This document shows, in pieces, positions 1 to 64,000 of a stretch of DNA of 64,000 nucleotides. A program made the translations under genes and the position numbers. The stretch lies in contig CATOSZ010000003.1 in assembly GCA_951812805.1 (NCBI GenBank), positions 512,557-576,556 on the forward strand. The letters are read 5' to 3'. Under the pieces are notes generated by a model. The model was not told the origin of the DNA. It was given only the letters and a program-made list of their open reading frames with translations, and ran no database searches. The DNA is from an uncultured Alphaproteobacteria bacterium (GTDB lineage Bacteria; Pseudomonadota; Alphaproteobacteria; GCA-2731375). How positions within the stretch are numbered: position 1 is the first letter of the stretch; each line of letters begins with the position of its first letter.

Positions 1-2472
1 TTCGACGGTGTCGAGATCGACGAATCACCGGACTGGCCAGCCCGGGTGGCGCGCGGGATCGATGCCGCCGGTGACCGCGGCATCGAGGTCGAGTTCGAAG
101 GCGGCCGCTGGGTCCTGCTGAGCAGCCAGCCGACCTCCGATGGCGGCCAGGTGACCATGGCGACGGAAATCACCCAGCTGAAGAGCGCGGAGCTGGAACT
201 GAGGGAGAGCGAACAGCGCTTCCGCGCCGTGGTCGAGGAGAACCCGCTGCCGCTGTTCCTCGTCGATCTGGAGGCGGCGGAAATCCTCTACGCCTCGCCC
301 GCGGCGGCCCGGATCGTCGGCCTCGACTGGCCGCTGGCCTCCGACGTGCTGGCGACCACGCTCTATGCCACGCCCGAGGAGCGCCGCGACTTCGTCGAGG
401 AGCTGCGCCGCGCCGGCACCGTCGACGACCTGGAGACGCGCTTTCGACGCAGCGACGGCGAAGCGATCTGGGTATCGCTGTCTTCCCGGCTGATCGTCTA
501 CCAGGGGCGCGAGGTGGCGGTGACCGGCCTCGTCGACCTCACCGTGCGCAAACGCCGCGAGGCGGAACTGCGCCAGGCGCAGGAGACGCTGGAGGATGCG
601 ATCGAGTCCCTCTCCGAGGGCTTCGCGCTCTACGATCCCGAGGATCGCCTGGTGCTCTGCAACAAGCAGTTCCTCGCCTACAACCACATGTCGGCCGACC
701 TGTTCCGCCCGGGCCGATCCTGGCTGGAGATTACCCGCGACTGTCTCGCGCGCGGACAGTACCCGCACGCCGTCGGCCGGGAGGACGACTGGCTGTCCGA
801 GCGCTTGCTGGAACGCGGCAACATCGACATCGAGGAATTCCCGGTCTCCGACGGGCGTTGGTATGAGCGTTCGCTCCGCCGGACCCGCCAGGGTGGCCTC
901 GTGCTGACCTGGCGCGAAATCACCGAGCGCAAGGAGATGCAACAGGCGCTGGAGGAGAGCGAGGCGCGCGTGCGCAAAATCCTCGAAGCGGTGCCGGCGG
1001 CGATCACGGTGAGCGACGCGGACGACGGCCGGGTGATCTTCGAGACGCCGGCGACCCGCGCGCTGTTCCGCCGTGGCGACGACGAGATCATCGACGACGG
1101 GGCCGAGCTTTATGACGACCCCCGGATCCGGGAGCGCGGCATCCGCCACCTGCGCCGGGGCGGCAGCATCGACAACGTCGAGGTCGAGTTCCGCCGCCGC
1201 GACGACAGCCGGTTCCGGGCCGCTGTTTCGGCCCGGCTGATCGACCTCGACGACGAGGAGGTCGTCGTTGCCATCGCGCTCGACCTCTCCGATCGCATCG
1301 CGTTGGAAGAGGAGCTCGCCCACCAGCGCGAGGCGCTCTATCAGAACGAGAAGTTGAGCGCGCTCGGCCAGTTGCTGGCGAGCGTGGCGCACGAACTGAA
1401 CAACCCGCTCTCGGTGCTGGTCGGGCAGGCCTTGCTGCTGAAGGAAACGACGCGCGACGCCGCGATCGGCCGGCGTGCCGACCGGATCGGCGCCGCCGCG
1501 GATCGCTGTGCCCGCATCGTCCGTACTTTCCTCGCCATGGCCCGGCGACAGCCGAACGAGCGCGTGCCGAGCGATCCCAACGAAATGCTGGAGACCGCCC
1601 TCGAAGTGACCGGCTACGCGCTGCGCGGTACCGACGTCGAGATCGATCTCTCACTCGCCGCTGCCCTGCCCCCGGTTCTCGTCGACCCGGACCAGGTCAC
1701 GCAGGTCTTCACCAACCTGATCGTGAACGCGGAACAGGCCTTGCGCCGGCGCGAGGACGGGCGACGGCTCGCCATTCGCTCGGCCCACGATGCCACTGCC
1801 GGCGAGATCGTCGTCACCGTCGAGGACAACGGTCCGGGCGTGCCGGCCAACATCCGCCGTCGCGTGTTCGAGCCTTTCTTCACCACGAAGGAGGACGGCG
1901 AGGGCACGGGCATCGGCCTGGCGCTCTGCCACCGGGTGCTGGAAGCGCATGGCGGGCGGATCGAGCTGGCCGACGGATACGCCGACGGCGCCCGCTTCAC
2001 GGTGCGTCTGCCGGCCGACCGCGCCCTCGTCCCCTCAACGGCGGAAGAAACCCCATCGGCCGGAGACGGTGGAGAGGCGGCCGCCGCGGACGGCCGTGCG
2101 ATCCTCGTCGTCGATGACGAGCCGGAAGTGATCGAGGTGCTGCGGGAGATCCTGACAGCGGACGGGTACCGGGTCACCGCCGCCGGCGGGGGGCGCGAGG
2201 CGCTGGCCCGGATCGCCGAGACGCGTTTCGATCTGATCCTGAGCGACGTGCGCATGCCGGACATGGACGGCCCGGCGTTGCGCCGCGCGCTCATCACCGA
2301 CGATCCGGAACTCGAAGGCCGGCTGGCGTTTCTCACCGGCGATACCTTGAGTGCCGAAATCCGCGACTTCCTTGCCGAGGTCGGGCGACCTCACATTGAA
2401 AAACCCTTCTTGCCCCAGGACGTTCGCGACCTGGTACGCGACATGCTCGCGGAGGGTGAAAACGAGGCTTGA
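1..2472 (+). CDS. Hybrid sensor histidine kinase, multi-PAS (5' partial)
   Basis: The frame is open from base 1 with no obvious start (GTG 46 is internal), so the N-terminus lies outside the window. Three PAS-like segments are visible at about nt 200-540, 570-920 and 940-1300, each starting with a helix of the ESEQRFRAVVEE type. A HisKA dimerisation domain follows with the H-box VAHELNNPLS; the phospho-accepting His codon is at nt 1390. The HATPase domain has an N-box (FTNLIVNAEQAL), a G1 box (EDNGPGVP) and a G2 motif (EGTGIGLAL). A C-terminal receiver domain (about nt 2095-2450) carries the phospho-acceptor Asp in LILSDVRMPDMDG at nt 2245. No membrane segment is visible in this part, so sensing may be cytoplasmic. 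The stop is 1 bp before the response-regulator start, so the two form one operon and probably a phosphorelay. The ligand is unknown. Confidence 0.9.
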   Translation, partial: FDGVEIDESPDWPARVARGIDAAGDRGIEVEFEGGRWVLLSSQPTSDGGQVTMATEITQLKSAELELRESEQRFRAVVEENPLPLFLVDLEAAEILYASPAAARIVGLDWPLASDVLATTLYATPEERRDFVEELRRAGTVDDLETRFRRSDGEAIWVSLSSRLIVYQGREVAVTGLVDLTVRKRREAELRQAQETLEDAIESLSEGFALYDPEDRLVLCNKQFLAYNHMSADLFRPGRSWLEITRDCLARGQYPHAVGREDDWLSERLLERGNIDIEEFPVSDGRWYERSLRRTRQGGLVLTWREITERKEMQQALEESEARVRKILEAVPAAITVSDADDGRVIFETPATRALFRRGDDEIIDDGAELYDDPRIRERGIRHLRRGGSIDNVEVEFRRRDDSRFRAAVSARLIDLDDEEVVVAIALDLSDRIALEEELAHQREALYQNEKLSALGQLLASVAHELNNPLSVLVGQALLLKETTRDAAIGRRADRIGAAADRCARIVRTFLAMARRQPNERVPSDPNEMLETALEVTGYALRGTDVEIDLSLAAALPPVLVDPDQVTQVFTNLIVNAEQALRRREDGRRLAIRSAHDATAGEIVVTVEDNGPGVPANIRRRVFEPFFTTKEDGEGTGIGLALCHRVLEAHGGRIELADGYADGARFTVRLPADRALVPSTAEETPSAGDGGEAAAADGRAILVVDDEPEVIEVLREILTADGYRVTAAGGGREALARIAETRFDLILSDVRMPDMDGPALRRALITDDPELEGRLAFLTGDTLSAEIRDFLAEVGRPHIEKPFLPQDVRDLVRDMLAEGENEA

Positions 2473-2473
2473 T

Positions 2474-3208
2474 ATGAGTGACAACGTCAGCGGTGCCCAT
2501 ATCGTCGTCGTCGACGACGAGGAGGACATTCGCGATACCTTGAGGGAATATCTCGAACTGCAGGGCTTCCGCGTCACCGCCGCCGACGGCGCGGTTGCGC
2601 TGCGCGGTTTGCTGGAGCAGGAGTCCTTCGACGTCGCCCTGCTCGACGTGAACATGCCGGGGGAGGACGGCCTCTCGCTGGCCCGTCATCTTCGGGAATC
2701 CTCCGATATCGGCATCCTGATGCTGACGGCGGCGGGCGATACCGTGGACCGCATCGTCGGGCTTGAGATGGGCGCCGACGACTATATGGTGAAGCCCTTC
2801 GACCTGCGCGAGGTGCTGGCCCGGGTGAAGGCTATCCTGCGCCGCGCCGGCCGCGCCGCGCCGGCCGGCGAAGCCGAGGCCGACGGGCCGCAACGGGTTC
2901 GCTTCGGCGACCGCCTGCTCGATCTCGACGCCCACAAGCTTTACGAACCCGACGGCGAGGAGATCCGCATCACCGCGATGGAGTTCGATCTCCTGAAGGC
3001 CTTCGCCGAGCACCCGAACCGGGTGTTGAACCGGGATCAGCTTTTGGAATACGCCCACCACCGGTCCTGGGAGCCGTTCGATCGCTCGATCGACATTCGC
3101 ATCGCCCGCATCCGCCGCAAGGTCGAACGCGACCCCTCGAAACCGGAGGTCATCAAGACCGTGCGCGGCGCCGGCTATATCTTCGTGCCGCACGAGGGCG
3201 GGGCCTAG
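2474..3208 (+). CDS. OmpR/PhoB-family response regulator
   Basis: The protein is 244 aa. The receiver domain (residues 8-120) has the acidic pair VVDDEED, the phospho-Asp in ALLDVNMPGEDG, and the conserved Thr and Lys (LMLTAAG, VKPFD). The C-terminal half is a winged-helix transactivation domain (VRFGDRLLDLDAHKLY ... RSIDIRIARIRRKVE ... IKTVRGAGYIF). An in-frame extension upstream is possible, but the ATG at 2474 starts directly before the receiver domain and sits 1 bp after the kinase stop. The upstream kinase is its likely cognate phosphodonor, through its own receiver or directly. Its regulon cannot be read from this sequence. Confidence 0.93.
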   Translation: MSDNVSGAHIVVVDDEEDIRDTLREYLELQGFRVTAADGAVALRGLLEQESFDVALLDVNMPGEDGLSLARHLRESSDIGILMLTAAGDTVDRIVGLEMGADDYMVKPFDLREVLARVKAILRRAGRAAPAGEAEADGPQRVRFGDRLLDLDAHKLYEPDGEEIRITAMEFDLLKAFAEHPNRVLNRDQLLEYAHHRSWEPFDRSIDIRIARIRRKVERDPSKPEVIKTVRGAGYIFVPHEGGA

Positions 3209-3210
3209 CC

Positions 3211-3915
3211 ATGCTGCGTGCCCTGCTCACGGCCCTGGCGCTCCTGGGCCTGGCGGTGGCGACGCCGGCCGGCGCGGCCGAGCGGGTCGATCTGGAGCTG
3301 GTGCTGCTGGCCGACGCCTCGCGCTCCATCGATGACGAGGAGCTGCGCCTGCAACGCGAGGGCTATGCCGCGGCGATCGCCCACCGGGACGTCCTCGGCG
3401 CGATCACCAGCGGCATCCACCGGCGCATCGCCGTCACCTATGTCGAATGGGCGGACGAAACCTCGCAGGACGTCGTCGTGCCCTGGACGATCATCGAGGG
3501 GCCGGGAAGTGCCGCGGCCTTCATCGCCCGCCTTCGTGCCGCACCGCGCCGCGCCGTCGGTTCCAACGCGATCGGCAGCGCGATCGCCGCGGGCCATGCG
3601 CTCATCGCCGGCAACGACATCGAGGGCACGCGCCGGATCATCGATTTTTCCGGCGACAGCGCCTACACCTTCGGCGGCGTGCCGGTCGACCAGGCCTGCG
3701 CCCTGGCGCTCGCCGACGGCATCACCATCAACGCCCTGGCGATCCTCTGCCGCGTGCCCGGCTGCAGCGGCCGGCCGATCGGCTACGACCTGGAGGAGGC
3801 CTACCGCCAGTTCATCATCGGCGGCCCCGGCGCCTTCGTCGTCACCGCCGACGGGGAGCGCAGCTTCGCCGAGGCCGTCCTGCGCAAGCTGCTGCTGGAA
3901 GTCGCCGCCCGTTGA
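3211..3915 (+). CDS. DUF1194 domain secreted protein (von Willebrand A-like fold)
   Basis: The protein is 234 aa with a Sec-type signal peptide (LLTALALLGLAVATPAGAAE; cleavage probably after AGA). The mature part begins RVDLELVLLADASRSID, the DUF1194 hallmark. The D-A-S-R-S stretch matches the first strand and DxSxS region of a von Willebrand factor A / MIDAS-type fold. It covers nearly the whole DUF1194 length. The family is common in Rhizobiales and Rhodospirillales and its function is unknown. It starts 2 bp after the response regulator stop, so it is co-transcribed with the two-component system and may be a periplasmic partner or output of it (inference). Confidence 0.85.
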   Translation: MLRALLTALALLGLAVATPAGAAERVDLELVLLADASRSIDDEELRLQREGYAAAIAHRDVLGAITSGIHRRIAVTYVEWADETSQDVVVPWTIIEGPGSAAAFIARLRAAPRRAVGSNAIGSAIAAGHALIAGNDIEGTRRIIDFSGDSAYTFGGVPVDQACALALADGITINALAILCRVPGCSGRPIGYDLEEAYRQFIIGGPGAFVVTADGERSFAEAVLRKLLLEVAAR

Positions 3916-3919
3916 AACG

Positions 3920-3942
3920 GGCGAGGGTGAATTGCCCTCGCC
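3920..3942 (+). terminator. Stem-loop after the two-component operon
   Basis: GGCGAGGG (3920-3927) pairs perfectly with CCCTCGCC (3935-3942) around a 7-nt loop, 4 bp after the DUF1194 stop. There is no T-tract, so it may be a 3'-end stabiliser or a weak or Rho-assisted terminator rather than a classical intrinsic one. Confidence 0.45.
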
Positions 3943-3999
3943 GGCGCGATATCATTGCGCCTCGCGCTAGCCGGGGGATGTGCCGATGGACGTTCGTTT

Positions 4000-5770
4000 G
4001 TAACAGGGGCAAAACCCCGGGCGGTCAAGCCATTTCGATGCAGCGTTGTCTGACGAGGATCGGCAGTGGGGGCACGGGTGGGGCGCCGGGGACCTTGAGG
4101 CGGTCGCCGAGATAATCCCAGAAGGAGAGGCCAAGTTTCTGGCAGGTCTTGTAGAGGCCGAGGAATGTGTCTCGGGCCTGCTTGCCGTCCTCGGAGCGTG
4201 TGCCGCCGGAGAATTTTCGCCTTGTGACCATGGCGCGGATGTCGCGTTCCGCGCCGTTGGTGTTGAGCGGGACCTCCGGGCGGTCGAGGACGACGAGCAG
4301 TTCGTCGCGGTTGGCATGCAGGCGAGCCAGGAGCCGGTCGAGGCGGAGGAATCCGGTCTTGGTCGCGAAGAGCGCATCGAAGCGGCATGCCAGGTGGGCC
4401 CGCCGTCCTGGCGCCGGCCTTTCGCGATAGGCTTTGAGATCGGCGTAGAGTTGCCAGAGCCGTGCCTGGATGTGTTCCTTCTCGCGCCGCTGGCTCCGGG
4501 AGAAGGTCATCAGCTTGTGGATCAAGCGCTCCGCATGGACCCAGCAGAGCGCGTGGCGGCCGACGTTGAACTGGCCAGCATCGTCACTCAGGACGACGCA
4601 GGCGCCCGCGGCCGTGCCCCTGAGCAGGCCGTGCGCGGCGATGGCGCCCCACAGCGCCCCCTCGGTGGCGGTCCGCGCGGCCCCGCGCCCGTCCCCGTGC
4701 CCGGTGATGGCGAGCCGCCCCAGGTGGGCCAGCCAGGCATCTTCGTTGGTGAAGCGCCGCGGGCAGCCCTCGGCCAGACGGGCGATCACCGATGCGGCCA
4801 GGTCGCGCTCGGCCATGTAGGCGAAGGCGGCGGCATTGAGCACATAGTCCGCGTGGCCGGCCCGCAGCCGTTCCAGGAAGTTCAAGCGGCTCTTGGAAAA
4901 CGTCGTGGCGAACCAAGCGAAGGCGTCGTTGCCGATCCCGCTCGTCACCCCGTTGCGGTTGGCGTGGCGGGCGCCGGTATCGTCGACGCTGATCCAGGGC
5001 GCCGTCTCCAGGCCGGCGCGCAGCACCGCCTCGCCCTCGGCGACGAAGCCGTCATGGCCCTCGTTCAACAACCGCACCACCTGGCGCTTGGAGATCTTGA
5101 TGCCGAGGTCGTCCAAGAGCCGCGCCAAGCGCTCCGCGCTGGTCTGGCCGCCATGATAGAGCGCCAGCACGAAACGCCTGAGCGCCGGGCCGAAGTGGCC
5201 GCGCGTCCCCGCCGGCAGCGGCGCCACGATCGTGGCCCCCTCGGGCGTCAGCCAGCGCTCGCGGCGTAACAGGACAGTGTTCGGCCGGCAGAGCAGGTCC
5301 TGAACCAGATAGTCTTCATAGCCCTTGAAGCGCGAGCCCGCCGGCACGGCGGCCCGGACGATCCGCCTCTCGTCGATGGGAACCCGGCCCTTCTTGGCCC
5401 GCCGTCCCGCCTTCCGCCCCGTCCGGCCCCGGGATACGGCCTGCTTGTCCATGCCGCTCGGCTTGATATCCGGTGGCCCGGAAAGGCCTTTGAGACGGCG
5501 GATCTCTTCGCGCAATGTCGCGTTCTCGGCACGCAGGGCCGCCTGCTCCTCAAGCAGCGTCAGAACCAGCGCCTTCAGGGCGGCGACATCAAGATCGTCG
5601 AGATCCGGAAGCGATTCGGCCATGACGGGATCGAATCACAGACCTCCCGCCGCGAACATCGATATCTGGTCACTTGACGCGGAAGCCTCACAAGATGTGG
5701 CCGTTGAGACTCACCCCTATACCCAGGCCAGATCCCCCCGTCCCCAGGCCCGGCCTTTTGCCCCGGTTAC
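4000..5770 (-). mobile_element. IS66-family element, copy 1 (single-tnpC type)
   Basis: The element is 1771 bp. Its left end GTAACAGGGGCAAAA and the inverse of its right end, GTAACCGGGGCAAAA, form terminal inverted repeats starting with GTAA, as in IS66. It is flanked by a perfect 8-bp target duplication GTTCGTTT (3992-3999 and 5771-5778), the family's usual length. One transposase gene fills it and no tnpA or tnpB is present, as in the ISBst12 subgroup. About 150 bp upstream of the transposase start is non-coding. Its transposase has the same translation as those of copies 2 and 3. Confidence 0.95.
4025..5623 (-). CDS. IS66-family transposase (TnpC), copy 1
   Basis: The protein is 532 aa. 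An N-terminal leucine-zipper-like helix (LKALVLTLLEEQAALRAENA) is followed by a basic linker and the IS66 catalytic core. Candidate DDE residues lie in ISVDDTGARH, VVLSDDAGQF and the C-terminal NTNGAERDIRAM. The C-terminal segment after GGTRSEDGKQARDTF is the IS66 C-terminal domain. The frame is intact, so this copy is potentially active. All three copies in this window have the same translation, which indicates recent spread. Confidence 0.95.
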   Translation of the reverse strand: MAESLPDLDDLDVAALKALVLTLLEEQAALRAENATLREEIRRLKGLSGPPDIKPSGMDKQAVSRGRTGRKAGRRAKKGRVPIDERRIVRAAVPAGSRFKGYEDYLVQDLLCRPNTVLLRRERWLTPEGATIVAPLPAGTRGHFGPALRRFVLALYHGGQTSAERLARLLDDLGIKISKRQVVRLLNEGHDGFVAEGEAVLRAGLETAPWISVDDTGARHANRNGVTSGIGNDAFAWFATTFSKSRLNFLERLRAGHADYVLNAAAFAYMAERDLAASVIARLAEGCPRRFTNEDAWLAHLGRLAITGHGDGRGAARTATEGALWGAIAAHGLLRGTAAGACVVLSDDAGQFNVGRHALCWVHAERLIHKLMTFSRSQRREKEHIQARLWQLYADLKAYRERPAPGRRAHLACRFDALFATKTGFLRLDRLLARLHANRDELLVVLDRPEVPLNTNGAERDIRAMVTRRKFSGGTRSEDGKQARDTFLGLYKTCQKLGLSFWDYLGDRLKVPGAPPVPPLPILVRQRCIEMA

Positions 5771-7089
5771 GTTCGTTTCGATGCTGCCGACGAGGATTTC
5801 CGGCAGGAGGTCCGCAGCTTCCTGGCCGAGGCCATCCCCGCCGAACTTCGCTACAAGGTCGAGAACGGCATCGACCTCGCCCGCGACGACGTCGTCGGCT
5901 GGCACAGGATCCTATACGCCCAGGGCTGGGTCGCGCCCAACTGGCCGGCCGAGCACGGCGGGCCCGGCTGGAGCCTGACGCAGAAGTACATCTTCGACGA
6001 GGAGCTGGGCCTCGCCGGCGCGCCGCGCCTGGTGACCTTCGGCCTCAACATGTGCGGCCCCGTCCTCATGGCCTTCGGAACGGCGGAACAGCAGCGCCGC
6101 TTCCTGCCGCCGATGCTGGCCGGGGAAGAAGTCTGGTGCCAGGGCTACTCGGAGCCGAACGCCGGCTCGGACCTCGCCTCGCTGCGCACCTCGGCGGTGC
6201 GCGACGGCGAGGAATGGGTGATCAACGGCGCCAAGATCTGGACCACCAAGGCGCACTGGGCCGACTGGTGTTTCCTGCTGGTCCGCACCGGCACGGGCGA
6301 GCGCAAGCAACAGGGCATCAGCTTCGTCCTGGTCGACCTGAAGACCCCGGGAATCGAGATCCAGCCGATCGTGCTGATGGACGGCCTGCACGAAACCAAC
6401 CACGTGATCTTCACCGACGTCCGCGTGCCGGTCGAGAACACCGTGGGCGAGATCGACCAGGGCTGGGGGATCGGCAAGTATCTGCTGACGCACGAGCGGA
6501 TGAGCGGCGGCGCGCTCGGCACCCACAAGACGCTTCTGCGCCAGTTGAAGGCGATCGCCGGCGAGGACGAGATCGTCGGCGCCCGGCCGCTGGCGCAGGA
6601 CCCGGACTTCGCCCGGCGCATCGCCGAGGCCGAGCTGGCGCTCGAGGTCCTGGAAGCCTTCAACCTGCGCGCCGTCGACCGCTATTCGACGGGCGGCGAG
6701 CTTGCGGCGAAGGGCATCGGGGCCGAGGCCAACCAGTTCAAGATCCGCCAGACCGAGCTGCACCAGCTGCTCTGCGAACTGAAGATGCTGGCGGTCGGCT
6801 ATTACGCCATGCCCTATTTGATCTCGGCGCTCAGCCACGGCTGGAACGAGCCACCGATCGGCGCCGAATACGCCAACGGCTGCACGCCGGCCTACCTGCA
6901 CTTCCGCAAGGTCTCGATCTACTCCGGCTCCAACGAGATCCAACGCAACATCATGGCGAAGGCGGAGTTGGGGTTGTGAGCGAACGCGAGTGAACCGCGG
7001 GGCCATCGGTACGCTCCCGCGCCCCGCCGCTTCACCCCGTTCCCCGATGTCTATAATCTCGCCCGGGCAACTCGTGGGGAGGGGAAGCG

Positions 7090-8691
7090 ATGAGCTACGA
7101 TTATGTCATCATCGGGGCCGGTTCGGCCGGCTGCGTCATGGCCAATCGGTTGAGCGAGGATCCGAAGACCAAGGTCCTGCTGCTGGAGGCGGGCGGCAAG
7201 GACAGTTCGATCTGGATCCACGTGCCGGTCGGCTTCACCCGCCTGCTGAACGATCCGGCGCACAACTGGCTGTTCGAGACCGAGCCCGAGGACAACGTCA
7301 AGGGCCGGCGCATCCCGATCCCGCGCGGGCGGGTGCTCGGCGGCTCCAGCTCGATCAACGGCATGCTCTATGTGCGCGGCAACAAGATCGACTACGACAC
7401 CTGGGCGCAGCTCGGCAATCGCGGCTGGAGCCACGAGGACGTGCTGCCCTACTTCAACAAGGCGGAAAGCTTCGAGCGCGGCGGCAGCGCCATCCGCGGC
7501 GGGTCCGGCCCGCTCAACGTCGACGACATGTACGAGCACCACCGCCTGATCGACGACTTCATCGAGGCCGGCGTCGAGATCGGCTACGAGCGCAACCCCG
7601 ACTACAACGGCGAGAAGCAGGACGGTTTCGGCTATTACCAGGTCACACAGCGCAACGGCCGGCGCGAGAGCACGGCGCGCGCCTACCTCAATCCCGCCCG
7701 CAAACGCGGCAACCTGGAGGTCGAGACCAACGCCCGCGCCACCCGCCTGCTGCTGGACGGCCGACGCGTCGTGGGCGTCGAGTTCGACGTCGGCGGCAAG
7801 CGGACCCAGGTCCGGGCGGCGAAGTCCGTCGTCCTCTCGGCCGGCGCGGTGCAATCGCCGCAGGTCCTGGAGCTTTCCGGCATCGGCGATCCCAAGCTGC
7901 TGGGCGAGCACGGCATCGAGGTCAACCACGCGCTGCCCGGCGTCGGTGAAAACTACCGCGACCACTATGCCGCCCGGCTGAACTGGCGGGTCAAGTCGCA
8001 ATACACCACCTTGAACGAAGACACCCGCGGCCTGCGCTTCGCCAAGGAGGTGTTGCGTTATGCGGTAACCCGCCGCGGCGTGCTGACGCTCACGGCCGGC
8101 GTCGGCCACGGCTTCGTCATGTCCAGGCCCGAACTCGACGTGCCCGACTGCCAGTTCTTCTTCGCCCACGGCAGCTTCGGCAGCGCCGATACCCGGGTCC
8201 TCGACAAGGAGCCGGGCATGACCATCGGCGTCTACCAGTGCCGGCCGGAGAGCCAGGGCTCGATCCACATCGGCTCCGCCGATCCGTTCTCGGCACCGAA
8301 AATCCGGCCGAATTTCCTGGGCGAGCAGCTCGACTGCGACGCCTTGGTCGGCGGCATGCGCGTCGCCCGCCAGGTCGCGGAGGCGCCGGCCATGGCCAAG
8401 TACTGGGAGTTCGAGATGAACCCCGGCAATGACCGGCAAAGCGACGAGGAGCTGCTGGACTATGCCCGCGGCACCGGGTCCACCACCTATCACGTCATGG
8501 GCACCTGCAAGATGGGCACCGATGACGATCCCATGGCCGTCGTCGACGGCCGTCTCAGGGTGCGCGGGCTGGACGGGCTGCGCGTGATCGACGCCTCGGT
8601 CATGCCGACCATGCCGTCCGGCAACATCAACGCCCCCGTCATCATGATCGCCGAGAAGGCGGCAGAGATGATGATCGAGGACGCGGCCTGA
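7090..8691 (+). CDS. GMC-family FAD-dependent alcohol/choline dehydrogenase
   Basis: The protein is 533 aa, typical for the glucose-methanol-choline family. An N-terminal FAD-binding motif is seen in YVIIGAGSAGCVMANRL. GMC signature 1 is around GRVLGGSSSINGMLYVRG and signature 2 around SAGAVQSPQVLELSGIG. The C-terminal catalytic region (STTYHVMGTCKMG, PSGNINAPVIMIAEKAA) holds the active-site His (YHVMG) and the His/Asn position is occupied by Asn (GNINAP). The start ATG 7090 has a strong purine-rich site (ggggaggggaagcg). These enzymes oxidise primary alcohols; the substrate is unknown. It lies between a (disrupted) acyl-CoA dehydrogenase and an LDI-like dehydratase, so an alcohol from a terpenoid or similar compound is conceivable (inference). 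Confidence 0.9.
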   Translation: MSYDYVIIGAGSAGCVMANRLSEDPKTKVLLLEAGGKDSSIWIHVPVGFTRLLNDPAHNWLFETEPEDNVKGRRIPIPRGRVLGGSSSINGMLYVRGNKIDYDTWAQLGNRGWSHEDVLPYFNKAESFERGGSAIRGGSGPLNVDDMYEHHRLIDDFIEAGVEIGYERNPDYNGEKQDGFGYYQVTQRNGRRESTARAYLNPARKRGNLEVETNARATRLLLDGRRVVGVEFDVGGKRTQVRAAKSVVLSAGAVQSPQVLELSGIGDPKLLGEHGIEVNHALPGVGENYRDHYAARLNWRVKSQYTTLNEDTRGLRFAKEVLRYAVTRRGVLTLTAGVGHGFVMSRPELDVPDCQFFFAHGSFGSADTRVLDKEPGMTIGVYQCRPESQGSIHIGSADPFSAPKIRPNFLGEQLDCDALVGGMRVARQVAEAPAMAKYWEFEMNPGNDRQSDEELLDYARGTGSTTYHVMGTCKMGTDDDPMAVVDGRLRVRGLDGLRVIDASVMPTMPSGNINAPVIMIAEKAAEMMIEDAA

Positions 8692-8722
8692 GGGCAAGCC
8701 GCCCACCGGACGGGCAGCGGCA

Positions 8723-8785
8723 TTGACAGTCTCCCGATCCCATTTAGTATACCTTTCGGTATACTAAATGGGATCGGGAGACTGT
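8723..8785 (+). promoter_or_regulatory. Promoter embedded in a perfect 28-bp-arm palindrome (TetR-type operator)
   Basis: Bases 8726-8753 are the exact inverse complement of 8758-8785, separated by TTTC. A consensus -35 TTGACA (8723-8728) overlaps the left arm. A -10-like TAGTAT lies 16 bp further, inside the arm. The core TTTAGTATACC/GGTATACTAAA is AT-rich and symmetrical, like TetR-family operators. The right arm ends 5 bp before the LDI-like gene start. The downstream TetR gene is the natural candidate regulator. In RNA a transcript starting at the left would fold into a very stable hairpin. Confidence 0.75.
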
Positions 8786-8790
8786 GAACG

Positions 8791-9867
8791 ATGACCGACG
8801 AGCTGCTGTCAAAGGTCGAAGCGCGCCTTGCGAACTGTTACGCAGGCCCGGAGTGTGACTGGCGTCGCTTTTACGAACCGCGACGGCAGATGCTGAACTT
8901 CGCGACCCGCTATCATCTGGTCTATCCGGCCCTCGCCTATTATCTTGCGCTGGCGCAGGGCGAAGGGGACAGGGCGCGCATCCGCGCGCGCCTCGACACC
9001 ATGTACCGAGGGTTACTCGACGCGCGATGCTGGAATTACTGGCATGTGGAACTCGAAGAGGAAACCTGGCCCCTCAAAGAGCGCAATTTGACCTACGCCG
9101 GCCGGCTGGCGACATTCATCGGTCTCTATGTCGACGCCTTCGGCGAACCGCCCGCCCCACATATCGTCCTGGACGGCCGGCAGACGACCTACGGCGAGCT
9201 GTCGCATGCCCTCTGGCGGCAGATGCAGGCTTCGCCCAACTGCGGTGTCAGCTGCTACCATCATCAGTCGATGGTGATGTGCAACGCGCATATGCTGATC
9301 AATAACCTGCTGCACGACCGGCTCTATGGCACCGACTATGCCGCCGCCAATGCCGCATGGCTGGACATCGTCGAACAGCATCTGGTTCGCGACGCCGAAG
9401 AGGGGCCGATTTTCTTCTACGGCACCCAGCCCGACAGTTTTCTGCCCATGGCGCGAAGCCGGGCCGTCGGCGCCGACTTCTGGGCACTTTTCTTGATGAG
9501 TGCGGTTCTACCCGATAGGGTCGCCGAATGGTTCGATCAAGCGCAACGCAACATGGTGCACGTAGCAGAAGGTACCTATGTCGAGGTCGCGGCGTGGGAG
9601 CGCGAGGAGGAATTCTCGTCGAATGAACTGGCAACGGCCTGGGCCTTTTGTCTCGCGGGCGAACTCGGCCAGTCGACGCTGTTCGGCCGGTTGGGCCGCT
9701 ATCTCGAGGCGGGCGCACGCGACGGCTTCGAGGTCGATCCCTTTTTGTCGGGGCTTTATCTGCTGGGGCGGCGGCTGCGGCCTGGCGCATTCCAGCGTCT
9801 GATCCGCGGCGAGGAGCGGGACTCGTGGCGCGCGGCATACCCCGTGAAACCAGGGCGAGAATCCTGA
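8791..9867 (+). CDS. Linalool dehydratase/isomerase-like protein
   Basis: The protein is 358 aa with no signal peptide. Residues 140-200 match the core of Castellaniella linalool dehydratase-isomerase as I remember it: a Cys-x8-Cys-Asn pair (Cys155, Cys164) followed by DRLYGTDYAAANAAWLD. In the characterised enzyme the equivalent Cys171/Cys180 pair is catalytic. An upstream block, WNYWHVELEEETWPLKERN, then YAGRL...GLY, also aligns, but the catalytic His of the family (KGHL) is Arg105 here. The fold expected is an alpha-barrel that dehydrates or isomerises tertiary/allylic alcohols. The altered residue suggests another substrate or reaction. The gene sits directly downstream of the palindromic promoter and overlaps the TetR start, so it is the likely regulated target. 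Assignment is from remembered family sequence, not a search. Confidence 0.7.
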   Translation: MTDELLSKVEARLANCYAGPECDWRRFYEPRRQMLNFATRYHLVYPALAYYLALAQGEGDRARIRARLDTMYRGLLDARCWNYWHVELEEETWPLKERNLTYAGRLATFIGLYVDAFGEPPAPHIVLDGRQTTYGELSHALWRQMQASPNCGVSCYHHQSMVMCNAHMLINNLLHDRLYGTDYAAANAAWLDIVEQHLVRDAEEGPIFFYGTQPDSFLPMARSRAVGADFWALFLMSAVLPDRVAEWFDQAQRNMVHVAEGTYVEVAAWEREEEFSSNELATAWAFCLAGELGQSTLFGRLGRYLEAGARDGFEVDPFLSGLYLLGRRLRPGAFQRLIRGEERDSWRAAYPVKPGRES

Positions 9868-10031
9868 GTGCGGCGACAAGGCTGTTCTACGCGCATGGCA
9901 TCCGCGCCATCGGCGTCGAAGCGATCGCCGTCGAGGCGAGCGTCACCAAGCGCACTCTCTACAAACACTTCGAGAGCAAGAACGTCCTGATCGCCGCGTA
10001 TCTTGAGTAACAGGGGCAAAACCCCGGGCGG

Positions 10032-11630
10032 TCAAGCCATTTCGATGCAGCGTTGTCTGACGAGGATCGGCAGTGGGGGCACGGGTGGGGCGCCGGGGAC
10101 CTTGAGGCGGTCGCCGAGATAATCCCAGAAGGAGAGGCCAAGTTTCTGGCAGGTCTTGTAGAGGCCGAGGAATGTGTCTCGGGCCTGCTTGCCGTCCTCG
10201 GAGCGTGTGCCGCCGGAGAATTTTCGCCTTGTGACCATGGCGCGGATGTCGCGTTCCGCGCCGTTGGTGTTGAGCGGGACCTCCGGGCGGTCGAGGACGA
10301 CGAGCAGTTCGTCGCGGTTGGCATGCAGGCGAGCCAGGAGCCGGTCGAGGCGGAGGAATCCGGTCTTGGTCGCGAAGAGCGCATCGAAGCGGCATGCCAG
10401 GTGGGCCCGCCGTCCTGGCGCCGGCCTTTCGCGATAGGCTTTGAGATCGGCGTAGAGTTGCCAGAGCCGTGCCTGGATGTGTTCCTTCTCGCGCCGCTGG
10501 CTCCGGGAGAAGGTCATCAGCTTGTGGATCAAGCGCTCCGCATGGACCCAGCAGAGCGCGTGGCGGCCGACGTTGAACTGGCCAGCATCGTCACTCAGGA
10601 CGACGCAGGCGCCCGCGGCCGTGCCCCTGAGCAGGCCGTGCGCGGCGATGGCGCCCCACAGCGCCCCCTCGGTGGCGGTCCGCGCGGCCCCGCGCCCGTC
10701 CCCGTGCCCGGTGATGGCGAGCCGCCCCAGGTGGGCCAGCCAGGCATCTTCGTTGGTGAAGCGCCGCGGGCAGCCCTCGGCCAGACGGGCGATCACCGAT
10801 GCGGCCAGGTCGCGCTCGGCCATGTAGGCGAAGGCGGCGGCATTGAGCACATAGTCCGCGTGGCCGGCCCGCAGCCGTTCCAGGAAGTTCAAGCGGCTCT
10901 TGGAAAACGTCGTGGCGAACCAAGCGAAGGCGTCGTTGCCGATCCCGCTCGTCACCCCGTTGCGGTTGGCGTGGCGGGCGCCGGTATCGTCGACGCTGAT
11001 CCAGGGCGCCGTCTCCAGGCCGGCGCGCAGCACCGCCTCGCCCTCGGCGACGAAGCCGTCATGGCCCTCGTTCAACAACCGCACCACCTGGCGCTTGGAG
11101 ATCTTGATGCCGAGGTCGTCCAAGAGCCGCGCCAAGCGCTCCGCGCTGGTCTGGCCGCCATGATAGAGCGCCAGCACGAAACGCCTGAGCGCCGGGCCGA
11201 AGTGGCCGCGCGTCCCCGCCGGCAGCGGCGCCACGATCGTGGCCCCCTCGGGCGTCAGCCAGCGCTCGCGGCGTAACAGGACAGTGTTCGGCCGGCAGAG
11301 CAGGTCCTGAACCAGATAGTCTTCATAGCCCTTGAAGCGCGAGCCCGCCGGCACGGCGGCCCGGACGATCCGCCTCTCGTCGATGGGAACCCGGCCCTTC
11401 TTGGCCCGCCGTCCCGCCTTCCGCCCCGTCCGGCCCCGGGATACGGCCTGCTTGTCCATGCCGCTCGGCTTGATATCCGGTGGCCCGGAAAGGCCTTTGA
11501 GACGGCGGATCTCTTCGCGCAATGTCGCGTTCTCGGCACGCAGGGCCGCCTGCTCCTCAAGCAGCGTCAGAACCAGCGCCTTCAGGGCGGCGACATCAAG
11601 ATCGTCGAGATCCGGAAGCGATTCGGCCAT
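10032..11630 (-). CDS. IS66-family transposase (TnpC), copy 2
   Basis: The translation is identical to the 532-aa copy 1 transposase, with the same DDE motif regions. The coding sequence is complete, but its promoter region is now separated from the element's outer end by two nested insertions, so expression and end recognition may be altered. Confidence 0.95.
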   Translation of the reverse strand: MAESLPDLDDLDVAALKALVLTLLEEQAALRAENATLREEIRRLKGLSGPPDIKPSGMDKQAVSRGRTGRKAGRRAKKGRVPIDERRIVRAAVPAGSRFKGYEDYLVQDLLCRPNTVLLRRERWLTPEGATIVAPLPAGTRGHFGPALRRFVLALYHGGQTSAERLARLLDDLGIKISKRQVVRLLNEGHDGFVAEGEAVLRAGLETAPWISVDDTGARHANRNGVTSGIGNDAFAWFATTFSKSRLNFLERLRAGHADYVLNAAAFAYMAERDLAASVIARLAEGCPRRFTNEDAWLAHLGRLAITGHGDGRGAARTATEGALWGAIAAHGLLRGTAAGACVVLSDDAGQFNVGRHALCWVHAERLIHKLMTFSRSQRREKEHIQARLWQLYADLKAYRERPAPGRRAHLACRFDALFATKTGFLRLDRLLARLHANRDELLVVLDRPEVPLNTNGAERDIRAMVTRRKFSGGTRSEDGKQARDTFLGLYKTCQKLGLSFWDYLGDRLKVPGAPPVPPLPILVRQRCIEMA

Positions 11631-11684
11631 GACGGGATCGAATCACAGACCTCCCGCCGCGAACATCGATATCTGGTCACTTGA

Positions 11685-12893
11685 CAGGGGAATCGCATTT
11701 GGAATTGCCTTGACGTGCGTGTTTGATCTTGAGGTATTGGCGCGAATCGATTCTACCCGGTCTTTTCACGGGTGGAGGTTGCGATGGAAGGCTTTCTGGA
11801 GTGCTTTGAGGGTCTCGAGGATCCGCGGACTGGCAATGCCGGGCGTCACGATCTGCTGGAGATCTTGACGATCGCCCTGTGCACGGTCCTCTCGGGCGGT
11901 CAGACGGCGGTCGACATGGCGATCTTCGCGCGTGAAAAGGAGGCGTTCCTGCGGGAATTTCTCGTACTCGAACATGGCGTGCCGAGCCACGACACCTTCA
12001 GCCGGGTGTTCCGGTTGCTGGATCCGGAGGCGTTCGGCGCCTGCTTCCAGCGCTTCATGGCGCGCTTTTCCGAGACCTGCCAAGGGGTCATTGCGATCGA
12101 CGGCAAGGTGGTGCGGCGATCCTACGACAAGGCGAGCGGCACGTCGGCGCTGCATATGGTCTCGGCCTGGGGCTGTGATCAGCGGCTGGTGTTGGGGCAA
12201 GTCGCCACCGACGCCAAGTCCAACGAGATCACCGCCGTGCCGAAGCTGTTGAAACTATTGAGCCTCGAGGGGACGATCGTGACCGTGGACGCCCTCAATT
12301 GCCAGCGCGCCATCGCCAGCCAGATTATCGAGCAGGGGGGTGACTACGCCCTGGCGTTGAAGGGCAATCAAGGCACGCTGCATGACGACGTGAGAACCTT
12401 CCTCGACGATCCGAAAGCCGAAGCGACCACCACCGACACCACGGTCGATGGCGATCATGGCCGCATCGAGACCCGTGCCGCTCTCGTCTCCAGCCACGTC
12501 GAGTGGCTGCAAGAGCGCCATCATTGGCCGGGCCTGAAGGCGGTCGCCAAAGTCACCCGGACCCGCGAGTGCGCGGAGAAGACGTCGAGCGAAACCGCCT
12601 ACTACCTGCTCAGCCAGCCGCTCGACGCCGAGCGCTTCAATCCCGTTGCCCGGGCGCACTGGGGGGTCGAAAACCGCCTGCACTGGTGCCTCGATGTCCA
12701 AATGAACGAAGACCAAGACAGAACCCGCAAGGACAATGGACCGCACAATCTCGCCGTCCTGCGCCACATGGCGCTCAATGTCATGCGAAAGGATCCACGA
12801 AAAGACTCGCTGCGCGCCAAGTTCAAAATCGCCGCTTGGAACAACGACTATCTCCTGTCACTCCTCGGCAAATTCTGAAATGCGATTGCCCTG
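11685..12893 (+). mobile_element. ISAs1-family element nested in IS66 copy 2
   Basis: The element is 1209 bp. Terminal inverted repeats are CAGGGGAATCGCATTT at the left and CAGGGCAATCGCATTT read inward from the right. It is flanked by a perfect 10-bp duplication GGTCACTTGA (11675-11684, 12894-12903), which is present once at the same place in IS66 copies 1 and 3. Those copies therefore act as empty-site controls. Confidence 0.95.
11784..12878 (+). CDS. ISAs1-family transposase
   Basis: The protein is 364 aa from ATG 11784, chosen because GGAGG lies 5 nt upstream; an in-frame GTG at 11772 would add four residues. The N-terminal DDE_Tnp_1-associated domain (LEDPRTGNAGRHDLLEILTI) precedes a catalytic core with Asp in VIAIDGKVVRRS and IVTVDALNCQ and Glu in HWGVENRLHWCLDV. 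The C-terminus is intact. Length and motifs are standard for the family. Confidence 0.93.
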   Translation: MEGFLECFEGLEDPRTGNAGRHDLLEILTIALCTVLSGGQTAVDMAIFAREKEAFLREFLVLEHGVPSHDTFSRVFRLLDPEAFGACFQRFMARFSETCQGVIAIDGKVVRRSYDKASGTSALHMVSAWGCDQRLVLGQVATDAKSNEITAVPKLLKLLSLEGTIVTVDALNCQRAIASQIIEQGGDYALALKGNQGTLHDDVRTFLDDPKAEATTTDTTVDGDHGRIETRAALVSSHVEWLQERHHWPGLKAVAKVTRTRECAEKTSSETAYYLLSQPLDAERFNPVARAHWGVENRLHWCLDVQMNEDQDRTRKDNGPHNLAVLRHMALNVMRKDPRKDSLRAKFKIAAWNNDYLLSLLGKF

Positions 12894-12939
12894 GGTCACT
12901 TGACGCGGAAGCCTCACAAGATGTGGCCGTTGAGACTCA

Positions 12940-14107
12940 TACCAATCGACAATGATCAGAACCCGATGGCCCATGATCTTCGTCCGATGGATTTGATTCT
13001 GTCCGGCTGTGCGATGAGGTTGTTCCAGGCCTTGCAGCAATGATCGGTGATGTCGTCCTGGTCTTCGAAGACGATGTCGGAGAGCCAGTTGTTTCGGATG
13101 TACTGCCAGACGTTCTCGGCAGGATTGAGTTCGGGCGATCTCGGCGGCAGCGGCAGGAGGGTTATGTTGGCCGGGACGTCGAGCCGTTTCGTGGTGTGCC
13201 AGCCGGCCCGGTCGAGCAGCATCAAGGCATGGGCTCCGGGTTGAACCTGGACGGAGATTTCCTCCAGATGCTGCTGCATGGCGGCGGTGTTGCAGCGTTG
13301 CTGGACGATGGCGGCGCCGGTGCCGCGCTCGGGGCAGATGGCGCCGAAGATATAGGCCGACTTGGTGCGCTGATCGTGCGGGGTGCGTGGCCGTGTGCCG
13401 CGCCGGGCCCAGCGCCGGGCATGCTTGTTCTTCTGTCCGACGCGGGTTTCATCCTGCCACCAGATCTCTATCCCGGTGCCGTCGGGGAGTGCTTTGCGAG
13501 CCCGCGCGACCAGCTCGGGGAATTTTTTTTGAAGTCCTCGATCACCCCCGGCTCCTGGGCGTGATGGCGCGGCCGCATCGTCATCCTGGCGAAGCCCATC
13601 GCCTTCAGCTCCCGGCTCACCGTCCGCTGGTCGAGCGTGATCGCGAAGCTCTCGCCGATCCAGTCGACCAGATCCGCTAGCCGCCAGCGCATGACGCCGT
13701 CGCGCGCCGGATCCGGTCCCGCTTCCACCCGGGCCGCCAAGGCGTCCCGTTGCGCCGGGTCCAGTTTCTTCGCCGCGCCCGGCGCCTTGCGGTCGATCAG
13801 GCCGGCCGGGCCCTCCGCGTTGAAACGCAGCACCCAGTCACGGATCACCTGAAGGCCGACGTCCCCCGTCCGCGCGGCCTCCGTCCGACTCCCGCCCTCG
13901 TAGATCACAGCAAGCGAAAGCAAGCGCCGGATCTGTTTAGCATCCCTCGATCCCTTGGCCAGACGTCGCAACGCCGCCGCATCGAAATCCTCGCGCAAGG
14001 CAATACCCCGACCCATGGTGATCCCCCTCTTCCGAATCACCACAATTGAGTCAGAAATCAGCCAGCAAGGGAATCCAACCGCGAGTTGACATCAATGTCG
14101 ACTGGTA
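12940..14107 (-). mobile_element. IS630-type element nested in IS66 copy 2
   Basis: The element is 1168 bp with terminal inverted repeats TACCAATCGACA at the left and TACCAGTCGACA read inward from the right. Comparing with the empty site in IS66 copies 1 and 3 (GAGACTCACCCCTATA) shows that TCA is duplicated (12937-12939, 14108-14110). IS630 elements normally duplicate TA, and here a TA lies just inside each end. The transposase is encoded in two overlapping frames. Confidence 0.85.
12956..14016 (-). CDS. IS630-family transposase in two frames (probable -1 frameshift)
   Basis: The first frame starts at ATG 14016 (AGGGG site 8 nt upstream) and holds the helix-turn-helix N-terminal domain (EGGSRTEAARTGDVGLQVIR, then RTVSRELKAMGFARM), running to a stop at 13468. 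At a run of eight A on the coding strand (13523-13530 on the plus strand) the homologous reading continues in the -1 frame: EIWWQDETRVGQKN, then LLLDRAGWHTTKRL and PPRSPELNPAENVWQYI, ending at 12956. These hold the DDE residues. A -1 slip on the A8 run gives a full transposase of normal IS630 length. Either programmed slippage or a single-base deletion would explain it. Confidence 0.8.
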
Positions 14108-14599
14108 TCACCCCTATACCCAGGCCAGATCCCCCCGTCCCCAGGCCCGGCCTTTTGCCCCGGTTACTATCTTGAGAGCCGGAACGAACCGGTACTGGCG
14201 GCGTTGATCGGATCCTTGACCGACGACGACGGCGGGATCGAAACCCGGGTGGCGCGGCTGTTCTCGGACATCGGCGAACGGTCCGCTAGTCCCGACTGGC
14301 ACGGCTGCCCCTTTGCACGCGCCGTATCGGAGTTTCGCACTGCCGATGATCTAGGAATTGCCAGGCTGGCCATCGACCATAAGCGGCAGTTCGAGGACTG
14401 GCTCACCGACCATCTCGCCGCCAGCGGCGTCGCTCGACCGGGCCATGTTGCAAGACAGCTCGTCGTCCTGGTCGACGGCTGTATCCTCCATCTCCTGATC
14501 CATCGCGATTCCGCCTACGCAAAGGCGGCAGGCGAGGCCGCCGTCCAGCTGCTCCGCCAGGGCTTGGCCGACGATCCGGCGCGCCTCGAGGGCCAATGA

Positions 14600-14742
14600 T
14601 CGTCGAGGCCGCCCCGACGCACGATCGAACGTGACGACGCGACGACGATCAAGGGCCGACACACCAACCGAAACCGAGCCACAGGTGGGGTGTTCAAGGG
14701 AAGCTTGCCCGTCACGTTGGTATAGGTGGTCGCGCTGTCGAC
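14600..14742. other. Intergenic gap between TetR remnant and PDZ protein
   Basis: This 143-bp stretch lies between two convergent genes. It is GC-rich and no convincing terminator, promoter or small ORF is visible. Confidence 0.5.
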
Positions 14743-15771
14743 CTAATAGCTCTGCTTCAGCTTCAGGTAGGCGCGCCGGTCGGCGGAGGGGACGACGACC
14801 TCCACCGGCTCACCGCCGCGGCTGACCAGCAGCGGGATCTCGGTGCCGGCCGGGCCGAGCGACCAGATCCGGCGCAGCATGTCCGCCATATCGGCCACCG
14901 GCCGGCCGGCGACGCCGATGACGACGTCGCCGGGCTGCACGCCGGCGCCGCGCGCCGGGCCCTCGGGCGAGACGCGGGTGACCAGGATGCGGCCCATCGA
15001 CTCGGCCGTGAACATGCCGAGCCAGGGTGCCGCCGGGCCGCTTTCCCGGCCCTCGGTGATGAGGTCGGCCAGGATCGGCTTCAACAGGTCGATCGGCACG
15101 AACATGTTGCCGGCGATCGGCTCGGCGCCGGGCCGCGCGTCCGGCACCAGCAGGGAGCCGATGCCGACCAGCCGGCCCTTGGTGTCGACCAGGGCGGCAC
15201 CGGCCCAGTCGCGATAGGGCGGCGCGGTGAAGATCGCGCGATCCAGCAGATATTCCCAGTATCCGGCGAAGGTCCGGCGCGAGACGACGAAGACGCCCTG
15301 CGCGGCGACGGGTCCGCCGTGGCCGAGCGCCAGCACCGGTTCCGCCTCGCCGAGCGCCGCGGCATCGCCGAGACGCATCGGCGCGGCCTCGAGGTTGCCC
15401 TCGGCACGCAGCAGGCCGAAGCCGCTGGCCCCGTGATAGGCCAGCACGCGCGCCGGCACCCGGTTGCCGGCGCCGTCGATCACCTGGACGCCGCTCGCCT
15501 CCAGGATCAGATAGCCGATGGTCAGGATCAGGCCGTTGTCGTCGATCACCACGCCGTGCCCGGTCCGCTTACGGCCGAGCGCGCGGGCGGTACGGGCCTC
15601 CGCTGGGATTTCGGCCTCGACGGCGACCAGGGCGGAGAACGCCCGGGCGAGATCGATCTTCGCCGCCGCGTCGTCTTCGGTGGCGGTGGCGGGACAGGGC
15701 AGGATCAGGAGAAGGGCGAGCGGGAGCCAGCGCCAGGGAAACCGGTTACGCTGATGAAGCGTTGCTCGCAT
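14743..15771 (-). CDS. HtrA/DegP-like periplasmic protein with PDZ domain, catalytic triad lost
   Basis: The protein is 342 aa. An N-terminal signal peptide (LPLALLLILPCPATATED) is followed by a trypsin-like domain (about 60-230) and a PDZ domain (about 245-330; VSPEGPARGAGVQPGDVVIGV). The fold blocks align with S1C proteases but the catalytic residues do not. The His segment (normally TNNHV) reads LTIGYLI, the Asp segment reads YHGASGFGLLRA, and the nucleophile loop GNSGGPL reads DWAGAALVD. It is therefore probably a non-proteolytic PDZ scaffold, chaperone or substrate-binding protein in the periplasm. It is the minus-strand neighbour downstream of the disrupted adenylate cyclase. Confidence 0.75.
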   Translation of the reverse strand: MRATLHQRNRFPWRWLPLALLLILPCPATATEDDAAAKIDLARAFSALVAVEAEIPAEARTARALGRKRTGHGVVIDDNGLILTIGYLILEASGVQVIDGAGNRVPARVLAYHGASGFGLLRAEGNLEAAPMRLGDAAALGEAEPVLALGHGGPVAAQGVFVVSRRTFAGYWEYLLDRAIFTAPPYRDWAGAALVDTKGRLVGIGSLLVPDARPGAEPIAGNMFVPIDLLKPILADLITEGRESGPAAPWLGMFTAESMGRILVTRVSPEGPARGAGVQPGDVVIGVAGRPVADMADMLRRIWSLGPAGTEIPLLVSRGGEPVEVVVPSADRRAYLKLKQSY

Positions 15772-16420
15772 GCCATGACGTTAGACCCGCCAGCCGGTCC
15801 CGGCAAGGCACGATTGCGCGAGGATTATTTCGACGTGGCGACGAAGACCCCGTCCCAATCGGGGCCGGGCGGATCCGCCTCGTAGATGTCGATCCGCTCC
15901 TCATAAAGGTCGTACAGCAGCTCGAGCTCGGCGTCGTGGGCGCGGCAGCGGGCCAGCAATGCCCGCGCCTCGGCCCAATCCTGCGCCCGGTAGGCCGCCA
16001 GCATGGCGTCATGCTCCACCGTCAGGGCCTGGAAATCGGGATCGCGCGTCAATGGCTCGCGTCCCATCAGGCCAAAGACCCGGACCGCCTCGACCTTGCC
16101 CTTGACCGCGATCAGGTCCAGCTCCAGCACGGCGTATTCCGGCGCCGACAGGTGGGTGTCCTCGCCGATCACCGTGCCGACGCCATAGGTCTTCGACTGG
16201 CCTTCCAGGCGCGAGGCGGTGTTCACCGAATCGCCCAGCACCGAATAGTGCGCGTTTCGGAAAGTCCCGGACACCGATTACGGAAAGTCCTGGCCAGAGA
16301 TTTCAGTAAGTCGCGGCCAGTGATTCCGGAAAGTCCCGGACAGCATCACGGGGCGATCTGAGTTCAGCTTTCGGGTGCGCCGTCTCGGCGTCTACCTCTT
16401 GGCTTTTGCCGGGAGGGGAC

Positions 16421-17974
16421 ATGCCCAGACGGAAGCAGACGAGACGAACGACGGTGAGAGATGCACGAACGATCCTGCGGCTGACGCATGACCAAGGCCT
16501 CTCGGCGCGAGAGGTGGCGGAACGGCTGAAGGTCTCCAAGACGACAGTGTCGACCTATTTGCTGCGGGCCCGCGAGGTCGGCCTTACCGCCTGGCCGCTG
16601 CCGGCGGAATACGAGGACGACGCGGTCCTGCAAGAGACGCTGTTCCGCCGCATGGGCCGGCCCCCGCGCGACAGGTGCGAGCCGCACTGGCCGACGGTCG
16701 CGGCCGAGCTGAAGCGCAAGGGGGTGACGCTGACCCTGCTCTGGCAGGAATACCGCGCCTCACATCCCGATGGCTACGGCTACACCTGGTTCTGCGAAGC
16801 CTTCACGGCGTTCAAGCGGCGCACCGGCGCCACCTGGCGCAACCGCCACGAGGCCGGTGCGGTCATGCAGACCGATTATGCCGGCCAGACGGTGGACATC
16901 GTCGACCCCGAGACCGGCGAGGTGCACGACGCGCAGATCTTCGTCGCCGTGCTGGGCGCTTCCTCGCTCACCTTCGCCACCGCCAGCCTGACCCAGCGCC
17001 TGCCCGACTGGGTCGCCGGACAATGCCGGGCGCTCGCCTACTTCGGCGGCGTGCCCAAGAGCATCGTCTGCGATAACCTCAAGGCCGGCGTCGCCAAGCC
17101 GCTCTGGTTCGAGCCGACCCTCAACCCGACCTTCGCCGCGCTCGCCGAGCACTACGACACCACCGTCCTGCCGACCCGGGTCCGCAAGCCGCGCGACAAG
17201 GCCAAGGTCGAAGTCGCCGTCCAGGTCGTCGAGCGCTGGATCCTGGCAAGACTGCGCAATACGCGCTTCTTCTCCCTCGACCAGCTCAACCGGGCGATCC
17301 GCGACCTCCTCGAGGAGCTCAACGAGCGGCCCATGCGCAACCTTGGAAAGAGCCGGCGCCAGATGTTCGAGGCCATCGAGCGCGAGGCCCTGGCACCCCT
17401 GCCGACGACGCCCTTCGAATATGCCGAATGGAAGACCGCCAAGGTCCATTCCGACTATCACGTCGACGTCGAGCGCAGCTTCTACTCCGTGCCGCACGGC
17501 CTGATCGGCCGCAAGGTCCAAGTCCGGCTCACTCACCGCACGGTCGAGATCTTCCACAACCACAAGCGCGTCGCCAGCCATCTCCGCCGCTCACCGCATG
17601 GCGGCCATGCCACGATCCCGGCCCACATGCCCAAGGCGCACCAGCGCTATGCCGAGCGAACGCCACAAAGCCTGATCGACCAGGCCAGCCGCATCGGCCC
17701 CAACGCCGCCCTCCTGGTCGAGCGGATGATCCGCGATCGGCCCCATCCCGAGCAAGGCTATCGCAGCGCCATGGGCGTCTTGTCGCTCGCCCGCCGATAC
17801 GAACCGGAACGCGTCGAGGCCGCCTGCGCACGCGCGCTCACCATCAACACGACCAGCTACTCATCGCTCGCCGCCATCCTCAAGTCCGGCCTCGATCGCA
17901 CACGCCCCGAGCGCGAACCGCTTCTGCCGCTGCCGCCACACACCAACATCCGCGGCCCCGGCTACTACCGATAA
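16421..17974 (+). CDS. istA: IS21-family transposase IstA
   Basis: The protein is 517 aa from ATG 16421, chosen over an upstream in-frame TTG because GGGAGGGG lies just before it. The N-terminal HTH ([20 protein letters not shown]) binds the ends. The rve-type integrase core has Asp in [15 protein letters not shown] and [12 protein letters not shown] and a downstream acidic residue in the [18 protein letters not shown] segment. The C-terminal domain ([19 protein letters not shown]) is complete. It works with IstB, encoded 17 bp downstream. Confidence 0.95.
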
Positions 17975-17991
17975 CCAGGAGAAGACACCTC

Positions 17992-18768
17992 ATGCTGACA
18001 CACCCGACCCTCGACCAGATGCAGGCCCTCGGCTTCAAGGGCATGGCAGAGGCTTACCGCGACATGGCCGAGCGAGGCCAATCATCGGAATTGAACCGCG
18101 AGGACTGGCTCGCCCTCATGCTCGACCGCGAGGCCGCCACCCGCGCCGACAAGCGCCTCGCCAACCGCCTCAGACAGGCCAGGCTACGCTTCCCCGAGGC
18201 CTGCATCGAGGACATCGACTTCGCCGCCGAACGAGGCCTCGACCGCCGCGCCGTCCTCTCTCTCGCCCAGGGCGTCTGGCTCAAGGCACACGAGAACCTC
18301 ATCGTCACCGGCCAGACCGGAACCGGCAAGACATGGCTCGCCTGTGCCATCGCCCATCAGGCCGCCAGGCTCGATCATTCCGTCCTCTACGTCCGCATGC
18401 CCAGGCTCTTCGAGGACCTCGCCATGGCCCGCCTCGACGGCCGGCTGCCCCGCCTGATCGACCGCCTCGCCCGGGTCCAGCTGCTCGTCCTCGACGACTG
18501 GGGAACCCATGGCCTGACCGACCGCCAGCGCCTCGATCTCCTGGAAATCTGCGAGGAACGATACCACCGACGCTCAACCCTCATCACCGCGCAGATCCCC
18601 GTGACCGCCTGGCACGACCTGATCGGCGAGGCCACCATCGCCGACGCCATCCTCGACCGCGTCATCCACAACGCCCACCGCATCGGCTTGAAAGGCGACA
18701 GCATGCGAAAGAAGAAATCGACGACCGACTTGACCCAGCCAACCACAACGGAAAACAATCCCGACTGA
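17992..18768 (+). CDS. istB: IS21-family ATPase IstB
   Basis: The protein is 258 aa from ATG 17992, with the site AGGAG about 14 nt upstream. It is an AAA+ ATPase with Walker A ([16 protein letters not shown]), Walker B ([14 protein letters not shown]) and a sensor region ([20 protein letters not shown]). It is the target-selection helper of IstA; length is normal for the family. The C-terminus ends in a polar tail. Confidence 0.95.
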
Positions 18769-19366
18769 CGGCAACAAGGCACCCGAAGCCAAACTCCCGG
18801 AACCGGCCGGGACTTTATGAAATCGGTGGCCAGGACTTACTGAAACCGCCGTCCGGAACTACCGAAATCCGCAAATAGTCGAAGCGTTGTTCGGAACCCA
18901 TGTTGCCGACGACGCAATCGCCGGTATTGAGGCCGATGCCGATGGCGAGGTTGAGCGGCTCCTCCCCCTCGACCGCCTCGTCGCGGAGCGCCTGGTTCAA
19001 CCGGTCGAGTTCCTCGAACATCACCACCGCGCTCTCGCAGGCGTGGCGCGCGTGCTCGGCGTCGTCGATCGGCGCATTCCAGAACGCCATGATGCAGTCG
19101 CCCATGTATTTGTCGATGGTGCCGTCGCGGGCCATGATCGCGTCGGTCATCGGCGTCAGGAAACGGTTGATCAGCCGCGTGAGGCCCTGCGGATCACTCT
19201 TGAAATGCTCGGAGATCGAGGTAAAGCCGCGCACGTCGCAGAACAGGAAGGTCATCTGCTTGGTTTCGCCGCCCAGCACCAGCTTGCTCGGATCCTCGGC
19301 CACCAGCTCGACCATCGCGGGCGAGAGATACTGCGCGAAGGCGCCACGCACCATCCGCTTTTCCGC

Positions 19367-21137
19367 GTAACAGGGGCAAAACCCCGGGCGGTCAAGCCAT
19401 TTCGATGCAGCGTTGTCTGACGAGGATCGGCAGTGGGGGCACGGGTGGGGCGCCGGGGACCTTGAGGCGGTCGCCGAGATAATCCCAGAAGGAGAGGCCA
19501 AGTTTCTGGCAGGTCTTGTAGAGGCCGAGGAATGTGTCTCGGGCCTGCTTGCCGTCCTCGGAGCGTGTGCCGCCGGAGAATTTTCGCCTTGTGACCATGG
19601 CGCGGATGTCGCGTTCCGCGCCGTTGGTGTTGAGCGGGACCTCCGGGCGGTCGAGGACGACGAGCAGTTCGTCGCGGTTGGCATGCAGGCGAGCCAGGAG
19701 CCGGTCGAGGCGGAGGAATCCGGTCTTGGTCGCGAAGAGCGCATCGAAGCGGCATGCCAGGTGGGCCCGCCGTCCTGGCGCCGGCCTTTCGCGATAGGCT
19801 TTGAGATCGGCGTAGAGTTGCCAGAGCCGTGCCTGGATGTGTTCCTTCTCGCGCCGCTGGCTCCGGGAGAAGGTCATCAGCTTGTGGATCAAGCGCTCCG
19901 CATGGACCCAGCAGAGCGCGTGGCGGCCGACGTTGAACTGGCCAGCATCGTCACTCAGGACGACGCAGGCGCCCGCGGCCGTGCCCCTGAGCAGGCCGTG
20001 CGCGGCGATGGCGCCCCACAGCGCCCCCTCGGTGGCGGTCCGCGCGGCCCCGCGCCCGTCCCCGTGCCCGGTGATGGCGAGCCGCCCCAGGTGGGCCAGC
20101 CAGGCATCTTCGTTGGTGAAGCGCCGCGGGCAGCCCTCGGCCAGACGGGCGATCACCGATGCGGCCAGGTCGCGCTCGGCCATGTAGGCGAAGGCGGCGG
20201 CATTGAGCACATAGTCCGCGTGGCCGGCCCGCAGCCGTTCCAGGAAGTTCAAGCGGCTCTTGGAAAACGTCGTGGCGAACCAAGCGAAGGCGTCGTTGCC
20301 GATCCCGCTCGTCACCCCGTTGCGGTTGGCGTGGCGGGCGCCGGTATCGTCGACGCTGATCCAGGGCGCCGTCTCCAGGCCGGCGCGCAGCACCGCCTCG
20401 CCCTCGGCGACGAAGCCGTCATGGCCCTCGTTCAACAACCGCACCACCTGGCGCTTGGAGATCTTGATGCCGAGGTCGTCCAAGAGCCGCGCCAAGCGCT
20501 CCGCGCTGGTCTGGCCGCCATGATAGAGCGCCAGCACGAAACGCCTGAGCGCCGGGCCGAAGTGGCCGCGCGTCCCCGCCGGCAGCGGCGCCACGATCGT
20601 GGCCCCCTCGGGCGTCAGCCAGCGCTCGCGGCGTAACAGGACAGTGTTCGGCCGGCAGAGCAGGTCCTGAACCAGATAGTCTTCATAGCCCTTGAAGCGC
20701 GAGCCCGCCGGCACGGCGGCCCGGACGATCCGCCTCTCGTCGATGGGAACCCGGCCCTTCTTGGCCCGCCGTCCCGCCTTCCGCCCCGTCCGGCCCCGGG
20801 ATACGGCCTGCTTGTCCATGCCGCTCGGCTTGATATCCGGTGGCCCGGAAAGGCCTTTGAGACGGCGGATCTCTTCGCGCAATGTCGCGTTCTCGGCACG
20901 CAGGGCCGCCTGCTCCTCAAGCAGCGTCAGAACCAGCGCCTTCAGGGCGGCGACATCAAGATCGTCGAGATCCGGAAGCGATTCGGCCATGACGGGATCG
21001 AATCACAGACCTCCCGCCGCGAACATCGATATCTGGTCACTTGACGCGGAAGCCTCACAAGATGTGGCCGTTGAGACTCACCCCTATACCCAGGCCAGAT
21101 CCCCCCGTCCCCAGGCCCGGCCTTTTGCCCCGGTTAC
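19367..21137 (-). mobile_element. IS66-family element, copy 3, with non-matching flanks
   Basis: The element is 1771 bp, the same length as copy 1, with the same ends. Its flanking octamers differ, TTTTCCGC at the left (19359-19366) and AAAGGAAG at the right (21138-21145). The left flank is the cyclase gene and the right flank is an unrelated membrane-protein gene. This is best explained by recombination between two IS66 copies, with loss or relocation of the DNA that lay between them. Confidence 0.93.
19392..20990 (-). CDS. IS66-family transposase (TnpC), copy 3
   Basis: The protein is complete, 532 aa, with the same translation as the transposases of copies 1 and 2. Nothing in the coding sequence distinguishes the three. 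Confidence 0.95.
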   Translation of the reverse strand: MAESLPDLDDLDVAALKALVLTLLEEQAALRAENATLREEIRRLKGLSGPPDIKPSGMDKQAVSRGRTGRKAGRRAKKGRVPIDERRIVRAAVPAGSRFKGYEDYLVQDLLCRPNTVLLRRERWLTPEGATIVAPLPAGTRGHFGPALRRFVLALYHGGQTSAERLARLLDDLGIKISKRQVVRLLNEGHDGFVAEGEAVLRAGLETAPWISVDDTGARHANRNGVTSGIGNDAFAWFATTFSKSRLNFLERLRAGHADYVLNAAAFAYMAERDLAASVIARLAEGCPRRFTNEDAWLAHLGRLAITGHGDGRGAARTATEGALWGAIAAHGLLRGTAAGACVVLSDDAGQFNVGRHALCWVHAERLIHKLMTFSRSQRREKEHIQARLWQLYADLKAYRERPAPGRRAHLACRFDALFATKTGFLRLDRLLARLHANRDELLVVLDRPEVPLNTNGAERDIRAMVTRRKFSGGTRSEDGKQARDTFLGLYKTCQKLGLSFWDYLGDRLKVPGAPPVPPLPILVRQRCIEMA

Positions 21138-21273
21138 AAAGGAAGTCATGCTCTGGCTGCTGCCTGCGGACATCGAGAGGCGTTTCCTGCGCCTGTGGCC
21201 GCCATGAAATATAGACGAGAATCGTGACGGCAGATGCCACCAGGACATAGACGGCCTGTACTGCAATATCCAT
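21138..21273 (-). pseudogene. N-terminal fragment of a membrane protein, cut by IS66 copy 3
   Basis: The start is ATG 21273, 4 bp after the stop of the upstream gene, so this was the second gene of an operon. The visible 45 codons encode one transmembrane segment (MDIAVQAVYVLVASAVTILV) and a short polar stretch before the IS begins. The rest is absent from the window. Family not recognised. Confidence 0.55.
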
Positions 21274-21277
21274 CGGT

Positions 21278-22183
21278 TCAATCTTCTTCAGGCGACCCGG
21301 ATGCACCGCGTGCCACGGGCGGCATTACCTTATGGCCAGCAGACAGGTTCGTCGAGACAGTCAAAGGGTCTACGCCGAACGTTCGGCATAATTCCAGCAA
21401 TAGAGACTCAAACTCATCAAGGCTCCCAGCTAACGTGCGAGTATACTCGGGACGATTCTTTGGCTGTGCTTCTTCGAGTTCATGACGCAGAGAATCTCGC
21501 ATTGCTGCTGCGATAGGGGCATCATAAATAGCAAGCCCGGATTCACCGCTACCTTTCATCTCCAGAACCCCTATATGTGTAATTAGGCTGCTGTTAGCAC
21601 TACCCCATTGAGGTGCTCTCACGTTGTTTATCAGATACGAATTGGGACTGTAAGAGAGCTCGTCCAGCTGCCGGCCCAACCAATGCAGATAGTCGTTGCG
21701 CACCGTCTCCCGGCGGTTTGACAATTCGTCGGCCGACAACAGGCGCACATATCTGCGGACCCTTATCCCAGATGCCATGGCGCGGTGAATGACTTTGCGG
21801 TATGTATCCGAATGCTCCCCCAAAGCGGCTGCGCCATAGATGGCGATGAAGTCCTGGTCCCGGTAGTCCGCTGGATTCTGTTCTAACTGGTTACCACCGC
21901 TTGCCGCCCGCTTCGCCGACTCGGCGATTCTGTCTTCATAGTGCTGTCTCGCCTCGTCTACCAGAAGAGACGCTTCACGAGCGAGGTCTGCAAGTGTTGC
22001 ACAATAAACCACGCGCGGCGTCACCCTGCGAACCAGCTTATCCATTTCCTGGCTGAACTGGTTCTGGCGTCTATCGTTGATTTCTTCGATTTTTGCGACG
22101 TTTTCAATTGCACCGCGCCGCATCACCATCAGCGCCAGAATCAGGGAGATGACGGGAACCGTCATTATCAAATACTCTTTCAT
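21278..22183 (-). CDS. Membrane-anchored protein of unknown function
   Basis: The protein is 301 aa. The start ATG 22183 is fixed by an ideal GGAGGAGAAT site; a longer in-frame start 54 bp upstream lacks one. One N-terminal membrane helix (YLIMTVPVISLILALMVM) is followed by a charged, helical linker (about 25-110) and a soluble C-terminal domain. The segment IYGAAALGEHSDTYRKVIHR and the later SGLAIYDAPIAAAMRDSL have the alternating pattern of an alpha/beta domain, but I see no HKD or other catalytic motif. Base composition is visibly less GC-rich than its neighbours, and codon use includes many A/T-ending codons, which suggests horizontal acquisition. I do not recognise the family. Confidence 0.7.
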   Translation of the reverse strand: MKEYLIMTVPVISLILALMVMRRGAIENVAKIEEINDRRQNQFSQEMDKLVRRVTPRVVYCATLADLAREASLLVDEARQHYEDRIAESAKRAASGGNQLEQNPADYRDQDFIAIYGAAALGEHSDTYRKVIHRAMASGIRVRRYVRLLSADELSNRRETVRNDYLHWLGRQLDELSYSPNSYLINNVRAPQWGSANSSLITHIGVLEMKGSGESGLAIYDAPIAAAMRDSLRHELEEAQPKNRPEYTRTLAGSLDEFESLLLELCRTFGVDPLTVSTNLSAGHKVMPPVARGASGSPEED

Positions 22184-22556
22184 ATTCTCCTCCACTCCTG
22201 CGCCTGCAAGCCACCTCTGGCGAGAAAAGGCCGTCAACCGGTCTCAATAATATGCGGGTACGGCATCTAATGATACAAATTTTTTATGCCTTCAGGAATG
22301 ATTCTACGTCTTCTGGACACAGTATTTGATCTATATCCTCGTTAAAGATGCTATTCTCGAACGAACCGCTTCGACACGGCTCGGACTGGGGCGTCGGTGC
22401 GCTGGATCAGCCACACGAAAGTGGACGAGGAGCCCCATTGCCTCGCGCTGCCCGCAGGACCCGCACCGGCTACGATGCTTAAGGAAGGCCAGGGAACGAC
22501 GCTCACTGTCCGTGCAGATTGCCGATGGAAATGCGCCCAGGGGCGGGGGCTCAGTC
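22184..22556. other. Intergenic region of mixed composition
   Basis: The 373-bp stretch has an AT-rich half (to about 22,370; it includes the likely promoter region of the unknown membrane-protein operon) and then a GC-rich half reaching the MFS gene's stop. The composition change near 22,370 may mark the edge of an inserted segment. No RNA gene or convincing small ORF is seen. Confidence 0.45.
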
Positions 22557-23744
22557 TCAGGACACCTCCCGCACCGTGAGGCGCGCGAAAATGAAGGCGC
22601 CGGCCGCGCAGACGGCGATCACCGCCGCCATGGGCAGCGCGCTTTCCGCCAGGAAGAAACCGACGGCGGCGCCCGCCAGCGCGCCGAGGGCGAACTGCAC
22701 CGTGCCGAAGACGGCGGAGGCGGTGCCGGCGATCTCGGGGTGGGCGTCGAGGGTCAACACCACCGCGTTGGCGCCGACGAGGTTGACCCCACTCAGATAG
22801 AAGAACAGCGGCACGGCGATGCCGACGAGGCCGGCGAACCCGGTCGCCGAGGTCGCCAGCAACGCCAGTGCCGCGGCCAGGATCAGCCAGGTGCCGGCGC
22901 GCAGCATGGGCCGGGGGCCGTGGCGTTCGACCAGACGGCCGTTGAGGCACGAGCCGCCCATCAAGCCGAGAATGTTGATCGCGAAGAGATAGCCGTAGAA
23001 TTCCGCCGGCACGCCGAACAGCTCAATATAGACGAAGGGCGTGCCGGAGAGGTAGGCGAACATGCCCGCATAGACGAGGGTGCCGGCGAGGACCGGCATC
23101 AGGCTCCGGCGATCACCGAGGATACGGGCGTAGTTGGCGAGAACGCCGACAAGCGAGAACGGCCGGCGCCGGTCGGGCGGCAAGGTTTCCGGCAGCATGA
23201 AGGCGACGGCGAGCAGGCAGGTCACGGCAAACAGCGCGAGTACCCAGAAGATCGCCCGCCAGCCGAAGCCCACCAGCAGATAGCCGCCCAGAATCGGCGC
23301 CGCGAGCGGGCCGATCGCCATCACCAGCATGATCAGCGACTGCGCCCGTGCCGCCGCCCGGTCACTCGCCAGGTCGCGGACGATGGCCCGGGCGATCACC
23401 ACGCCGGCCCCGCCGCCGAGCGCATGGACGAAACGCGCCGCGGTCAGCGTCTCGACATCGCCCGCCAGCGCGGCGATCCCGCTCGCCACGATATAGAGCG
23501 CGATACCCGAGAGCAGCACGGCCCGGCGCCCGTATCGGTCGGAGAGCGGGCCATAGATCACCTGGCCGCAGGCGAAGCCGATGAAGAAGGCGCTGAGCGT
23601 CAATTGCACATCGGCGACGCTGGCGCCGAACTCCCGGCCGATCGCCGGCATCGCCGGCAGGTACATGTCGATCGAAATCGCGCCGAAGCCCGCCAGCATG
23701 CCGAGGATGGCGATGCGGCGGCGGTCGAGGGTGGCGACGCTCAC
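22557..23744 (-). CDS. Bcr/CflA-family multidrug efflux MFS transporter
   Basis: The protein is 395 aa with about 12 membrane helices, GTG start at 23744. The N-terminus IDMYLPAMPAIGREF and the loop GPLSDRYGRRAVLLSGI (MFS motif A) are hallmarks of the Bcr/CflA branch of DHA1 drug:H+ antiporters. Motif C-like GGGAGVVIARAIVRDL is also present. It is the last gene of a minus-strand operon with aspartate dehydrogenase (13 bp apart), so export of a small metabolite is possible besides drug efflux. Confidence 0.88.
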   Translation of the reverse strand: MSVATLDRRRIAILGMLAGFGAISIDMYLPAMPAIGREFGASVADVQLTLSAFFIGFACGQVIYGPLSDRYGRRAVLLSGIALYIVASGIAALAGDVETLTAARFVHALGGGAGVVIARAIVRDLASDRAAARAQSLIMLVMAIGPLAAPILGGYLLVGFGWRAIFWVLALFAVTCLLAVAFMLPETLPPDRRRPFSLVGVLANYARILGDRRSLMPVLAGTLVYAGMFAYLSGTPFVYIELFGVPAEFYGYLFAINILGLMGGSCLNGRLVERHGPRPMLRAGTWLILAAALALLATSATGFAGLVGIAVPLFFYLSGVNLVGANAVVLTLDAHPEIAGTASAVFGTVQFALGALAGAAVGFFLAESALPMAAVIAVCAAGAFIFARLTVREVS

Positions 23745-23757
23745 CGACCGGGCCGGG

Positions 23758-24561
23758 TCAGGTGCCGACCTTGAAGGGGGCTGTCAGGGCGCGCAGCGTG
23801 GCGATGACGCTCAACGGGGTGAGCTTGCCGGTCGCCGGATTCTCCTCCGTCGGGATCCCGGCGATCGTCATCTCGAAGCGGGTCGTGTCCGCCTCCACCT
23901 GGATCAGGTGGGTGTTGCGGGTCACCGTGGGGTCGGCCCAGATTTCGATTCGCGTCCGCTCCGGCCCGATGCCGGCGAGCGACAGGGCGGCGCCGACGTT
24001 GATGTTGGCCGGAAAGCCGGCCGCCGCCTCGCGCGCGTTGCCCTCGAACACCCGGGTCGGCTCCCCCACCGCATCCATGTCGAAGCCGTTCGCCTCGATG
24101 TGCGGTGCCCCCTTCAGGCCGCGCGGCGGCTTGCGGGTGACCATGGTGACGCTTTCGATATGGCCCTCCGCCGCGGCGCGCACGGCATCCAGGCCGATGA
24201 GCGCGCCCGTCGGCACGATGATGCGGGCGCCGGTTTCGCCGGCCCGCGCGATCAGGTCCTCGTACTTCAACAGCGCGCCGACGGAGAGCGGCAGGAAGAT
24301 CCGCCCGCGCTCCACCGCCGGGCGCGCGATGTCGATGAAGCTGGCGGCGGGAATCGATTCCACCACTACGTCCGAACGTTCGACCAGCTCGTCGAGGCCG
24401 ACGACCGGCGGCGGCGCCTTCAGCTCCGCCAGTTTTTCCGACGCGCGCGCCCGGTCGCGGGCCGACACCGCGGCGAGCGCGAGGCCGGTGATGCCACTGT
24501 CCAGGGCCCGGCAGACCGGCAGGCCGATGGCGCCGAGGCCGGCGATCCCCACCTTCAGCAT
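23758..24561 (-). CDS. Aspartate dehydrogenase-type NAD(P)-dependent oxidoreductase
   Basis: The protein is 267 aa. An N-terminal Rossmann fold (VGIAGLGAIGLPVCRAL) is followed by the DUF108/aspartate dehydrogenase C-terminal domain with GALIGLDAVRAAAEG, FPANINVGAALSLAGIG and the conserved His in NTHLIQVEAD. Length is usual. The family oxidises L-aspartate to iminoaspartate, feeding NAD synthesis, or acts on similar amino acids. It lies 5 bp downstream of the lactonase-like gene. Because no nadA or nadC is adjacent, a catabolic role with the neighbouring SDR and lactonase is as likely as NAD synthesis. Confidence 0.85.
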   Translation of the reverse strand: MLKVGIAGLGAIGLPVCRALDSGITGLALAAVSARDRARASEKLAELKAPPPVVGLDELVERSDVVVESIPAASFIDIARPAVERGRIFLPLSVGALLKYEDLIARAGETGARIIVPTGALIGLDAVRAAAEGHIESVTMVTRKPPRGLKGAPHIEANGFDMDAVGEPTRVFEGNAREAAAGFPANINVGAALSLAGIGPERTRIEIWADPTVTRNTHLIQVEADTTRFEMTIAGIPTEENPATGKLTPLSVIATLRALTAPFKVGT

Positions 24562-24566
24562 CGTCG

Positions 24567-25382
24567 CTAGCCCCTCGGCTCGACGTCGAGGCGGTGGATG
24601 ATGCCCTCGAGTTCCGGGCTCACCGCGGGATAGCGTTGCAAGATCAGCGGATCGTGGCCGGGGATGATGTGTTGCGGCGACTGCGCCAGCCGCTTCAGCT
24701 TGTGATAGCCGGCCAGCATGTCGGCGACGGAATAGACGATGGGGAAGGGCGAGGGCGATTCCATGTTCTCATAGAAATGCGCCGAATCCACCGCCAGCAC
24801 GACCCAGCCGCGCTTGGTGAAGACCCGCACGCACTGGATGCCCATGGTATGGCCGCCGATCAGATGCACGGAGATGCCGGGCGCGATCTCCTCGTCGCCC
24901 TCGCGGAAGGCGACCCGGCCCTCGAACAGCGCGTCGATCATCGACTTCACATGATCCGCCGAATAGGGATGGCGCAGCACGCTCTCGCACATGTGCGGGC
25001 TGACGGAATAGCGCATCTCCAGGTCCTGAAGGTGGAAGCGCGCCTCCGGGAAATGATCGATGGTGCCGGCGTGATCGAAGTGCAGATGACTGATGATGAC
25101 ATCCTCTACCTTGGCCGCGTCGACGTTGGCCATGGCCAGGCCCTCGCGCGGCAGCCGGGTGATGGTACGCCCGCGCTTTTCCCCCTCCGCATGGTCGAAG
25201 CCGGTGTCGACGACGAGGGTCCGGTTCTCGTTGCGGATGATCCAGACGAAGAAGTCGATCGGCATCTTGGTGTCGTGCGCGTCGGTCATGATGAAGTTCT
25301 GATGACGGAACCGCTCGCCGATGTGGGCGTAGCGGACGATCAGGATTTCGTAGGCTTCGGGGTCGGCCATGGCGTCGTTCAT
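24567..25382 (-). CDS. Metallo-beta-lactamase-fold hydrolase, N-acyl homoserine lactonase-like
   Basis: The protein is 271 aa. The metal motif HLHFDHAG gives HxHxDH, with further ligands in GGHTMGIQ, VLAVDSAHF and IIPGHDPLI. The pattern and the length agree with the AttM/AiiA branch of quorum-quenching lactonases, but many relatives hydrolyse other lactones. The start could also be ATG 25370, four codons later; neither has a well-spaced ribosome-binding site. It is in an operon with an SDR upstream and aspartate dehydrogenase downstream, which suits a sugar-lactone or amino-lactone pathway more than signal degradation. Confidence 0.82.
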   Translation of the reverse strand: MNDAMADPEAYEILIVRYAHIGERFRHQNFIMTDAHDTKMPIDFFVWIIRNENRTLVVDTGFDHAEGEKRGRTITRLPREGLAMANVDAAKVEDVIISHLHFDHAGTIDHFPEARFHLQDLEMRYSVSPHMCESVLRHPYSADHVKSMIDALFEGRVAFREGDEEIAPGISVHLIGGHTMGIQCVRVFTKRGWVVLAVDSAHFYENMESPSPFPIVYSVADMLAGYHKLKRLAQSPQHIIPGHDPLILQRYPAVSPELEGIIHRLDVEPRG

Positions 25383-25409
25383 CTCCCTCGAATGGCGTAG
25401 ACGAAAAGC

Positions 25410-26177
25410 TTACTGCGCGGTCATGCCGCCGTCGATCACCAGCTCGGAGCCGGTGACGAAACGCGAAGCGTCGGAGGCGAGATAGAGCACGCCCTCGGCG
25501 ATGTCGTTCGGTTGGCCGAGCGGGCCTTGCACGTTCTCGATTAGGCGGGCCATGCGGTCGCCGTCGGGACTTTGCAGTCGGCTTTGGACCATCGGTGTGT
25601 CGATGAAGCCCGGATGAATCGAATTCACCCGCACCGGCACGCCGAAGCGGGCGCATTCCACCGCCGCCGCCTTGGTCAACAGCCGCACCCCACCCTTCGA
25701 GGCCGCATAGGCGGCCGATTTCGGCAGGCCGACCAGGCCCAGGATAGAGGAGATATTGACGATGCTGCCGCCCTCCCCCTCCGCCATCAGCGCCATGGCG
25801 TACTTCACGCCGAGGAAGCTGCCGTCCAGGTTGATCGATTGGATGCGCCGCCAGTCGTCCAGGCTGGTCTCGGCGATGGAGCCACCGGTGCCGGCGACGC
25901 CGGCCGCGTTCAGGAGGATCTGCAAGCCGCCGAAGCGATCCCGGACCTCCGCCATGACCCGGTCCCAGTCCGCTTCCGAGGCGACGTCGTGGGGAAGCGC
26001 GAAGGCCTCGCCACCGGCCGCCGTGATTTCGCCCGCGACGTCCTCGGCCCGCGCCGCCTGTACGTCGGTGAGGCAGACCCGCGCGCCTTCCCGGGCCAGC
26101 AGCCGCGCCGATTCGGCACCCAATCCCGAAGCACCGCCCGTCACCAGCGCCGCCTTGCCTTCAACCCGTCCCGTCAT
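25410..26177 (-). CDS. SDR-family NAD(P)-dependent oxidoreductase
   Basis: The protein is 255 aa, a classical SDR. It has the cofactor motif TGGASGLGAESA, the NAAG-like LNAAGVAG, catalytic Ser in VNISSILG, YAASK (YxxxK) and the C-terminal GSELVIDGGMTAQ. Asp in LTDVQAA at the end of strand 2 suggests NAD rather than NADP. It is the first gene of the minus-strand operon leading to the lactonase-like, aspartate dehydrogenase and efflux genes. Start ATG 26177 has a GAGGGGGG site. Substrate unknown; alcohol to ketone oxidation is the family reaction. Confidence 0.9.
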   Translation of the reverse strand: MTGRVEGKAALVTGGASGLGAESARLLAREGARVCLTDVQAARAEDVAGEITAAGGEAFALPHDVASEADWDRVMAEVRDRFGGLQILLNAAGVAGTGGSIAETSLDDWRRIQSINLDGSFLGVKYAMALMAEGEGGSIVNISSILGLVGLPKSAAYAASKGGVRLLTKAAAVECARFGVPVRVNSIHPGFIDTPMVQSRLQSPDGDRMARLIENVQGPLGQPNDIAEGVLYLASDASRFVTGSELVIDGGMTAQ

Positions 26178-26315
26178 CGCTTCGCCCCCCTCTCAACACC
26201 TCGTGGGCGCCAGCATGCGCCGCTCGCCGAACGCCGGCAAATCGCCGATGGCGGCGTAGCGCCGAGGGCGGCATAATCGCGCCCGCGTTTCCAGTCGCCG
26301 GGAGGAGAACAGGGC

Positions 26316-27188
26316 ATGGCAAGCGAAGAACACGGTCGGGTCGGCTTCATCGGCCTCGGCAACATGGGCCGGCCGATCGCGGTCAACGTCGCCAAGCAGC
26401 ACGACCTGGTCGTGCACGATGCCGCCGGCACCGCCGCCAGGGCGCCCGACGGCAGCACGGTCGCCAATACGAACGGCGAACTCGCCGGCATCGCCGACAC
26501 GGTGATGCTGAGCCTGCCCGACGGCAAAATCGTCGCCCAAGTGGCGGAGGAGATCATCGAGACGAACAATCGCCGCGTCTCCTGCCTGATCGACACCTCG
26601 ACCATCGGGCCGGAAGCGGCGCGGGAGATCCAAAAACGCTGCGCCGACGCCAAGATCGAGTATGTCGACGCGCCGGTCTCCGGCGGTACCGCGGGCGCCG
26701 CGGCCGGCACCATCGCCGTCATGTTCTCCGGCGCCGAGGACAGCTTCACCCGGGTCAAACCGGTCCTCGATTCGATGTCGAGCGCGGTCTTCCATGTCGG
26801 CACCGAACCCGGCATGGGCCAGGCGATGAAGCTGTTGAACAACTTCGTCTCCGCCACCTCGATGGCGGCGACCAGCGAAGCGGTGGCCTACGGGGAAGGC
26901 ATCGGCCTCGACATGAAGGTGATGATCGACGTCCTGAACGCCTCCAGTGGGCGGACCACCGCGTCGGAGGACAAGTTCCCGAACCGGATCTGGAACGGCA
27001 AGTTCGATGCCGGTTTCACCAACGTGCTGATGGAGAAGGACGTCGGCCTGTTCCTGCAAAGCGCCAGCGCCGCCGGCGACAACGTCGAAATCGCCGGCGC
27101 CGTCGCCGCGCTGTGGCGCCGCTTCCTCGACGCGGCACCGGGCGACGACCTGACGAAGGTCTATCCCTTCGTGAAAGCGCGGAACTGA
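26316..27188 (+). CDS. 3-hydroxyisobutyrate dehydrogenase-family oxidoreductase
   Basis: The protein is 290 aa. The beta-hydroxyacid dehydrogenase signature is VGFIGLGNMGRPIAVNV. The substrate-binding segment is DAPVSGGTAGAAAGTIAVM, and the catalytic Lys is in GQAMKLLNNF. The C-terminal helical domain includes ASSGRTTASEDKFPNRI. The family oxidises 3-hydroxyisobutyrate, tartronate semialdehyde or related beta-hydroxy acids with NAD(P). It is divergently placed from the SDR operon with 138 bp between, and converges on the tRNA synthetase with one base between the stops. Substrate not assignable. Confidence 0.9.
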   Translation: MASEEHGRVGFIGLGNMGRPIAVNVAKQHDLVVHDAAGTAARAPDGSTVANTNGELAGIADTVMLSLPDGKIVAQVAEEIIETNNRRVSCLIDTSTIGPEAAREIQKRCADAKIEYVDAPVSGGTAGAAAGTIAVMFSGAEDSFTRVKPVLDSMSSAVFHVGTEPGMGQAMKLLNNFVSATSMAATSEAVAYGEGIGLDMKVMIDVLNASSGRTTASEDKFPNRIWNGKFDAGFTNVLMEKDVGLFLQSASAAGDNVEIAGAVAALWRRFLDAAPGDDLTKVYPFVKARN

Positions 27189-27189
27189 G

Positions 27190-28779
27190 TTACGCCGCCA
27201 GGTCTTCCCCCGCCAGGGCCCGGCGGACGAGGCTGGCGGTCTCCGCGACGCCGTAGAGGGCGATGAAGCTTCCCATGCGCGGTCCCTGGCTCTGGCCCAG
27301 CAGCACCTCGTAGAGGGCGCGGAACCAGTCGCGCAGGTTGTCGAAGGGGTGGCGCTTGCCGATTTCGTAGACCTCGTGCTGGATGTCCTCGGCCGTGGGG
27401 GCGTCGGCCGCGTCCAGCCAGGCCAGCAGGTCTTCCATCGCCGCCCGCTCGTGCGCCTCCGGCGCGCGGTAGCGCTTCTCGGGCTTGACGAAATCCTGGT
27501 AGTAGGCGACCGCATGCCCGGCGAGCTGGTCGAGCTGCGGCTCGCCCGCCGGGCTGGCGTCCGGCAGGTAGCGCTGGATGAAGCCCCAAAGGACGGCCTT
27601 GTCCTCGGCATTGGCGGCGGCGGCGAGGTTCATCAACAGCGCGAAGCTGATCGGCGAGGGGCGCGCGTTGGCCCGACCCCCGTGGATATGCCAGGCCGGG
27701 TTCTCCAGCGCCTGGACATCGTCCAGCTCCGCCAGCTTCTCCAGGTGGCTCATATATTCGTCGACGGCGCGCGGGATGACGTCGAAATACAGCCGCTTGG
27801 CCCGCCGGGGCGACTGGAACATATAGAGCGACAGGCTCTCCGGCTGGGCATAGCGCAACCATTCGTCGATGGTCAGGCCGTTGCCGCGCGACTTCGAAAT
27901 CTTCTCGCCGTTCTCGTCCAGGAACAGCTCGTAGTTGAAACCCTCCGGCGGTCGGCTGCCGAGAATGGAACAGATCCGCGCGGACTGGCGGACCGACTCG
28001 ATCAGGTCCTTGCCGCTCATCTCGTAGTCGACGGCGAGCGCATGCCAGCGCATCGCCCAGTCGGGCTTCCATTGCAGCTTGCAGGCCCCACCGGTGACCG
28101 GAACCTCGACCAGGCGGCCGGTCTCCTCGTCGCGGTAGCCGACCGTACCGGCATCCACGTCGCGCTCCTCGATCCTGACCTGCAAGACCCGGCCGGTACG
28201 CGGACAGACGGGAAAGAAGGGACTGTAGGTACGGCGCCGTTCTTCCCTCAGCGTCGGCAGCATGACGCCCATGACCTCGTCGTAGCACTCCAGCATGCGC
28301 CGGAGCGCCGCGTCGAAACGGCCCGAGGCATAGGTTTCGGTGGAGCTGACAAATTCGTAGTCGAAGCCGAAGCCGTCGAGAAAACGGCGCAACTGCTCGT
28401 TGTTGTGGTGGCCGAAGCTTTCATGTGTGCCGAAGGGATCCGGCACCCGGGTCAGCGGCCGGCCGAGGTGCTCTTGCAGCATGTCCCGGTTCGGCACGTT
28501 TTCCGGCACGCTGCGGAATCCGTCCATATCGTCGGAGAAGGCGATCAACCGCGTCGGCAGGTCGGAAATCTGGTGGAAGGCATGGCGCACCATCGAGGTC
28601 CGCGCCACCTCGCCGAAGGTGCCGATATGCGGCAGGCCGGACGGGCCGTAGCCGGTCTCGAAGATCACCTCGCCGCCGGCGGGCGGGCGGGCGTCCAGCC
28701 GCTCGGCCAGCCGGCGCGCCTCCTGGAACGGCCACGCCTTGCTTTCCAGGGCGGCGTTTCGTGCCTCGTCCCCGTTCAC
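27190..28779 (-). CDS. lysK: Lysyl-tRNA synthetase, class I
   Basis: The protein is 529 aa, a full-length class I LysRS. The HIGH motif is in [16 protein letters not shown] and the KMSKS motif in [12 protein letters not shown]. The remaining core matches the archaeal/alphaproteobacterial type rather than class II LysS. It charges tRNA-Lys in the cytoplasm. The start is GTG 28779, 67 bp downstream of the DUF1330 gene. No second lysyl-tRNA synthetase is visible here, so this is probably the essential enzyme. It argues for an alphaproteobacterial host. Confidence 0.95.
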
Positions 28780-28821
28780 GTTTCTCTACTCCCGGTATCG
28801 AATTCGCCGGCAAAATAGCGC

Positions 28822-28847
28822 AACCGGCGGCGCCGTCAACGCCGGTT
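28822..28847 (-). terminator. Stem-loop after the DUF1330 gene
   Basis: AACCGGCG (28822-28829) pairs with CGCCGGTT (28840-28847) around a 10-nt loop directly at the end of the DUF1330 gene and upstream of lysK. No T-tract on the minus strand, so it is a weak candidate. Confidence 0.35.
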
Positions 28848-29140
28848 CAACCGACGCCCTCGACGATTCTGAGATCGCGCACCGCCCCGTCGCCGAGCGC
28901 CGCCACGGCGGCCTGGTATTCCGGGCTTTGGTAGGCCTCCAGGGCGGCCTCGTAGCTCTCGAACTCGACGACCACGGTACGCTCCGCGAGGCCGTCCTCG
29001 AAGGCGGTGACCCGGCCGTCGCGGGCTAGAATATTGGCGCCGCGTGGCACCATCGCCTTGGGCGCCAGTTCGGCATAGGTCTTCAGCTTCTCAAGATCGC
29101 TGACCTCGCGGTAGCAAACCACCAGATAACCCTTGGGCAT
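28847..29140 (-). CDS. DUF1330 family protein (dimeric alpha-beta barrel)
   Basis: The protein is 97 aa, matching the DUF1330 length. Characteristic segments are GYLVVCYREVSDLEKLKTYA at the N-terminus and VVVEFESYEAALEAYQSPEY in the second half. The fold is a ferredoxin-like dimeric barrel as in ABM/EthD domains. The start ATG 29140 has GGAGAG upstream. Function unknown; family members often sit near catabolic genes. Confidence 0.88.
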   Translation of the reverse strand: MPKGYLVVCYREVSDLEKLKTYAELAPKAMVPRGANILARDGRVTAFEDGLAERTVVVEFESYEAALEAYQSPEYQAAVAALGDGAVRDLRIVEGVG

Positions 29141-29196
29141 GTCTCTCTCCTCGTTGCTCGCCGCGTCGTCCCGATACGCCAGCGCGATGCCGCCGT

Positions 29197-29538
29197 CTAC
29201 GCCCCGCCGCCGCCGACGGGGATGTAGTCGTAAGTGCCGATGCCCTGGACGATGAGGAAGCGGCAGCGCGTGCCGTCCTTGCCGGTCACCCGGTGCGCCG
29301 TCTTCGCCGGCACCGCACAGCTTTCGCCGACGGCCATCAGATGATGCGCGCGCGGCGCCCGGGTCTCGACCGACAACGTCCCTTCCAAACAGAAGAAGGT
29401 GTCGACGATTTCCGAATGGTAGTGCCAGGGCACTTCCTGCCCCGGCGCCAGGGTGAAGGTCTTCACCGTCAGTTCCTCGGTTCCGGCGACGAGCGTGCGC
29501 TCCTCCACCGTGTAGTCGTGTCCATATCCGGTTGCCAT
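29197..29538 (-). CDS. Small cupin-domain protein
   Basis: The protein is 113 aa from ATG 29538, chosen because gaaggga precedes it; an upstream in-frame start adds 16 residues. The first cupin motif is seen in PGQEVPWHYHSEIVDTFFCL (His-x-His ... Glu-like spacing) and the second in GESCAVPAKTAHRVTGKDG. It probably binds one metal. No enzyme family can be assigned. It is the neighbour of the DUF1330 gene (56 bp). Confidence 0.8.
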   Translation of the reverse strand: MATGYGHDYTVEERTLVAGTEELTVKTFTLAPGQEVPWHYHSEIVDTFFCLEGTLSVETRAPRAHHLMAVGESCAVPAKTAHRVTGKDGTRCRFLIVQGIGTYDYIPVGGGGA

Positions 29539-29626
29539 GTCGTCTTCCCTTCGACAGATCAGACCGGGCAGCCTATACTGAATCACCGGATTTGTTCAGC
29601 CGGCACGGGGTCGCCATGTTCGCTAG

Positions 29627-31170
29627 CAGCCTGTCGGACTCGGGCATGCAAGGATTGGTAAAATTGGCTTGGCGGGCGTCGATGTCATGGATTTACCCCC
29701 ATGAAGTTGCGAACGCGGGTTGGCCCGCCCGTTCAGGCGTGGCTGAGGACGAACATCCGCTTGATGTTCCAGGAGAGCGTGGCCAAGGTCCATTCCCCCT
29801 TCGCCTTGTCGAGGCCGCGCAGGCTGAACTGACGCAAGCCCATCACCGATTTGATGATGCCGAACACCGGCTCCGGCGTCTGCTTGCGAAGCGCGTAGAG
29901 CGCCCGGCCCTCGGGTGTGGCCAGGCGATGGCACATCGCCTCGAGCGGCGTCGGATCCTCGGGCGCTGGCGGCGCCTCGGCGAAGCGGTCCCGCCAGGAA
30001 AGATGGTGGTGCTCCCGGCCGAGCGCGATCAGCGGCGCGATCTCCGCTTCCCCGCAGGCCTCGACGTTGGCCTGGCTGAAGTAGCCGCTGTCCGCCAACA
30101 GGGTCTCGACCTCGCCAAGCCCGTCCGGCAGGCCGGCGAGTGCTTCGAGCGTCGGTTCGATCTGCTGCTTGTCGTTCGCCGCCTGCACCACGTCGGCGCT
30201 GACCACCAGCAGGCTGCCGGCGGCCACCGCAGCCTGGGCGTTGTAGCACTGCTCGAAGCCGCCGCCGGCCACCGGCATGATGCGCGAGTCCGGGTCCGTC
30301 AGGTTGACCTGGTCCTTCGCCCGTGGCCCCGGCTCCGGCGGCTTCGGTGGCCGCCCGCCCGGCTTGCGGCCGGTCCGCGTTTCCTTCGCCTCGCGGGCTG
30401 CCAGCTTCTCTTCGTACTCCGCCTGCTCCCGCGCATGACGCTCGGCCGCCCGCGCCTCGATCTCCGCCTTCGCCGCGGCGATCGCCGCCAGCCGGTCCTC
30501 GCGCCGTGCCAGCTCCTCCGGCACGCTCATGCCGTCGGGAACCTCGGACCGGTCCGCCGCTTCCGCCAACGCCATCAACTCCGCCACCTCGGCCCGCAGC
30601 CGGGCTTCGATCTCGCCCGCACGCTGCCACGACAGGGCGCTGTGCCGGCTCGCGTCGGCATGGATCTTCGTCCCGTCCAGCGCCACCGTGCCCAGTTGCA
30701 GCATGCCGGCCTGCCGCGCCAGCAGCAGAACCTGCACGAACAGCCCCTCGATCAGCGGCAGGAAGCGACGGCGGAACGTGGCGATCGTGTCGTGGTCGGG
30801 GTGGTCGTTTGCCGCGATGAAGCGGAAGGCCACCGAATCATAGCTCGCCCGCTCCAGCTTCCGGCTGGAATGCACCCCCGTCGCGTAGCCGTAGATCAGC
30901 AGGCCCAGCAGGACGCTCGGGTGATGCGCCGCCGAGCCCGAACCACGATAGGCCTTCACGAACGCAGAGAGATCCAGCTGCTCCAGCACATCGACCACGA
31001 AGCGCGCCAGATGACGATCAGGCAGCCATTCGTCCACCGAAGGCGGCAGAAGATAGCTGGTCTCCCGGTCAACCTGTCGAAAGTTGCTCATCACAAAATC
31101 ACCGCGCAGGAGAGAATCAGACCGTGACAGTGAATCTCATCTCGAAACTCGGCTCAAGTCCGACAGGCTG
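29627..31170 (-). mobile_element. IS1182-family element
   Basis: The element is 1544 bp with inverted repeats starting CAGCCTGTCGGACT at both ends, flanked by CTAG on each side (29623-29626, 31171-31174). CTAG is its own complement, as expected for IS1182 targets. One intact transposase gene is read on the minus strand. Confidence 0.92.
29733..31094 (-). CDS. IS1182-family transposase
   Basis: The protein is 453 aa. The N-terminal DUF772-like domain includes PSVDEWLPDRHLARFVVDVL and HHPSVLLGLLIYGYATGVHS. The transposase core has Asp in VALDGTKIHADAS and LLADSGYFSQANVEA and the late acidic residue in EPVFGIIKSVMGLRQFSLRG. A charged Ala/Glu-rich coiled coil (about 190-240) separates the halves. 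The reading frame is complete. Confidence 0.93.
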   Translation of the reverse strand: MMSNFRQVDRETSYLLPPSVDEWLPDRHLARFVVDVLEQLDLSAFVKAYRGSGSAAHHPSVLLGLLIYGYATGVHSSRKLERASYDSVAFRFIAANDHPDHDTIATFRRRFLPLIEGLFVQVLLLARQAGMLQLGTVALDGTKIHADASRHSALSWQRAGEIEARLRAEVAELMALAEAADRSEVPDGMSVPEELARREDRLAAIAAAKAEIEARAAERHAREQAEYEEKLAAREAKETRTGRKPGGRPPKPPEPGPRAKDQVNLTDPDSRIMPVAGGGFEQCYNAQAAVAAGSLLVVSADVVQAANDKQQIEPTLEALAGLPDGLGEVETLLADSGYFSQANVEACGEAEIAPLIALGREHHHLSWRDRFAEAPPAPEDPTPLEAMCHRLATPEGRALYALRKQTPEPVFGIIKSVMGLRQFSLRGLDKAKGEWTLATLSWNIKRMFVLSHA

Positions 31171-31699
31171 CTAGACGTCTGCTTCGACGCACAGCCGGGT
31201 GCTGCCTGGCGCTCGCCCTCGCCGTCATGGGGCTGGGTGGCCCTGCGATGGCCGAGGAAGTGAACGGCGTTGCCGTCGTCGTTGACGGCGATACGCTGGT
31301 GGTCGACGGGATGCGCTTCGACCTGTTCGCCCTGGACGCGCCGGAGCCGGAGCAGGTCTGCGAGGCGGACGGCAAGCTCTGGGCCTGCGGCGAAGACGCG
31401 GCCCGGGTGCTCAATCGGATCATCGCCGGCCGCCTGGTCAGCTGCAAGGCGATCGGCACCAACGCGGAAGGCGTGGCGCGCGGCATCTGCCGCATCGGCT
31501 TCGAGGGCCTCAACCGGGAAATGGCCGCCGCGGGCATGGCGCTCAGCCCGCCGGACGGGGCGGCGATCTATACGGCGGAAGAGGCCGCCGCCAGGGCCTA
31601 TCCACGCGGCCTCTGGGCCAGCCGCTTCGTGCCGCCGTGGGAATGGCGCGAGGGCCGGCGCCTGGTACCGCCGCCGGGCGGCGGCTGAGGAGCGATGGC

Positions 31700-31728
31700 T
31701 TGACAATGCTCATGGGCTCGATTGCTAT
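31700..31728 (+). promoter_or_regulatory. Candidate promoter of the PspA-type operon
   Basis: TTGACA (31700-31705) is separated by 17 bp from TGCTAT (31723-31728). It lies about 88 bp before the lipoprotein gene and after the nuclease stop. The -35 is consensus; the -10 is weak. Confidence 0.4.
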
Positions 31729-31765
31729 GGCCGGGTATCGCAAGTTTGGCGAATGGTCCGACGTC

Positions 31766-31781
31766 GCGATGCGCGCATCGC
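31766..31781. promoter_or_regulatory. 16-bp perfect palindrome before the lipoprotein gene
   Basis: GCGATGCGCGCATCGC is exactly self-complementary and sits between the candidate promoter and the lipoprotein start (35 bp before it). It may be an operator or a 5' leader hairpin. Confidence 0.4.
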
Positions 31782-31815
31782 TAAACGCAATCATTGGCGG
31801 ACGGGAGCGCCGACC

Positions 31816-32724
31816 ATGATGAGGGTTTTCAGCCAAGTCGTTCTGGTCCTGCTGGCGCTGGCCCTCGCGTCCTGCGGCGAAAGCCTTGAGGAACAGGTCG
31901 GCGCCCGGCACAAGCAGGTCGCGGACACGCTCGCCAAGCTGGGCCAGGACATCGATTCGGGGCAGATCCGCAACGCCAACCTGGTCAAGCAATACGCCAA
32001 GTTCGTCGCCGGCAAGCAGCCCGACGTCGCCGAAATGGCGACGGAGCTCGGCAAGGAAGGCACGCTGGACGCGCTGGCCTACAAATCGCTCGGCGACCGG
32101 CTGGCCAAGGTCAATCTGAAGCCGGACGACGAGAAGGCCGCCAACGAGAGCATGGAGCAGTTGCGCCGGCTCTCGGCCGCCACGGACGGCGATGTCTACA
32201 ACGATTCGCTGATCGACGTGGTGAACGTGCTGGCCGATCTCTCCCAGGGATTTCTCGCTCGCCTGCATGTGCCGGAGACGGAAAAAACCAGCGAGCAGGG
32301 CGCGGCCGATCGTCTGGTCGGCAATCCGGCCTATGGCCAATGGCGCCAGGGGCCGAGCGGCCTCACCTGGTTCTTCCTCGGGCGCTATTCGTCCTTCGGC
32401 GGGCCGTTTTACGGCGGCGGCTACCACTACGACAACTGGTACCGGGGCCGGAGCTGGAGCTATTACAACGATGTCGGCCGCAACTATTACGGCAGCCGGG
32501 CCGACAACAGCCGCTGGAACGATGCCGGCCGGCGGATCACCAACACCAAACCGAAGAAGTCCTACGGCTCGTTGAGGAGCGGCAAGCGTCTCTCCACCTA
32601 CGGCACGGCCCAGGGCATGCGGCAACCGAGTGGTGTCAAGCGCACGTCGTCCAGGAGTGGGCGGTCTCCCTATGCGGCAAGCACGCGCGGCTCCAGCCGC
32701 GGTGGCGGGCGCGGCGGCAAATAG
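31816..32724 (+). CDS. Lipoprotein with Tyr/Gly/Ser-rich C-terminus, first gene of PspA-type operon
   Basis: The protein is 302 aa. A lipoprotein signal peptide ends in the lipobox LASC (ALALASCGESLEEQVG), so it is anchored to a membrane in the envelope; Gly after Cys gives no clear retention signal. A helical region (about 20-150) with the repeat-like ADTLAKLGQDIDSGQIRNA and an Asn/Tyr/Gly-rich region follow (FFLGRYSSFGGPFYGGGYHY), and it ends in a basic Ser/Arg/Gly tail (SRGGGRGGK). The family is known to me only as a neighbour of DUF350/PspA genes. ATG 31819 is an alternative start. It is 25 bp upstream of the DUF350 gene. Confidence 0.7.
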   Translation: MMRVFSQVVLVLLALALASCGESLEEQVGARHKQVADTLAKLGQDIDSGQIRNANLVKQYAKFVAGKQPDVAEMATELGKEGTLDALAYKSLGDRLAKVNLKPDDEKAANESMEQLRRLSAATDGDVYNDSLIDVVNVLADLSQGFLARLHVPETEKTSEQGAADRLVGNPAYGQWRQGPSGLTWFFLGRYSSFGGPFYGGGYHYDNWYRGRSWSYYNDVGRNYYGSRADNSRWNDAGRRITNTKPKKSYGSLRSGKRLSTYGTAQGMRQPSGVKRTSSRSGRSPYAASTRGSSRGGGRGGK

Positions 32725-32749
32725 GGCTACGCAGGGAAAGGCGGACAGG

Positions 32750-33643
32750 ATGGGATTCGAATTCATCGACGCGCGGAGCGCCGGCATGCTGGCGATGGAT
32801 TTCGCCATCATCTTCGTCGTGCTGCTGTCCATCCGGGCACTCTTCGGCTTCATTTCCGGCGTCAACGCGACGAGCGAGCTGGCGAGCAAGGACAATTTCG
32901 CCTTCGGCATCGCGCTGACGGGGGCCACGGCCGGCGTCGCCATCATGCTGTCCGGCGTGGCGACAGGCGGCCTGGCGCGGAGTTTCGGCGAAGAGGCGGC
33001 GCTGATGGCCGTCTTCGCGTTGGTCGGCCTGGTGCTGATGTGGCTCACCCGGTTGATCTTCGACCGGGTGACGCTGCCCGGCGTCTCGGTGAAGGAAGAG
33101 ATCGACCGCGCCAACACGGCGATCGCCATCGTCGATGCCGGCAACATCGTCGCCACGGCGATCATGATCCGTGCCGTCATCATTTCCGCCGACAACGACA
33201 TCACCGCCGGCCTGATCGCCGTCTTCATCGGCTATGTCGCCTCGCAGATCATCCTCACGCTGACCGCCTTCTACCGGGTCCGCCTGTTCGCCAGCCGTAA
33301 CGCCGGCGGCCAGTTCCAGGAGGCGGTCCGCGACGGCAACATGGCGCTCGCGCTGCGCTTCGCCGGCTTCCAGATCGCCGTCGCCTTCGCCGTCACCGCG
33401 GCCTCGGACCTCGACCTCCTCGACCAGTTCGCCAATCCGGTCTTGAAGGGGCTCGCCTGGGGTGTCGCCTCGCTGGTTCTGGCGGTGGCCCTGGTCATCC
33501 TCAGCGCCATCGCCGAGCGTTTCGTGCTGGCCGGCGTCGACGTCTCGGAGGAGGTCGACCAGCAGCGCAACATCGGCGTCGGCCTGGTCGAGGTGGCGGT
33601 CTACGTCTCCATCGGCCTGCTGCTGAACGGTCTGCTCGGGTGA
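32750..33643 (+). CDS. Membrane protein with two DUF350 (YjfL-like) domains
   Basis: The protein is 297 aa with about eight hydrophobic helices. The sequence is an internal duplication: each half has a stretch of the type FAFGIALTGATAGVAIMLSG, an acidic VSVKEEIDRANTAIAIVDAG or VDVSEEVDQQRNIGVGLVEV, and flanking helices. This is the DUF350/YjfL pattern, whose members sit beside PspA. The start ATG 32750 has AGGA upstream. It probably acts in inner-membrane stress handling together with the polyamine and channel genes; biochemical role unknown. Confidence 0.85.
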   Translation: MGFEFIDARSAGMLAMDFAIIFVVLLSIRALFGFISGVNATSELASKDNFAFGIALTGATAGVAIMLSGVATGGLARSFGEEAALMAVFALVGLVLMWLTRLIFDRVTLPGVSVKEEIDRANTAIAIVDAGNIVATAIMIRAVIISADNDITAGLIAVFIGYVASQIILTLTAFYRVRLFASRNAGGQFQEAVRDGNMALALRFAGFQIAVAFAVTAASDLDLLDQFANPVLKGLAWGVASLVLAVALVILSAIAERFVLAGVDVSEEVDQQRNIGVGLVEVAVYVSIGLLLNGLLG

Positions 33644-33656
33644 GGGAGGCCGGGCG

Positions 33657-35420
33657 GTGTCCGGCCGGGTCGAAGAGGAGTCCCGCCCCCGCCGGCTGAT
33701 CGCGCGGCTCGGCCCGACCTTCGGCCACGACGCGGCGCTGATCCTGATCACCGGCGTTCTGGCCGGGTGCGGTCTGGTCTACCAATATCTGCTGGCCCAT
33801 GCCGCCGGCCGCATCCTGGGCGCGGTCGAGGCGGTCATCTTCACCATGATCGGTCTGATGATCGTTTCCATGGGTGTGGGCTCATTCCTCGCCCGCTATT
33901 TCCGCGATCCCTTTACCGGCTTCGCCTGGCTGGAGGCGCTGCTGGCCCTGCTCGGCGGCCTCTCCGTGCTGGTCATGGGGGGGATCATCGCCCTCGTCGC
34001 CGTGCTGCCCCGGATGCTGGGCGAGACCTACGATCTGCCGCCGGACCTGATCCCGCGTGGCGGCCTGGTCGAAAACCTGGAGACGGTCGCCCGGATTGCA
34101 CCCTACGTGCTGGGCGCCATCCTCGGCATTCTGGTCGGTATGGAGATTCCGCTGCTGGCCCGGATCCGGCAAAGCCTGCATGCCCGCCACCTGACCCACA
34201 ACATCGGCACGATCTACGGCGCCGACTATGTGGGCGCGGGCGTCGGCGCCGCGCTCTGGGTCCTGTTCATGCTGGCGATGGAGCCGGCCCGCGCAGCGGT
34301 GCTGACGGCGGCGGCAAACCTGGCGATCGGTCTGCTGTTCCTGCTGCTCTATGGGCGTCGCGTGCGCCTGATATCGGCCGTGTTGGCGCTGCACGCGCTG
34401 GTCTCCGTCGCCTTGATCGTGGTGGCGCTGCAGGGCGTCGGCTGGTCCCGCGCGCTGGAGGATCTGCTCTACGAAGACCAAGTGGTGCATTCGATCGATA
34501 CCGGCCACCAGCGGCTGACGGTGACCGAGCGCCTGGTCCACCCGGCCCGCCCGCCGGTGCATACTTTCTTCATCAATGGCCGCCTACAGTTCGAAAGCAC
34601 CGACGAGCACATCTATCACGCCATGCTGACCTATCCGCCCCTGCTCTCCGCCGCCCGGCGGGAGCGTGTCCTGATCATCGGCGGCGGTGACGGGTTGGCC
34701 CTGCGCGACGTGCTGCGCTGGGAACCACGCGAGGTGATGCTGCTCGACCTTGACCCCCGACTGGTCGAGTTCTTCTCGGTACCGATGGAAACGTCGGGCC
34801 GCGTAGTCAACCAGCCGTTCCTGGACCTGAACCGCCGTGCCTTCGCCGATCCCCGGGTCGAGACCCGGTTCGGCGACGCCTTCCTGACGGTCGACCGGCT
34901 GCTGCGCGAACAGCGACGCTTCGACGTCGTCCTGGTCGATCTGCCCGATCCCTCGAATGCAGACCTCAACCGGCTCTATACCGTGAAGTTCTACAGCAAG
35001 CTGCGCGGCCTGCTGGCGGGCGACGGCGCCATGGCGGTGCAGTCGACCTCGCCCTACCATGCCCGCAAGGCCTTCCTGTCGATTTTCAAGACCATCGCGC
35101 AGGCGGGCTTCGCCCATGTCGAGGCCTACCGGCAGAACGTACCGAGTTTCGGCGAGTGGGGCTGGACCCTCGCCGTCGCCAACGGCCGACCGGCGAGCCG
35201 GCGCATCGCCGAGGCGTTAGCGTTGCCCGTCGACGACGGCTGGTCCACCAAGGCGATCCTGCAAGGCGCCTTCGCCTTTCCGAAGAATTTCTTCGCCGGC
35301 CTGGAAGACATCGAAATCTCGCGCCTCGGCAATGCCGCTGCCTACCGCTACCATCAACAGGCCTGGGAGCGCGAACAGGGCATGGTGGCGGATCGAGAAA
35401 CTTCAGGGACACGCCCTTGA
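33657..35420 (+). CDS. Membrane-bound spermidine synthase-like aminopropyltransferase
   Basis: The protein is 587 aa, start GTG 33657. The N-terminal half (about 20-270) has seven or so membrane helices (VLAGCGLVYQYLLAHAAG, LGAILGILVGMEIPLLA). The C-terminal half is a spermidine synthase-like fold with the SAM-type site VLIIGGGDGLALRDVL, the acidic end of strand 2 VMLLDLDPRLVEFF and VVLVDLPDPSNADL. The family transfers aminopropyl groups from decarboxylated SAM to polyamines or related amines. This two-part architecture recurs next to DUF350 and PspA-like genes. Its stop overlaps the TTGACA of a candidate internal promoter. Confidence 0.85.
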   Translation: MSGRVEEESRPRRLIARLGPTFGHDAALILITGVLAGCGLVYQYLLAHAAGRILGAVEAVIFTMIGLMIVSMGVGSFLARYFRDPFTGFAWLEALLALLGGLSVLVMGGIIALVAVLPRMLGETYDLPPDLIPRGGLVENLETVARIAPYVLGAILGILVGMEIPLLARIRQSLHARHLTHNIGTIYGADYVGAGVGAALWVLFMLAMEPARAAVLTAAANLAIGLLFLLLYGRRVRLISAVLALHALVSVALIVVALQGVGWSRALEDLLYEDQVVHSIDTGHQRLTVTERLVHPARPPVHTFFINGRLQFESTDEHIYHAMLTYPPLLSAARRERVLIIGGGDGLALRDVLRWEPREVMLLDLDPRLVEFFSVPMETSGRVVNQPFLDLNRRAFADPRVETRFGDAFLTVDRLLREQRRFDVVLVDLPDPSNADLNRLYTVKFYSKLRGLLAGDGAMAVQSTSPYHARKAFLSIFKTIAQAGFAHVEAYRQNVPSFGEWGWTLAVANGRPASRRIAEALALPVDDGWSTKAILQGAFAFPKNFFAGLEDIEISRLGNAAAYRYHQQAWEREQGMVADRETSGTRP

Positions 35421-35471
35421 CATGGGCCGAACGTCCCCCATATCTGTGACATGTCACACGTGACCAGTCAC
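35417..35471 (+). promoter_or_regulatory. Internal promoter with tandem GTGAC palindromes
   Basis: TTGACA (35417-35422) is followed after 18 bp by TATCTG (35441-35446). A perfect 14-bp palindrome TGTGACATGTCACA (35445-35458) and a second near-perfect one GTGACCAGTCAC (35460-35471) come immediately after. This looks like a tandem operator over a promoter for the DUF2170-PspA-DUF2491-channel part of the operon, which starts 64 bp downstream. The 4-bp spacer rules out an ordinary CRP site. Confidence 0.5.
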
Positions 35472-35535
35472 ATAGAAGAGCCAACCCAACGAGGCGAGAA
35501 TCGACGTTTCGAGGATCGCCGGGAAGGACGAGACG

Positions 35536-36153
35536 ATGACCGAACGTCGGGCACGCAAAGCCGCCAGCAGCATGGCGGAACGCAAGCGCAACCAGCGCAC
35601 CCGGCTTCGGGAATCCGGTCTGGTGCCGGTCGAGGTGTGGATACCGAGACGGCACAGGCCAGTGCTGCGGCGGCTCGAGGCCTTGCTTCGACAAGACATC
35701 GTGCCGGAATTGCCGCGTCCCTATCACGTGACGGCTAGCGGGGAGAGAGTCATGGACCTCAACATGCTTCGAGAATCATTGAACGGCCTAACAACCGAAA
35801 ACGGCTTCCACTTGAGCGCGAGCGAGAGTGACGGCGACGTCGTGGAGATCGTCGTCGAGGATCGCGAGGAGTTTCCGATCGTCGTGTCGACGGACGAGGA
35901 ACAGGTGCTTTGCCTGACCTATCTGTTCGACGACAGTCAGGTAAAGGCGGATGCGCGAACCGAGATGCTGTCGACCATGCTGGAGATGAACGTGCCTCTG
36001 CCGCTCTCCTCCTTCGGCAAGGTCGGAGCGCGCTATGTGATCTTCGGCGCGCTCGCCGCGAACTGCACCGTGCAGGACGTGGTCACCGAAATCGAGGTGT
36101 TGAGCGACAACACCCTGGAGGCGATCGAGGCCGTCGGCGGCCACCTCGCCTGA
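35536..36153 (+). CDS. DUF2170 (YjfI-like) protein with basic N-terminal extension
   Basis: The protein is 205 aa; the start ATG 35536 has GGAAGGA upstream. Residues 75-205 match E. coli YjfI (DUF2170): PLPLSSFGKVGARYVIFGAL and the acidic VTEIEVLSDNTLEAIEAV. Residues 1-60 are highly basic and resemble a short DNA-binding ribbon-helix-helix-like segment (RLRESGLVPVEVWIPRRHRP). The YjfI family accompanies PspA/IM30 homologues. The basic N-terminus and its position just downstream of two palindromes suggest it may regulate its own operon (inference). Confidence 0.8.
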   Translation: MTERRARKAASSMAERKRNQRTRLRESGLVPVEVWIPRRHRPVLRRLEALLRQDIVPELPRPYHVTASGERVMDLNMLRESLNGLTTENGFHLSASESDGDVVEIVVEDREEFPIVVSTDEEQVLCLTYLFDDSQVKADARTEMLSTMLEMNVPLPLSSFGKVGARYVIFGALAANCTVQDVVTEIEVLSDNTLEAIEAVGGHLA

Positions 36154-36199
36154 ACCGAACAACTTTGAAACGCACGAAGAAACGGAAAAGGAGACAGTC

Positions 36200-36898
36200 A
36201 TGAGCATTCTTGCCAAACTCGTCACCGCGATGAAGGGCGCCGCCAGCGAGGCCGGCGAGGCCGTGGTCGATCATCAGGCGCTTCGCATACTGGACCAGGA
36301 AATGCGCGACGCGGAAAAGGATCTGGGCGAGGCGAAGGGCCATCTGACGTCGGTCATGGCGCAGCGCAAGGGCGTACAGCGGGAAATCGACCGGCTGACC
36401 AGCGCCATCTCCGAGCACGAGGGCTTTGCGGCCGCCGCGCTGGAGAAGGGCGACGAGGGCCTCGCGGGCGAAGTCTGCGAGAAGATCGCCGCCTATGAGG
36501 AAGAGCTGGGTGTACAGCAGGGTGCTGCCGAACAGCTCGACAAGGGCCTCGACCAGCTCAAGCAGAACATCAAGACGACCGAGCGCAACATCGCCGCCAT
36601 GAAACGCCAGGTGAACGTGGTGAAGGCGACGGAGAAGGTGCAGAAGGCGAGCGCTGCGGCCTCGCAGCGCTTCTCCGGCACCAACAGCTCGCTCGGTTCG
36701 GCCACCGACTCGCTGGAGCGGATCAAGAAGCGTCAGCAGGAACGCTCGGACCGCATGGACGCGGCGGCCCAGCTGCACGAGGAAAGCGAAGGCGCCGACC
36801 TGGACAAGCGCCTGCAGGCCGCCGGCATCACCAAGACCGGCCAGTCCGGCTCGGACGTGCTGGCCCGCCTGAAGGCCAAAAAGGGCGGCGGCTCGTGA
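36200..36898 (+). CDS. PspA/IM30 family protein (YjfJ-like)
   Basis: The protein is 232 aa, start ATG 36200 with AAAGGAG. It is almost fully alpha-helical: coiled coils with heptad-like spacing run from about 20 to 160 (DLGEAKGHLTSVMAQRKGVQ, LGVQQGAAEQLDKGLDQLKQ). The start SILAKLVTAMKGAASEAGEA fits the amphipathic membrane-binding helix of PspA. IM30/PspA proteins form ESCRT-III-like rings that stabilise the inner membrane. The C-terminal GITKTGQSGSDVLARLKAK is a short linear tail. It overlaps the next gene by 4 bp. Confidence 0.85.
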   Translation: MSILAKLVTAMKGAASEAGEAVVDHQALRILDQEMRDAEKDLGEAKGHLTSVMAQRKGVQREIDRLTSAISEHEGFAAAALEKGDEGLAGEVCEKIAAYEEELGVQQGAAEQLDKGLDQLKQNIKTTERNIAAMKRQVNVVKATEKVQKASAAASQRFSGTNSSLGSATDSLERIKKRQQERSDRMDAAAQLHEESEGADLDKRLQAAGITKTGQSGSDVLARLKAKKGGGS

Positions 36899-37536
36899 TC
36901 CTCAGGCGTCTCTTCGGCGGTGGCGGGAACGACGAACCCCCGCCGCCGCCGGAGCATGCCTGGGACCTCAGGACCGGCGACTTCCTGACCATGGCGCTCG
37001 CCGCGCCGGAAGGGTTGTCGTCGGCCGAGTTGCAGGTGACCGGCGTGCATGCGCTGGACTTCGGCGGGCCGAGCAAGACCCGCCGCGTGCTCCACCTCGA
37101 CGGCGGACAGGCCGGGCCGCTCCAGCTCTGGCGCGACGAACGCGAGCGGGTGGCGATCGCCCGGACGTTGCAGCGCGAAGAGGTGGAACGGCTGTTCGAC
37201 CTCGAGGTTTTCGGCACCCTGTTCGATCCCGACGCGCCGCCCAACGTGGTGCTGGAACGCCAGGAGGCGCCCGGCAACCTCGCCGGCTGGACCGCCGCCG
37301 CCTATCGCCAGGAAGGCGCGGAACAGGCCTGGTACCACCCCCAGGATCCGGCGACCGCGGTCATCGACGAACATGTTTCCGACGACGCCGAGGGCGTCGA
37401 TCACTACCGGCTGGTGAGCGACGACCGCCGCCACGGAATCGAGATCGAGGTCTTCGACACCGGCCGTACGGAGGTATACGCTGTGGCCCTGCTGGCGGCC
37501 GGCGTGATCGAGGCGCTCTGGCCCGCAAGCAATTGA
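36895..37536 (+). CDS. PspA-neighbour protein, DUF2491 (YjfK)-like
   Basis: The protein is 213 aa, GTG start overlapping the PspA stop by 4 bp. A short N-terminal stretch with a proline run (DEPPPPPEHAWDLR) precedes a mainly beta-strand domain (VTGVHALDFGGPSKTRRVLH, QLWRDERERVAIARTLQREE). No catalytic motif is evident. Position and size match YjfK/DUF2491, which follows YjfJ in the yjf operon, but the sequence signature is weak, so the name is partly from context. Confidence 0.5.
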   Translation: MILRRLFGGGGNDEPPPPPEHAWDLRTGDFLTMALAAPEGLSSAELQVTGVHALDFGGPSKTRRVLHLDGGQAGPLQLWRDERERVAIARTLQREEVERLFDLEVFGTLFDPDAPPNVVLERQEAPGNLAGWTAAAYRQEGAEQAWYHPQDPATAVIDEHVSDDAEGVDHYRLVSDDRRHGIEIEVFDTGRTEVYAVALLAAGVIEALWPASN

Positions 37537-37563
37537 GGTGCATCCAGGTCGGGGGGTGTCACA

Positions 37564-38667
37564 GTGCTGGGGCTGATACATCGGCTGCGTCGCCGCCGCC
37601 CGCGCTTTGCGAGCCGGTCGGAAGAGGCCGGCGCGAAGGCGATCACCTTTCTCTTCGTCTATCTGCTGGTCATCATCACCCTGCATGTCGCCGCGATGAT
37701 GGCCTTCGAAGGCCTCGGCATCGCCGACGCCACCTGGCTCACCGTTACCACCCTCACCACCGTCGGTTACGGCGACATCTCGGCGGCCACGGGCGCCGGG
37801 CGCCTGTCGACGGTGGTGCTGGTCTATGCCGGCGGCATCTTCGTCCTGGCCAAAGGGGCGGGGGACTATTTCGATTATCGCGCCGAGCGGCGCCAACGCA
37901 TGCTGACGGGACGCTGGAGTTGGAAAATGGCCGACCATCTACTGTTGATCCACGCGCCGTATCGCGGCGGCGTTCGCTATTTCACCACGCTCATCGAGCA
38001 GTTGCGGCAGTCTGAGTGGGGCGCCGATCGTGACGTCATCGTCGTCACCGACCAGTGGTCCGAGGGCCTGCCCGCCGCCTTGCACGGACGCGGCATCGTG
38101 CATGTCGACGGGCGCGCCGACGATCCCGAGGTGCTGCGCGCCGCTTCGGCGGACCAGGCCGCGGCGATTGCGGTGCTGGTCGCGGACCTCGAGAACCAGG
38201 CCTCCGATTCCATCGCCTTCGATCTGGTGCACCGGCTGACGGAACTCGGCACCGAGGCGCCGATCCTGGTCGAGTGCCTGGAGGACGGCAATCGCGAGCG
38301 GTTGCGTCAGGCCGGCGCCGATTCGGTGCTGCGGCCGATGCGCGGCTATCCCGAGATGATGGTCCGCGCCCTGGTCGCGCCCGGCAGCACGGAGATCATC
38401 GCCGACCTGCTGACGACGCAGGGCGACGAATGCGTGCGATATGAGTGCGAGTTGCGCGACGTCCCCTGGCGCCGCGTCGTCGACACCTTGATGGACGAGG
38501 GCTACGGCACGGCGATCGGCTATGCCACCCGCAGCGACGGCCGGGTCGTCATCAACCCGGCGCCCAACGACGGCATCGACGCGCGCGGTATCTTCGTCAT
38601 CGCCAAGCACGGCCGGGAGGCGATGACCGACGACCTGCGCGCCACCCTCGACACGCTCGCCGCCTGA
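37564..38667 (+). CDS. Two-TM potassium channel with RCK-like cytoplasmic domain
   Basis: The protein is 367 aa, GTG start. Two membrane helices (ITFLFVYLLVIITLHVAAMM and STVVLVYAGGIFVLAKGAG) enclose a pore helix with the selectivity filter TVGYGD (WLTVTTLTTVGYGDISAATG). The cytoplasmic part (about 115-360) resembles a TrkA-N/RCK-type domain, though no clear GxGxxG is visible; ILVECLEDGNRERLRQAGAD is its best conserved segment. Relatives are KCH/MthK-like channels found with PspA and DUF350. It ends the operon and is 4 bp from the convergent M24 gene. Confidence 0.88.
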   Translation: MLGLIHRLRRRRPRFASRSEEAGAKAITFLFVYLLVIITLHVAAMMAFEGLGIADATWLTVTTLTTVGYGDISAATGAGRLSTVVLVYAGGIFVLAKGAGDYFDYRAERRQRMLTGRWSWKMADHLLLIHAPYRGGVRYFTTLIEQLRQSEWGADRDVIVVTDQWSEGLPAALHGRGIVHVDGRADDPEVLRAASADQAAAIAVLVADLENQASDSIAFDLVHRLTELGTEAPILVECLEDGNRERLRQAGADSVLRPMRGYPEMMVRALVAPGSTEIIADLLTTQGDECVRYECELRDVPWRRVVDTLMDEGYGTAIGYATRSDGRVVINPAPNDGIDARGIFVIAKHGREAMTDDLRATLDTLAA

Positions 38668-38671
38668 AGCG

Positions 38672-39847
38672 TCAATCGACGACGAACAACTCGCGCGGGA
38701 CGTCCGCCAGGCATTCGACGCCGTTGTCGGTGATCAGGATGCTCTCCGTGATCTCCATCCCCCAATCGTCGAACCAAAGACCCGGCATGAAGTGGAAGGT
38801 CATGCCGGGGCGAAGTTCACTGTCGTCTTCGGGGCGGAGGCTCATGGTCCGCTCGCCCCAGTCGGGGGGATAGGCGAGACCGATGGCATAGCCGCAGCGG
38901 CTGGACTTTTCGATGCCGCGGGCCGCCAGCACGGCGAAGAAGGCGCGGGCGATATCACCGGTCGTCGCCCCGGGACGCGCCGCATCCAGGCCGGCGGCGA
39001 TCCCCTCCTGCAGCGCCGCCTCGGCATTGCGCCAGCGCTCCGGCGGGCGGCCGAGATAGACCGTGCGGGAGAGCGGCGCGTGATAGCGCCGGTAGCAGCC
39101 GGCGATCTCGAAGAAGGTCCCCTGCCCGGTTTCCATCGGCCGGTCGTCCCAGGTCAGATGGGGCGCGCCGGCCTCCGCCCCGCTCGGCAGCAGCGGCACG
39201 ATCGCCGGATAGTCGCCGCCATGGCCCTCGATGCCGAGCAGGCCCGCCCGGTAGATTTCCGCCACCAAAGCGTTCTTGGCGATGCCGGGCCGCACCGTCT
39301 GCAGGATCGCCGCGTGCATGGTCTCGACGATGCGGGCGGCGATCCGCATATGCGCGATTTCCGCCGGCGACTTCACCGCGCGCTGCCAGTTCACCAGCGC
39401 GGTCGCATCGAGAAAGCGGGCGTCCGGCAGTTCGACACCCAGCACCCGGTGTGCCTCGGCCGAGTAATAGTAATTGTCCATCTCGACGCCGATCGCTGCC
39501 CCGGCCCAACCCCGTTCGCGGATCAGCGCCGCCAGGGTCTGCATCGGGTGGCGTTTCGTCGATTGAACGTAGCTGTCCGGATAGGACTGGATATTCGCGT
39601 CCCCCATGAAGACGGTCAGGCGGGCGCCGTTGGCATCCTGGCCGCGACCCCACCAGACGGGCTCGCCCTCGTGGCCGAGCAGGACCCCTTGATGGACGTA
39701 GAAAGACCAGCCGTCGTAGCCCGTGAGCCAGGCCATGTTGGCCGGATCGGTGACGAACAGCAGCTCGATCTCGGCTGCCGCCATGGCCCGGCGGGTGCGG
39801 GCGATGCGCACCTCGTATTCGGCCCGCTCGAAGCCAAAGCCGCTCAT
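38672..39847 (-). CDS. M24-family hydrolase, DoeA/EutD (ectoine hydrolase)-like
   Basis: The protein is 391 aa with an N-terminal creatinase domain (LLFVTDPANMAWLTGYDGW) and a pita-bread C-terminal domain. The match to DoeA is strong in WWGRGQDANGARLTVF, AIGVEMDNYYYSAEAHRVLG and GYAIGLAYPPDWGERTMSL. All five usual M24 metal ligands are changed: EIAG for DFG, APLSRT for SDxTRT, YAIG for HGIG, FMPG for IEPG and ITES for RIED. This is as in creatinase, a non-metal C-N hydrolase. It probably opens the ectoine or hydroxyectoine ring. It overlaps the upstream dehydratase gene by 4 bp (ATGA). Confidence 0.78.
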   Translation of the reverse strand: MSGFGFERAEYEVRIARTRRAMAAAEIELLFVTDPANMAWLTGYDGWSFYVHQGVLLGHEGEPVWWGRGQDANGARLTVFMGDANIQSYPDSYVQSTKRHPMQTLAALIRERGWAGAAIGVEMDNYYYSAEAHRVLGVELPDARFLDATALVNWQRAVKSPAEIAHMRIAARIVETMHAAILQTVRPGIAKNALVAEIYRAGLLGIEGHGGDYPAIVPLLPSGAEAGAPHLTWDDRPMETGQGTFFEIAGCYRRYHAPLSRTVYLGRPPERWRNAEAALQEGIAAGLDAARPGATTGDIARAFFAVLAARGIEKSSRCGYAIGLAYPPDWGERTMSLRPEDDSELRPGMTFHFMPGLWFDDWGMEITESILITDNGVECLADVPRELFVVD

Positions 39848-40845
39848 GCCCGCGCCTCCTCCAGCGCGTTGGCCCCGTTCAACAGGGCGAGGTGGACACC
39901 CATGTCGATATTGCCGCCGTTTAAGACGACGACCGTCGGACCGCGAGCCTCGACCTTGCCGGCCAGCAGGGCGGCGATGCCGACGGCGGCCCCGCCCTCG
40001 ACGATCTGGCGTTCCTCCCGGTAGGCGTGACGGACCGCTTCGGCGATCTCGGCCTCTTCGACCCGGGCGGTTTCATCGACCAATGCCGCGACCATGCGGA
40101 AGCTGTGGGCGTTGTCGAGACCGATGCCGCCGCCCAGGCTGTCGGCGAGGCTGGCGACCTCCGCCACCTCCACCGGCCGGCCGGCTTCCAGGCTTTCGAT
40201 CATCGCCGCGCCCCTGGCCATGGTGACGCCGACGACGCGCAGGTCCGGCCGCCGCGCCTTGGCCGCCAACGCCACGCCGGCGATCAACCCGCCACCCGAA
40301 AGCGGCACGATCAGGGTTTCGACGTCCCCCGCCTGCTCGACGATCTCAAGGCCGAGGGTGCCCTGGCCGGAAATCACCGCGACGTCGTCGAAGGGCGAAA
40401 CCATGGTCATGCCCGCTTCGGCGACCAGGCGTTTGGCCTCGACCTCCGCCTCGTCCTGGCTGTCGCCGTGGATGCGGATCTCCGCACCGAGCGCGCGGAT
40501 CGCCTCAACCTTCACGGCCGGTACCAGGCTGGACATGCAGATGACGCAGCGGATCCCGGCCTCCGCCGCCGCATGGGCGAGGCCGCGGCCATGGTTGCCG
40601 GTCGAGACGCCGACGATGCCGGCGGCCCGCGCGGCCTCGGGCAGGGAAAGCACGGCGTTGGTCGCACCGCGCAGCTTGAAGCTGCCCGTAGTCTGCCAGT
40701 GCTCCAGTTTCAAATGCACCGGCGTGCCGGTCAGCGCCGACAGGGTCGGCGAGGGCACCAGGGGCGTCGTGCGAAGACGGCCCGCGAGCCGCGTGCGCGC
40801 TTCCTCGACACCCCCGATCGTCGCCCGTTCCGTCGCTTCGGCCAT
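39844..40845 (-). CDS. eutB: PLP-dependent dehydratase, EutB-like (hydroxyectoine utilisation)
   Basis: The protein is 333 aa of the serine/threonine dehydratase fold type II. The PLP Lys is in TTGSFKLRGATNA. The phosphate-binding glycine loop is LSGGGLIAGVALAAK, and the Ser/Asn/Gly motif is STGNHGRGLAHAA. It lacks an ACT regulatory domain. The pairing with the DoeA-like gene, with a 4-bp overlap, matches the eutB-eutD order seen in ectoine catabolic operons, where EutB dehydrates a hydroxylated intermediate. Threonine dehydratase or hydroxyaspartate dehydratase activity is the alternative. The gene is divergent from the ABC transporter operon. Confidence 0.75.
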   Translation of the reverse strand: MAEATERATIGGVEEARTRLAGRLRTTPLVPSPTLSALTGTPVHLKLEHWQTTGSFKLRGATNAVLSLPEAARAAGIVGVSTGNHGRGLAHAAAEAGIRCVICMSSLVPAVKVEAIRALGAEIRIHGDSQDEAEVEAKRLVAEAGMTMVSPFDDVAVISGQGTLGLEIVEQAGDVETLIVPLSGGGLIAGVALAAKARRPDLRVVGVTMARGAAMIESLEAGRPVEVAEVASLADSLGGGIGLDNAHSFRMVAALVDETARVEEAEIAEAVRHAYREERQIVEGGAAVGIAALLAGKVEARGPTVVVLNGGNIDMGVHLALLNGANALEEARA

Positions 40846-40919
40846 GCCAGGTCCCCCCTCGATTCGGTGGCATCATTCGCGCCGCCGAACAAACTGGCAA
40901 GGCGTTTCCAGGGAAGGAA

Positions 40920-40979
40920 TTGGTTAACCGTCGTAATTCAGCTATATGGTGTCGTAGTCGGACTAGTGCCTGTGCACAG
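40920..40979 (+). promoter_or_regulatory. Candidate promoter and palindrome before the ABC operon
   Basis: TTGGTT (40920-40925) is 17 bp from TATATG (40943-40948). A 10-bp palindrome CTGTGCACAG (40970-40979) lies downstream, as expected for an operator over the start site. The 8-bp palindrome GGTTAACC overlaps the -35. Confidence 0.35.
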
Positions 40980-41049
40980 ACGGCACAAAGACTCGATGCC
41001 TGGAGGCGCGCGCGACGCGTTGCCCGACATGGTCGACGAGGGGAGCGAC

Positions 41050-42195
41050 GTGGCGGAGACATCCAGTGATGGAGTCGCGGTTGGGGGGGCCGGCGGCGCG
41101 AACGACAATGCCTTCGTGCGGTTCGCCGAAGTGCAGAAGAGCTACGACGGCATCAGCCTCGTGGTGAAGTCGCTCAACCTCGACATCGCCAAGGGCGAGT
41201 TTTTGACCATGCTGGGGCCGTCCGGGTCCGGCAAGACGACCTGCCTGATGATGCTGGCCGGGTTCGAGCCGGCGACCTACGGCGAGATCTATCTCGACGG
41301 TCAGCCGATCAACAACGTGCCGCCGCACAAGCGCGACATCGGCATGGTGTTTCAGAACTATGCCCTGTTTCCGCACATGACGGTGGCGGAGAACCTGGCC
41401 TTCCCGCTGAACGTCCGCCGGATGGGCAAGGCGGAGGTGCAGGAACGGGTACAGCGCGCCCTCGACATGGTGCAGCTGGGTGCCTTCGGCGGCCGGCGGC
41501 CGGCGCAGCTTTCCGGCGGCCAGCAGCAGCGCGTGGCGGTTGCGCGCGCCCTGGTTTTCGATCCCAAGCTGGTCCTGATGGACGAACCGCTCGGCGCGCT
41601 CGACAAGCAGCTGCGCGAGCAGATGCAGTACGAGATCAAGCACATCCACGAAAACCTCGAGGTCACGGTGGTCTATGTCACCCACGACCAGTCCGAGGCG
41701 CTGACCATGTCGAACCGCATCGCGGTCTTCAACGACGGCGTGATCCAGCAGCTCGCCCCGCCGGCCGATCTTTACGAGCGGCCGGACAATTCCTTCGTCG
41801 CCCAGTTCATCGGCGAGAACAACAAACTGACCGGCACGCTCGCCGCCCGGAACGGCACGGGCTGCGAGGTGACGCTGGATACCGGCGAGAGCGTGAAGGC
41901 GCTCGCCGTCAATACCGGCGCCGTCGGCGAGCGCACCATGCTGTCGCTGCGCCCGGAGCGGGTCATGGTCGACCCGGGCGAGGGGCAGTGCGATACCCGC
42001 GTGCCCGGCCGGGTCGAGGAACTGATCTATCTCGGCGACCATATCCGCACGCGGATCTCCGTCTGCGGGCGCGACGATTTCATCGTCAAGGTGCCGAATT
42101 CCACGGAACACGCTGGCCTCGCGCCCGGCAACGACGTCGCGCTCGGCTGGCGGCTGGAAGATTGCCGCGCGCTCGACATGCCGGCGAACGAATAG
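41050..42195 (+). CDS. ABC transporter ATP-binding protein, PotA-type
   Basis: The protein is 381 aa from GTG 41050 (site GAGGGGAG), the start that gives the normal PotA length. Walker A GPSGSGKTT, Q-loop GMVFQNYALFPHMTV, signature LSGGQQQRVAVARAL, Walker B LVLMDEPLGALD and the His switch YVTHDQSEA are all present. The C-terminal TOBE domain binds ligands or regulatory subunits. It is the first gene of the four-gene transporter operon. The class imports polyamines, amines or small quaternary compounds. Confidence 0.93.
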   Translation: MAETSSDGVAVGGAGGANDNAFVRFAEVQKSYDGISLVVKSLNLDIAKGEFLTMLGPSGSGKTTCLMMLAGFEPATYGEIYLDGQPINNVPPHKRDIGMVFQNYALFPHMTVAENLAFPLNVRRMGKAEVQERVQRALDMVQLGAFGGRRPAQLSGGQQQRVAVARALVFDPKLVLMDEPLGALDKQLREQMQYEIKHIHENLEVTVVYVTHDQSEALTMSNRIAVFNDGVIQQLAPPADLYERPDNSFVAQFIGENNKLTGTLAARNGTGCEVTLDTGESVKALAVNTGAVGERTMLSLRPERVMVDPGEGQCDTRVPGRVEELIYLGDHIRTRISVCGRDDFIVKVPNSTEHAGLAPGNDVALGWRLEDCRALDMPANE

Positions 42196-42268
42196 GGGGT
42201 CGGGCAACCATGCCCACGCGGAGCCGGTGCTCCGAAATTTGGAAAGCAACCTAGGGAGGAGATTCAAG

Positions 42269-43366
42269 ATGAGACTTGCTGCAAAGACCCTGCTGGCCCT
42301 GACGACCGCGGGGGCGCTCGCCGCGCTCGCGACAGCGGCGCCGGCACAGGAACTGGTCGTGGTGTCGTGGGGCGGCGCTTATTCCAAGAGCCAGCAGAAC
42401 GCCTATCACGATCCCTACATGCAGGCCAATCCGGGCGTGAAGATCGTCAACGACGACTCGGCCCCCGAGGCGGTCTCGAAGCTGCGCGCCATGAACGAGG
42501 TGAAGAACGTCACCTGGGACCTGGTCGACGCGGTGGCCTCGGACGCCATCCGGCTTTGTGACGAGGGCCTGGCCGAACCGATCAACCATGACGAAGTGCT
42601 GGCCCCGGCGCCCGACGGCTCACCTGCTTCCAAGGACTTCGGTGCCTTCATCGTCTCCGAGTGCTTCATTCCGCAGATCGTCTATTCGACGACCTTCGGC
42701 TACCGCAAGGACAAGCTCGCCACCGCGCCGACGAGCGTCTGCGACGTCTTCGACCTGAAGAAATTCCCGGGCAAGCGGAGCCTGGAAAAGAAGCCGATCA
42801 ACAACTTCGAATGGGCCCTGTTGTGCGACGGCGTGGCGCCCGACAAGATCTACGACGTGATGGGCGCCGACGGCGGCGTCGACCGGGCCCTGAAGAAGCT
42901 CGACACCATCAAGGACCAGGTGATCTGGTGGACCAAGGGCGCACAGACGCCGCAGCTGCTGGCCGACGGCGAAGTGGTCATCGGCTCGACCTACAACGGT
43001 CGCCTGTTCTCGGTGATCGAGGAGGAAAAACAGCCGATCGGCATGCTGTGGGACTGGCAGGTCTTCGATATCGACGGCTGGATCATCCCGGCCGGCACGA
43101 AGAACCTGGAAGCGGTGAAGAAGTATCTGCGCTACGCCACCGACACCCAGCGCCTCGCGGACCAGGCCAAGTATATTTCCTACGGCCCGACCCGCGCGTC
43201 TTCCGCGCCGCTCGTCGGCAAGCACGCGACCCTCGGCATCGACATGAAGGCGCACATGCCGACGGATCCGAAGAACGCCAAGACCACCCTGCTCTACAAC
43301 TATGAATTCTGGGCCGACAACCAGGACGACTTCACGGAGCGGTTCGAGGCGTGGCTCGCCAAGTAG
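42269..43366 (+). CDS. Periplasmic substrate-binding protein of PotABCD-type ABC transporter
   Basis: The protein is 365 aa from ATG 42269 with the site AGGGAGGAG. The signal peptide KTLLALTTAGALAALATAAP ends at AQELVVVSWGGAYSKSQQ, the start of a type II binding fold (SBP_bac_8/PotD). The conserved segments WTKGAQTPQLLADGEVVIGS and DGWIIPAGTKNLEAVKKY follow. It binds a small cationic or zwitterionic ligand in the periplasm. Genetic linkage to DoeA/EutB-like genes makes ectoine-type compounds or amidines plausible; polyamine is the alternative. Confidence 0.9.
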   Translation: MRLAAKTLLALTTAGALAALATAAPAQELVVVSWGGAYSKSQQNAYHDPYMQANPGVKIVNDDSAPEAVSKLRAMNEVKNVTWDLVDAVASDAIRLCDEGLAEPINHDEVLAPAPDGSPASKDFGAFIVSECFIPQIVYSTTFGYRKDKLATAPTSVCDVFDLKKFPGKRSLEKKPINNFEWALLCDGVAPDKIYDVMGADGGVDRALKKLDTIKDQVIWWTKGAQTPQLLADGEVVIGSTYNGRLFSVIEEEKQPIGMLWDWQVFDIDGWIIPAGTKNLEAVKKYLRYATDTQRLADQAKYISYGPTRASSAPLVGKHATLGIDMKAHMPTDPKNAKTTLLYNYEFWADNQDDFTERFEAWLAK

Positions 43367-43387
43367 GCGGCCGAGCGTAGCGGCCAA

Positions 43388-43411
43388 CCGGGGCGGCTCC
43401 GGCCGCCCCGG
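43388..43411 (+). terminator. Strong stem-loop between binding protein and permease genes
   Basis: CCGGGGCGGC pairs with GCCGCCCCGG around TCCG: a perfect 10-bp stem. It lies 21 bp after the binding-protein stop and 18 bp before the permease. Such intercistronic hairpins often stabilise the binding-protein mRNA and lower downstream expression. Confidence 0.7.
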
Positions 43412-43429
43412 CGCCGTGGGAAAGCCCGG

Positions 43430-44698
43430 ATGACGGACGTGACGGGGACGAACGGGGAGCTGGTCACGGCCGACGGCCGGCCGTTGCGCGCGTCTCTAGC
43501 CCGAGCCCTGCGCCGTCAAAAGCTGCAGGCCCTGCTGCTCGTGGCACCCCTGTTCCTGTTCATTCTGGTCAGTTTCGTTCTGCCGATCGCCGACATGCTG
43601 TTCCGATCGGTGGAGAACTCCATCGTCGCCAAGGTTCTGCCCGAGACGACGACCGCCCTCCGGAGCTGGGATCCCCAAGGCGACGCGCTGCCGGGGGAGG
43701 AGGTCTACGCGGCGCTCTATCGCGATATGCTGATCGCCGCCAAGAACCGCACGGCGACCCGGGTCGGTCAGCGGCTGAACTACGAGTCCTCCGGCTTTTC
43801 CAGCCTGTTTCGCTCCAGCGCCCGCAAGGTCAAGCGCATTAAGGCCGGACCCTACAAGCCGGCGATGATCAAGGCGCACAAGAAGTGGGGCAAACTCGAG
43901 ACCTGGCAGGTCATCGCCAACTACAACGCGAGGTACACGCCGGGCTACTTCTATGCGGCGGTCGACGCCCGGATCGACACCGACGGCGGCGTCACCATGC
44001 AGGACGAGGACAAACGGATCTACGTCAATCTGTTCCTGCGGACCCTGGGTTTGAGTCTCACCATCACGCTCGCCACCCTGGTGCTCGGCTTTCCGGCCGC
44101 CTATCTGCTGGCCCTGCTGCCGACGGCAAAGAGCAACCTGCTGCTGATCCTGGTGCTGCTGCCGTTCTGGACCTCGCTGCTGGTCCGGACCACGGCCTGG
44201 ATCGCCCTGCTGCAACAACAGGGGGTGATCAACGAATTCCTGGTCTTCCTGTCGATCGTCGGCACCGACGACCGGCCACGGCTGATCCACAACCAGGTCG
44301 GCACGGTGATCGCCATGACGCATATCCTGCTGCCGTTCATGGTCCTGCCGCTCTACAGCGTGATGAAGACCATCCCGAAAAGCTACGTGCGCGCCGCCAT
44401 TTCCCTCGGCGCCCATCCCTGGCGCGCCTTCTGGGCCGTCTATTTCCCGAGCACCGTGCCCGGCATCGGCGCCGGCGCGATCCTCGTCTTCATCCTGGCG
44501 ATCGGCTACTACATCACCCCCGACCTGGTCGGCGGCACGTCGGGGACCTTCATCTCCAACCGGATCGCGCTGCACATCTCTTCGTCGCTCAACTGGGGGC
44601 TCGCGGCGGCGCTCGGCGTGATCCTGCTCGGTATCGTGCTGGCGCTCTATCTGCTGTACGACAAGATCGTCGGCATCGACAACATGAAGCTCGGCTGA
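43430..44698 (+). CDS. ABC transporter permease, PotB-type
   Basis: The protein is 422 aa, longer than a typical PotB (about 280-300) because about 130 polar residues (roughly 60-190, containing RSSARKVKRIKAGPYKPAMI) are inserted between helix 1 and the rest. The conserved permease EAA-like loop is ISLGAHPWRAFWAVYFPSTV. About six membrane helices are visible. The inserted domain is probably periplasmic and is seen in other alphaproteobacterial PotB relatives. Confidence 0.9.
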   Translation: MTDVTGTNGELVTADGRPLRASLARALRRQKLQALLLVAPLFLFILVSFVLPIADMLFRSVENSIVAKVLPETTTALRSWDPQGDALPGEEVYAALYRDMLIAAKNRTATRVGQRLNYESSGFSSLFRSSARKVKRIKAGPYKPAMIKAHKKWGKLETWQVIANYNARYTPGYFYAAVDARIDTDGGVTMQDEDKRIYVNLFLRTLGLSLTITLATLVLGFPAAYLLALLPTAKSNLLLILVLLPFWTSLLVRTTAWIALLQQQGVINEFLVFLSIVGTDDRPRLIHNQVGTVIAMTHILLPFMVLPLYSVMKTIPKSYVRAAISLGAHPWRAFWAVYFPSTVPGIGAGAILVFILAIGYYITPDLVGGTSGTFISNRIALHISSSLNWGLAAALGVILLGIVLALYLLYDKIVGIDNMKLG

Positions 44699-44699
44699 G

Positions 44700-45554
44700 A
44701 TGGCGGCGTTTCCCCCCTATACCTCGATACCGGAGCGGATCTGGCACTATGCCTTCCGCGTCATCTGCGGCTGCATCTTCTTCTTCCTGATCTTCCCGCT
44801 GGTCGTCGTGGTGCCGCTCTCCTTCAACGCGGTGCCCTTCTTCACCTTCACGCAGGAGATGCTGACCTTCGATCCGGCCGGCTATTCGCTGAAGTGGTAC
44901 GAGGACTTCTTCACCAACGTGAACTGGCAGGGCGCGGTGCAGAACTCGGTCATCATCGCCGTCTTCGCGACCTTGCTGTCGACGACGCTCGGCACCGTCG
45001 CCGCGCTCGGCCTCTCGCGCCCGAACCTGCCGTTCAAGACCCTGCTGATGAGCGTGCTGATCAGCCCGATGATCGTGCCGCTGATCATTTCGGCGGCGGG
45101 GATGTTTTTCTTCTACTCCCGCATCGGCCTACAGGGGACGCACGTCGGCGTCATCCTGGCCCACGCGGCGCTCGGCACGCCCTTCGTGGTGATCACGGTG
45201 ACGGCGACGCTGGTCGGCTTCGACAACAGTTTGATCCGCGCCGCCACGGGTCTCGGCGCCTCGCCGACGACGACCTTCTTCAAGGTGATCGTGCCGCTGA
45301 TCCTGCCGGGCGTGATCTCCGGCGCATTGTTCGCCTTTATCACCTCCTTCGACGAAGTGGTGGTGGTGCTCTTCGTCGGCAGTTTCAAGCAGCGCACCAT
45401 TCCCTGGCAGATGTTCTCCGGCATTCGCGAGCACATCTCACCGACCATCCTGGCCGTGGCGACCATCCTGGTGCTGGTCTCGATCGCCCTACTGGTGACG
45501 GTCGAACTGTTGCGGCGACGCGGCGAACGGTTGCGCGGAGTACAATCGACCTGA
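44700..45554 (+). CDS. ABC transporter permease, PotC-type
   Basis: The protein is 284 aa with six membrane helices, starting 1 bp after the partner permease stop. The EAA loop is ATGLGASPTTTFFKVIVPLI. The hydrophobic N-terminus (VICGCIFFFLIFPLVVVVPL) and the last helix (SPTILAVATILVLVSIALLV) are complete. It is the second permease of the four-gene importer. Confidence 0.92.
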   Translation: MAAFPPYTSIPERIWHYAFRVICGCIFFFLIFPLVVVVPLSFNAVPFFTFTQEMLTFDPAGYSLKWYEDFFTNVNWQGAVQNSVIIAVFATLLSTTLGTVAALGLSRPNLPFKTLLMSVLISPMIVPLIISAAGMFFFYSRIGLQGTHVGVILAHAALGTPFVVITVTATLVGFDNSLIRAATGLGASPTTTFFKVIVPLILPGVISGALFAFITSFDEVVVVLFVGSFKQRTIPWQMFSGIREHISPTILAVATILVLVSIALLVTVELLRRRGERLRGVQST

Positions 45555-45637
45555 CGGCATCACTGGCGATGTGGCCAGGGCCGTCGGCAGCGTGATCGGC
45601 ATCGTCGCATATCCGGCAACCGACTGAGGACGGAACC

Positions 45638-46792
45638 ATGCCCCTGCATTTCAGCGAAGCGGAACTCACCGCCCGGCGCGACGCGACGATCGCGGAACTC
45701 GCGCGACGCGGCCTCGACGGTCTGCTGATCTTCCGCCAGGAGAGCATGTTCTACCTGACCGGCTACGACACCTTCGGGTTTTGCTTTTTCCAATGCCTCT
45801 ATCTCGGCGCCGACGGATCGCTGGTCCTGCTGACCCGCGCGCCGGACCTGCGCCAGGCCCGCCACACCTCGATGATTTCCGACATCCGCGTCTGGGTCGA
45901 CAGCGCTGACAGCACGCCGGAAGCCGAACTTCGCACCCTGCTCGCCGAATACGGCGGCGAGGGCAAGCGGCTCGGCCTCGAGCTCGACGCCTATGGCCTG
46001 ACCGCGGCCGTCGGCCGGCGCCTCGAGGCGGCGCTCGCCGGCTTCGCCGAGCTGGAAGACGCGAGCGACCTGGTAAGCCGCCAACGTCTGGTCAAGAGCG
46101 CGGCCGAAATCGCCTATGTGCGGGAAGCGGCGCGGCTCGGCGACCTGGCGCTGGACGAGGCGGCGCGGCTCTGCCGTCCCGGCGCCTTCGAAGGCGACAT
46201 TCTCGCCGCCATGCAGGGCGCGGTGTTCGCCGGCGGCGGCGACTATCCGGGCAACGAGTTCATCATCGGCTCCGGCCCGGGCGCCCTGCTGGTACGCTAT
46301 TTCACCGGCCGGCGGCACCTGGAAACGGGCGATCAACTGACGCTGGAGTTCGCGGGCGCCTATCGCCACTACCATGCCTGCCTGATGCGCACCCTGCTGA
46401 CCGGCCCGGCCGATCCGCGCAGCCGCCACATGCACGAGGCCGCGGCCGAAGCGCTGGACGCCTGCCGGACGGCGTTGCGCCCGGGACGCCCCATCGGCGA
46501 GGTTTTCAAGGCCCATGCCCGCGTGCTGGATGCGGCCGGCTATCGCGATCATCGGATGAACGCCTGCGGCTACAGCCTCGGCGCCACCTTCGCGCCGATC
46601 TGGATGGACTGGCCGATGTTCTACGCCGGCAATTCGGTCGAGGCGGCGCCGGGCATGGTGTTCTTCATTCACATCATCCTCGCCGACAGCGACAACCATC
46701 TGGCCATGACGCTCGGCGAAACGGTGCTGGTGACGGCCGAGGGCAACGAACGGCTGAGCACGGCGTCGCTGGACCTGGTCGTCAACAGCTGA
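45638..46792 (+). CDS. Second M24-family hydrolase with lost metal ligands
   Basis: The protein is 384 aa. The N-terminal creatinase domain has GLLIFRQESMFYLTGYDTFG and the C-terminal domain LTLEFAGAYRHYHACLMRTL. The M24 ligand positions read E, C, Y, H and G (LEFAG; YHACLMRT; GYSLG; FIHII; LGETV) in place of D, D, H, E, E. Metallopeptidase activity is therefore unlikely and a creatinase-like C-N hydrolase fits better. It follows the transporter operon by 83 bp and may hydrolyse the imported compound. Its substrate cannot be read from sequence. Confidence 0.8.
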   Translation: MPLHFSEAELTARRDATIAELARRGLDGLLIFRQESMFYLTGYDTFGFCFFQCLYLGADGSLVLLTRAPDLRQARHTSMISDIRVWVDSADSTPEAELRTLLAEYGGEGKRLGLELDAYGLTAAVGRRLEAALAGFAELEDASDLVSRQRLVKSAAEIAYVREAARLGDLALDEAARLCRPGAFEGDILAAMQGAVFAGGGDYPGNEFIIGSGPGALLVRYFTGRRHLETGDQLTLEFAGAYRHYHACLMRTLLTGPADPRSRHMHEAAAEALDACRTALRPGRPIGEVFKAHARVLDAAGYRDHRMNACGYSLGATFAPIWMDWPMFYAGNSVEAAPGMVFFIHIILADSDNHLAMTLGETVLVTAEGNERLSTASLDLVVNS

Positions 46793-46874
46793 CCCGACAC
46801 GGCGATTAGCGGTCTGTTAACCATCAACCGCTTACGGTTCCCGGCGACGGTGAGTATCCGAAGGGGACCGAGCC

Positions 46875-48053
46875 ATGACGGCTGCAACGGCGACGATCAT
46901 CGCGCCCGACGCGCCCGTCGAACGGATCGCCCTGTCGGTCCCGGACATCGGTGAGCACGAACAGCGCTTCGTCGACGAGGCCTTCGCGGGCAATTGGATC
47001 GGCCCCTTGGGACCAAATCTCGACGCGTTCGAACGGGAACTCGCCGCACGGGTCGGCGCGGGCAAGGCGCTTGCCGTCTCCTCGGGCACCGCCGGGCTGC
47101 ACCTCGCCCTGCGGTGTCTGGGCGTGGGATCGGAGGATCGCGTCTTCTGCTCGAGCCTGACCTTCGCCGCCAGCGTCAATCCCATTCGCTACCTCGGCGC
47201 CGAACCGGTATTCGTCGATTCCGATCCGGACACCTGGTGCATGTCGCCCCGGGCCCTGGAGCGGGCGCTGCAGGCCGCACAGCGCAAAGGGCGCCTGCCC
47301 AAGGTGGTTCTGGTCGTCAATCTATATGGACAAAGTGCCGATTTCCGGGCGATCGAAAGCCTATGCGGTTCCTATGGCGTGCCAATCGTCGAGGACGCGG
47401 CGGAGTCGCTCGGCGCGACTTTCGAGGCCCGCGCGAGCGGCACGATCGGCCGCATCGGCGTCTACTCCTTCAATGGCAACAAGATCATCACGACCGGCGG
47501 CGGCGGTGCCATCGTCTCCGACGACGTCGCCTTGGTCGATCGGGCGCGTCATCTCGCGACGCAGGCACGGGAAGCCAGGCCGGAATACCATCATCTGGAG
47601 GTCGGCTATAACTACCGGATGAGCAACGTACAGGCGGGCATCGGACGCGGGCAGCTGCGCGTGCTCGACGCGCGAATTGCCGCCCGGCGCGGCGTCTTCG
47701 ACCGCTACCGAAAACTGTTGGCCCACATTCCCGAGATCACCTGGATGCCCGAGGCCCCCTTCGGGCAGTCAAGCCGCTGGCTCAGCGTCGCGACGCTGAC
47801 GTCGGGCGGCGCGGCGACCCGAGACGCCCTGCTGGCGTCATTGGACGGCGCGGGCATCGAAGCCCGTCACGTCTGGAAACCCATGCACAGGCAGCCGGTG
47901 TTCGAAGCCTATGACTACATACCGCACGAGGTGGGTTTCAGCGTCAGCGACCGGTTGTATGGGACCGGATTTTGTTTGCCGTCGAGTTCGAGCTTGACCG
48001 AAGCGCAGCAGCACCGCGTCGTCCACGCCATCGACGCCGCGCTTGCACCATGA
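46875..48053 (+). CDS. DegT/DnrJ/EryC1-family sugar aminotransferase
   Basis: The protein is 392 aa. The PLP-binding Lys lies in the motif YSFNGNKIITTGGGG. Other family marks are SSGTAGLHLALRCLG, VPIVEDAAESLGATF and NYRMSNVQAGIGRGQL. The family transaminates keto-sugars on nucleotide carriers, building amino sugars for surface polysaccharide or glycosylation. ManC lies 1.1 kb away, although an LLM gene intervenes, so a shared polysaccharide role is possible. It starts with AAGGGGAC upstream of ATG 46875. Confidence 0.9.
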   Translation: MTAATATIIAPDAPVERIALSVPDIGEHEQRFVDEAFAGNWIGPLGPNLDAFERELAARVGAGKALAVSSGTAGLHLALRCLGVGSEDRVFCSSLTFAASVNPIRYLGAEPVFVDSDPDTWCMSPRALERALQAAQRKGRLPKVVLVVNLYGQSADFRAIESLCGSYGVPIVEDAAESLGATFEARASGTIGRIGVYSFNGNKIITTGGGGAIVSDDVALVDRARHLATQAREARPEYHHLEVGYNYRMSNVQAGIGRGQLRVLDARIAARRGVFDRYRKLLAHIPEITWMPEAPFGQSSRWLSVATLTSGGAATRDALLASLDGAGIEARHVWKPMHRQPVFEAYDYIPHEVGFSVSDRLYGTGFCLPSSSSLTEAQQHRVVHAIDAALAP

Positions 48054-48093
48054 GGCACCGTATCAACACTCCGTCATCTCCGGTCCCACCGCG

Positions 48094-49089
48094 CTACCGC
48101 GGCGCACAGCCCCGAATCGCCGCTTCGAACACCGCCTTGGCCCCCGGCCCGCGGGCGAAGGGGCTGATGATCGGAAGATCGATGCCCGAGGCGCGATACT
48201 CTTCGATCCGCTCGCGGCATTCCTCCGGCCGGCCGGCGACGGAGGTTGCCTGGACCATCGCGTCGCTCACCGCGCGGATGGCGTCGTCGCGATTTCCGCG
48301 CGCCCAGGCCTCCTGGATCGCGGCCGCCTCCGCCTCGAAGCCGTGTTCGGCCAGCAGGCGGTTGTAGCGCGGGAAGAAGCCGGCATAGAGCGCAAGGCCG
48401 GGTCGCATGAGGTCGAGGGCTTCGGCCCGGTCGTCCGCCACCGCCGTCGGCAGCAGGGTGGTGATCTCGATACTCGAGGCGTCCCGCCCGACTCGCGCCG
48501 CGCCCTCGGCCAGATGGCGGCGCACGCGGGCCGCCGTCTCGGTGCTGGAGCGGGTGAGGATGATGCCGTCGGCCAATTCGCCGGTGACCTGGATCATCTT
48601 CTCGAAGACGGCGGCGGTATAGATCGGCAGGTCCGCGCGCAACGGTTGGAACCAGAGGTCGAAGCTTTCGATGCGGATCGTCTCGCCGAGACAGCGCGCC
48701 TCGCCGTCGCGTAACAAGGCTCGGATCAGCTCGATCGTCTCCCGCGTGCGGGTGATCGGCTTGCCGTAGGGCACGCCGTGTTCGGGCTCCACCTGCACTT
48801 TGTGCGAGCTGCCGAGCCCCAACACGAAGCGGCCACCGGAAAGCTGGTCGACCGTCGCCGCCGCCATGGCGAGGGTCGGCGCCGTGCGGACGTAGACACT
48901 GGAGATCGCCGTGCCGAGACGGATCTCCGTCGTCGCGACGGCGGCGGCCGAGAGGATGGCGAACTGGTCGCCGCCGTGGCCTTCCGCCGCCCAGGCCGAC
49001 TCGTAGCCCAGCGATTCGGCGAGCTGCATGCATTCGACGATCTCGCTGGCGTTGGGTCCGCCCGAAAACCCGATTCCGATCCGCGACAT
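48094..49089 (-). CDS. LLM-class flavin-dependent oxidoreductase
   Basis: The protein is 331 aa. The luciferase-like TIM barrel is seen in ESLGYESAWAAEGHGGDQFA, VATTEIRLGTAISSVYVRTA and LSGGRFVLGLGSSHKVQVEP. The C-terminal part includes GRPEECRERIEEYRASGID. Such enzymes use F420 or FMN; the Mer-like features favour F420, but this is uncertain. Convergent with the aminotransferase and divergent from manC. Confidence 0.85.
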   Translation of the reverse strand: MSRIGIGFSGGPNASEIVECMQLAESLGYESAWAAEGHGGDQFAILSAAAVATTEIRLGTAISSVYVRTAPTLAMAAATVDQLSGGRFVLGLGSSHKVQVEPEHGVPYGKPITRTRETIELIRALLRDGEARCLGETIRIESFDLWFQPLRADLPIYTAAVFEKMIQVTGELADGIILTRSSTETAARVRRHLAEGAARVGRDASSIEITTLLPTAVADDRAEALDLMRPGLALYAGFFPRYNRLLAEHGFEAEAAAIQEAWARGNRDDAIRAVSDAMVQATSVAGRPEECRERIEEYRASGIDLPIISPFARGPGAKAVFEAAIRGCAPR

Positions 49090-49201
49090 GAAAGCCCTCC
49101 CGCTCCGCCCCGCCGCAAGCTAACGCGGTTGACACCCGAAGCGCAAAACCGGATACCCGAGGAACGCGCGGTGCAGCCGCACACAGTCGACGAGGGAGGC
49201 G

Positions 49202-50647
49202 ATGGCGCGAGCGACGATCCATCCAGTCATCCTCTCCGGCGGCTCCGGCAGCCGGCTGTGGCCGCTATCGCGCCAGGCCCACCCCAAGCAGTTCCAGGCC
49301 GTCGTGGGCTCGGACACGTTGCTGCAGGCCACCGCACGGCGACTGCCCACCGACCTCGATTTCGCCCCTCCCGTCGTCGTCTGCAACGAGGCGCATCGCT
49401 TCCTCGTCGCCGAACAGCTGGCCGACATCGGCGTCACCCCGGCCGGTATCCTGCTGGAGCGGGTCGGCCGCAATACGGCGCCGGCCATCGCCATCGCCAC
49501 GTTGAGAATCACCCGCGAGACGCCGGATGCCCTCGTCGCGTCCTTCGCGTCGGATCACGCGATTGCCGATGACGTCGGATTTCGCCGATCGGTCCGCCAG
49601 GCCGGCGATGTCGCGGTGCGGCACGATCGCATCGTCACCCTCGGCGCGCCAGTAACCTTCGCGCATACCGGCTACGGCTATATTGAGCGTGGCGAAACGC
49701 TTGCCGGCGACGCCCACGGCTACATGGTCGAAAGCTTCGTGGAGAAACCGGACAAGGCCACCGCGCAGGGCTATTGGCAGGGCCGACGGCATGACTGGAA
49801 CGCCTCGATCTTCGTCTTCCGCGCCGGCGTCCTGCTGGCGGAATTCAAGCGCCTGGCGCCCGAGGTTCTGGCCGCCGCCCGCGCCGCCCTCGACGGCGCC
49901 GAGGCGGATCTGGACTTTCTTCGCCTGGACGTCGACGCCTTCGCCGCGGCACCGTCGATCTCTCTCGATCACGCGATCATGGAGAAGACGAGGAATGCGG
50001 CCGTCGTCCCGCTCGATAGCGGCTGGAGCGACCTCGGCGCCTGGGACGAGCTCTGGCACCCGGGCCTCGACCACGACAACGTCTGTAAGGGCGATGTCGT
50101 CGCGCTGGACGTCGAGGGCAGCTACATCCGGGCGGAAAGCCGCCTCGTCGCGGTCCAGGGCCTGCGGGACCTGGTCGTCGTCGAGACGCCGGATGCGGTG
50201 CTGGTCACCCGACGCGGCGGCGGCCAGGACATCCGTACCCTGGTCGACCGCCTCGTGGCGGACGGCCGCGACGAGGCGACCACCCACCCGCGCCAGCACC
50301 GACCCTGGGGACATTTCGAGGGCATGGGTTCCGGCCCCGGCCATCAGGTCAAGCGGTTGACCCTGAAACCCGGCGCCGGCATTTCCTTGCAACGCCATCA
50401 ACACCGGGCCGAGCATTGGGTCGTCGTCTCCGGCACGGCCCGGGTCACGCTGAACGACACGGTGCAAATGCTGGCCGCCAACGAGAGCATCTTCGTACCG
50501 CAGGGCGCCGTCCACCGGCTCGAAAACCCGGGTACAGTGCCGCTGGAGGTGATCGAGGTCCAGACCGGCGACTATCTCGGCGAGGACGACATCGAACGTT
50601 TCGAAGACCGCTACAACCGGGTATCGGACGGGGAGGAGGCGACATGA
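49202..50647 (+). CDS. manC: Mannose-1-phosphate guanylyltransferase / mannose-6-phosphate isomerase
   Basis: The protein is 481 aa, the normal bifunctional length. The N-terminal nucleotidyltransferase has VILSGGSGSRLWPLSRQAHP and the FVEKPDKATA motif. The isomerase domain has the type II cupin RPWGHFEGM, PGAGISLQRHQHRAEHWVVV and VPQGAVHRLENPG. It makes GDP-mannose in the cytoplasm for polysaccharide or glycan synthesis. It overlaps the TauD gene by 4 bp, which links sugar-nucleotide and dioxygenase genes in one transcript. Confidence 0.93.
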   Translation: MARATIHPVILSGGSGSRLWPLSRQAHPKQFQAVVGSDTLLQATARRLPTDLDFAPPVVVCNEAHRFLVAEQLADIGVTPAGILLERVGRNTAPAIAIATLRITRETPDALVASFASDHAIADDVGFRRSVRQAGDVAVRHDRIVTLGAPVTFAHTGYGYIERGETLAGDAHGYMVESFVEKPDKATAQGYWQGRRHDWNASIFVFRAGVLLAEFKRLAPEVLAAARAALDGAEADLDFLRLDVDAFAAAPSISLDHAIMEKTRNAAVVPLDSGWSDLGAWDELWHPGLDHDNVCKGDVVALDVEGSYIRAESRLVAVQGLRDLVVVETPDAVLVTRRGGGQDIRTLVDRLVADGRDEATTHPRQHRPWGHFEGMGSGPGHQVKRLTLKPGAGISLQRHQHRAEHWVVVSGTARVTLNDTVQMLAANESIFVPQGAVHRLENPGTVPLEVIEVQTGDYLGEDDIERFEDRYNRVSDGEEAT

Positions 50648-51528
50648 AGCTGACGCCGCTCACCGACGTCTTCGGGATGGAAGTCGGCGACGTGCACCTT
50701 ACCCCGGATCTCGACGACGAGACCTTTGCCGGGATCGAGCGGGCCTTCGAGGAACATTCCCTGCTGTTGTTCCGGAACCAGGAGATGGACGAGGCGGCAC
50801 AGGTCGCCTTCTCGCGTCGTTTCGGGCCGTTGGAATCGACGCTCGCCGGTGTCGCCGGGGCCGGCGGCGAGATCGTCCGCGTCTCCAACCTGATGCCGGA
50901 CGGCAGCCTGAAGGCGCCGACCTCCCACCTCGCCCTCTTCGTCCGGGCGAACCTGTTCTGGCATACCGACAGTTCCTTCAAGGCAACGCCGGCCAAGGCC
51001 TCGCTGCTGTTCGCCCGCATCATCCCCGAGGCCGGCGGCGACACGGAGTTCGCCTCGACCCGCGCCGCCTACGAAACCCTGCCCGCGGCGCGCCGGGCAC
51101 GGCTGGACCGCATGATCGCCATGCACTCGATCGCCCACAGCCGCGACAAAATCGACCCCACCGCGACCACGGCGGAACAGCGCGCGGCTTTGCCGCCGGT
51201 CCCGCAGGCCCTGGTCCGCGAGAATCCGGTGACCGGCCGGCGCAGCCTGCTGATCGGCGCCCATGTCACCGACGTCGTCGGTCTGGAGATCTCGATGAGC
51301 GACGCCCTGCTGGCCGAGCTGGAGGCGCTCGCGACCCGGCCCGGTCATACCTGGCGACATTCCTGGCGGGCGGGCGACATGATCATGTGGGACAACCGCG
51401 CGGTGCTGCACCGCGGCCACCCTTACGACGAAGTGGCGAGCCGGCGCCTGCTGACCCGCACCACGCTGGCCGGCGCCGGTCCGACGGTCGAGGCCGGCAC
51501 CATTATCGAGGCGAGGAGCCGGACATGA
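50644..51528 (+). CDS. TauD/TfdA-family Fe(II)/2-oxoglutarate dioxygenase
   Basis: The protein is 294 aa. The HxD pair is in NLFWHTDSSFK and the distal His in NRAVLHRGHPYDE, with Arg (RLLTRTTLAG) for 2-oxoglutarate. The N-terminal EEHSLLLFRNQEMDEAAQVA is characteristic. It starts ATG 50644 inside the manC stop and overlaps the CoA-transferase gene by 4 bp. It hydroxylates an unknown substrate with 2-oxoglutarate and oxygen. Confidence 0.88.
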   Translation: MKLTPLTDVFGMEVGDVHLTPDLDDETFAGIERAFEEHSLLLFRNQEMDEAAQVAFSRRFGPLESTLAGVAGAGGEIVRVSNLMPDGSLKAPTSHLALFVRANLFWHTDSSFKATPAKASLLFARIIPEAGGDTEFASTRAAYETLPAARRARLDRMIAMHSIAHSRDKIDPTATTAEQRAALPPVPQALVRENPVTGRRSLLIGAHVTDVVGLEISMSDALLAELEALATRPGHTWRHSWRAGDMIMWDNRAVLHRGHPYDEVASRRLLTRTTLAGAGPTVEAGTIIEARSRT

Positions 51529-52916
51529 CCCGTGACGTTCTCGAAGCCCTCTGGACCGGCGTCGGCGGCGCCCCCGACGCGCTGTCGCGCCTGGACCTCG
51601 CAGGCGAAGCGCCGGTGTTGCCGTCCTCCTACAAGGTGGCGGAGCTCGCCCAGGCCTCGATCGCCGCCGCCGGCCTCGCCGCGGCCGAGCTGCATCGCCT
51701 GCGGGGCGGGCCGGCGCAGCGCGTCGCCGTCGACCAACGCGCGGCCGAGATCGAGTTCTTGAGCGAGCGCTATCTCCGCGTCGACGACGGCCCGCCGCCG
51801 GACCTTTGGGACAAGATCGCCGGCACCTACCGCTGCGGCGACGGGCGCTGGGTCCGCATTCACACCAACTTCCCCCATCATCGCGACGCGGCGCTGGAGA
51901 TCCTCGGCTGCGCGCACGACAAGGCGGCGGTCCGCGACGCCTTCGGCGCCTGGGAGGCCGAGGCGTTCGAGACGGCAGCGGCGGAGCGTGGCGCCATCGC
52001 CTCGATGATGCGTAGGAGCGAAGAATGGGTCGTCCATCCCCAGGGGGCCGCCATCGCTGGCCTGCCCCTGGTGACGATCGAACGGATCGGCGAGGCGCCG
52101 ACCCGGCCGCGCGGCGTCGGCGAGCGGCCGCTTTCCGGCGTCCGGGTGCTCGACTTCACGCGGATCATCGCCGGCCCGGTCTGCGGACGGACCCTGGCGG
52201 CGCATGGTGCGGATGTCCTGCTGGTGACGGCGCCGCACCTGCCGTCCTCGGAACCGCTGGTGATCGACACCGGACGCGGCAAGCTCAGCTGTTCGCTCGA
52301 CCTGCGCCGGGCGGACGAGCGGGCCCGGGCGGAGGCGCTGCTGGCCGAGGCCGACGTCCTGGTGCAGGGCTACCGCCCGGGCGCCATCGCCGGCCACGGC
52401 CTGACGCCGGAACGGGCGGCGGAATTGAGCCCGGGCATCGTCTACGTCTCGCTGTCCGCCTTCGGCCATGCGGGTCCCTGGCAGGGCAAGCGCGGCTTCG
52501 ATTCGATCGTGCAGACGGCGAGCGGCATCAACCATGGCGAGGCGACGGCGTCCGGCATCGAGGGCCCGAAGCCGCTGCCCTGCCAGGCGCTGGATCATGC
52601 GTCGGGCTATTTGCTGGCCTTGGGCGCGATGACGGCGCTCGCCCGGCAGACGAGGGAGGGGGGAAGCTGGCACGTCCGCGTGGCACTCGCCCGCACCGGG
52701 CACTGGCTGCAGTCGCTCGGCCGAGCCGACGACGGCTTCGGGGTCGAAGCGCCGGCCGAGGACGCGGTCGCGGATCTTCTGGAGGCGAGCGAGAGCGGTT
52801 TCGGCCGCCTGACGGCCGTCCGCCATGCGGCACGGCTCTCCGAAACGCCGGCCCGCTGGAGCCGGCCATCCGTGCCGCTCGGCAGCCATGCGCCGGAGTG
52901 GCCCGCGCGCGGCTGA
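51525..52916 (+). CDS. Family III CoA-transferase (CaiB/BaiF)
   Basis: The protein is 463 aa, a little above the 400-aa norm because of an N-terminal extension of about 200 residues before the conserved LSGVRVLDFTRIIAGPVC. The core continues with CSLDLRRADERARAEALLAE, DVLVQGYRPGAIAGHGL and GIVYVSLSAFGHAGPWQGK. The C-terminal domain is shortened. The expected catalytic Asp after PGFD-type motifs is in KRGFDSIVQTASG. The family exchanges CoA between carboxylic acids. The rearranged layout suggests a circular permutation-like or unusual subfamily. Confidence 0.72.
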   Translation: MTRDVLEALWTGVGGAPDALSRLDLAGEAPVLPSSYKVAELAQASIAAAGLAAAELHRLRGGPAQRVAVDQRAAEIEFLSERYLRVDDGPPPDLWDKIAGTYRCGDGRWVRIHTNFPHHRDAALEILGCAHDKAAVRDAFGAWEAEAFETAAAERGAIASMMRRSEEWVVHPQGAAIAGLPLVTIERIGEAPTRPRGVGERPLSGVRVLDFTRIIAGPVCGRTLAAHGADVLLVTAPHLPSSEPLVIDTGRGKLSCSLDLRRADERARAEALLAEADVLVQGYRPGAIAGHGLTPERAAELSPGIVYVSLSAFGHAGPWQGKRGFDSIVQTASGINHGEATASGIEGPKPLPCQALDHASGYLLALGAMTALARQTREGGSWHVRVALARTGHWLQSLGRADDGFGVEAPAEDAVADLLEASESGFGRLTAVRHAARLSETPARWSRPSVPLGSHAPEWPARG

Positions 52917-52925
52917 CGCGGTAAT

Positions 52926-52947
52926 CTCCCGCCGACACAAGCGGGAG
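52926..52947 (+). promoter_or_regulatory. Hairpin enclosing the PhyH gene ribosome-binding site
   Basis: CTCCCGC (52926-52932) pairs with GCGGGAG (52941-52947), which contains the GGGAGGA-like site 11 nt before ATG 52959. Pairing could hide the ribosome-binding site. Confidence 0.4.
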
Positions 52948-52958
52948 GAAGCAAAGCC

Positions 52959-53819
52959 ATGCGTAAATTGACCGAACAGCAGCGCCGCGATTGGGCGATC
53001 AACGGCTATATCCAGCTCGAAGGCGTGTTCGACGCCGAGGAAGTCGACTTCTTCAACCGCGAACTCGACCTCTTGCGGGCCAAGCCCGGCTACGAGCCGC
53101 AGCCCGATATTCTGCCGCGCGGGCACTACGGCTGGGTGCCGCAATCGGCGAGCCAGGATCCCGAGGCCTTCATGGACCGGCGCGATATCCTGCCCTATCA
53201 CGACGCCTTCATCCAGCTGATGGACCGGCCGGAGGTCTTCGATCTCGTCGTCGACATCATGGGGCCGCATCTCCTGCTGTCGATGTCGCAGGCGATCGTC
53301 CGCGCCTCGACCACGGAGTTTCCGGGCTACACCCACACCGACGGCGGCGAGGCGCTGCGCGAGATCCGGGTGACCGAGACCAGCCGGCCGCTCGCCATGA
53401 AGGCACTCTATCTGCTCTCGGACGTCGACGGGCCCGATTGCGGCAACTTCACCGTCTTCCCCGGCAGCCACATGCGCCCCTTCCCGACCGACGGGGACGG
53501 CGTCGCCGAAGTCTCGCCGAAGACGCCGGGCGCCGTGCCGCTCATCGGCAAGGCCGGCGATTGCTTCCTGTTCTCGCACTCGCTCTGGCACGGCCCCTCG
53601 CCCAACCATTCGGGCCACGGGCGCAAGACCCTGCTCTACAACTATTGCCAGATGTTCCTGCGGTCCTACGACTTCGAGACCATCTCGGACGTCCGCGACC
53701 GCTGCACGCCGCGCCAGCGCCGCCTGCTGGGCGACCTCGGCTACGACTTCCGTCCGGGCTCCTACTTCTACGTGCCGCAGGACCAGGAAGCGGTCATCAC
53801 CCAGGCGCAGGCCTCGTGA
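52959..53819 (+). CDS. Phytanoyl-CoA dioxygenase (PhyH) family protein
   Basis: The protein is 286 aa. The HxD pair is in GYTHTDGG and the distal His in SLWHGPSPNHSGHGRKTLL, whose Arg binds 2-oxoglutarate. The N-terminal RDWAINGYIQLEGVFDAEEV is the PhyH signature. It hydroxylates a small substrate with Fe(II) and 2-oxoglutarate. It overlaps the next gene by 4 bp (GTGA). Family members are abundant in marine and symbiotic bacteria and often act on natural products. Confidence 0.9.
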   Translation: MRKLTEQQRRDWAINGYIQLEGVFDAEEVDFFNRELDLLRAKPGYEPQPDILPRGHYGWVPQSASQDPEAFMDRRDILPYHDAFIQLMDRPEVFDLVVDIMGPHLLLSMSQAIVRASTTEFPGYTHTDGGEALREIRVTETSRPLAMKALYLLSDVDGPDCGNFTVFPGSHMRPFPTDGDGVAEVSPKTPGAVPLIGKAGDCFLFSHSLWHGPSPNHSGHGRKTLLYNYCQMFLRSYDFETISDVRDRCTPRQRRLLGDLGYDFRPGSYFYVPQDQEAVITQAQAS

Positions 53820-54568
53820 GCGGTGCCCGAACGTTCGAACCGGGGGCCTACCGCTACGTCCCCGGTCCGTTCCAGTATTCGGGCGGCGTCGCGGCCGAAC
53901 CGGACCATGGGATCGAGCGGGTGCGCTTTCGCGATCCGCCCGGCATCGCCGAGGGCTTCCAGCGCATCGAGGCACACCTGACGGACATCGGCCGCCCGCT
54001 CACCGCGTTCTGCGCTTGCGAGCTGCGCTCGCCCGCGCCGTTCACCGACCAAGGCTTCATCGACTTCAACCGGGTCTATGTCGGCACGCTGGAACGCTGG
54101 GGCATCTTCCGCGACGACGACAATCCGGTCGCCCGCTCCAACGTCTGCCCGGAGATCGATCCACCGGACGAGCCGCGCTTCGAAGCCTTCTGCTACACGG
54201 TGCCGCGGCCGGGCGCGGCGGGTTCGGAGTTCCATATCGCCGGCTCCGGCGAGGCGCCGGAGGGGCCCGGCAGCTATGCCGAGCGGATCATCCGTCTCGA
54301 CGACCAGTCGGCCGAGGCGATGGCGGAAAAGGCCCGCTATGTGCTGGGCGAGATGGAGCGGCGCATGGGCATCCTCGGCGTCGGCTGGGCCGGCGCCACG
54401 ACGACCCAGGTCTATTCGGTGTACGACATCCATCCCTTCCTCGCGGAGGAGATCATCGCGCGCGGCGCGGCGCCCGCCGGCCTCACCTGGTACTACGCCC
54501 GCCCGCCGGTTCGGGGCCTCGACTACGAGATGGACCTGCGCGGCATCGGCGTCGAACGTTTGCTCTGA
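53816..54568 (+). CDS. Protein of unknown function, co-translated with PhyH
   Basis: The protein is 250 aa from GTG 53816, 4 bp into the PhyH stop. No signal peptide or membrane helix is visible. It has a conserved-looking central segment (FNRVYVGTLERWGIFRDDDN, FCACELRSPAPFTDQG) and ends RPPVRGLDYEMDLRGIGVER. The overall alpha/beta pattern is vaguely like the RidA-type fold, but no catalytic residues can be named. The tight overlap suggests a complex or pathway step with PhyH. Confidence 0.65.
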   Translation: MSGARTFEPGAYRYVPGPFQYSGGVAAEPDHGIERVRFRDPPGIAEGFQRIEAHLTDIGRPLTAFCACELRSPAPFTDQGFIDFNRVYVGTLERWGIFRDDDNPVARSNVCPEIDPPDEPRFEAFCYTVPRPGAAGSEFHIAGSGEAPEGPGSYAERIIRLDDQSAEAMAEKARYVLGEMERRMGILGVGWAGATTTQVYSVYDIHPFLAEEIIARGAAPAGLTWYYARPPVRGLDYEMDLRGIGVERLL

Positions 54569-54583
54569 CAAGGAAGACCGGGA

Positions 54584-55516
54584 ATGCATATCGGATACCT
54601 GCTGCCGACACGTGAACGGGTCATGCGTGGCCAGCCCGAAACGGGGCCCATCCTCGACCTGGCCGCCCGCGCCGATGGCAACGGCTACGATTCCGTATGG
54701 GTCGGCGATTCCCTGCTGGCGAAACCGCGGCACGAGCCGCTTTCCCTGCTCGCCGCCGTCGCCGGCCGGGTACCCGGCATCGGCCTCGGCACCGCGGTGC
54801 TGCTGCCGGCACTCCGCAATCCGGTGCTGCTGGCGCACCAGGCCGCGACTATCGACCGGATTTCCGAGGGCCGGCTGATCCTGGGCGTCGGTGTCGCCGG
54901 CGACGTGCCGGCGATCCGGCGCGAATTCCAGGCCGCCGGGGTGCCCTTCGAAAAGCGCGGCCCCCGGATGATGGAGCTGATCAATCTCTGCCGCGCGCTT
55001 TGGAGCGGCGAGGCGGTCGACTGGGACGGCCGCTGGCAGGTCGAGGGCGGCATCCTCGGCCCGACCCCGCATCGCGCGGGCGGCCCGCCGATCTGGGGCG
55101 GCGGCTCGGCCCCCGGTCCGCTGCGCCGGGCGGGGCGGCATCTCGACGGCTGGTTCCCGAGCGGCCCGAACGCCCAGGTCTGGGGCGAGCAATGGCAGGA
55201 GGTCCTGGGCCATGCGCGCGAGGCCGGTCGCGATCCGGGCGATCTGGCGGGCGCGATCTATCTCACCCTCTCGCTCGACGAAGACCAGGCGACGGCCGAC
55301 GGTCGGATCGACGACTATCTCCAGACCTACTACAACCAGCCCCCGGACATGCTGCGGCGGATCCAGGCCAACTACGCCGGGCCGGTCGCGGGGCTGGAAG
55401 CCTATCTCACCGAATTCGCCGAGGCCGGCGCCGACCACATGGTCTGCCGCTTCGCCGGCGACCACCACAGCCACATGGACGCGTTGAGCCTGGCCCGCCA
55501 GCGGCTCGGCTGGTAG
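54584..55516 (+). CDS. LLM-class flavin-dependent oxidoreductase
   Basis: The protein is 310 aa with the luciferase-like barrel: ADGNGYDSVWVGDSLLAKPR, GIGLGTAVLLPALRNPVLLA and ISEGRLILGVGVAGDVPAIR. The C-terminal AEAGADHMVCRFAGDHHSHM is conserved. It may use FMNH2 or F420H2 and could catalyse an oxygenation or reduction in this operon. It follows the unknown gene by 15 bp and precedes the MFS gene by 11 bp. Confidence 0.87.
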   Translation: MHIGYLLPTRERVMRGQPETGPILDLAARADGNGYDSVWVGDSLLAKPRHEPLSLLAAVAGRVPGIGLGTAVLLPALRNPVLLAHQAATIDRISEGRLILGVGVAGDVPAIRREFQAAGVPFEKRGPRMMELINLCRALWSGEAVDWDGRWQVEGGILGPTPHRAGGPPIWGGGSAPGPLRRAGRHLDGWFPSGPNAQVWGEQWQEVLGHAREAGRDPGDLAGAIYLTLSLDEDQATADGRIDDYLQTYYNQPPDMLRRIQANYAGPVAGLEAYLTEFAEAGADHMVCRFAGDHHSHMDALSLARQRLGW

Positions 55517-55527
55517 CGGCCGCGCCC

Positions 55528-56736
55528 ATGGCGCTTTCCCGCTGGCTGCACGACACGTCCCGGCGCAACGTCCTGTTGCTGGCCTCCTGCCAGGCGCTTT
55601 CCGGGTCGGGCAACACGGTGCTGATCGCCGCCGCCGCCCTGGTCGGCCAGATGCTGGCGGACGACAAATCGCTCGCCACCCTGCCGCTGGCCTTCCAGTG
55701 GACGACGACCATGCTGGTGACGATCCCGGCCTCGCACTTCATGGCCCGTTTCGGTCGCCGGCTCGGCCTCTCGCTCGGCGCCTGCGCCTCGATCACCGGC
55801 GGCGCGCTCGGCGTGGTCTCGGTGATGATCGCCAGTTTCGAGCTCTTCATCCTCGCCTGCATGTGCCAGGGCGTCGCCCAGTGCTTCATCCAGTTCTATC
55901 GTTTCGCCGCCGCCGACACGGCCGCGGAGGACTTCAAGAGCCGGGCGATCAGCCTGGTACTGGCCGGCGGCGTGGTCGCGGCGCTGCTCGGCGGGCAGCT
56001 CGCCAAGGCCTCGATCGAGCTGCTGCTGCCCTACCTCTATGCGGGCTGCTACCTGATGGTGATGCTGCTCGGCGCCTGCGTGCTGGTGATCCTGCAGGGC
56101 CTGCGCATTCCCCGCCTGACCCTGGAACAGCGTTCGACGCGCGGACGGCCGCTGCACGTCATCGCCCGCCAGCCGGTGTTCATCGTCGCCGTGCTGTCGG
56201 CCGCACTCGCCTACGCCTCGATGATCCTGGTCATGACGGCGACGCCACTCGCGATGGCCGGCTGCGGCTTCGGCTTCGCCGATACGGCGACGGTGATCCA
56301 GGCCCATATCCTCGGCATGTACCTGCCGAGCTTCATCACCGGCAATCTGATCAACCGCTTCGGCACCTTGCCGATCATCGCGCTCGGCGCGGTGCTGCTG
56401 GCGCTGGCGTTGTCGACCAATATCGCCGGTATCACCTTCGTCAATTTCTGGGTCGGTCTGCTGCTGCTCGGCTTCGGCTGGAACTTCTGTTTCGTCGGCG
56501 GCACCACCCTGCTGACCGAGGCCTATACCATCGAGGAACGGGCCAAATGCCAGGGCGTCAACGACTTCATCGTGTTCTCGACGACGGCGCTCGCCGCCTT
56601 CGGCTCGGGCGCGCTCTATGAAGGCATCGGCTGGGGGGCGGTGAACGGCGGCGCCCTGCCGGCCATGGGGTTGGTGCTGCTCGGCGTCGCCTGGATGGTG
56701 CTTTACCGTCGCCGCCGCGCGGTGGGAGAGGCTTGA
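55528..56736 (+). CDS. MFS transporter
   Basis: The protein is 402 aa with about 12 membrane helices. MFS-type loops are ASHFMARFGRRLGLSLGACA and NLINRFGTLPIIALGAVLLA. The N-terminus lacks a signal peptide. It differs from drug-export DHA1 motifs, so the cargo is open: import of the operon's substrate or export of a product. It is 1 bp upstream of the SDR gene. Confidence 0.88.
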   Translation: MALSRWLHDTSRRNVLLLASCQALSGSGNTVLIAAAALVGQMLADDKSLATLPLAFQWTTTMLVTIPASHFMARFGRRLGLSLGACASITGGALGVVSVMIASFELFILACMCQGVAQCFIQFYRFAAADTAAEDFKSRAISLVLAGGVVAALLGGQLAKASIELLLPYLYAGCYLMVMLLGACVLVILQGLRIPRLTLEQRSTRGRPLHVIARQPVFIVAVLSAALAYASMILVMTATPLAMAGCGFGFADTATVIQAHILGMYLPSFITGNLINRFGTLPIIALGAVLLALALSTNIAGITFVNFWVGLLLLGFGWNFCFVGGTTLLTEAYTIEERAKCQGVNDFIVFSTTALAAFGSGALYEGIGWGAVNGGALPAMGLVLLGVAWMVLYRRRRAVGEA

Positions 56737-56737
56737 G

Positions 56738-57496
56738 ATGGACTTGCAGTTGAACGGCAGAACCGCCCTGGTGACCGGGGCGAGCATCGGCATCGGCGTG
56801 GCGATCGCGCATGAACTGGCGGCGGAGGGTTGCCGCCTGGCGATCCTGGCCCGGCGCGAGGGCCTGTTGAACGGCGTCGCGGACGCAATCGCCGCGACCG
56901 GCGCGCCCCGCCCGCTGGTCGTCGTCGAAGACCTGACCGCGGACGGCATGGCGGCGCGCGTCGGCGCCCGCATCGAGGACGGGCTCGGCCCACTCGACAT
57001 CCTGGTTAACAACGCGGGCGGCAGCCGCCCGATGGACGGCCTCGGCACCGAAGACGAATGGTCGGAGGCCATGATGCTCAACTACATCTCCGCCCGTCGC
57101 CTGGCGCATACCTTCGTGCCGGGCATGCGACAGCGCGGCTTCGGGCGCATCGTCAACGTCACCGGCGGGGACGAGCCGGCGGGCATGAACGCGGCGGTAC
57201 CGCCGAACGGCGCCATCCATCTCTGGGCCAAAGCCCTCAGCCGCGAGGTCGGCGGCGACGGCGTCACCGTCAATTCGATCCCGCCCGGCCGCATCCACTC
57301 CGAACAGATCGACCAGCGCCTGCTGCCGACAGCGGCGGCGCAGCAGGCCTGGGTCGACGCCAACTGCCCGGCCGGCTATATCGGCGAGGCGGAAGATCTC
57401 GCCGGGCTGGTGGCCTTCCTGGCCTCGCCCCGGGCGCGCTATATCACGGGTCAGGTAATCCATGTCGACGGCGGCGCACGACGCTACGCCTTCTGA
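56738..57496 (+). CDS. SDR-family protein with altered catalytic residues
   Basis: The protein is 252 aa. The cofactor motif is TGASIGIGVAIAHEL and NNAG is LVNNAGGSRPMDG. The catalytic region departs from the classical scheme: Ser is in VNVTGGDEPAG (no SS), and the Tyr position of YxxxK reads HLWAK (NGAIHLWAKALSRE), so Tyr is His and Lys is kept. The C-terminal GQVIHVDGGARRYAF is normal. It may have a shifted mechanism, a non-catalytic role or a different substrate. It lies directly upstream of the nitrile-hydratase-like genes. Confidence 0.82.
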   Translation: MDLQLNGRTALVTGASIGIGVAIAHELAAEGCRLAILARREGLLNGVADAIAATGAPRPLVVVEDLTADGMAARVGARIEDGLGPLDILVNNAGGSRPMDGLGTEDEWSEAMMLNYISARRLAHTFVPGMRQRGFGRIVNVTGGDEPAGMNAAVPPNGAIHLWAKALSREVGGDGVTVNSIPPGRIHSEQIDQRLLPTAAAQQAWVDANCPAGYIGEAEDLAGLVAFLASPRARYITGQVIHVDGGARRYAF

Positions 57497-57507
57497 GGAG
57501 GACGGGA

Positions 57508-57837
57508 ATGACGACCAATCGGGCGATCAGCGATCTCGGCGGCCTGCCCGCGGGACCGATCGACACGCACGAACACGAAGCCACCCTGGTGGAACGGCGC
57601 ATCGACGCCATGATGATGCTGCTTCGCGCCAAGCCCCGGGCCTTCTGGGTGACCGACGAGAACCGTCGCACCATCGAAAGCCTGACGCCGGAATTCTACG
57701 AAGGCTCCGCCTACTACGAGCGTTGGGTGACGGCAATGCGGGCCCTGTTGATCGAAAAGGGCGTGCTGGACGAAGCCGAGATCGAGGCCAAGCTCGCCGA
57801 AGTGCGTGCCCGGTACGCGGCGGGAGGTGCAGCATGA
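57508..57837 (+). CDS. Nitrile hydratase beta-subunit N-terminal part (separate gene)
   Basis: The protein is 109 aa. It matches the N-terminal half of the NHase beta subunit: a DLGG-like start (RAISDLGGLPAGPIDTHEHE) and the helical segment YYERWVTAMRALLIEKGVLD, followed by an Ala-rich end. The corresponding half is a separate polypeptide in thiocyanate hydrolase and in three-subunit NHases. It overlaps the next gene by 4 bp (ATGA), so stoichiometric synthesis is expected. ATG 57508 has GAGGACGGGA upstream. Confidence 0.78.
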   Translation: MTTNRAISDLGGLPAGPIDTHEHEATLVERRIDAMMMLLRAKPRAFWVTDENRRTIESLTPEFYEGSAYYERWVTAMRALLIEKGVLDEAEIEAKLAEVRARYAAGGAA

Positions 57838-58118
57838 GCCGCTTCGCGGTCGGCCAGCGCGTCCGCGTCGCCGAGGCGCAGCCGCCGGGCCATGTCCGCA
57901 CGCCGCAATTCCTGCGCGGGCGCGACGGCGTCGTCCTGCGTCATTTCGGCGCCTTCCCCAATCCCGAACGGCTGGCCTACGGCATGGACGGCCGGCCGGC
58001 CCTCGACCTCTATCAGGTGCTGTTCACCATGGACGAGGTCTGGGCGGGCGAGGGCGCCTATGCGCCCCGCGATACGGTGACCGCGGACATCTACGAAAGC
58101 TGGCTGGAGGCGATATGA
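57834..58118 (+). CDS. Nitrile hydratase beta-subunit C-terminal part (separate gene)
   Basis: The protein is 94 aa. It matches the SH3-like barrel of the NHase beta C-terminus: FAVGQRVRVAEAQPPGHVRT, RGRDGVVLRHFGAF and YQVLFTMDEVWAGEGA. It supplies the second part of the subunit that covers the metal site of the alpha subunit. It overlaps both neighbours by ATGA junctions. The layout N-half, C-half, alpha is like scnB-scnA-scnC of thiocyanate hydrolase. Confidence 0.8.
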   Translation: MSRFAVGQRVRVAEAQPPGHVRTPQFLRGRDGVVLRHFGAFPNPERLAYGMDGRPALDLYQVLFTMDEVWAGEGAYAPRDTVTADIYESWLEAI

Positions 58119-58765
58119 GCACGCACACCCACGATCATGACCATGATCACGACCACACCACCTTCCAGCCCGACATCAAGGACCCCTCGCAGGAGTGGGA
58201 GTTCCTGGAGATCGCGCTGCGCGAGCTGCTGATCGAAAAACAGATCCTGAGCGCCCGCGAGATCGCCGACGAAATGGAGGCCTGGGAGCGGAAGTCGCCC
58301 GAGGCCGGCGCCCGGGTCGTCGCCCGCGCCTGGTGCGACGACGGGTTCCGCCAACGTCTTCTGGCGGACGCCAACTCCGCCGTCGCCGAACTCGGCGTCG
58401 AAATCGAATCGGTCGAGCTGATCGCGGTGGAGAACACGGCGGACCTGCATCACATGGTGGTCTGCACGCTCTGTTCCTGCTATCCGCGCGGCCTGCTGGG
58501 GGTCCCGCCGCTCTGGTACAAGAGCTTCGAATATCGCAGCCGCGCGGTGCGCGAGCCGCGCGCCGTCCTCGCCGAATTCGGCACGGAACTCGCCGATTCG
58601 GTCGAGGTTCGCGTGCTCGATTCGACCGCGGATTGCCGCCACCTGGTGATTCCCGCCCGGCCCGCCGGCACCGAAGGGCTGAGCGAGGACGCGCTCGCGG
58701 CGCTGGTCGGCCGGGACAGCTTGATCGGCACGGCGCTGGCCCGTGCCCCGCACGGGGAGGCGTGA
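58115..58765 (+). CDS. Nitrile hydratase / thiocyanate hydrolase-type metal subunit with His/Asp-rich N-terminus
   Basis: The protein is 216 aa. The claw-setting motif [14 protein letters not shown] is present: two backbone amides and three Cys that in the family are oxidised to sulfinate and sulfenate. Thr in CTLCSC marks the cobalt-type form. Further conserved are [20 protein letters not shown] and [11 protein letters not shown]. The N-terminus has alternating His and Asp ([14 protein letters not shown]), which could bind cobalt and replace a separate activator. The family hydrates nitriles to amides, or hydrolyses thiocyanate. The substrate is unknown; the operon context suggests an organic cyano compound. 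Confidence 0.85.
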
Positions 58766-58770
58766 GAGCC

Positions 58771-59604
58771 ATGGCTGAACTCGAGGGGAAGGTTGCCGTC
58801 GTCACCGGCGGGGCGAGCGGGATCGGCGAAGCGACGGTTCGCCTCTTCGTCGCGGAGGGCGCGCGCGTCGTCATCGCCGACATGCAGCGCGACCGGGGCG
58901 AGGCACTGGCCGCGGAACTCGGCGCGCCCGCCACCTTCGTCGCTTGCGAAGTCCGTCAGGAAGACCAGGTGAAGGCGACGATCGATGCGGCCGTCGGCAT
59001 CTGGGGCCGGCTCGACTGTCTCTTCAACAACGCGGGCTTCGGCGGCGTGCTGGGCCCGGTCGAGGACATCCCGGCCGACGAGTTCGACATGACCTTCGAC
59101 GTGCTGGTGCGCGGCGTCTTCCTCGGCATGAAGCACGCGGTGCCGGTGATGAAGGGCCAGGGCGGCGGCTCGATCATCAATACCGGCTCGATCGCGGGCG
59201 TGGCCGCGGGGCGCGGGCCGCTGGTCTATTCCGCGGCCAAGGCCGCCGTCGTGCACCTCTCGAAAGCGGCGGCGATGGAGCTGGGCGAACATTCGATCCG
59301 CTGCAACGCCGTCTGCCCGGGCTATATCGCCACGCCGCTTGCCCTCAACACGGTCGGCCGGCCGGACAGCCTGATCGAGGAGCGGATCGACGGCTACGCC
59401 GAACGCCAGCCGATCCCCCGGGTCGGCCGGCCGGACGACATCGCCAACATGGCGCTCTATCTGGCGAGCGATCGTTCCAGCTTCGTCACCGGTCAGGCGA
59501 TCGTCGTCGATGGCGGCGCCGTCACCGGCGTCATGTGGTCGGACCAGAAACCGGTCTACAAGAGCTATCATCCGATCAAGGTCTACAACCCGGACCGGGC
59601 ATGA
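58771..59604 (+). CDS. SDR-family NAD(P)-dependent oxidoreductase
   Basis: The protein is 277 aa, slightly long because of a C-terminal extension ([18 protein letters not shown]). Classical motifs are [18 protein letters not shown] ([10 protein letters not shown]), catalytic Ser in INTGSIAG and YSAAK (YxxxK), and the C-terminal [13 protein letters not shown]. Asp in IADMQRD suggests NAD. It is 5 bp after the alpha-type subunit gene and overlaps the acyl-CoA dehydrogenase gene by 4 bp. Confidence 0.9.
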
Positions 59605-60668
59605 CGGACCTCGCCGCCGAGCTGGCCGCTTTCGCCCGGGCCGAGGTCGCCGGGCGCGAGGATTTGTGGCGGACGGAGAGATTTCCCGACGATCTCTGGC
59701 AGGCCTTTGCGCGGGCCGGCCTGCTCGGCCTCGGCCTGGAGGCGCGCTGGGGCGGGCGGGCGATGGAGCCCGCGGCCCTGCTGGCGGCGGCCGAGGCGCT
59801 GGTCCGCTACGGCGGCAACATCGGCGTCGCCACGACCTGGCAGGCGCACCTGCTGCAGGCCCGTTTCCTCGTCCAGCGCCACGCCAATGAAGACCAGGCG
59901 GCGGCCATCCTCCCCCGCCTGGCGGCCGGCGAGACGACGACGGCCGTCGCGATTTCGGAGCCGGGCGCCGGCGCCCATCCGAAGAAGCTCTCCACCCGGG
60001 CCAGGCGAGACGGCGAGGATTGGATCCTCGACGGTGAAAAGGCCTATGTCACCAACGGCCCACTCGCCGGCATCTTCATCGTCCTGGCGGTGAGCGCGGA
60101 GGAGGCCGGGCGCAAGCGCTTCTCCGCCTTTCTGGTACCGCGGAAAAGTGCGGGGTTGAGCCTCGTGGGCGACGGCGGTGTCGACTGGCTGCACCCCGCC
60201 GGCCATTGCGGCCTGCGGCTCGACGGCGTCCGGGTGCCGGGCGGCGCTCTCCTCGGGATCGAGGGGACCGCCTATGACGCGATCGGCCGCCCGCTGCGCG
60301 ATCACGAGGACCTGCTCGGCCTCGGCGCGCGCTTCGGCGGCATGGCGGCGGAGATCGACGCCCTGGCCGACGCCGGCGGGGAGGCCGAGGCGCTCGGCCG
60401 GCTGACGATCGCGCTCGAGGCGCTGCGCGCGCTCGCCCACCTGGCGCTCGACGCGGACGCGGAGGCGGCGGGACGCCTGCTGCTCGATATCCGCCGACGC
60501 ATGGCCGAATTCCAGCGCGAAGTGAACGATCTGCTGAACGCGGGCGATATCGACCTGACGGCGCCGCGCACGGCGCTGGTCCGCGACCTCACCAAGCTCG
60601 GCGGCGTTGCCGGCTATGTGCAGAAGCTGCGCCTCCAGCGCATCGGCGAAGGGTTGCGGCGCGCATGA
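59601..60668 (+). CDS. Acyl-CoA dehydrogenase-family protein
   Basis: The protein is 355 aa, a little short for the family. The N-terminal domain (about 1-110), the middle segment [20 protein letters not shown] and the FAD-site-like [20 protein letters not shown] are clear. The C-terminal domain is shortened and rich in Ala, and the catalytic Glu region is not obvious. It may be a divergent dehydrogenase or an acyl-CoA-type flavin monooxygenase. It is overlapped at both ends by neighbours (ATGA junctions). Confidence 0.8.
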
Positions 60669-61525
60669 GCGGCGCGGGCCGGATCGCCGTCATCGGCTCC
60701 CTCACCCGCGACGAAGTGACGGTGGCGGAGCGGCGGACCCGGCAGTTGGGCGGCGTGGTCTGGCACGCGGGTGCCATCCTCGCCAGCCTCGGCGTCGAAA
60801 CGGCGATCGCCACCTGCCTGCCGGCCGGGGCCGGGGAGGCGCGCGCCGCCCTCTCGACCCGGGGCATCGAACTGCACGACCAGGACGACGTTTCGACGAC
60901 TGACTTCCACAACGATTACGACGCGGCCGGACACCGCACGCAACGGGTCGGCCATGTCGCCCGGCCGATTCGACGGGCCGCGGTGGCGGGCGCGATCGCC
61001 GGCGCCGACATCGTCCATCTCGGCCCGCTGCATCCCGACGATATCGCGGACTCCGCCCTCGATTCCGTTCGCGCCGCGCCGGCCCGCCTGGCCCTGGACG
61101 TCCAGGGCTTCACCCGGGCGATCCGCGACGGCCGCATTGTGCCAGAACTGTCGGATCGCCTCGGCCCGCTGTTGCCGGCCTGCCATGTCGTCAAGGCGGA
61201 CCGGGGCGAAGCGGCGTTGATCGTCGGCTCGGACGACCCCGTCGTCGCCGCCGAACGCTTCGCCGAACGCTTTCCTGGGCTGGAGGTGCTGATCACTTGC
61301 TCCGTCGACGGCATCGTGCTGGCGGCCGACGGCGCGCCGCATCGCCTCGACTGCCGGCCGGTGGAAACCCTGGACCCGACCGGGGCGGGCGACGTCTTCC
61401 TCGCTGCCTATCTGCGCGCCCGGTTGCGCGGCGACCCCCCGATCGCCGCCGCCGGCTTCGCCCTCGGCACCACCGCCGCCGAACTCGCCAACCCCAGCCG
61501 CCTCGTCGAACTCGACCCGACCTAA
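60665..61525 (+). CDS. PfkB-family carbohydrate kinase
   Basis: The protein is 286 aa. The N-terminal GRIAVIGSLTRDEVTV and the second PfkB signature LDPTGAGDVFLAAYLRARLR, with the catalytic Asp, are present. The substrate-contacting DYDAAGHRTQRVG segment differs from ribokinase. It phosphorylates a sugar or nucleoside-like compound with ATP. It ends the long operon and converges with the LLM gene, whose stops overlap by 4 bp. Confidence 0.87.
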   Translation: MSGAGRIAVIGSLTRDEVTVAERRTRQLGGVVWHAGAILASLGVETAIATCLPAGAGEARAALSTRGIELHDQDDVSTTDFHNDYDAAGHRTQRVGHVARPIRRAAVAGAIAGADIVHLGPLHPDDIADSALDSVRAAPARLALDVQGFTRAIRDGRIVPELSDRLGPLLPACHVVKADRGEAALIVGSDDPVVAAERFAERFPGLEVLITCSVDGIVLAADGAPHRLDCRPVETLDPTGAGDVFLAAYLRARLRGDPPIAAAGFALGTTAAELANPSRLVELDPT

Positions 61526-62580
61526 ACCCGGGCGATGACGCGCTCGGCGAGGTCTTCGATCATCCGGTACTGGCGATCGAGGGGGGCGATGAAGTTGATG
61601 GCGTCGAGGCCTTGGGCCTCCAGGTCGCTCAGGCGTTCGACGATCTCTTCCGGCTGGCCGGCGAGACAGAAGGCGCGAATGATCTCCGGCGTGACGAAGC
61701 GGGTCTCTTCGGGATCGAGGTAAGTGTAGTGGCTTTGGTGCAGCGCCTGGTGCCGGGTGCGGGCGTCGCGCGCGGCGTGAAAGGCCAGGTAGTCGTGCCA
61801 GATCGGCTTCACATAGTCGGGCGGCTCCCCGCCGTTCTCCCGGATCCGGTCGACCAGGAAATGCACGTTGGCCATGACGGCGGAGCCGCACGCGGCGACG
61901 ATGCGCTCCGTTTCGAGCGTTTCACCCGGCTGCAACAACAGCAGATTAACGAGCGCGGTGACCTGAAAGTCGGCAAGGTCGCGCCCGGCCCGCGCCGCAC
62001 CCCGGCGCACGTTGGCCAGCGCCTCGGGGATGGTGCCGCCGCGCGGGATCCCGGTGATCAGGCCGTCGCCGAGTTCGCCGGCAAGCGCCTGGGCCCGCGG
62101 GCCGAAGCCGCCGATATGCAGCGGTATCTCGGCCTCGAGATCGAGATAGCCGAGGTCCGGGTTCTGGAAGCGGATCGGCTGGCGCTCGCCGTCCAACTCG
62201 TACTCGACCTCCTCACCCCGCAGAAGGGCGCGGACGACGCGGATGTATTCGGCGAATTCGGCGACCCGGGCCGGCCGACCGCCGAGCGTGCGCATCGCCG
62301 TGTTGCCGGTGCCGAGGCCCATGAAGACCCGACCGGGCGCCAGCCGATTGATGGTGGCGATCCCGTTCGCCGCCACCGGCGCCAGCCGCAAGCCCGGCAC
62401 GGCGACCCCGGTGCCGAGGCGAATGCGCCGGGTCGCCTGCGCCGCCAGCGCCAGAACCGCCCAGGGGTTGGAGCGCAGCATCGGGCTGTCGGTCACCCAG
62501 CAGAAGTCGTAGCCGAGGTTTTCCGCGTGGGTGATCAGGCCGATTTCATCGATCTTGCTGGTGGTGATGCCGAACTTCAT
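61522..62580 (-). CDS. LLM-class flavin-dependent oxidoreductase
   Basis: The protein is 352 aa from ATG 62580, where MKFGITTSKIDEIGLITHAE begins; the frame is open further upstream but without family sequence. The barrel shows ENLGYDFCWVTDSPMLRSNP, TRRIRLGTGVAVPGLRLAPV and APGRVFMGLGTGNTAMRTLG. The C-terminal RAFCLAGQPEEIVERLSDLE is typical. It is the third LLM flavoprotein in 15 kb. Confidence 0.87.
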   Translation of the reverse strand: MKFGITTSKIDEIGLITHAENLGYDFCWVTDSPMLRSNPWAVLALAAQATRRIRLGTGVAVPGLRLAPVAANGIATINRLAPGRVFMGLGTGNTAMRTLGGRPARVAEFAEYIRVVRALLRGEEVEYELDGERQPIRFQNPDLGYLDLEAEIPLHIGGFGPRAQALAGELGDGLITGIPRGGTIPEALANVRRGAARAGRDLADFQVTALVNLLLLQPGETLETERIVAACGSAVMANVHFLVDRIRENGGEPPDYVKPIWHDYLAFHAARDARTRHQALHQSHYTYLDPEETRFVTPEIIRAFCLAGQPEEIVERLSDLEAQGLDAINFIAPLDRQYRMIEDLAERVIARV

Positions 62581-62722
62581 GGGCGGCCGTCCCCTTCCCC
62601 CATCCCCTTCTCGTCGGGCCATCCTACCCCGTCCGCGCCCTTGATGTTTTCCGCCGCCGGAGAAACAATGGCCGCCCGCCGCGCCGGATCCACCGGCCCG
62701 GCCCCACACATGGGAGTTTTCG

Positions 62723-63169
62723 ATGGCGCTGTTGAACGTCTCGGATCCGGCCCCCGATTTCCAGGTCGCCAACCAGGACGGCGACGCCGTCTCTTTGGCG
62801 AGCCTGCGCGGGCGCAACGTGATCCTCTGGTGGTATCCCAAGGCCGACACCCCCGGGTGAACCCGCGAAGGTGAGGGGTTCCGTGATCGAACCCCCGAAT
62901 TCGAGGCCAAGAATACCGTGATCGTCGGCATCAGCTGCGACACACCCGCCGAGAACAAGCACTTCCGTGACAAGTTCTCATTCCCCTTCGATCTCCTGTG
63001 CGACGTCGACAAGTCCGTCAGCCTGGCCTACGGCGCCGTCGACAGCGCGGAGGCGTCACATCCCTCGCGGATCAGCTACCTGATCGACGCCGACGGCAAG
63101 GTCGCCAAGGTGTACAGCAAGGTGGTGCCGGCCGAACATCCGGGCGAGGTTCTCGCCGACCTCGGCTGA
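62723..63169 (+). CDS. Probable selenocysteine-containing peroxiredoxin (BCP/AhpC-TSA fold)
   Basis: The frame encodes 148 residues from ATG 62723 (site GGGAG 6-7 nt upstream) with one internal TGA at codon 46 (62858-62860). The flanking sequence is YPKADTPG-[TGA]-TREGEGFRD, where ordinary peroxiredoxins have the peroxidatic Cys in PGCT. The rest is a complete thioredoxin-like fold: VIVGISCDTPAENKHFRDKF, FPFDLLCDVDKSVSLAYGAV and VYSKVVPAEHPGEVLADL. A 7-bp stem-loop starts 14 nt after the TGA. Reading TGA as selenocysteine gives an enzyme reducing hydroperoxides with higher reactivity. A nonsense mutation is possible but would have to hit exactly this codon. selA, selB, selC and selD are not in the window. 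Confidence 0.8.
62875..62895 (+). promoter_or_regulatory. Candidate bacterial SECIS element
   Basis: GGGGTTC (62875-62881) pairs with GAACCCC (62889-62895) around the 7-nt loop CGTGATC, which contains G residues. The apical loop begins 21 nt after the TGA, within the range described for bacterial SECIS. It lies inside the coding frame, as required. Confidence 0.65.
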
Positions 63170-63581
63170 TATCGGCTGATTGGAGGAAACCGGTCTTCGC
63201 GCCCCGCGCGCGGAGGCCGGACCTCCCGCCCCTGCCCTCTTGTTCTCTCGTCAGGCCGGCGTTGCTTGCCGGTCGGTACCACGCTTGCGCACACGTGCCG
63301 CCTTGGCCGCGCGACGCGCGACGCGCGGCGCGGGCCTGGGCGTCGTCCGGGATCAAACGCAGGATCGCCGACTTGGCGATGAGGGAGAATTCCCCGTCCC
63401 GATCGACGAAGGGCAGGAACCTGCGCGAGGTGTCGAGCAGGTCGGAGATCCGCATGTCCGAGGGCACGAAGACGTAGCCCTGCAACGCCTCGCCGTCGGT
63501 GGTGCGCAACGCCACCGGCACCCGGTTGCGCGGCTGCCATTGCGGATCCTGCTGCATCGACGGACGACCCCCTCGCGACAT
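63072..63581 (-). CDS. Small protein of unknown function, C-terminal part doubtful
   Basis: The frame is 169 aa. The first 85 residues look genuine: NRVPVALRTTDGEALQGYVF, then FLPFVDRDGEFSLIAKSAIL, a short beta-rich domain resembling a small family of conserved proteins, so DUF6812-like is my guess. The last 80 residues are Arg/Gly-rich without structure and overlap the peroxiredoxin gene by 98 bp in the opposite direction. An alternative start is ATG 63557. Confidence 0.5.
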   Translation of the reverse strand: MSRGGRPSMQQDPQWQPRNRVPVALRTTDGEALQGYVFVPSDMRISDLLDTSRRFLPFVDRDGEFSLIAKSAILRLIPDDAQARAARRASRGQGGTCAQAWYRPASNAGLTREQEGRGGRSGLRARGAKTGFLQSADISRGRREPRPDVRPAPPCCTPWRPCRRRRSGS

Positions 63582-63632
63582 GGTCCGCCGATGTTGCGCC
63601 CGCGGGGTTGAAATCCCGTTAATCCAGCGCCG

Positions 63633-64000
63633 TTACCAGGGAATGGACGTGCCGTCGTAGTTGAAGAAACCGCCGTTGTCCGCCGGTCCGAGGCCGGCGA
63701 TGACCCGGCGAACTGCCGCCGCGCTCTCCTCCGGTGCGAGATCGGCCCCGGAACCGCCCATGTCCGTGCGGACCCAGCCCGGATGCACCACGACGTTGAT
63801 CATGCCCTCGCCTTCCGGCGCCAGCGCCAGACAGCGCATGGTCATGTTCACCGCCGCCTTCGAGGTGCGATAGATCAGCGCGTTCGGCTTCGTCTCGGTG
63901 AGCGAGCCCATGCGGCTGGAGACGGTGACGATCTTCTTGTCGTCGCCCTGCCTGACATGGTCGAAAAACGCCTCGGTCACCCGCATCGGGCCCAACACGT
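63633..64000 (-). CDS. SDR-family oxidoreductase (5' end outside the window)
   Basis: About 122 residues of the C-terminal half are seen. The catalytic Ser is in VTVSSRMGSL and YxxxK is in IYRTSKAAVNM; VVVHPGWVRTDMGGSGADL follows. The end GGFFNYDGTSIPW is of the C-factor/carbonyl reductase type. The N-terminal cofactor site is beyond base 64000. It is the last feature of the window. Confidence 0.85.
   Translation of the reverse strand, partial: VLGPMRVTEAFFDHVRQGDDKKIVTVSSRMGSLTETKPNALIYRTSKAAVNMTMRCLALAPEGEGMINVVVHPGWVRTDMGGSGADLAPEESAAAVRRVIAGLGPADNGGFFNYDGTSIPW

Follow-up and report, generated by a model that had tools for sequence, protein, structure and literature searches.

The stretch of DNA that we analysed, a 64-kb window, contains seven same-strand open reading frames between positions 31816 and 38667, where the last of them ends (Table 1). 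The arrangement in one direction and its end point agree with the initial annotation of this DNA. The successive intergenic gaps along the seven genes are 25, 13, 115, 46, −4 and 27 nt, and an IS1182 transposase lies directly upstream.

Table 1. Genes of the operon, in window coordinates, with the evidence for each assignment
Feature	Coordinates	Strand	Evidence
Lipoprotein, 302 aa	31816..32724	+	Lipobox LASC; S/R/G-rich tail, Gly-Gly-Lys end
Double DUF350 membrane protein	32750..33643	+	PF03994 4.9e-33; start codon read from sequence
Membrane aminopropyltransferase	33657..35420	+	PF01564 (Spermine_synth) 8.8e-29; NF002956 557.7 bits
DUF2170 protein (CesT/Tir-like, BacA/YjfI family) with basic N-terminal extension	35536..36153	+	PF09938 6.6e-28
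PspA/IM30, YjfJ-type	36200..36898	+	PF04012 4.2e-44
DUF4178-like protein	36895..37536	+	Orthologue family scan, DUF4178 in 8/35
2TM-RCK potassium channel, MthK-like, filter TVGYGD	37564..38667	+	PF07885 (Ion_trans_2) 6.2e-9; PF02254 (TrkA_N) 2.3e-6; MthK 7e-9

The lipobox and the Pfam matches supported the labels given earlier to the lipoprotein, the double DUF350 protein (three overlapping Pfam stretches within a single protein), the DUF2170 protein, PspA and the TVGYGD channel. The gene at 36895-37536 had been called DUF2491-like, a label that we replaced: its product has no Pfam match at 0.01 and E. coli YjfK found nothing at 83 loci, while DUF4178 is matched by 8 of the 35 orthologues (best 4.3e-6), the window's own member being unmatched. 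PspA does not reach the classical PspA profile TIGR02977 (32 bits against a cut-off of 242.95). The predicted potassium channel is built like MthK: it combines two TM helices, a K+ filter and an RCK/TrkA_N domain.

The basic N-terminal extension of the DUF2170 protein resembles RHH/MazE domains below threshold (PF11455, 18.4 bits against 22). We rejected the idea of a new fusion because the BacA profile NF050185 covers the same region, aligning residues 12-204; at 77.5 bits against a cut-off of 300, the protein is by this score a BacA relative and not an equivalog. The extension HMM matches just eight alphaproteobacterial proteins at the 83 loci, the alignment to crystal chain 8q8o starts only at residue 71, and the available text of the BacA paper (PMC10948618) does not call the N-terminal extension DNA-binding.

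Conservation of the operon and comparison with known systems

Gene neighbourhoods were surveyed in relatives. All seven genes are present in 41 of the 54 loci with a full-length neighbourhood, and the detected genes are co-oriented in 80/80 relatives examined. The channel slot holds three channel architectures among relatives, and no channel was detected in 11 of the 54 full-length loci. The upstream transposase, and the finding of the enzyme at E<=1e-60 in only 2 of 385 genomes of a class draw, would fit a chance or loose cluster around an insertion sequence with no common function; the survey has already refuted this reading, to which we give practically no credence, because the detected genes share one strand in every relative and the set of seven recurs so often. 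The cut-off of NF002956 is passed in 31 of 299 Pseudomonadota genomes. Since PspA, DUF350, the aminopropyltransferase and the K+ channel form a conserved operon, a common function is likely. Sigma-70-like sites and terminators between 31000 and 39000 were not above shuffles, so that only spacing and conservation point to co-transcription of the seven genes. A sigma-54 promoter upstream, as proposed for the bac operon, found no support either (sites of at least 9/12 in 5 of 80 regions versus 66 of 1600 shuffles).

This kind of operon has been described before, as the "second group" of Ravi 2024 (PMC11237479), which consists of PspA, DUF2170, DUF350, 7TM-synthase, lipoprotein and DUF4178; a link between polyamines and membrane dynamics is suggested there. 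The interpretation in the initial annotation is thus partly supported: PspA, DUF350, an aminopropyltransferase and a K+ channel do form a conserved operon, but not a combination new in kind, and membrane repair and K+ flux would be candidate functions. The DUF2170-PspA dyad, the synthase with an N-terminal 7TM and the 8TM (double) DUF350 are common to both, and so, judged by the lipobox, is a lipoprotein, whose place in the "Ctha_1186" domain would be putative. The counterpart of the DUF4178 protein is a candidate, as 8 of 35 orthologues match this family and the window's own member does not. The window differs in adding the 2TM-RCK K+ channel, which the available text of that paper mentions only for the related ATP-grasp (third) group, and in carrying the basic DUF2170 extension where the second group has a small RHH-like gene of its own. 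At 56 loci a small gene separates the DUF4178-like gene from the channel; no Pfam match was obtained for this family, so the RHH label is Ravi's own. The same text does not discuss topology or the GK terminus, and cites Li et al. 2019 for "aminopropylation of other substrates".

The E. coli yjfIJKLMC locus shares DUF2170, PspA, DUF350 and an exported protein with an S/R/G-rich tail, and the Rhizobium version of this type of locus also has a channel. It differs in having the ATP-grasp ligase YjfC instead of the aminopropyltransferase, DUF2491 instead of DUF4178, a single DUF350, and a DUF1190 exported protein that mostly ends in Gly-Gly, unlike the Gly-Lys of the window lipoprotein. The partial match to yjfIJKL noted earlier holds for DUF2170, PspA and DUF350, but not for YjfC, YjfM and YjfK, which gave 0 phmmer matches at the 83 loci, positions 22001-48000 of the window included. 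The Pseudomonas aeruginosa bac operon has in common a BacA-type DUF2170 with N-terminal extension and the PspA-like BacB, but according to the available text of Wallart et al. 2024 (PMC10948618), neither bac nor its surroundings include a spermidine synthase.

Family and predicted topology of the membrane aminopropyltransferase

The membrane enzyme passed the curated cut-off of NF002956 (PRK03612, polyamine aminopropyltransferase; 472 bits) and did not reach that of the canonical SpeE profile TIGR00417 (103.4 bits against 249.55). Its catalytic residues GGGDG, D366, D407, D428, D431, Y441, Q285 and Q462 are intact in 38/38 homologues, and its best structural match is the Thermus triamine/agmatine aminopropyltransferase (VIA-align Z 34.8). 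The NF002956 score, this match and the association with AdoMet decarboxylase (AdoMetDC) given below all favour a conventional polyamine aminopropyltransferase whose active site lies in the cytosol. The spermidine or longer polyamine that it makes locally at the inner membrane would then stabilise lipids and modulate the K+ channel; this reading goes back to the initial annotation and is close to Ravi 2024. We consider it unlikely, in the face of a soluble speD-speE pair already encoded in the window genome and of the odd helix number, loop charges and near-total absence of Cys in the enzyme.

In an AF2 model (pLDDT 89.6) the protein consists of a half-MFS (residues 19-235), a helix (239-269) and the catalytic domain (275-575). 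The membrane part has seven TM helices, of which H1-H6 show the six-helix fold of MFS halves (VIA-align Z 15.8-18.3 over ~180 residues of model 19-235, among the matches listed); Foldseek alone gave no match for the TM domain at E<=0.001. The K+R/D+E values are 3.1/1.1, 2.1/0.3, 2.6/1.9 and 3.0/0.4 for the N-terminus, L2, L4 and L6, and 1.0/1.0, 1.1/2.8, 0.1/0.9 and 1.9/3.4 for L1, L3, L5 and the segment after H7. This last segment still carries some positive charge, which counts against an extracytoplasmic reading.

The catalytic domain has 2 Cys in 25,420 residues across 82 homologues, with 185 in 20,500 residues of the TM part of the same proteins. Stretches of soluble SpeE contain 46 in 2,553, and the lipoprotein homologues 3 in 17,020; low Cys alone is no proof of export, because PspA, a cytosolic protein, has few Cys as well (11 in 17,089). 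Remote members (n=16) have 0 Cys in 4,587 residues of this domain, a count that leaves out L139, L142, L143 and L146, whose ORFs are uncertain (1, 0, 0 and 1 Cys). The membrane-fused SpdSyn proteins of NF037959, a weak control in which L160 and L169 are probably wrong ORFs, are likewise Cys-poor with 7 TM, and the comparison therefore lacks a fused cytosolic control. The half-MFS with its seventh helix, the positive-inside loops and the scarce Cys make an extracytoplasmic catalytic domain a well-supported prediction, and aminopropyl transfer would probably occur outside the cytoplasm rather than making spermidine inside.

Li et al. are said to have described in 2019 MFS/SpdSyn fusions with AdoMetDC and DUF350, which share with the window a membrane protein joined to a SpdSyn-like domain; reportedly, that work left the acceptor open and proposed no extracytoplasmic domain. 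Such a fusion reportedly did not complement a SpdSyn mutant, another point against a cytosolic polyamine enzyme. We know of no established acceptor for membrane-fused spermidine-synthase-like proteins.

AdoMet decarboxylase, the Gly-Lys end and a proposed function

Within the order of genome G408, AdoMetDC is present in 32/32 enzyme carriers (13 class 1, 19 class 2) and in 18 of 87 non-carriers, with a Fisher value of 1.8e-16 that overstates independence because operon carriers are related. Class 1 AdoMetDC occurs in 24 of the 37 operon genomes. Among the other 13, E. coli SpeD as query found no match and class 2 is present in 12, and we therefore rejected the idea that the enzyme is independent of AdoMetDC, as Shewanella without SpeD had suggested; the exception, the 2.4-Mb G402, is the sole operon genome lacking both classes. 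Class 2 was found in 1 of 143 genomes of a Gammaproteobacteria draw, namely G408 itself, and in 0/14 control genomes. Judged by gene content, a dependence of the aminopropyltransferase on AdoMetDC is well supported.

The C-terminal Gly-Lys is present in 74/74 lipoprotein homologues; the window lipoprotein found no match in Pfam or in a plasmid search. Where a remote aminopropyltransferase is accompanied by a long DUF350, an exported protein ending in Gly-Lys lies beside it in 7/7 cases, and these proteins vary in length and body; remote enzymes lacking a long DUF350 have a GK-protein neighbour in 0/12, a split made post hoc that counts against the proposal below. E. coli YgiC and YjfC are said, from work by Pederick in 2023, to be peptide-spermidine ligases, and 14 of 17 proteins of this ligase group end in Gly-Gly. 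A C-terminal lysine can anchor a protein to peptidoglycan, as is established for Lpp (Braun's lipoprotein), and the lipobox, long flexible tail and terminal lysine found here would suit such an anchor, with the enzyme acting on another envelope amine, e.g. a lipid. We take this as a serious rival, albeit a quite improbable one: no L,D-transpeptidase was recognised among recurring neighbour families, and neither the recurrence of the GK end beside remote enzymes on dissimilar proteins nor the Gly-Gly ends of the ligase group fits it well. Because of the apparent extracytoplasmic domain, the speD-speE pair and the invariant lipoprotein lysine, the name "spermidine synthase" given earlier to the membrane enzyme is doubtful.

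Operon conservation, intact catalytic residues, the AdoMetDC association and the GK terminus can all be read from the sequences. From them we propose, with a probability of roughly 0.45, an envelope-stress module in which an outer-face aminopropyltransferase modifies the C-terminal lysine of the lipoprotein. The module would have two branches. The cytosolic branch would comprise PspA as an ESCRT-III-like membrane scaffold, its CesT-like partner DUF2170, which may act as a repressor, the DUF4178-like protein and the K+ channel; PspA-DUF2170 and the channel would serve membrane stress. In the envelope branch, the aminopropyltransferase would be anchored in the inner membrane by its half-MFS and expose the catalytic domain at the outer face. 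Decarboxylated AdoMet (dcAdoMet) would come from a cytosolic AdoMetDC whose gene lies elsewhere in the genome; two half-MFS domains may pair into a dimer that lets it pass, and the enzyme would aminopropylate the C-terminal Gly-Lys, the putative acceptor, to give a spermidine-like cationic tip. To our knowledge, dcAdoMet is not known outside the cytoplasm, which counts against the proposal. More tentatively, long-DUF350-linked membrane aminopropyltransferases in general may form an extracytoplasmic protein-modification system, in which half-MFS dimers pass dcAdoMet and exported Gly-Lys tails are aminopropylated, as YgiC/YjfC would ligate spermidine to Gly-Gly tails.

We found no earlier report of the AdoMetDC tracking, the extracytoplasmic domain or the Gly-Lys end in the open-licence literature. 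With its invariant Gly-Lys end, the exported protein encoded next to the enzyme offers a candidate acceptor for the common membrane-fused spermidine-synthase-like proteins. If the proposal is true, it would represent a post-translational modification that is new as far as known, and a new site of dcAdoMet chemistry. It would also give a common logic to two groups of PspA/DUF350 operons, in which two unrelated enzymes would make polyamine-tipped surface proteins within stress operons.

The operon and its conservation

The operon belongs to a type that has already been described: Ravi et al. 2024 (PMC11237479) present it and propose that PspA systems monitor polyamines or the aminopropylation of other substrates. 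Gaps of 25, 13, 115, 46, −4 and 27 nt separate its seven genes. The products are, in gene order, a lipoprotein, a protein with a double DUF350, a membrane protein bearing a spermine/spermidine synthase domain (the synthase), a DUF2170 protein, a PspA, a DUF4178-like protein, and a potassium channel of the 2TM-TrkA_N type. The initial annotation had located the operon correctly and its labels hold for six of the seven genes; the one it had called DUF2491 is DUF4178-like. In the PotA-like importer downstream, the ATPase exceeds the potA cut-off, the permease is PotB/PotH-like and another protein resembles the substrate-binding partner.

Operon and flanking features in the window (G000:C3:512557-576556, where G000 is the window's 7.42 Mb genome)
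Feature	Position	Strand	Remarks
IS1182-family transposase	29733-31094	−	directly upstream of the operon
Small ORF	31227-31688	+	exported-looking, SNase-like nuclease by reading; no Pfam match, NCBIfam matches weak and to hypothetical proteins only
Operon	31816-38667	+	seven genes
Synthase	33657-35420	+	
Ectoine hydrolase DoeA, hydroxyectoine dehydratase EutB, then PotA-like ABC importer	38672-40845; 40027-44698	−; +	directly downstream of the operon

A scan for the synthase with a three-sequence alignment recovered 324 relatives among 454 candidate stretches, and the best 80 of the 324, mostly from Gammaproteobacteria, formed the conservation set. With profiles seeded from the window, the synthase was found in all 80 loci, DUF2170 in 75, DUF350 in 73, PspA and the lipoprotein in 72 each, the DUF4178-like gene in 71 and the channel in 57; the detected operon genes lay on one strand in 80/80. 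Contig ends cut many of these loci. In the untruncated subset (n = 54, operon >1.5 kb from both ends), all seven genes were present in 41, no channel was detectable in 11 and the synthase stood alone in 2. Two main gene orders were observed: 36 loci have that of the window, and in 17 the lipoprotein-DUF350 pair has moved to the operon end. The contig of locus L044 is apparently the same as that of genome G016. Few Alphaproteobacteria have the synthase: a class draw of 385 genomes gave 2 positives (the window's genome counted in), and its full form occurs in 2/15 genomes of the window's order. A remote version on an Alteromonas mediterranea plasmid (L201) has an AdoMet decarboxylase (AdoMetDC), a TelA-type 'toxic anion resistance' gene, DUF4178 and DUF350, as well as a lipoprotein of 510 aa with a Gly-Lys end; PspA was absent among its listed genes.

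Chemistry and topology of the synthase

The synthase is very probably an AdoMetDC-dependent aminopropyltransferase. Its catalytic residues are unchanged in 38/38 homologues, and the catalytic domain matches the structure of the Thermus triamine/agmatine aminopropyltransferase with a Z of 34.8. Li et al. 2019 reportedly described MFS-SpdSyn fusions with AdoMetDC and DUF350, with no complementation of a SpdSyn mutant. Class 1 AdoMetDC was found in 24 of 37 operon genomes and the eukaryote-type class 2 in 12 of the remaining 13; class 2 occurred in 1/143 drawn Gammaproteobacteria, that single positive being a synthase carrier. In the order of genome G408, where 32 of 119 genomes have the synthase, AdoMetDC was present in 32/32 carriers (13 class 1, 19 class 2, both together in none) compared with 18/87 non-carriers (Fisher 1.8e-16, uncorrected for kinship), and class 2 considered alone in 19/32 versus 4/87. 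In 7 of the 13 class-1 carriers (G569, G594, G616, G636, G654, G670 and G685) the AdoMetDC gene adjoins the synthase as a very short ORF of 107-108 aa, and in the window's genome speD and a soluble speE lie ~95 kb downstream.

We place the catalytic domain outside the cytoplasm (probability about 0.8) because of the number of TM helices, the loop charges, the match to an MFS half and the scarcity of Cys in homologues and remote members. Hydropathy and the AlphaFold model both give seven helices. Over 38 homologues, positive charge prevails at the N-terminus and in loops 2, 4 and 6, while loops 1, 3 and 5 and the stretch after helix 7 are neutral or negative; remote members show the same alternation of positive charge, and in them loops 3 and 5 carry a slight positive charge. 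Helices 1 to 6 resemble MFS halves (Z up to 18.3), which both start and end in the cytosol, so helix 7 would lead out. The catalytic domain, taken as the C-terminal 310 residues in 82 homologues, holds 2 Cys in 25,420 residues versus 185 in 20,500 in the TM part of the same proteins, and 16 remote members hold 0 in 4,587. The comparison counts were 46 in 2,553 for soluble SpeE stretches, 149 in 11,566 for RCK, 151 in 10,010 for DUF2170, 1,444 in 140,521 for background neighbours and 3 in 17,020 for the exported lipoprotein. Two points count against this topology: PspA, which is cytosolic, is likewise Cys-poor (11 in 17,089), and no clean cytosolic control came from a second fused family.

Flavin amine oxidases that look exported (Tat- or lipobox-like) adjoin some remote synthases without long DUF350 (loci L204, L205 and L206, with L207 and L211 by eye), which agrees with chemistry outside the cytoplasm. 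The limited set of literature searched yielded no statement on an extracytoplasmic catalytic domain or a GK terminus.

Channel slot and accessory neighbours

Among the 59 channel-slot proteins (57/80 loci, the window and L021), 46 exceed 330 aa, 7 measure 250-330 aa and 6 are below 200 aa. Representatives are of the 2TM plus RCK type (window, L024), the voltage-gated type with Ion_trans (L062) or a bare pore (L098), and this filling of one slot by different architectures suggests that a K+ channel is of importance to the operon. ORF clustering over 82 loci gave as other neighbours a small RHH-like gene (56 loci; no Pfam match for its representative) and AdoMetDC (17). Intramembrane protease genes also adjoin the operon (within L023-L102), a rhomboid in 19 loci and an M50B-like protease in 15.

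A basic N-terminal extension, in place of the RHH-like gene, is found on eight DUF2170 proteins of Alphaproteobacteria (the window's included), and this extension also falls within the coverage of the BacA profile. Since BacA is reported by Wallart et al. 2024 (PMC10948618) to have a negative effect on its own operon, DUF2170 is plausible as a putative repressor. Any specific role assigned to PspA, DUF2170 or the channel is conjectural.

The lipoprotein terminus and the ligase group

The lipoprotein tail is variable and S/R/G-rich, with 72 distinct last-30 sequences among 74 homologues, and a final Gly-Lys is present in 74/74 complete homologues. Beyond close homology, we read 22 remote aminopropyltransferase regions and left out three whose contigs were too short. 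A Gly-Lys-ended protein, encoded on the same strand and with a hydrophobic segment at its N-terminus (five of 79-100 aa, two >500 aa), lies near the enzyme in 7/7 long-DUF350 regions (L201, L215, L218-L222) versus 0/12 regions without long DUF350, several of which hold a short or single-DUF350 gene, a split that was chosen after the data were seen. GK-ended ORFs made up 7/561 of those near and 5/1,228 of those far, with the hydrophobic segment in none of the far ones. The C-terminal lysine may thus be the acceptor of the aminopropyl group, which we put at slightly less than even odds.

In the YgiC/YjfC ligase group, in which both enzymes are annotated as peptide-spermidine ligases, the exported protein ends mostly in Gly-Gly, unlike the Gly-Lys of the window-type operon. 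The 17 proteins sampled (14 DUF1190 proteins and 3 unnamed ligase neighbours) end in Gly-Gly (14), Gly-Ser (2) or otherwise (1), and never in lysine; the ligase gene, located for all but the Proteus record, adjoins or lies one gene off in 15/17 and is elsewhere in the Photobacterium record. A lysine side chain bearing an aminopropyl group resembles spermidine, and we therefore infer that the synthase and ligase systems could both end in a polyamine-tipped exported protein.

Follow-up and report, generated by a model that had tools for sequence, protein, structure and literature searches.

Three short genes lie in tandem on the forward strand of the window, by which is meant the whole 64,000-nucleotide stretch of alphaproteobacterial DNA analysed here. 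The first (57508-57837, 109 aa) encodes βN, a free-standing counterpart of the N-terminal half of the β subunit of nitrile hydratase (NHase), which resembles the β subunit of thiocyanate hydrolase (SCNase) or AnhD (PF21006, NHase_beta_N, 4.3e-17). The second (57834-58118, 94 aa) encodes βC, the separate C-terminal half, which resembles SCNase α or AnhE (PF02211, NHase_beta_C, 1e-20), and the third (58115-58765, 216 aa) encodes the metal subunit, a homologue of NHase α and SCNase γ (PF02979, NHase_alpha, 3e-75). All three domains score above their gathering cut-offs and, with the C-x-L-C-S-C motif, place the enzyme in the NHase/SCNase superfamily. An ATGA overlap is present at both the βN/βC and the βC/α junctions, so that coordinates and Pfam alike bear out the preliminary description of this DNA, with identical gene boundaries, in which three overlapping genes with β split in two precede and include the metal subunit.

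The top PDB match of βN is SCNase β (2dd4_B, 1.1e-7), βC matches residues 129-217 of NHase β at 3e-17 and SCNase α (2dd4_A) at 7.6e-6, and the top-scoring chains for the metal subunit are Co-NHases. For the metal subunit, an AlphaFold2 model (pLDDT 82.7, with low confidence for the His/Asp-rich N-terminus) compares with NHase α at a Z score of 26.4 and with SCNase γ at 24.5. The metal-binding motif VCTLCSC, encoded on the forward strand at 58460-58480 and recognised earlier as being of Co type, is found in 90 of 94 split relatives and predicts a cobalt rather than an iron enzyme.

The operon is flanked by two SDR oxidoreductase genes on the same strand (both PF13561). The upstream one (56738-57496) ends 11 nt before βN and is probably transcribed together with the three NHase-like genes, while the other (58771-59604) lies just 3' of α. 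Further neighbours encode a transporter, luciferase-like oxidoreductases, dioxygenases, a CoA-transferase, an acyl-CoA dehydrogenase and a PfkB kinase; as already remarked in the preliminary description, neither an amidase nor an activator gene is found among the neighbours in the window by Pfam. An ORF at 53825-54565 has no Pfam match, and a 72% identical protein adjoins the split operon of locus L131. The host genome (7.4 Mb, 98.5% complete) contains a second βN-βC-α operon on another contig, whose α is 58% identical and also has a His-rich N-terminus; these two operons account for all NHase α and βN matches across the genome. No gene for a NicO-type nickel/cobalt transporter is present in the host genome, despite the predicted cobalt requirement.

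Curated family models assign the metal subunit to neither established group. With TIGR01323 (NHase α) it scores 242.3, under the cut-off of 249.85, while the relatives L001, L005 and L009 reach 255-262; with TIGR03887 (SCNase γ) it attains 190.6 bits, 100 bits short of the cut-off of 291.45, compared to 383-391 for the true SCNases L037 and L042. Since such models place its members as NHases or just under the cut-off, the branch escapes notice.

A survey of genome contigs and of 385 genomes from the class of the window yielded 159 loci, which were classified by domain order. Split-type loci make up 94 of these, and the same compact βN-βC-α order in 91 of the 94 indicates that the three-gene arrangement is not a matter of chance. 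The other three (L121, L131 and L156) lack part of the set nearby; at L121, about 2.6 kb separates βC from α, as if the operon had taken an insertion. At L124, an additional βN gene lies about 1.2 kb upstream of a complete split operon. Fifty loci have α followed by a fused β, 43 of them in strict α-β-activator order, and the remainder comprise β-α loci, SCNases, βN-α fusions and one actinobacterial split enzyme. Of the 385 genomes sampled from the class, 71 or more carry the split type, around a fifth (one genome that entered the set solely as a relative is not counted); it occurs in Beta- and Gammaproteobacteria as well. The preliminary description had seen here the architecture of thiocyanate hydrolase and of a few natural-product NHases: the resemblance to SCNase holds, but the implied rarity does not, given this spread and the second copy in the host. 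A search of the open literature turned up no paper on this branch of proteobacterial enzymes.

No gene recurs as a constant partner across most split loci, and none of the operon partners fixes the substrate of the split enzyme. Isochorismatase-like genes lie near 9 of 94 split loci vs 0 of 57 canonical ones, and PEP-mutase-like genes near 11 of 94 vs 0 of 57, a weak enrichment on uncorrected figures, drawn from shorter stretches in the canonical case and best taken as no more than a hint. The nearest relative, L101 (α 73% identical), lies among genes for ABC and TRAP-type transport and PEP-mutase-like and isochorismatase-like proteins, functions that were assigned by eye; a catabolic setting is possible there.

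Trees were used to place the enzyme relative to NHases and SCNases. The α tree has 93 rows, with ToyJ, ScNHase AnhA and eukaryotic NHases left out. In it, a branch with 100/99 support sets all two-subunit NHases, together with the actinobacterial split group, to one side; SCNases form a 100/100 clade on a long branch, outside which falls L223, an actinobacterial row labelled as SCNase; and the window's type sits, poorly resolved, between the two. Concatenation of α, βN and βC (70 rows, 387 columns) separates the two-subunit NHases from the window's type plus SCNases at 100/100, the window's type being a single group with weak support (72/40). Constraining the window enzyme to group with two-subunit NHases is rejected by the AU test (p-AU 0.014). 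In the βN tree, based on only 94 columns, the window's type forms one group (99/94) apart from SCNases, two-subunit NHases and activators. The metal subunit phylogeny proposed as a check in the preliminary description thus finds no clustering inside the two-subunit clade: the enzyme falls on the SCNase side, apart from the two-subunit NHases, yet is probably not an SCNase itself. Its lineage is apparently a large, unnamed branch of the superfamily.

Directly after CSCYP, at the position of SCNase γ Arg136 and NHase α Trp116, the window enzyme has Arg125 (codon 58487-58489, forward strand). Split enzymes have Arg here in 82 cases, Lys in three and Val in nine (n=94); SCNases have Arg, and the α-β NHases Trp (47) or Phe (3; n=50). 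This position has been singled out by structural biologists, since the mutants of PDB entries 3vyg (SCNase R136W) and 3vyh (NHase αW116R) are altered at exactly this point. In βN, codons 57664-57669 (forward strand) encode Arg53, equivalent to the strictly conserved βArg52 of NHases, and Arg54, equivalent to Arg92 of 2dd4_B; the latter position is Arg or Lys in 83 of 93 split enzymes and His, Phe, Tyr or another residue in two-subunit NHases. The equivalent of SCNase Arg90 (2dd4_B) is Asn52 in the window and mostly Leu in its relatives. An SCNase-like arginine pair, as first framed, was therefore rejected on residue numbering: the equivalents of Arg92 and γ Arg136 are shared with SCNase, that of Arg90 is not. 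The SCNase-type Arg after CSCYP suggests that the substrate may be a small anionic nitrile.

The absence of an activator, earlier noted for the neighbourhood, extends genome-wide. TIGR03889 had no match in the host genome nor anywhere in the controls, and was replaced by two profiles from our own activator alignments, A5 for NHase activators and A6 for SCNase activators, each with positive controls. Among 65 genomes with the split type, 14 gave a strong A5 match (>60 bits), and all 14 also contain a two-subunit NHase α, as judged by architecture or profile score. In the genomes with the split type only, the host included, A5 found no activator in 51 of 51, while all 11 genomes with two-subunit NHase only matched strongly and 25 of 25 with two-subunit NHase were positive overall. 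With A6, nothing exceeded 26 bits in 34 split-type genomes, compared to matches of 1e-57 to 1e-94 in three of three SCNase genomes. PF21006 counts agree with these results, which establish absence for two types of activator, P14K/NhlE and P15K. The weak A5 matches in the 51 genomes are their own βN genes (G029 also having a spare βN copy), and the A6 matches, where placed, are likewise βN; these weak matches indicate that βN is homologous to the activators. The actinobacterial split enzymes also have neither activator nor His tail. These three-gene NHases (L040, L209-L212) lie inside the two-subunit clade, L040 and L210-L212 as a nested 100/99 group, and represent a second, separate activator-free split.

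The metal subunit starts with a His/Asp-rich extension of 16 residues (58115-58162, forward strand), evident in the sequence and conserved in relatives. A 12-residue part of it was originally described as a tail; it is in fact the N-terminus of the third gene and not C-terminal. Nor is it unusual, as had been supposed. The first genome scan used the pattern H[DH]HDHDH, biasing counts of tails, and loci found by that pattern were accordingly excluded; at least five His in 15 residues near the start of α then occur in 72 of 84 split loci and in 16 of 33 α-β NHases. SCNase γ of T. thioparus also starts with a His/Asp tail. As a specific mark of the split type the tail was rejected, being still common in both types after removal of the biased loci. 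Bacterial proteins in which a linker rich in His and Asp joins βN to α, reminiscent of the fused eukaryotic enzyme, were seen at four loci (L031, 5539-6540; L164; L166; L173), where βC is not adjacent but is present in each genome searched.

The suggestion that this tail might load cobalt in place of an activator is improbable. Its greater frequency in split enzymes than in α-β NHases and the existence of natural βN-His-α fusions favour it. However, the same tail is carried by SCNase γ and by many NHases that have activators: the T. thioparus SCNase operon includes an activator gene (PMC7193024), as seen in the present set at L037/L038. Conversely, the activator-free actinobacterial split enzymes have almost no His at the start of α, and the His17 linker of the eukaryotic NHase from Monosiga brevicollis is reported to be unnecessary for metal incorporation (PMC7193024). 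Because it is common in enzymes that have activators, the tail does not explain independence of them; it is a family habit and a poor account of that independence.

The reading we prefer, with a probability of roughly 0.55, is of a non-corrin Co(III) enzyme with three subunits, belonging to the NHase/SCNase superfamily but to a lineage distinct from both two-subunit NHases and SCNase, in which βN would do the job of the activator and the substrate would be a small, probably anionic nitrile. Gene identity, the split β, the Co motif, the lack of a known activator, the separate lineage and the replacement of Trp by Arg are computed results; from them we infer the maturation and the substrate. Free βN most likely doubles as a cobalt-loading chaperone. 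In Streptomyces canus ScNHase (genes anhD-anhE-anhA, no activator) the complex AnhD2A activates the apoenzyme, acting as a metal and swapping chaperone, with cobalt entering α under reducing conditions (PMC7329996). With βN and activators homologous, and the activator missing, the simplest reading is that the subunits share out the work as they do in ScNHase. By analogy, βN subunits would bind apo-α, helping cobalt to enter and the cysteines to be oxidised, and the loaded α would then be swapped into the βN-βC-α complex, making βN, like AnhD, both structural subunit and maturation chaperone. The His/Asp N-terminus would at most concentrate metal and be dispensable. Co(III) with oxidised cysteines would hydrate the nitrile at its C-N triple bond, giving the amide; thiocyanate as substrate would give COS and ammonia. 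The main counter-example is SCNase, which is split yet has an activator gene, so that splitting alone does not abolish the need for one. The ScNHase mechanism, moreover, may not transfer, since the actinobacterial split enzymes taken as ScNHase type fall in another clade, nested among the two-subunit NHases.

Other accounts differ over identity or over maturation. That this is a true thiocyanate hydrolase whose maturation has become relaxed is unlikely: the gene order is identical, the Arg after CSCYP and the second βN Arg are shared and the two enzymes lie on the same side of the tree, but the TIGR03887 score falls far short, SCNases occupy their own long-branched clade, βN groups apart, and both the SCNase-type activator and the Arg90 equivalent are missing. 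We consider it equally doubtful that this is an ordinary broad-range NHase whose β gene has merely been split. The Co-NHase structures that score best against the metal subunit and the TIGR01323 score just below cut-off speak for it; against it are the AU test, the Arg in place of Trp, and a lineage too wide and deep for one recent splitting event. A general cellular metal chaperone, of CobW/COG0523 type or other, might instead mature the enzyme, Fe-type NHases being known to employ a COG0523 partner; this is rather less probable again, no CobW/COG0523-type gene adjoining the operon in the window. Returning to βN as chaperone, a broader form of that reading is put forward tentatively: a third, unnamed branch, possibly ancestral, in which free βN would be both half-subunit and cobalt chaperone for enzymes of small anionic nitriles, and activators would be copies of βN kept after fusion of βN with βC.

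As industrial catalysts, NHases are hampered by having to be expressed together with an activator. An activator-free branch that is widespread in nature and has the SCNase-type arginine at the active-site motif would supply many possibly self-maturing enzymes for trial, and would open to experiment both the origin of the activator and the basis of the choice between nitrile and thiocyanate. The function of this branch is predicted from sequence.

Among known systems, the β-α fusion NHase of Monosiga brevicollis, whose sequence is outside the tree, shares a His-rich stretch before α and the lack of a known activator, but is a single fused chain. Two-subunit Co-NHases (Pseudonocardia thermophila, Pseudomonas putida) have the same fold, VCTLCSC and the conserved βArg52 and tyrosines; they differ in the fused β, the activator gene, the Trp after CSCYP and their position across the 100/100 branch. 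ScNHase and the Streptomyces rimosus toyocamycin NHase have the βN-βC-α order and Co-type motif of the window, and ScNHase also shares a genome without activator. L040 and L209-L212, taken as ScNHase type on account of their architecture and of the AnhD primer start (MARINDVG), the ScNHase and TNHase sequences themselves being outside the tree, differ in lying inside the two-subunit clade, in Leu or Ile after CSCYP and in having almost no His tail. Actinobacterial SCNase-type loci with βN and βC fused (L042, L224-L238, e.g. Mycolicibacterium) mostly have an activator-like gene adjoining. Thiocyanate hydrolase itself (T. thioparus ScnBAC, 2dd4) is set apart by its own activator, βN Arg90 and separate 100/100 clade, yet shares with the window enzyme the split β, the gene order, the His/Asp N-terminus, the Arg after CSCYP and the second βN Arg.

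Follow-up and report, generated by a model that had tools for sequence, protein, structure and literature searches.

A peroxiredoxin gene with an in-frame TGA at the peroxidatic position is very probably a selenoprotein gene

Results

The gene at positions 62723-63169 of the analyzed DNA (hereafter the window, a stretch of 64,000 nucleotides) almost certainly is a functional selenoprotein gene with selenocysteine (Sec) at the peroxidatic position of a peroxiredoxin, as judged from comparative sequence data. The reading frame, the TGA at the catalytic position, a conserved RNA element, a complete set of Sec machinery genes, and conservation across the family were all computed; from these results we infer Sec insertion itself and peroxidase activity. 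The features of the gene were as follows.

62712-62716, + strand: likely ribosome-binding site GGGAG, 6 nt 5' of the ATG, as suggested by reading of the sequence
62723-63169, + strand: gene for a BCP/PrxQ-type peroxiredoxin with putative Sec (U) at residue 46, 148 codons long without the stop (translation, AhpC-TSA match, and 81 distinct TGA sequences)
62837-62860, + strand: active-site motif PKADTPGU (PxxxTxxU) in the translation, with P39 in 81/81 and T43 in 79/81 TGA sequences
62858-62860, + strand: TGA codon, probably read as Sec, at the peroxidatic position; the same column has TGC in 20 homologues
62875-62895, + strand: predicted bacterial SECIS hairpin, with a 7-bp stem (62875-62881/62889-62895) and the loop CGUGAUC (62882-62888), identified by folding, silent-site constraint, and an alignment with pair counts
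63167-63169, + strand: terminating TGA, from the sequence and its translation

The frame opened with an ATG at 62723 and contained TGA twice, once internally as codon 46 and once as the normal stop. The original prediction had placed a single internal TGA at the expected catalytic cysteine, followed by 102 intact codons of family sequence, and both parts were borne out. Specifically, the TGA at 62858-62860 replaced the peroxidatic cysteine of PKADTPG(C/U)T, codons 47 to 148 were all sense codons, and the Pfam AhpC-TSA match ran across the TGA (residues 6-129; E 2.7e-33). The AhpC/TSA domain, the PKADTPGU motif, and a fold match to Bcp1 placed the protein among the peroxiredoxins of PF00578/COG1225, in the Sec form with TxxU. 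Gene callers are likely to lose the active site, as had been anticipated, and the in-frame open reading frame (ORF) 3' of the internal TGA encoded 83 residues that did not include it. Thus, the gene is a clean, genome-backed case of a selenoprotein that is likely to be truncated by gene finders.

A site search around the gene returned no promoter-like or terminator-like consensus site. The divergent neighbor (61522-62580, - strand) encoded a luciferase-like monooxygenase (PF00296; E 3.9e-53); were the ORF on that strand to be started farther out, from the TTG at 63012, it would spuriously cover a large part of the peroxiredoxin gene. Elsewhere in the window, at 57462-58765, frames with a CTLCSC motif resembled, by eye, a nitrile hydratase alpha subunit and adjoined a beta-like frame.

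A stem-loop lay just 3' of the TGA, and its small apical loop contained G, as in the SECIS elements of bacterial selenoproteins. It started 14 nt after the TGA and paired GGGGTTC (62875-62881) with GAACCCC (62889-62895) around the 7-nt loop CGTGATC (62882-62888). The perfect 7-bp stem and G-containing loop that had been predicted were therefore recovered, though the folding energy was ordinary (z of -0.91 relative to dinucleotide shuffles, with 29/200 shuffles folding as well). Because this energy was unremarkable, the hairpin alone constituted weak evidence, and silent-site conservation was used in place of the uninformative shuffle z-score.

The codons that form the hairpin were strongly constrained among the 81 distinct TGA sequences. 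Gly52 was GGG or GGA in 80/81, and GGA plus GGG made up 30% of Gly codons across the remainder of these genes; Phe53 was TTC in 81/81, relative to 66.5% of Phe codons elsewhere. Of the two arginines, Arg54 was CGT in 80/81 (12.5% of Arg codons elsewhere) and Arg56 was CGA or AGA in 80/81 (9.7% elsewhere). At the same sites, the Cys homologues mostly had CGC where Arg was present, mostly GGC for Gly, and TTT or TTC for Phe. The hairpin was conserved in 80 of the 81 TGA sequences; one TGA homologue (L085) lacked the hairpin sequence and folded otherwise. Among 55 aligned sequences, almost all kept stem pairs 19-37 to 24-32, pair 21-35 was G-U, G-C, or A-U in 55/55, and 94.5% of the cells were paired in an outer helix of 4 bp formed by columns 10-13 and 42-45. 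Covariation was modest, with two pairs changed on both sides, because the stem was nearly invariant. These codon patterns indicate that the hairpin is selected at the RNA level, beneath the conservation of the protein.

Within the window, no Rfam model reached its gathering score and no tRNA was called by ARAGORN, so the Sec machinery was sought genome-wide. The window belongs to contig C3 of a 19-contig, 7.42-Mb genome that is 98.5% complete, with an estimated contamination of 3.2%. A tRNA-Sec was located at C1:681477-681567 (70.2 bits; called tRNA-SeC with anticodon tca by ARAGORN), and selD was located at C1:682991-683887 (285.5 bits; cut-off 125). The selA gene (C17:62458-63813; 572.4 bits, cut-off 268) lay just upstream of selB (C17:63834-65723; 446.7 bits, cut-off 242). 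Other genomic matches to tRNA-Sec, including those at C1:514624 and C5:285089, were weaker, and ARAGORN assigned them to tRNA-Ser, Tyr, Gly, and Leu. Both gene pairs were on contigs other than that of the window, which, given the estimated contamination, counts against the assignment, although G+C content was similar (66-70%). Absence of this machinery would have refuted the original prediction; instead, tRNA-Sec, SelA, SelB, and SelD were all encoded in the same genome. SelB with Sec-tRNA-Sec would bind the hairpin at 62875-62895, just downstream of the UGA at 62858-62860, and Sec would be put in at this UGA instead of termination, yielding the full 148-residue BCP/PrxQ-type peroxiredoxin.

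We searched 61 related genomes and found full-length, close TGA homologues in 13 of them, including the genome of the window; the only in-frame stop in each of these homologues was a single TGA. When named genome contigs were scanned, 80 loci were obtained, with Alphaproteobacteria, Gammaproteobacteria, SAR324, and Gemmatimonadetes among their sources. At position 46, the aligned codon was TGA in 96 matches and TGC in 20. After identical stretches were removed, there were 81 TGA sequences (the window gene and its paralogues included) and 20 TGC sequences, so the in-frame UGA aligned with the Cys of homologues, and the exchange between U and C that had been proposed was seen in a single column. 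All 13 TGA-bearing relatives had a selB over the cut-off, compared to 19/61 overall (Fisher p of 4e-9, with kinship ignored). A tRNA-Sec at E <= 1e-10 was present in 17 of the 61 relatives, among them 11 of the 13 TGA-bearing ones, and of 11 additional genomes of other groups with a TGA copy, 10 had selB over the cut-off. The genomes of the closest TGC forms (L123 and L124; 51-52% identity), whose completeness is not stated, contained no SelB over the cut-off.

Two other explanations for the internal TGA were weighed. Since TGA is one base away from TGC and TGT, the gene might be an ordinary Cys peroxiredoxin in which a pseudogene mutation or a sequencing error had created the stop. We consider this extremely improbable: 81 distinct sequences shared TGA at exactly the same codon with one in-frame stop each, and mean identity to the window protein was 57% before the TGA and 58% after it. 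This recurrence and the similar conservation on both sides excluded decay or error, and two paralogues of the same family in the genome also had TGA at this codon. It is even less plausible that this organism decodes TGA as an amino acid other than Sec, such as Trp. The frame would indeed be open under such codes, but the gene itself ends in TGA at the normal place, its homologues swap the residue with Cys rather than Trp, and the genome encodes tRNA-Sec, SelA, SelB, and SelD. Furthermore, the TGA forms conserved the hairpin sequence, whereas the TGC forms lacked it. Taken with the Sec machinery, the U/C exchange, and the silent-site-constrained hairpin, these observations support the selenoprotein interpretation that was originally put forward.

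In six AhpC/TSA-domain genes of the genome, a single in-frame TGA lay in the region of the active site, which means that the antioxidant capacity of the genome would be under-annotated. Besides the window gene, the following were recorded.

C3:1614362: close paralogue of the window gene with an in-frame TGA
L134:2081-2524 (G000:C3:1911783-1912223): paralogue with the motif PRAFGNNU
C5:488623, C4:286439, and C1:919881 (L187, L188, and L189): three UxxC types with the TGA in WUPYC

The PRAFGNNU paralogue belonged to a PRAFGxxU subgroup (L134 and L158-L163) from seven genomes in three families, in which the nearly invariant Thr of TxxU was replaced by Gly. L134 and L136 had the same SECIS hairpin as the window gene. 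One PRAFGxxU copy (L163:1501-1941, - strand) contained an additional in-frame TAG and is possibly decaying. At two other loci (L058:3481-3915 and L061:3607-4041), the TGA peroxiredoxin was followed immediately downstream by a second copy, in which PKADTPGUT was replaced by PKAGTYGUS.

An AlphaFold model computed with 30 homologues had a mean pLDDT of 96.4. Its best PDB match was Bcp1 of Sulfolobus (3drn; TM 0.89), and other BCP/PrxQ proteins and the 1-Cys peroxiredoxin AhpE were also close. In the proposed cycle, the selenolate at residue 46, activated by P39, T43, and R116, would attack H2O2 or organic hydroperoxides, and the resulting selenenic acid would then be reduced directly by an external thiol (a 1-Sec mechanism). 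Both this cycle and its reductant are drawn by analogy from the chemistry of the family, and a 1-Sec cycle is probable for this protein because no resolving cysteine was conserved. Specifically, the resolving Cys of PrxQ is at +5, which corresponds to position 51. The residue at this position was E in the window protein and C in 10 of the 20 Cys homologues, whereas almost every TGA sequence had N, K, or Q. The protein does have two cysteines, C72 and C93, so it might instead be a Sec-Cys (atypical 2-Cys-like) peroxiredoxin in which one of them resolves the inserted Sec. This seems unlikely, given that neither was conserved (Cys in only 10/81 and 16/81 TGA sequences, respectively) and that the usual PrxQ resolving position was N/K/Q. 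We tentatively raise the possibility that the Sec PrxQ-type proteins of these bacteria are a 1-Sec lineage that lacks the PrxQ resolving Cys, and that the paralogous PRAFGxxU subgroup, with Gly for Thr, differs from ordinary peroxiredoxins in chemistry or substrate. The PRAFGxxU motif was not described in the portions of the Sec peroxiredoxin reviews that were consulted.

Discussion

The window gene belongs to the established family of Sec peroxiredoxins with TxxU, which has been known since 2001, and does not represent a new kind. Two features are less usual, namely that the group has no conserved resolving cysteine and that the genome has six AhpC/TSA genes interrupted by TGA, one of them from the PRAFGxxU subgroup. 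Members of this family (COG1225 Bcp, PF00578) ranked with the most abundant selenoproteins in the Sargasso Sea data, with 43 genes (PMC1088965), and in the GOS data, with 253 sequences (PMC2398784). The domain family, the PxxxTxxU site, and the bacterial SECIS directly after the UGA were the same in those proteins and the one described here, and homologues of the window protein include many marine genomes. We found no difference in kind, the comparison being one of descriptions rather than of sequence identity.

Two reviews list Sec peroxiredoxins and refer to the enzyme described from Eubacterium acidaminophilum in 2001 (PMC9312934, PMC13188914). That enzyme, PrxU (Sohling 2001, cited in PMC13188914), is a peroxiredoxin that has Sec at the peroxidatic position, as in the window protein. 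The score of the window protein against the PrxU model NF040737 (233 positions) was 34.3 bits, far under the cut-off of 270, and thus it is not of the PrxU subfamily.

The Cys BCP/PrxQ proteins (NF006960; PDB 3drn, 5enu, and 5iiz) share the fold (TM 0.88-0.89) and have the motif PxxxTxxC, whereas the window protein has Sec for Cys and lacks the resolving Cys at +5. It was also below the cut-off of the NF006960 equivalog for thioredoxin-dependent thiol peroxidase (106.8 bits versus 140), and it therefore did not qualify as a 2-Cys PrxQ with a resolving Cys five residues on. The fold of AhpE of Mycobacterium tuberculosis, a 1-Cys Prx (1xxu and 4x0x), was likewise close (TM 0.85-0.88). AhpE differs from the window protein in having Cys rather than Sec and in belonging to a different sequence subfamily, but it works without a resolving Cys.
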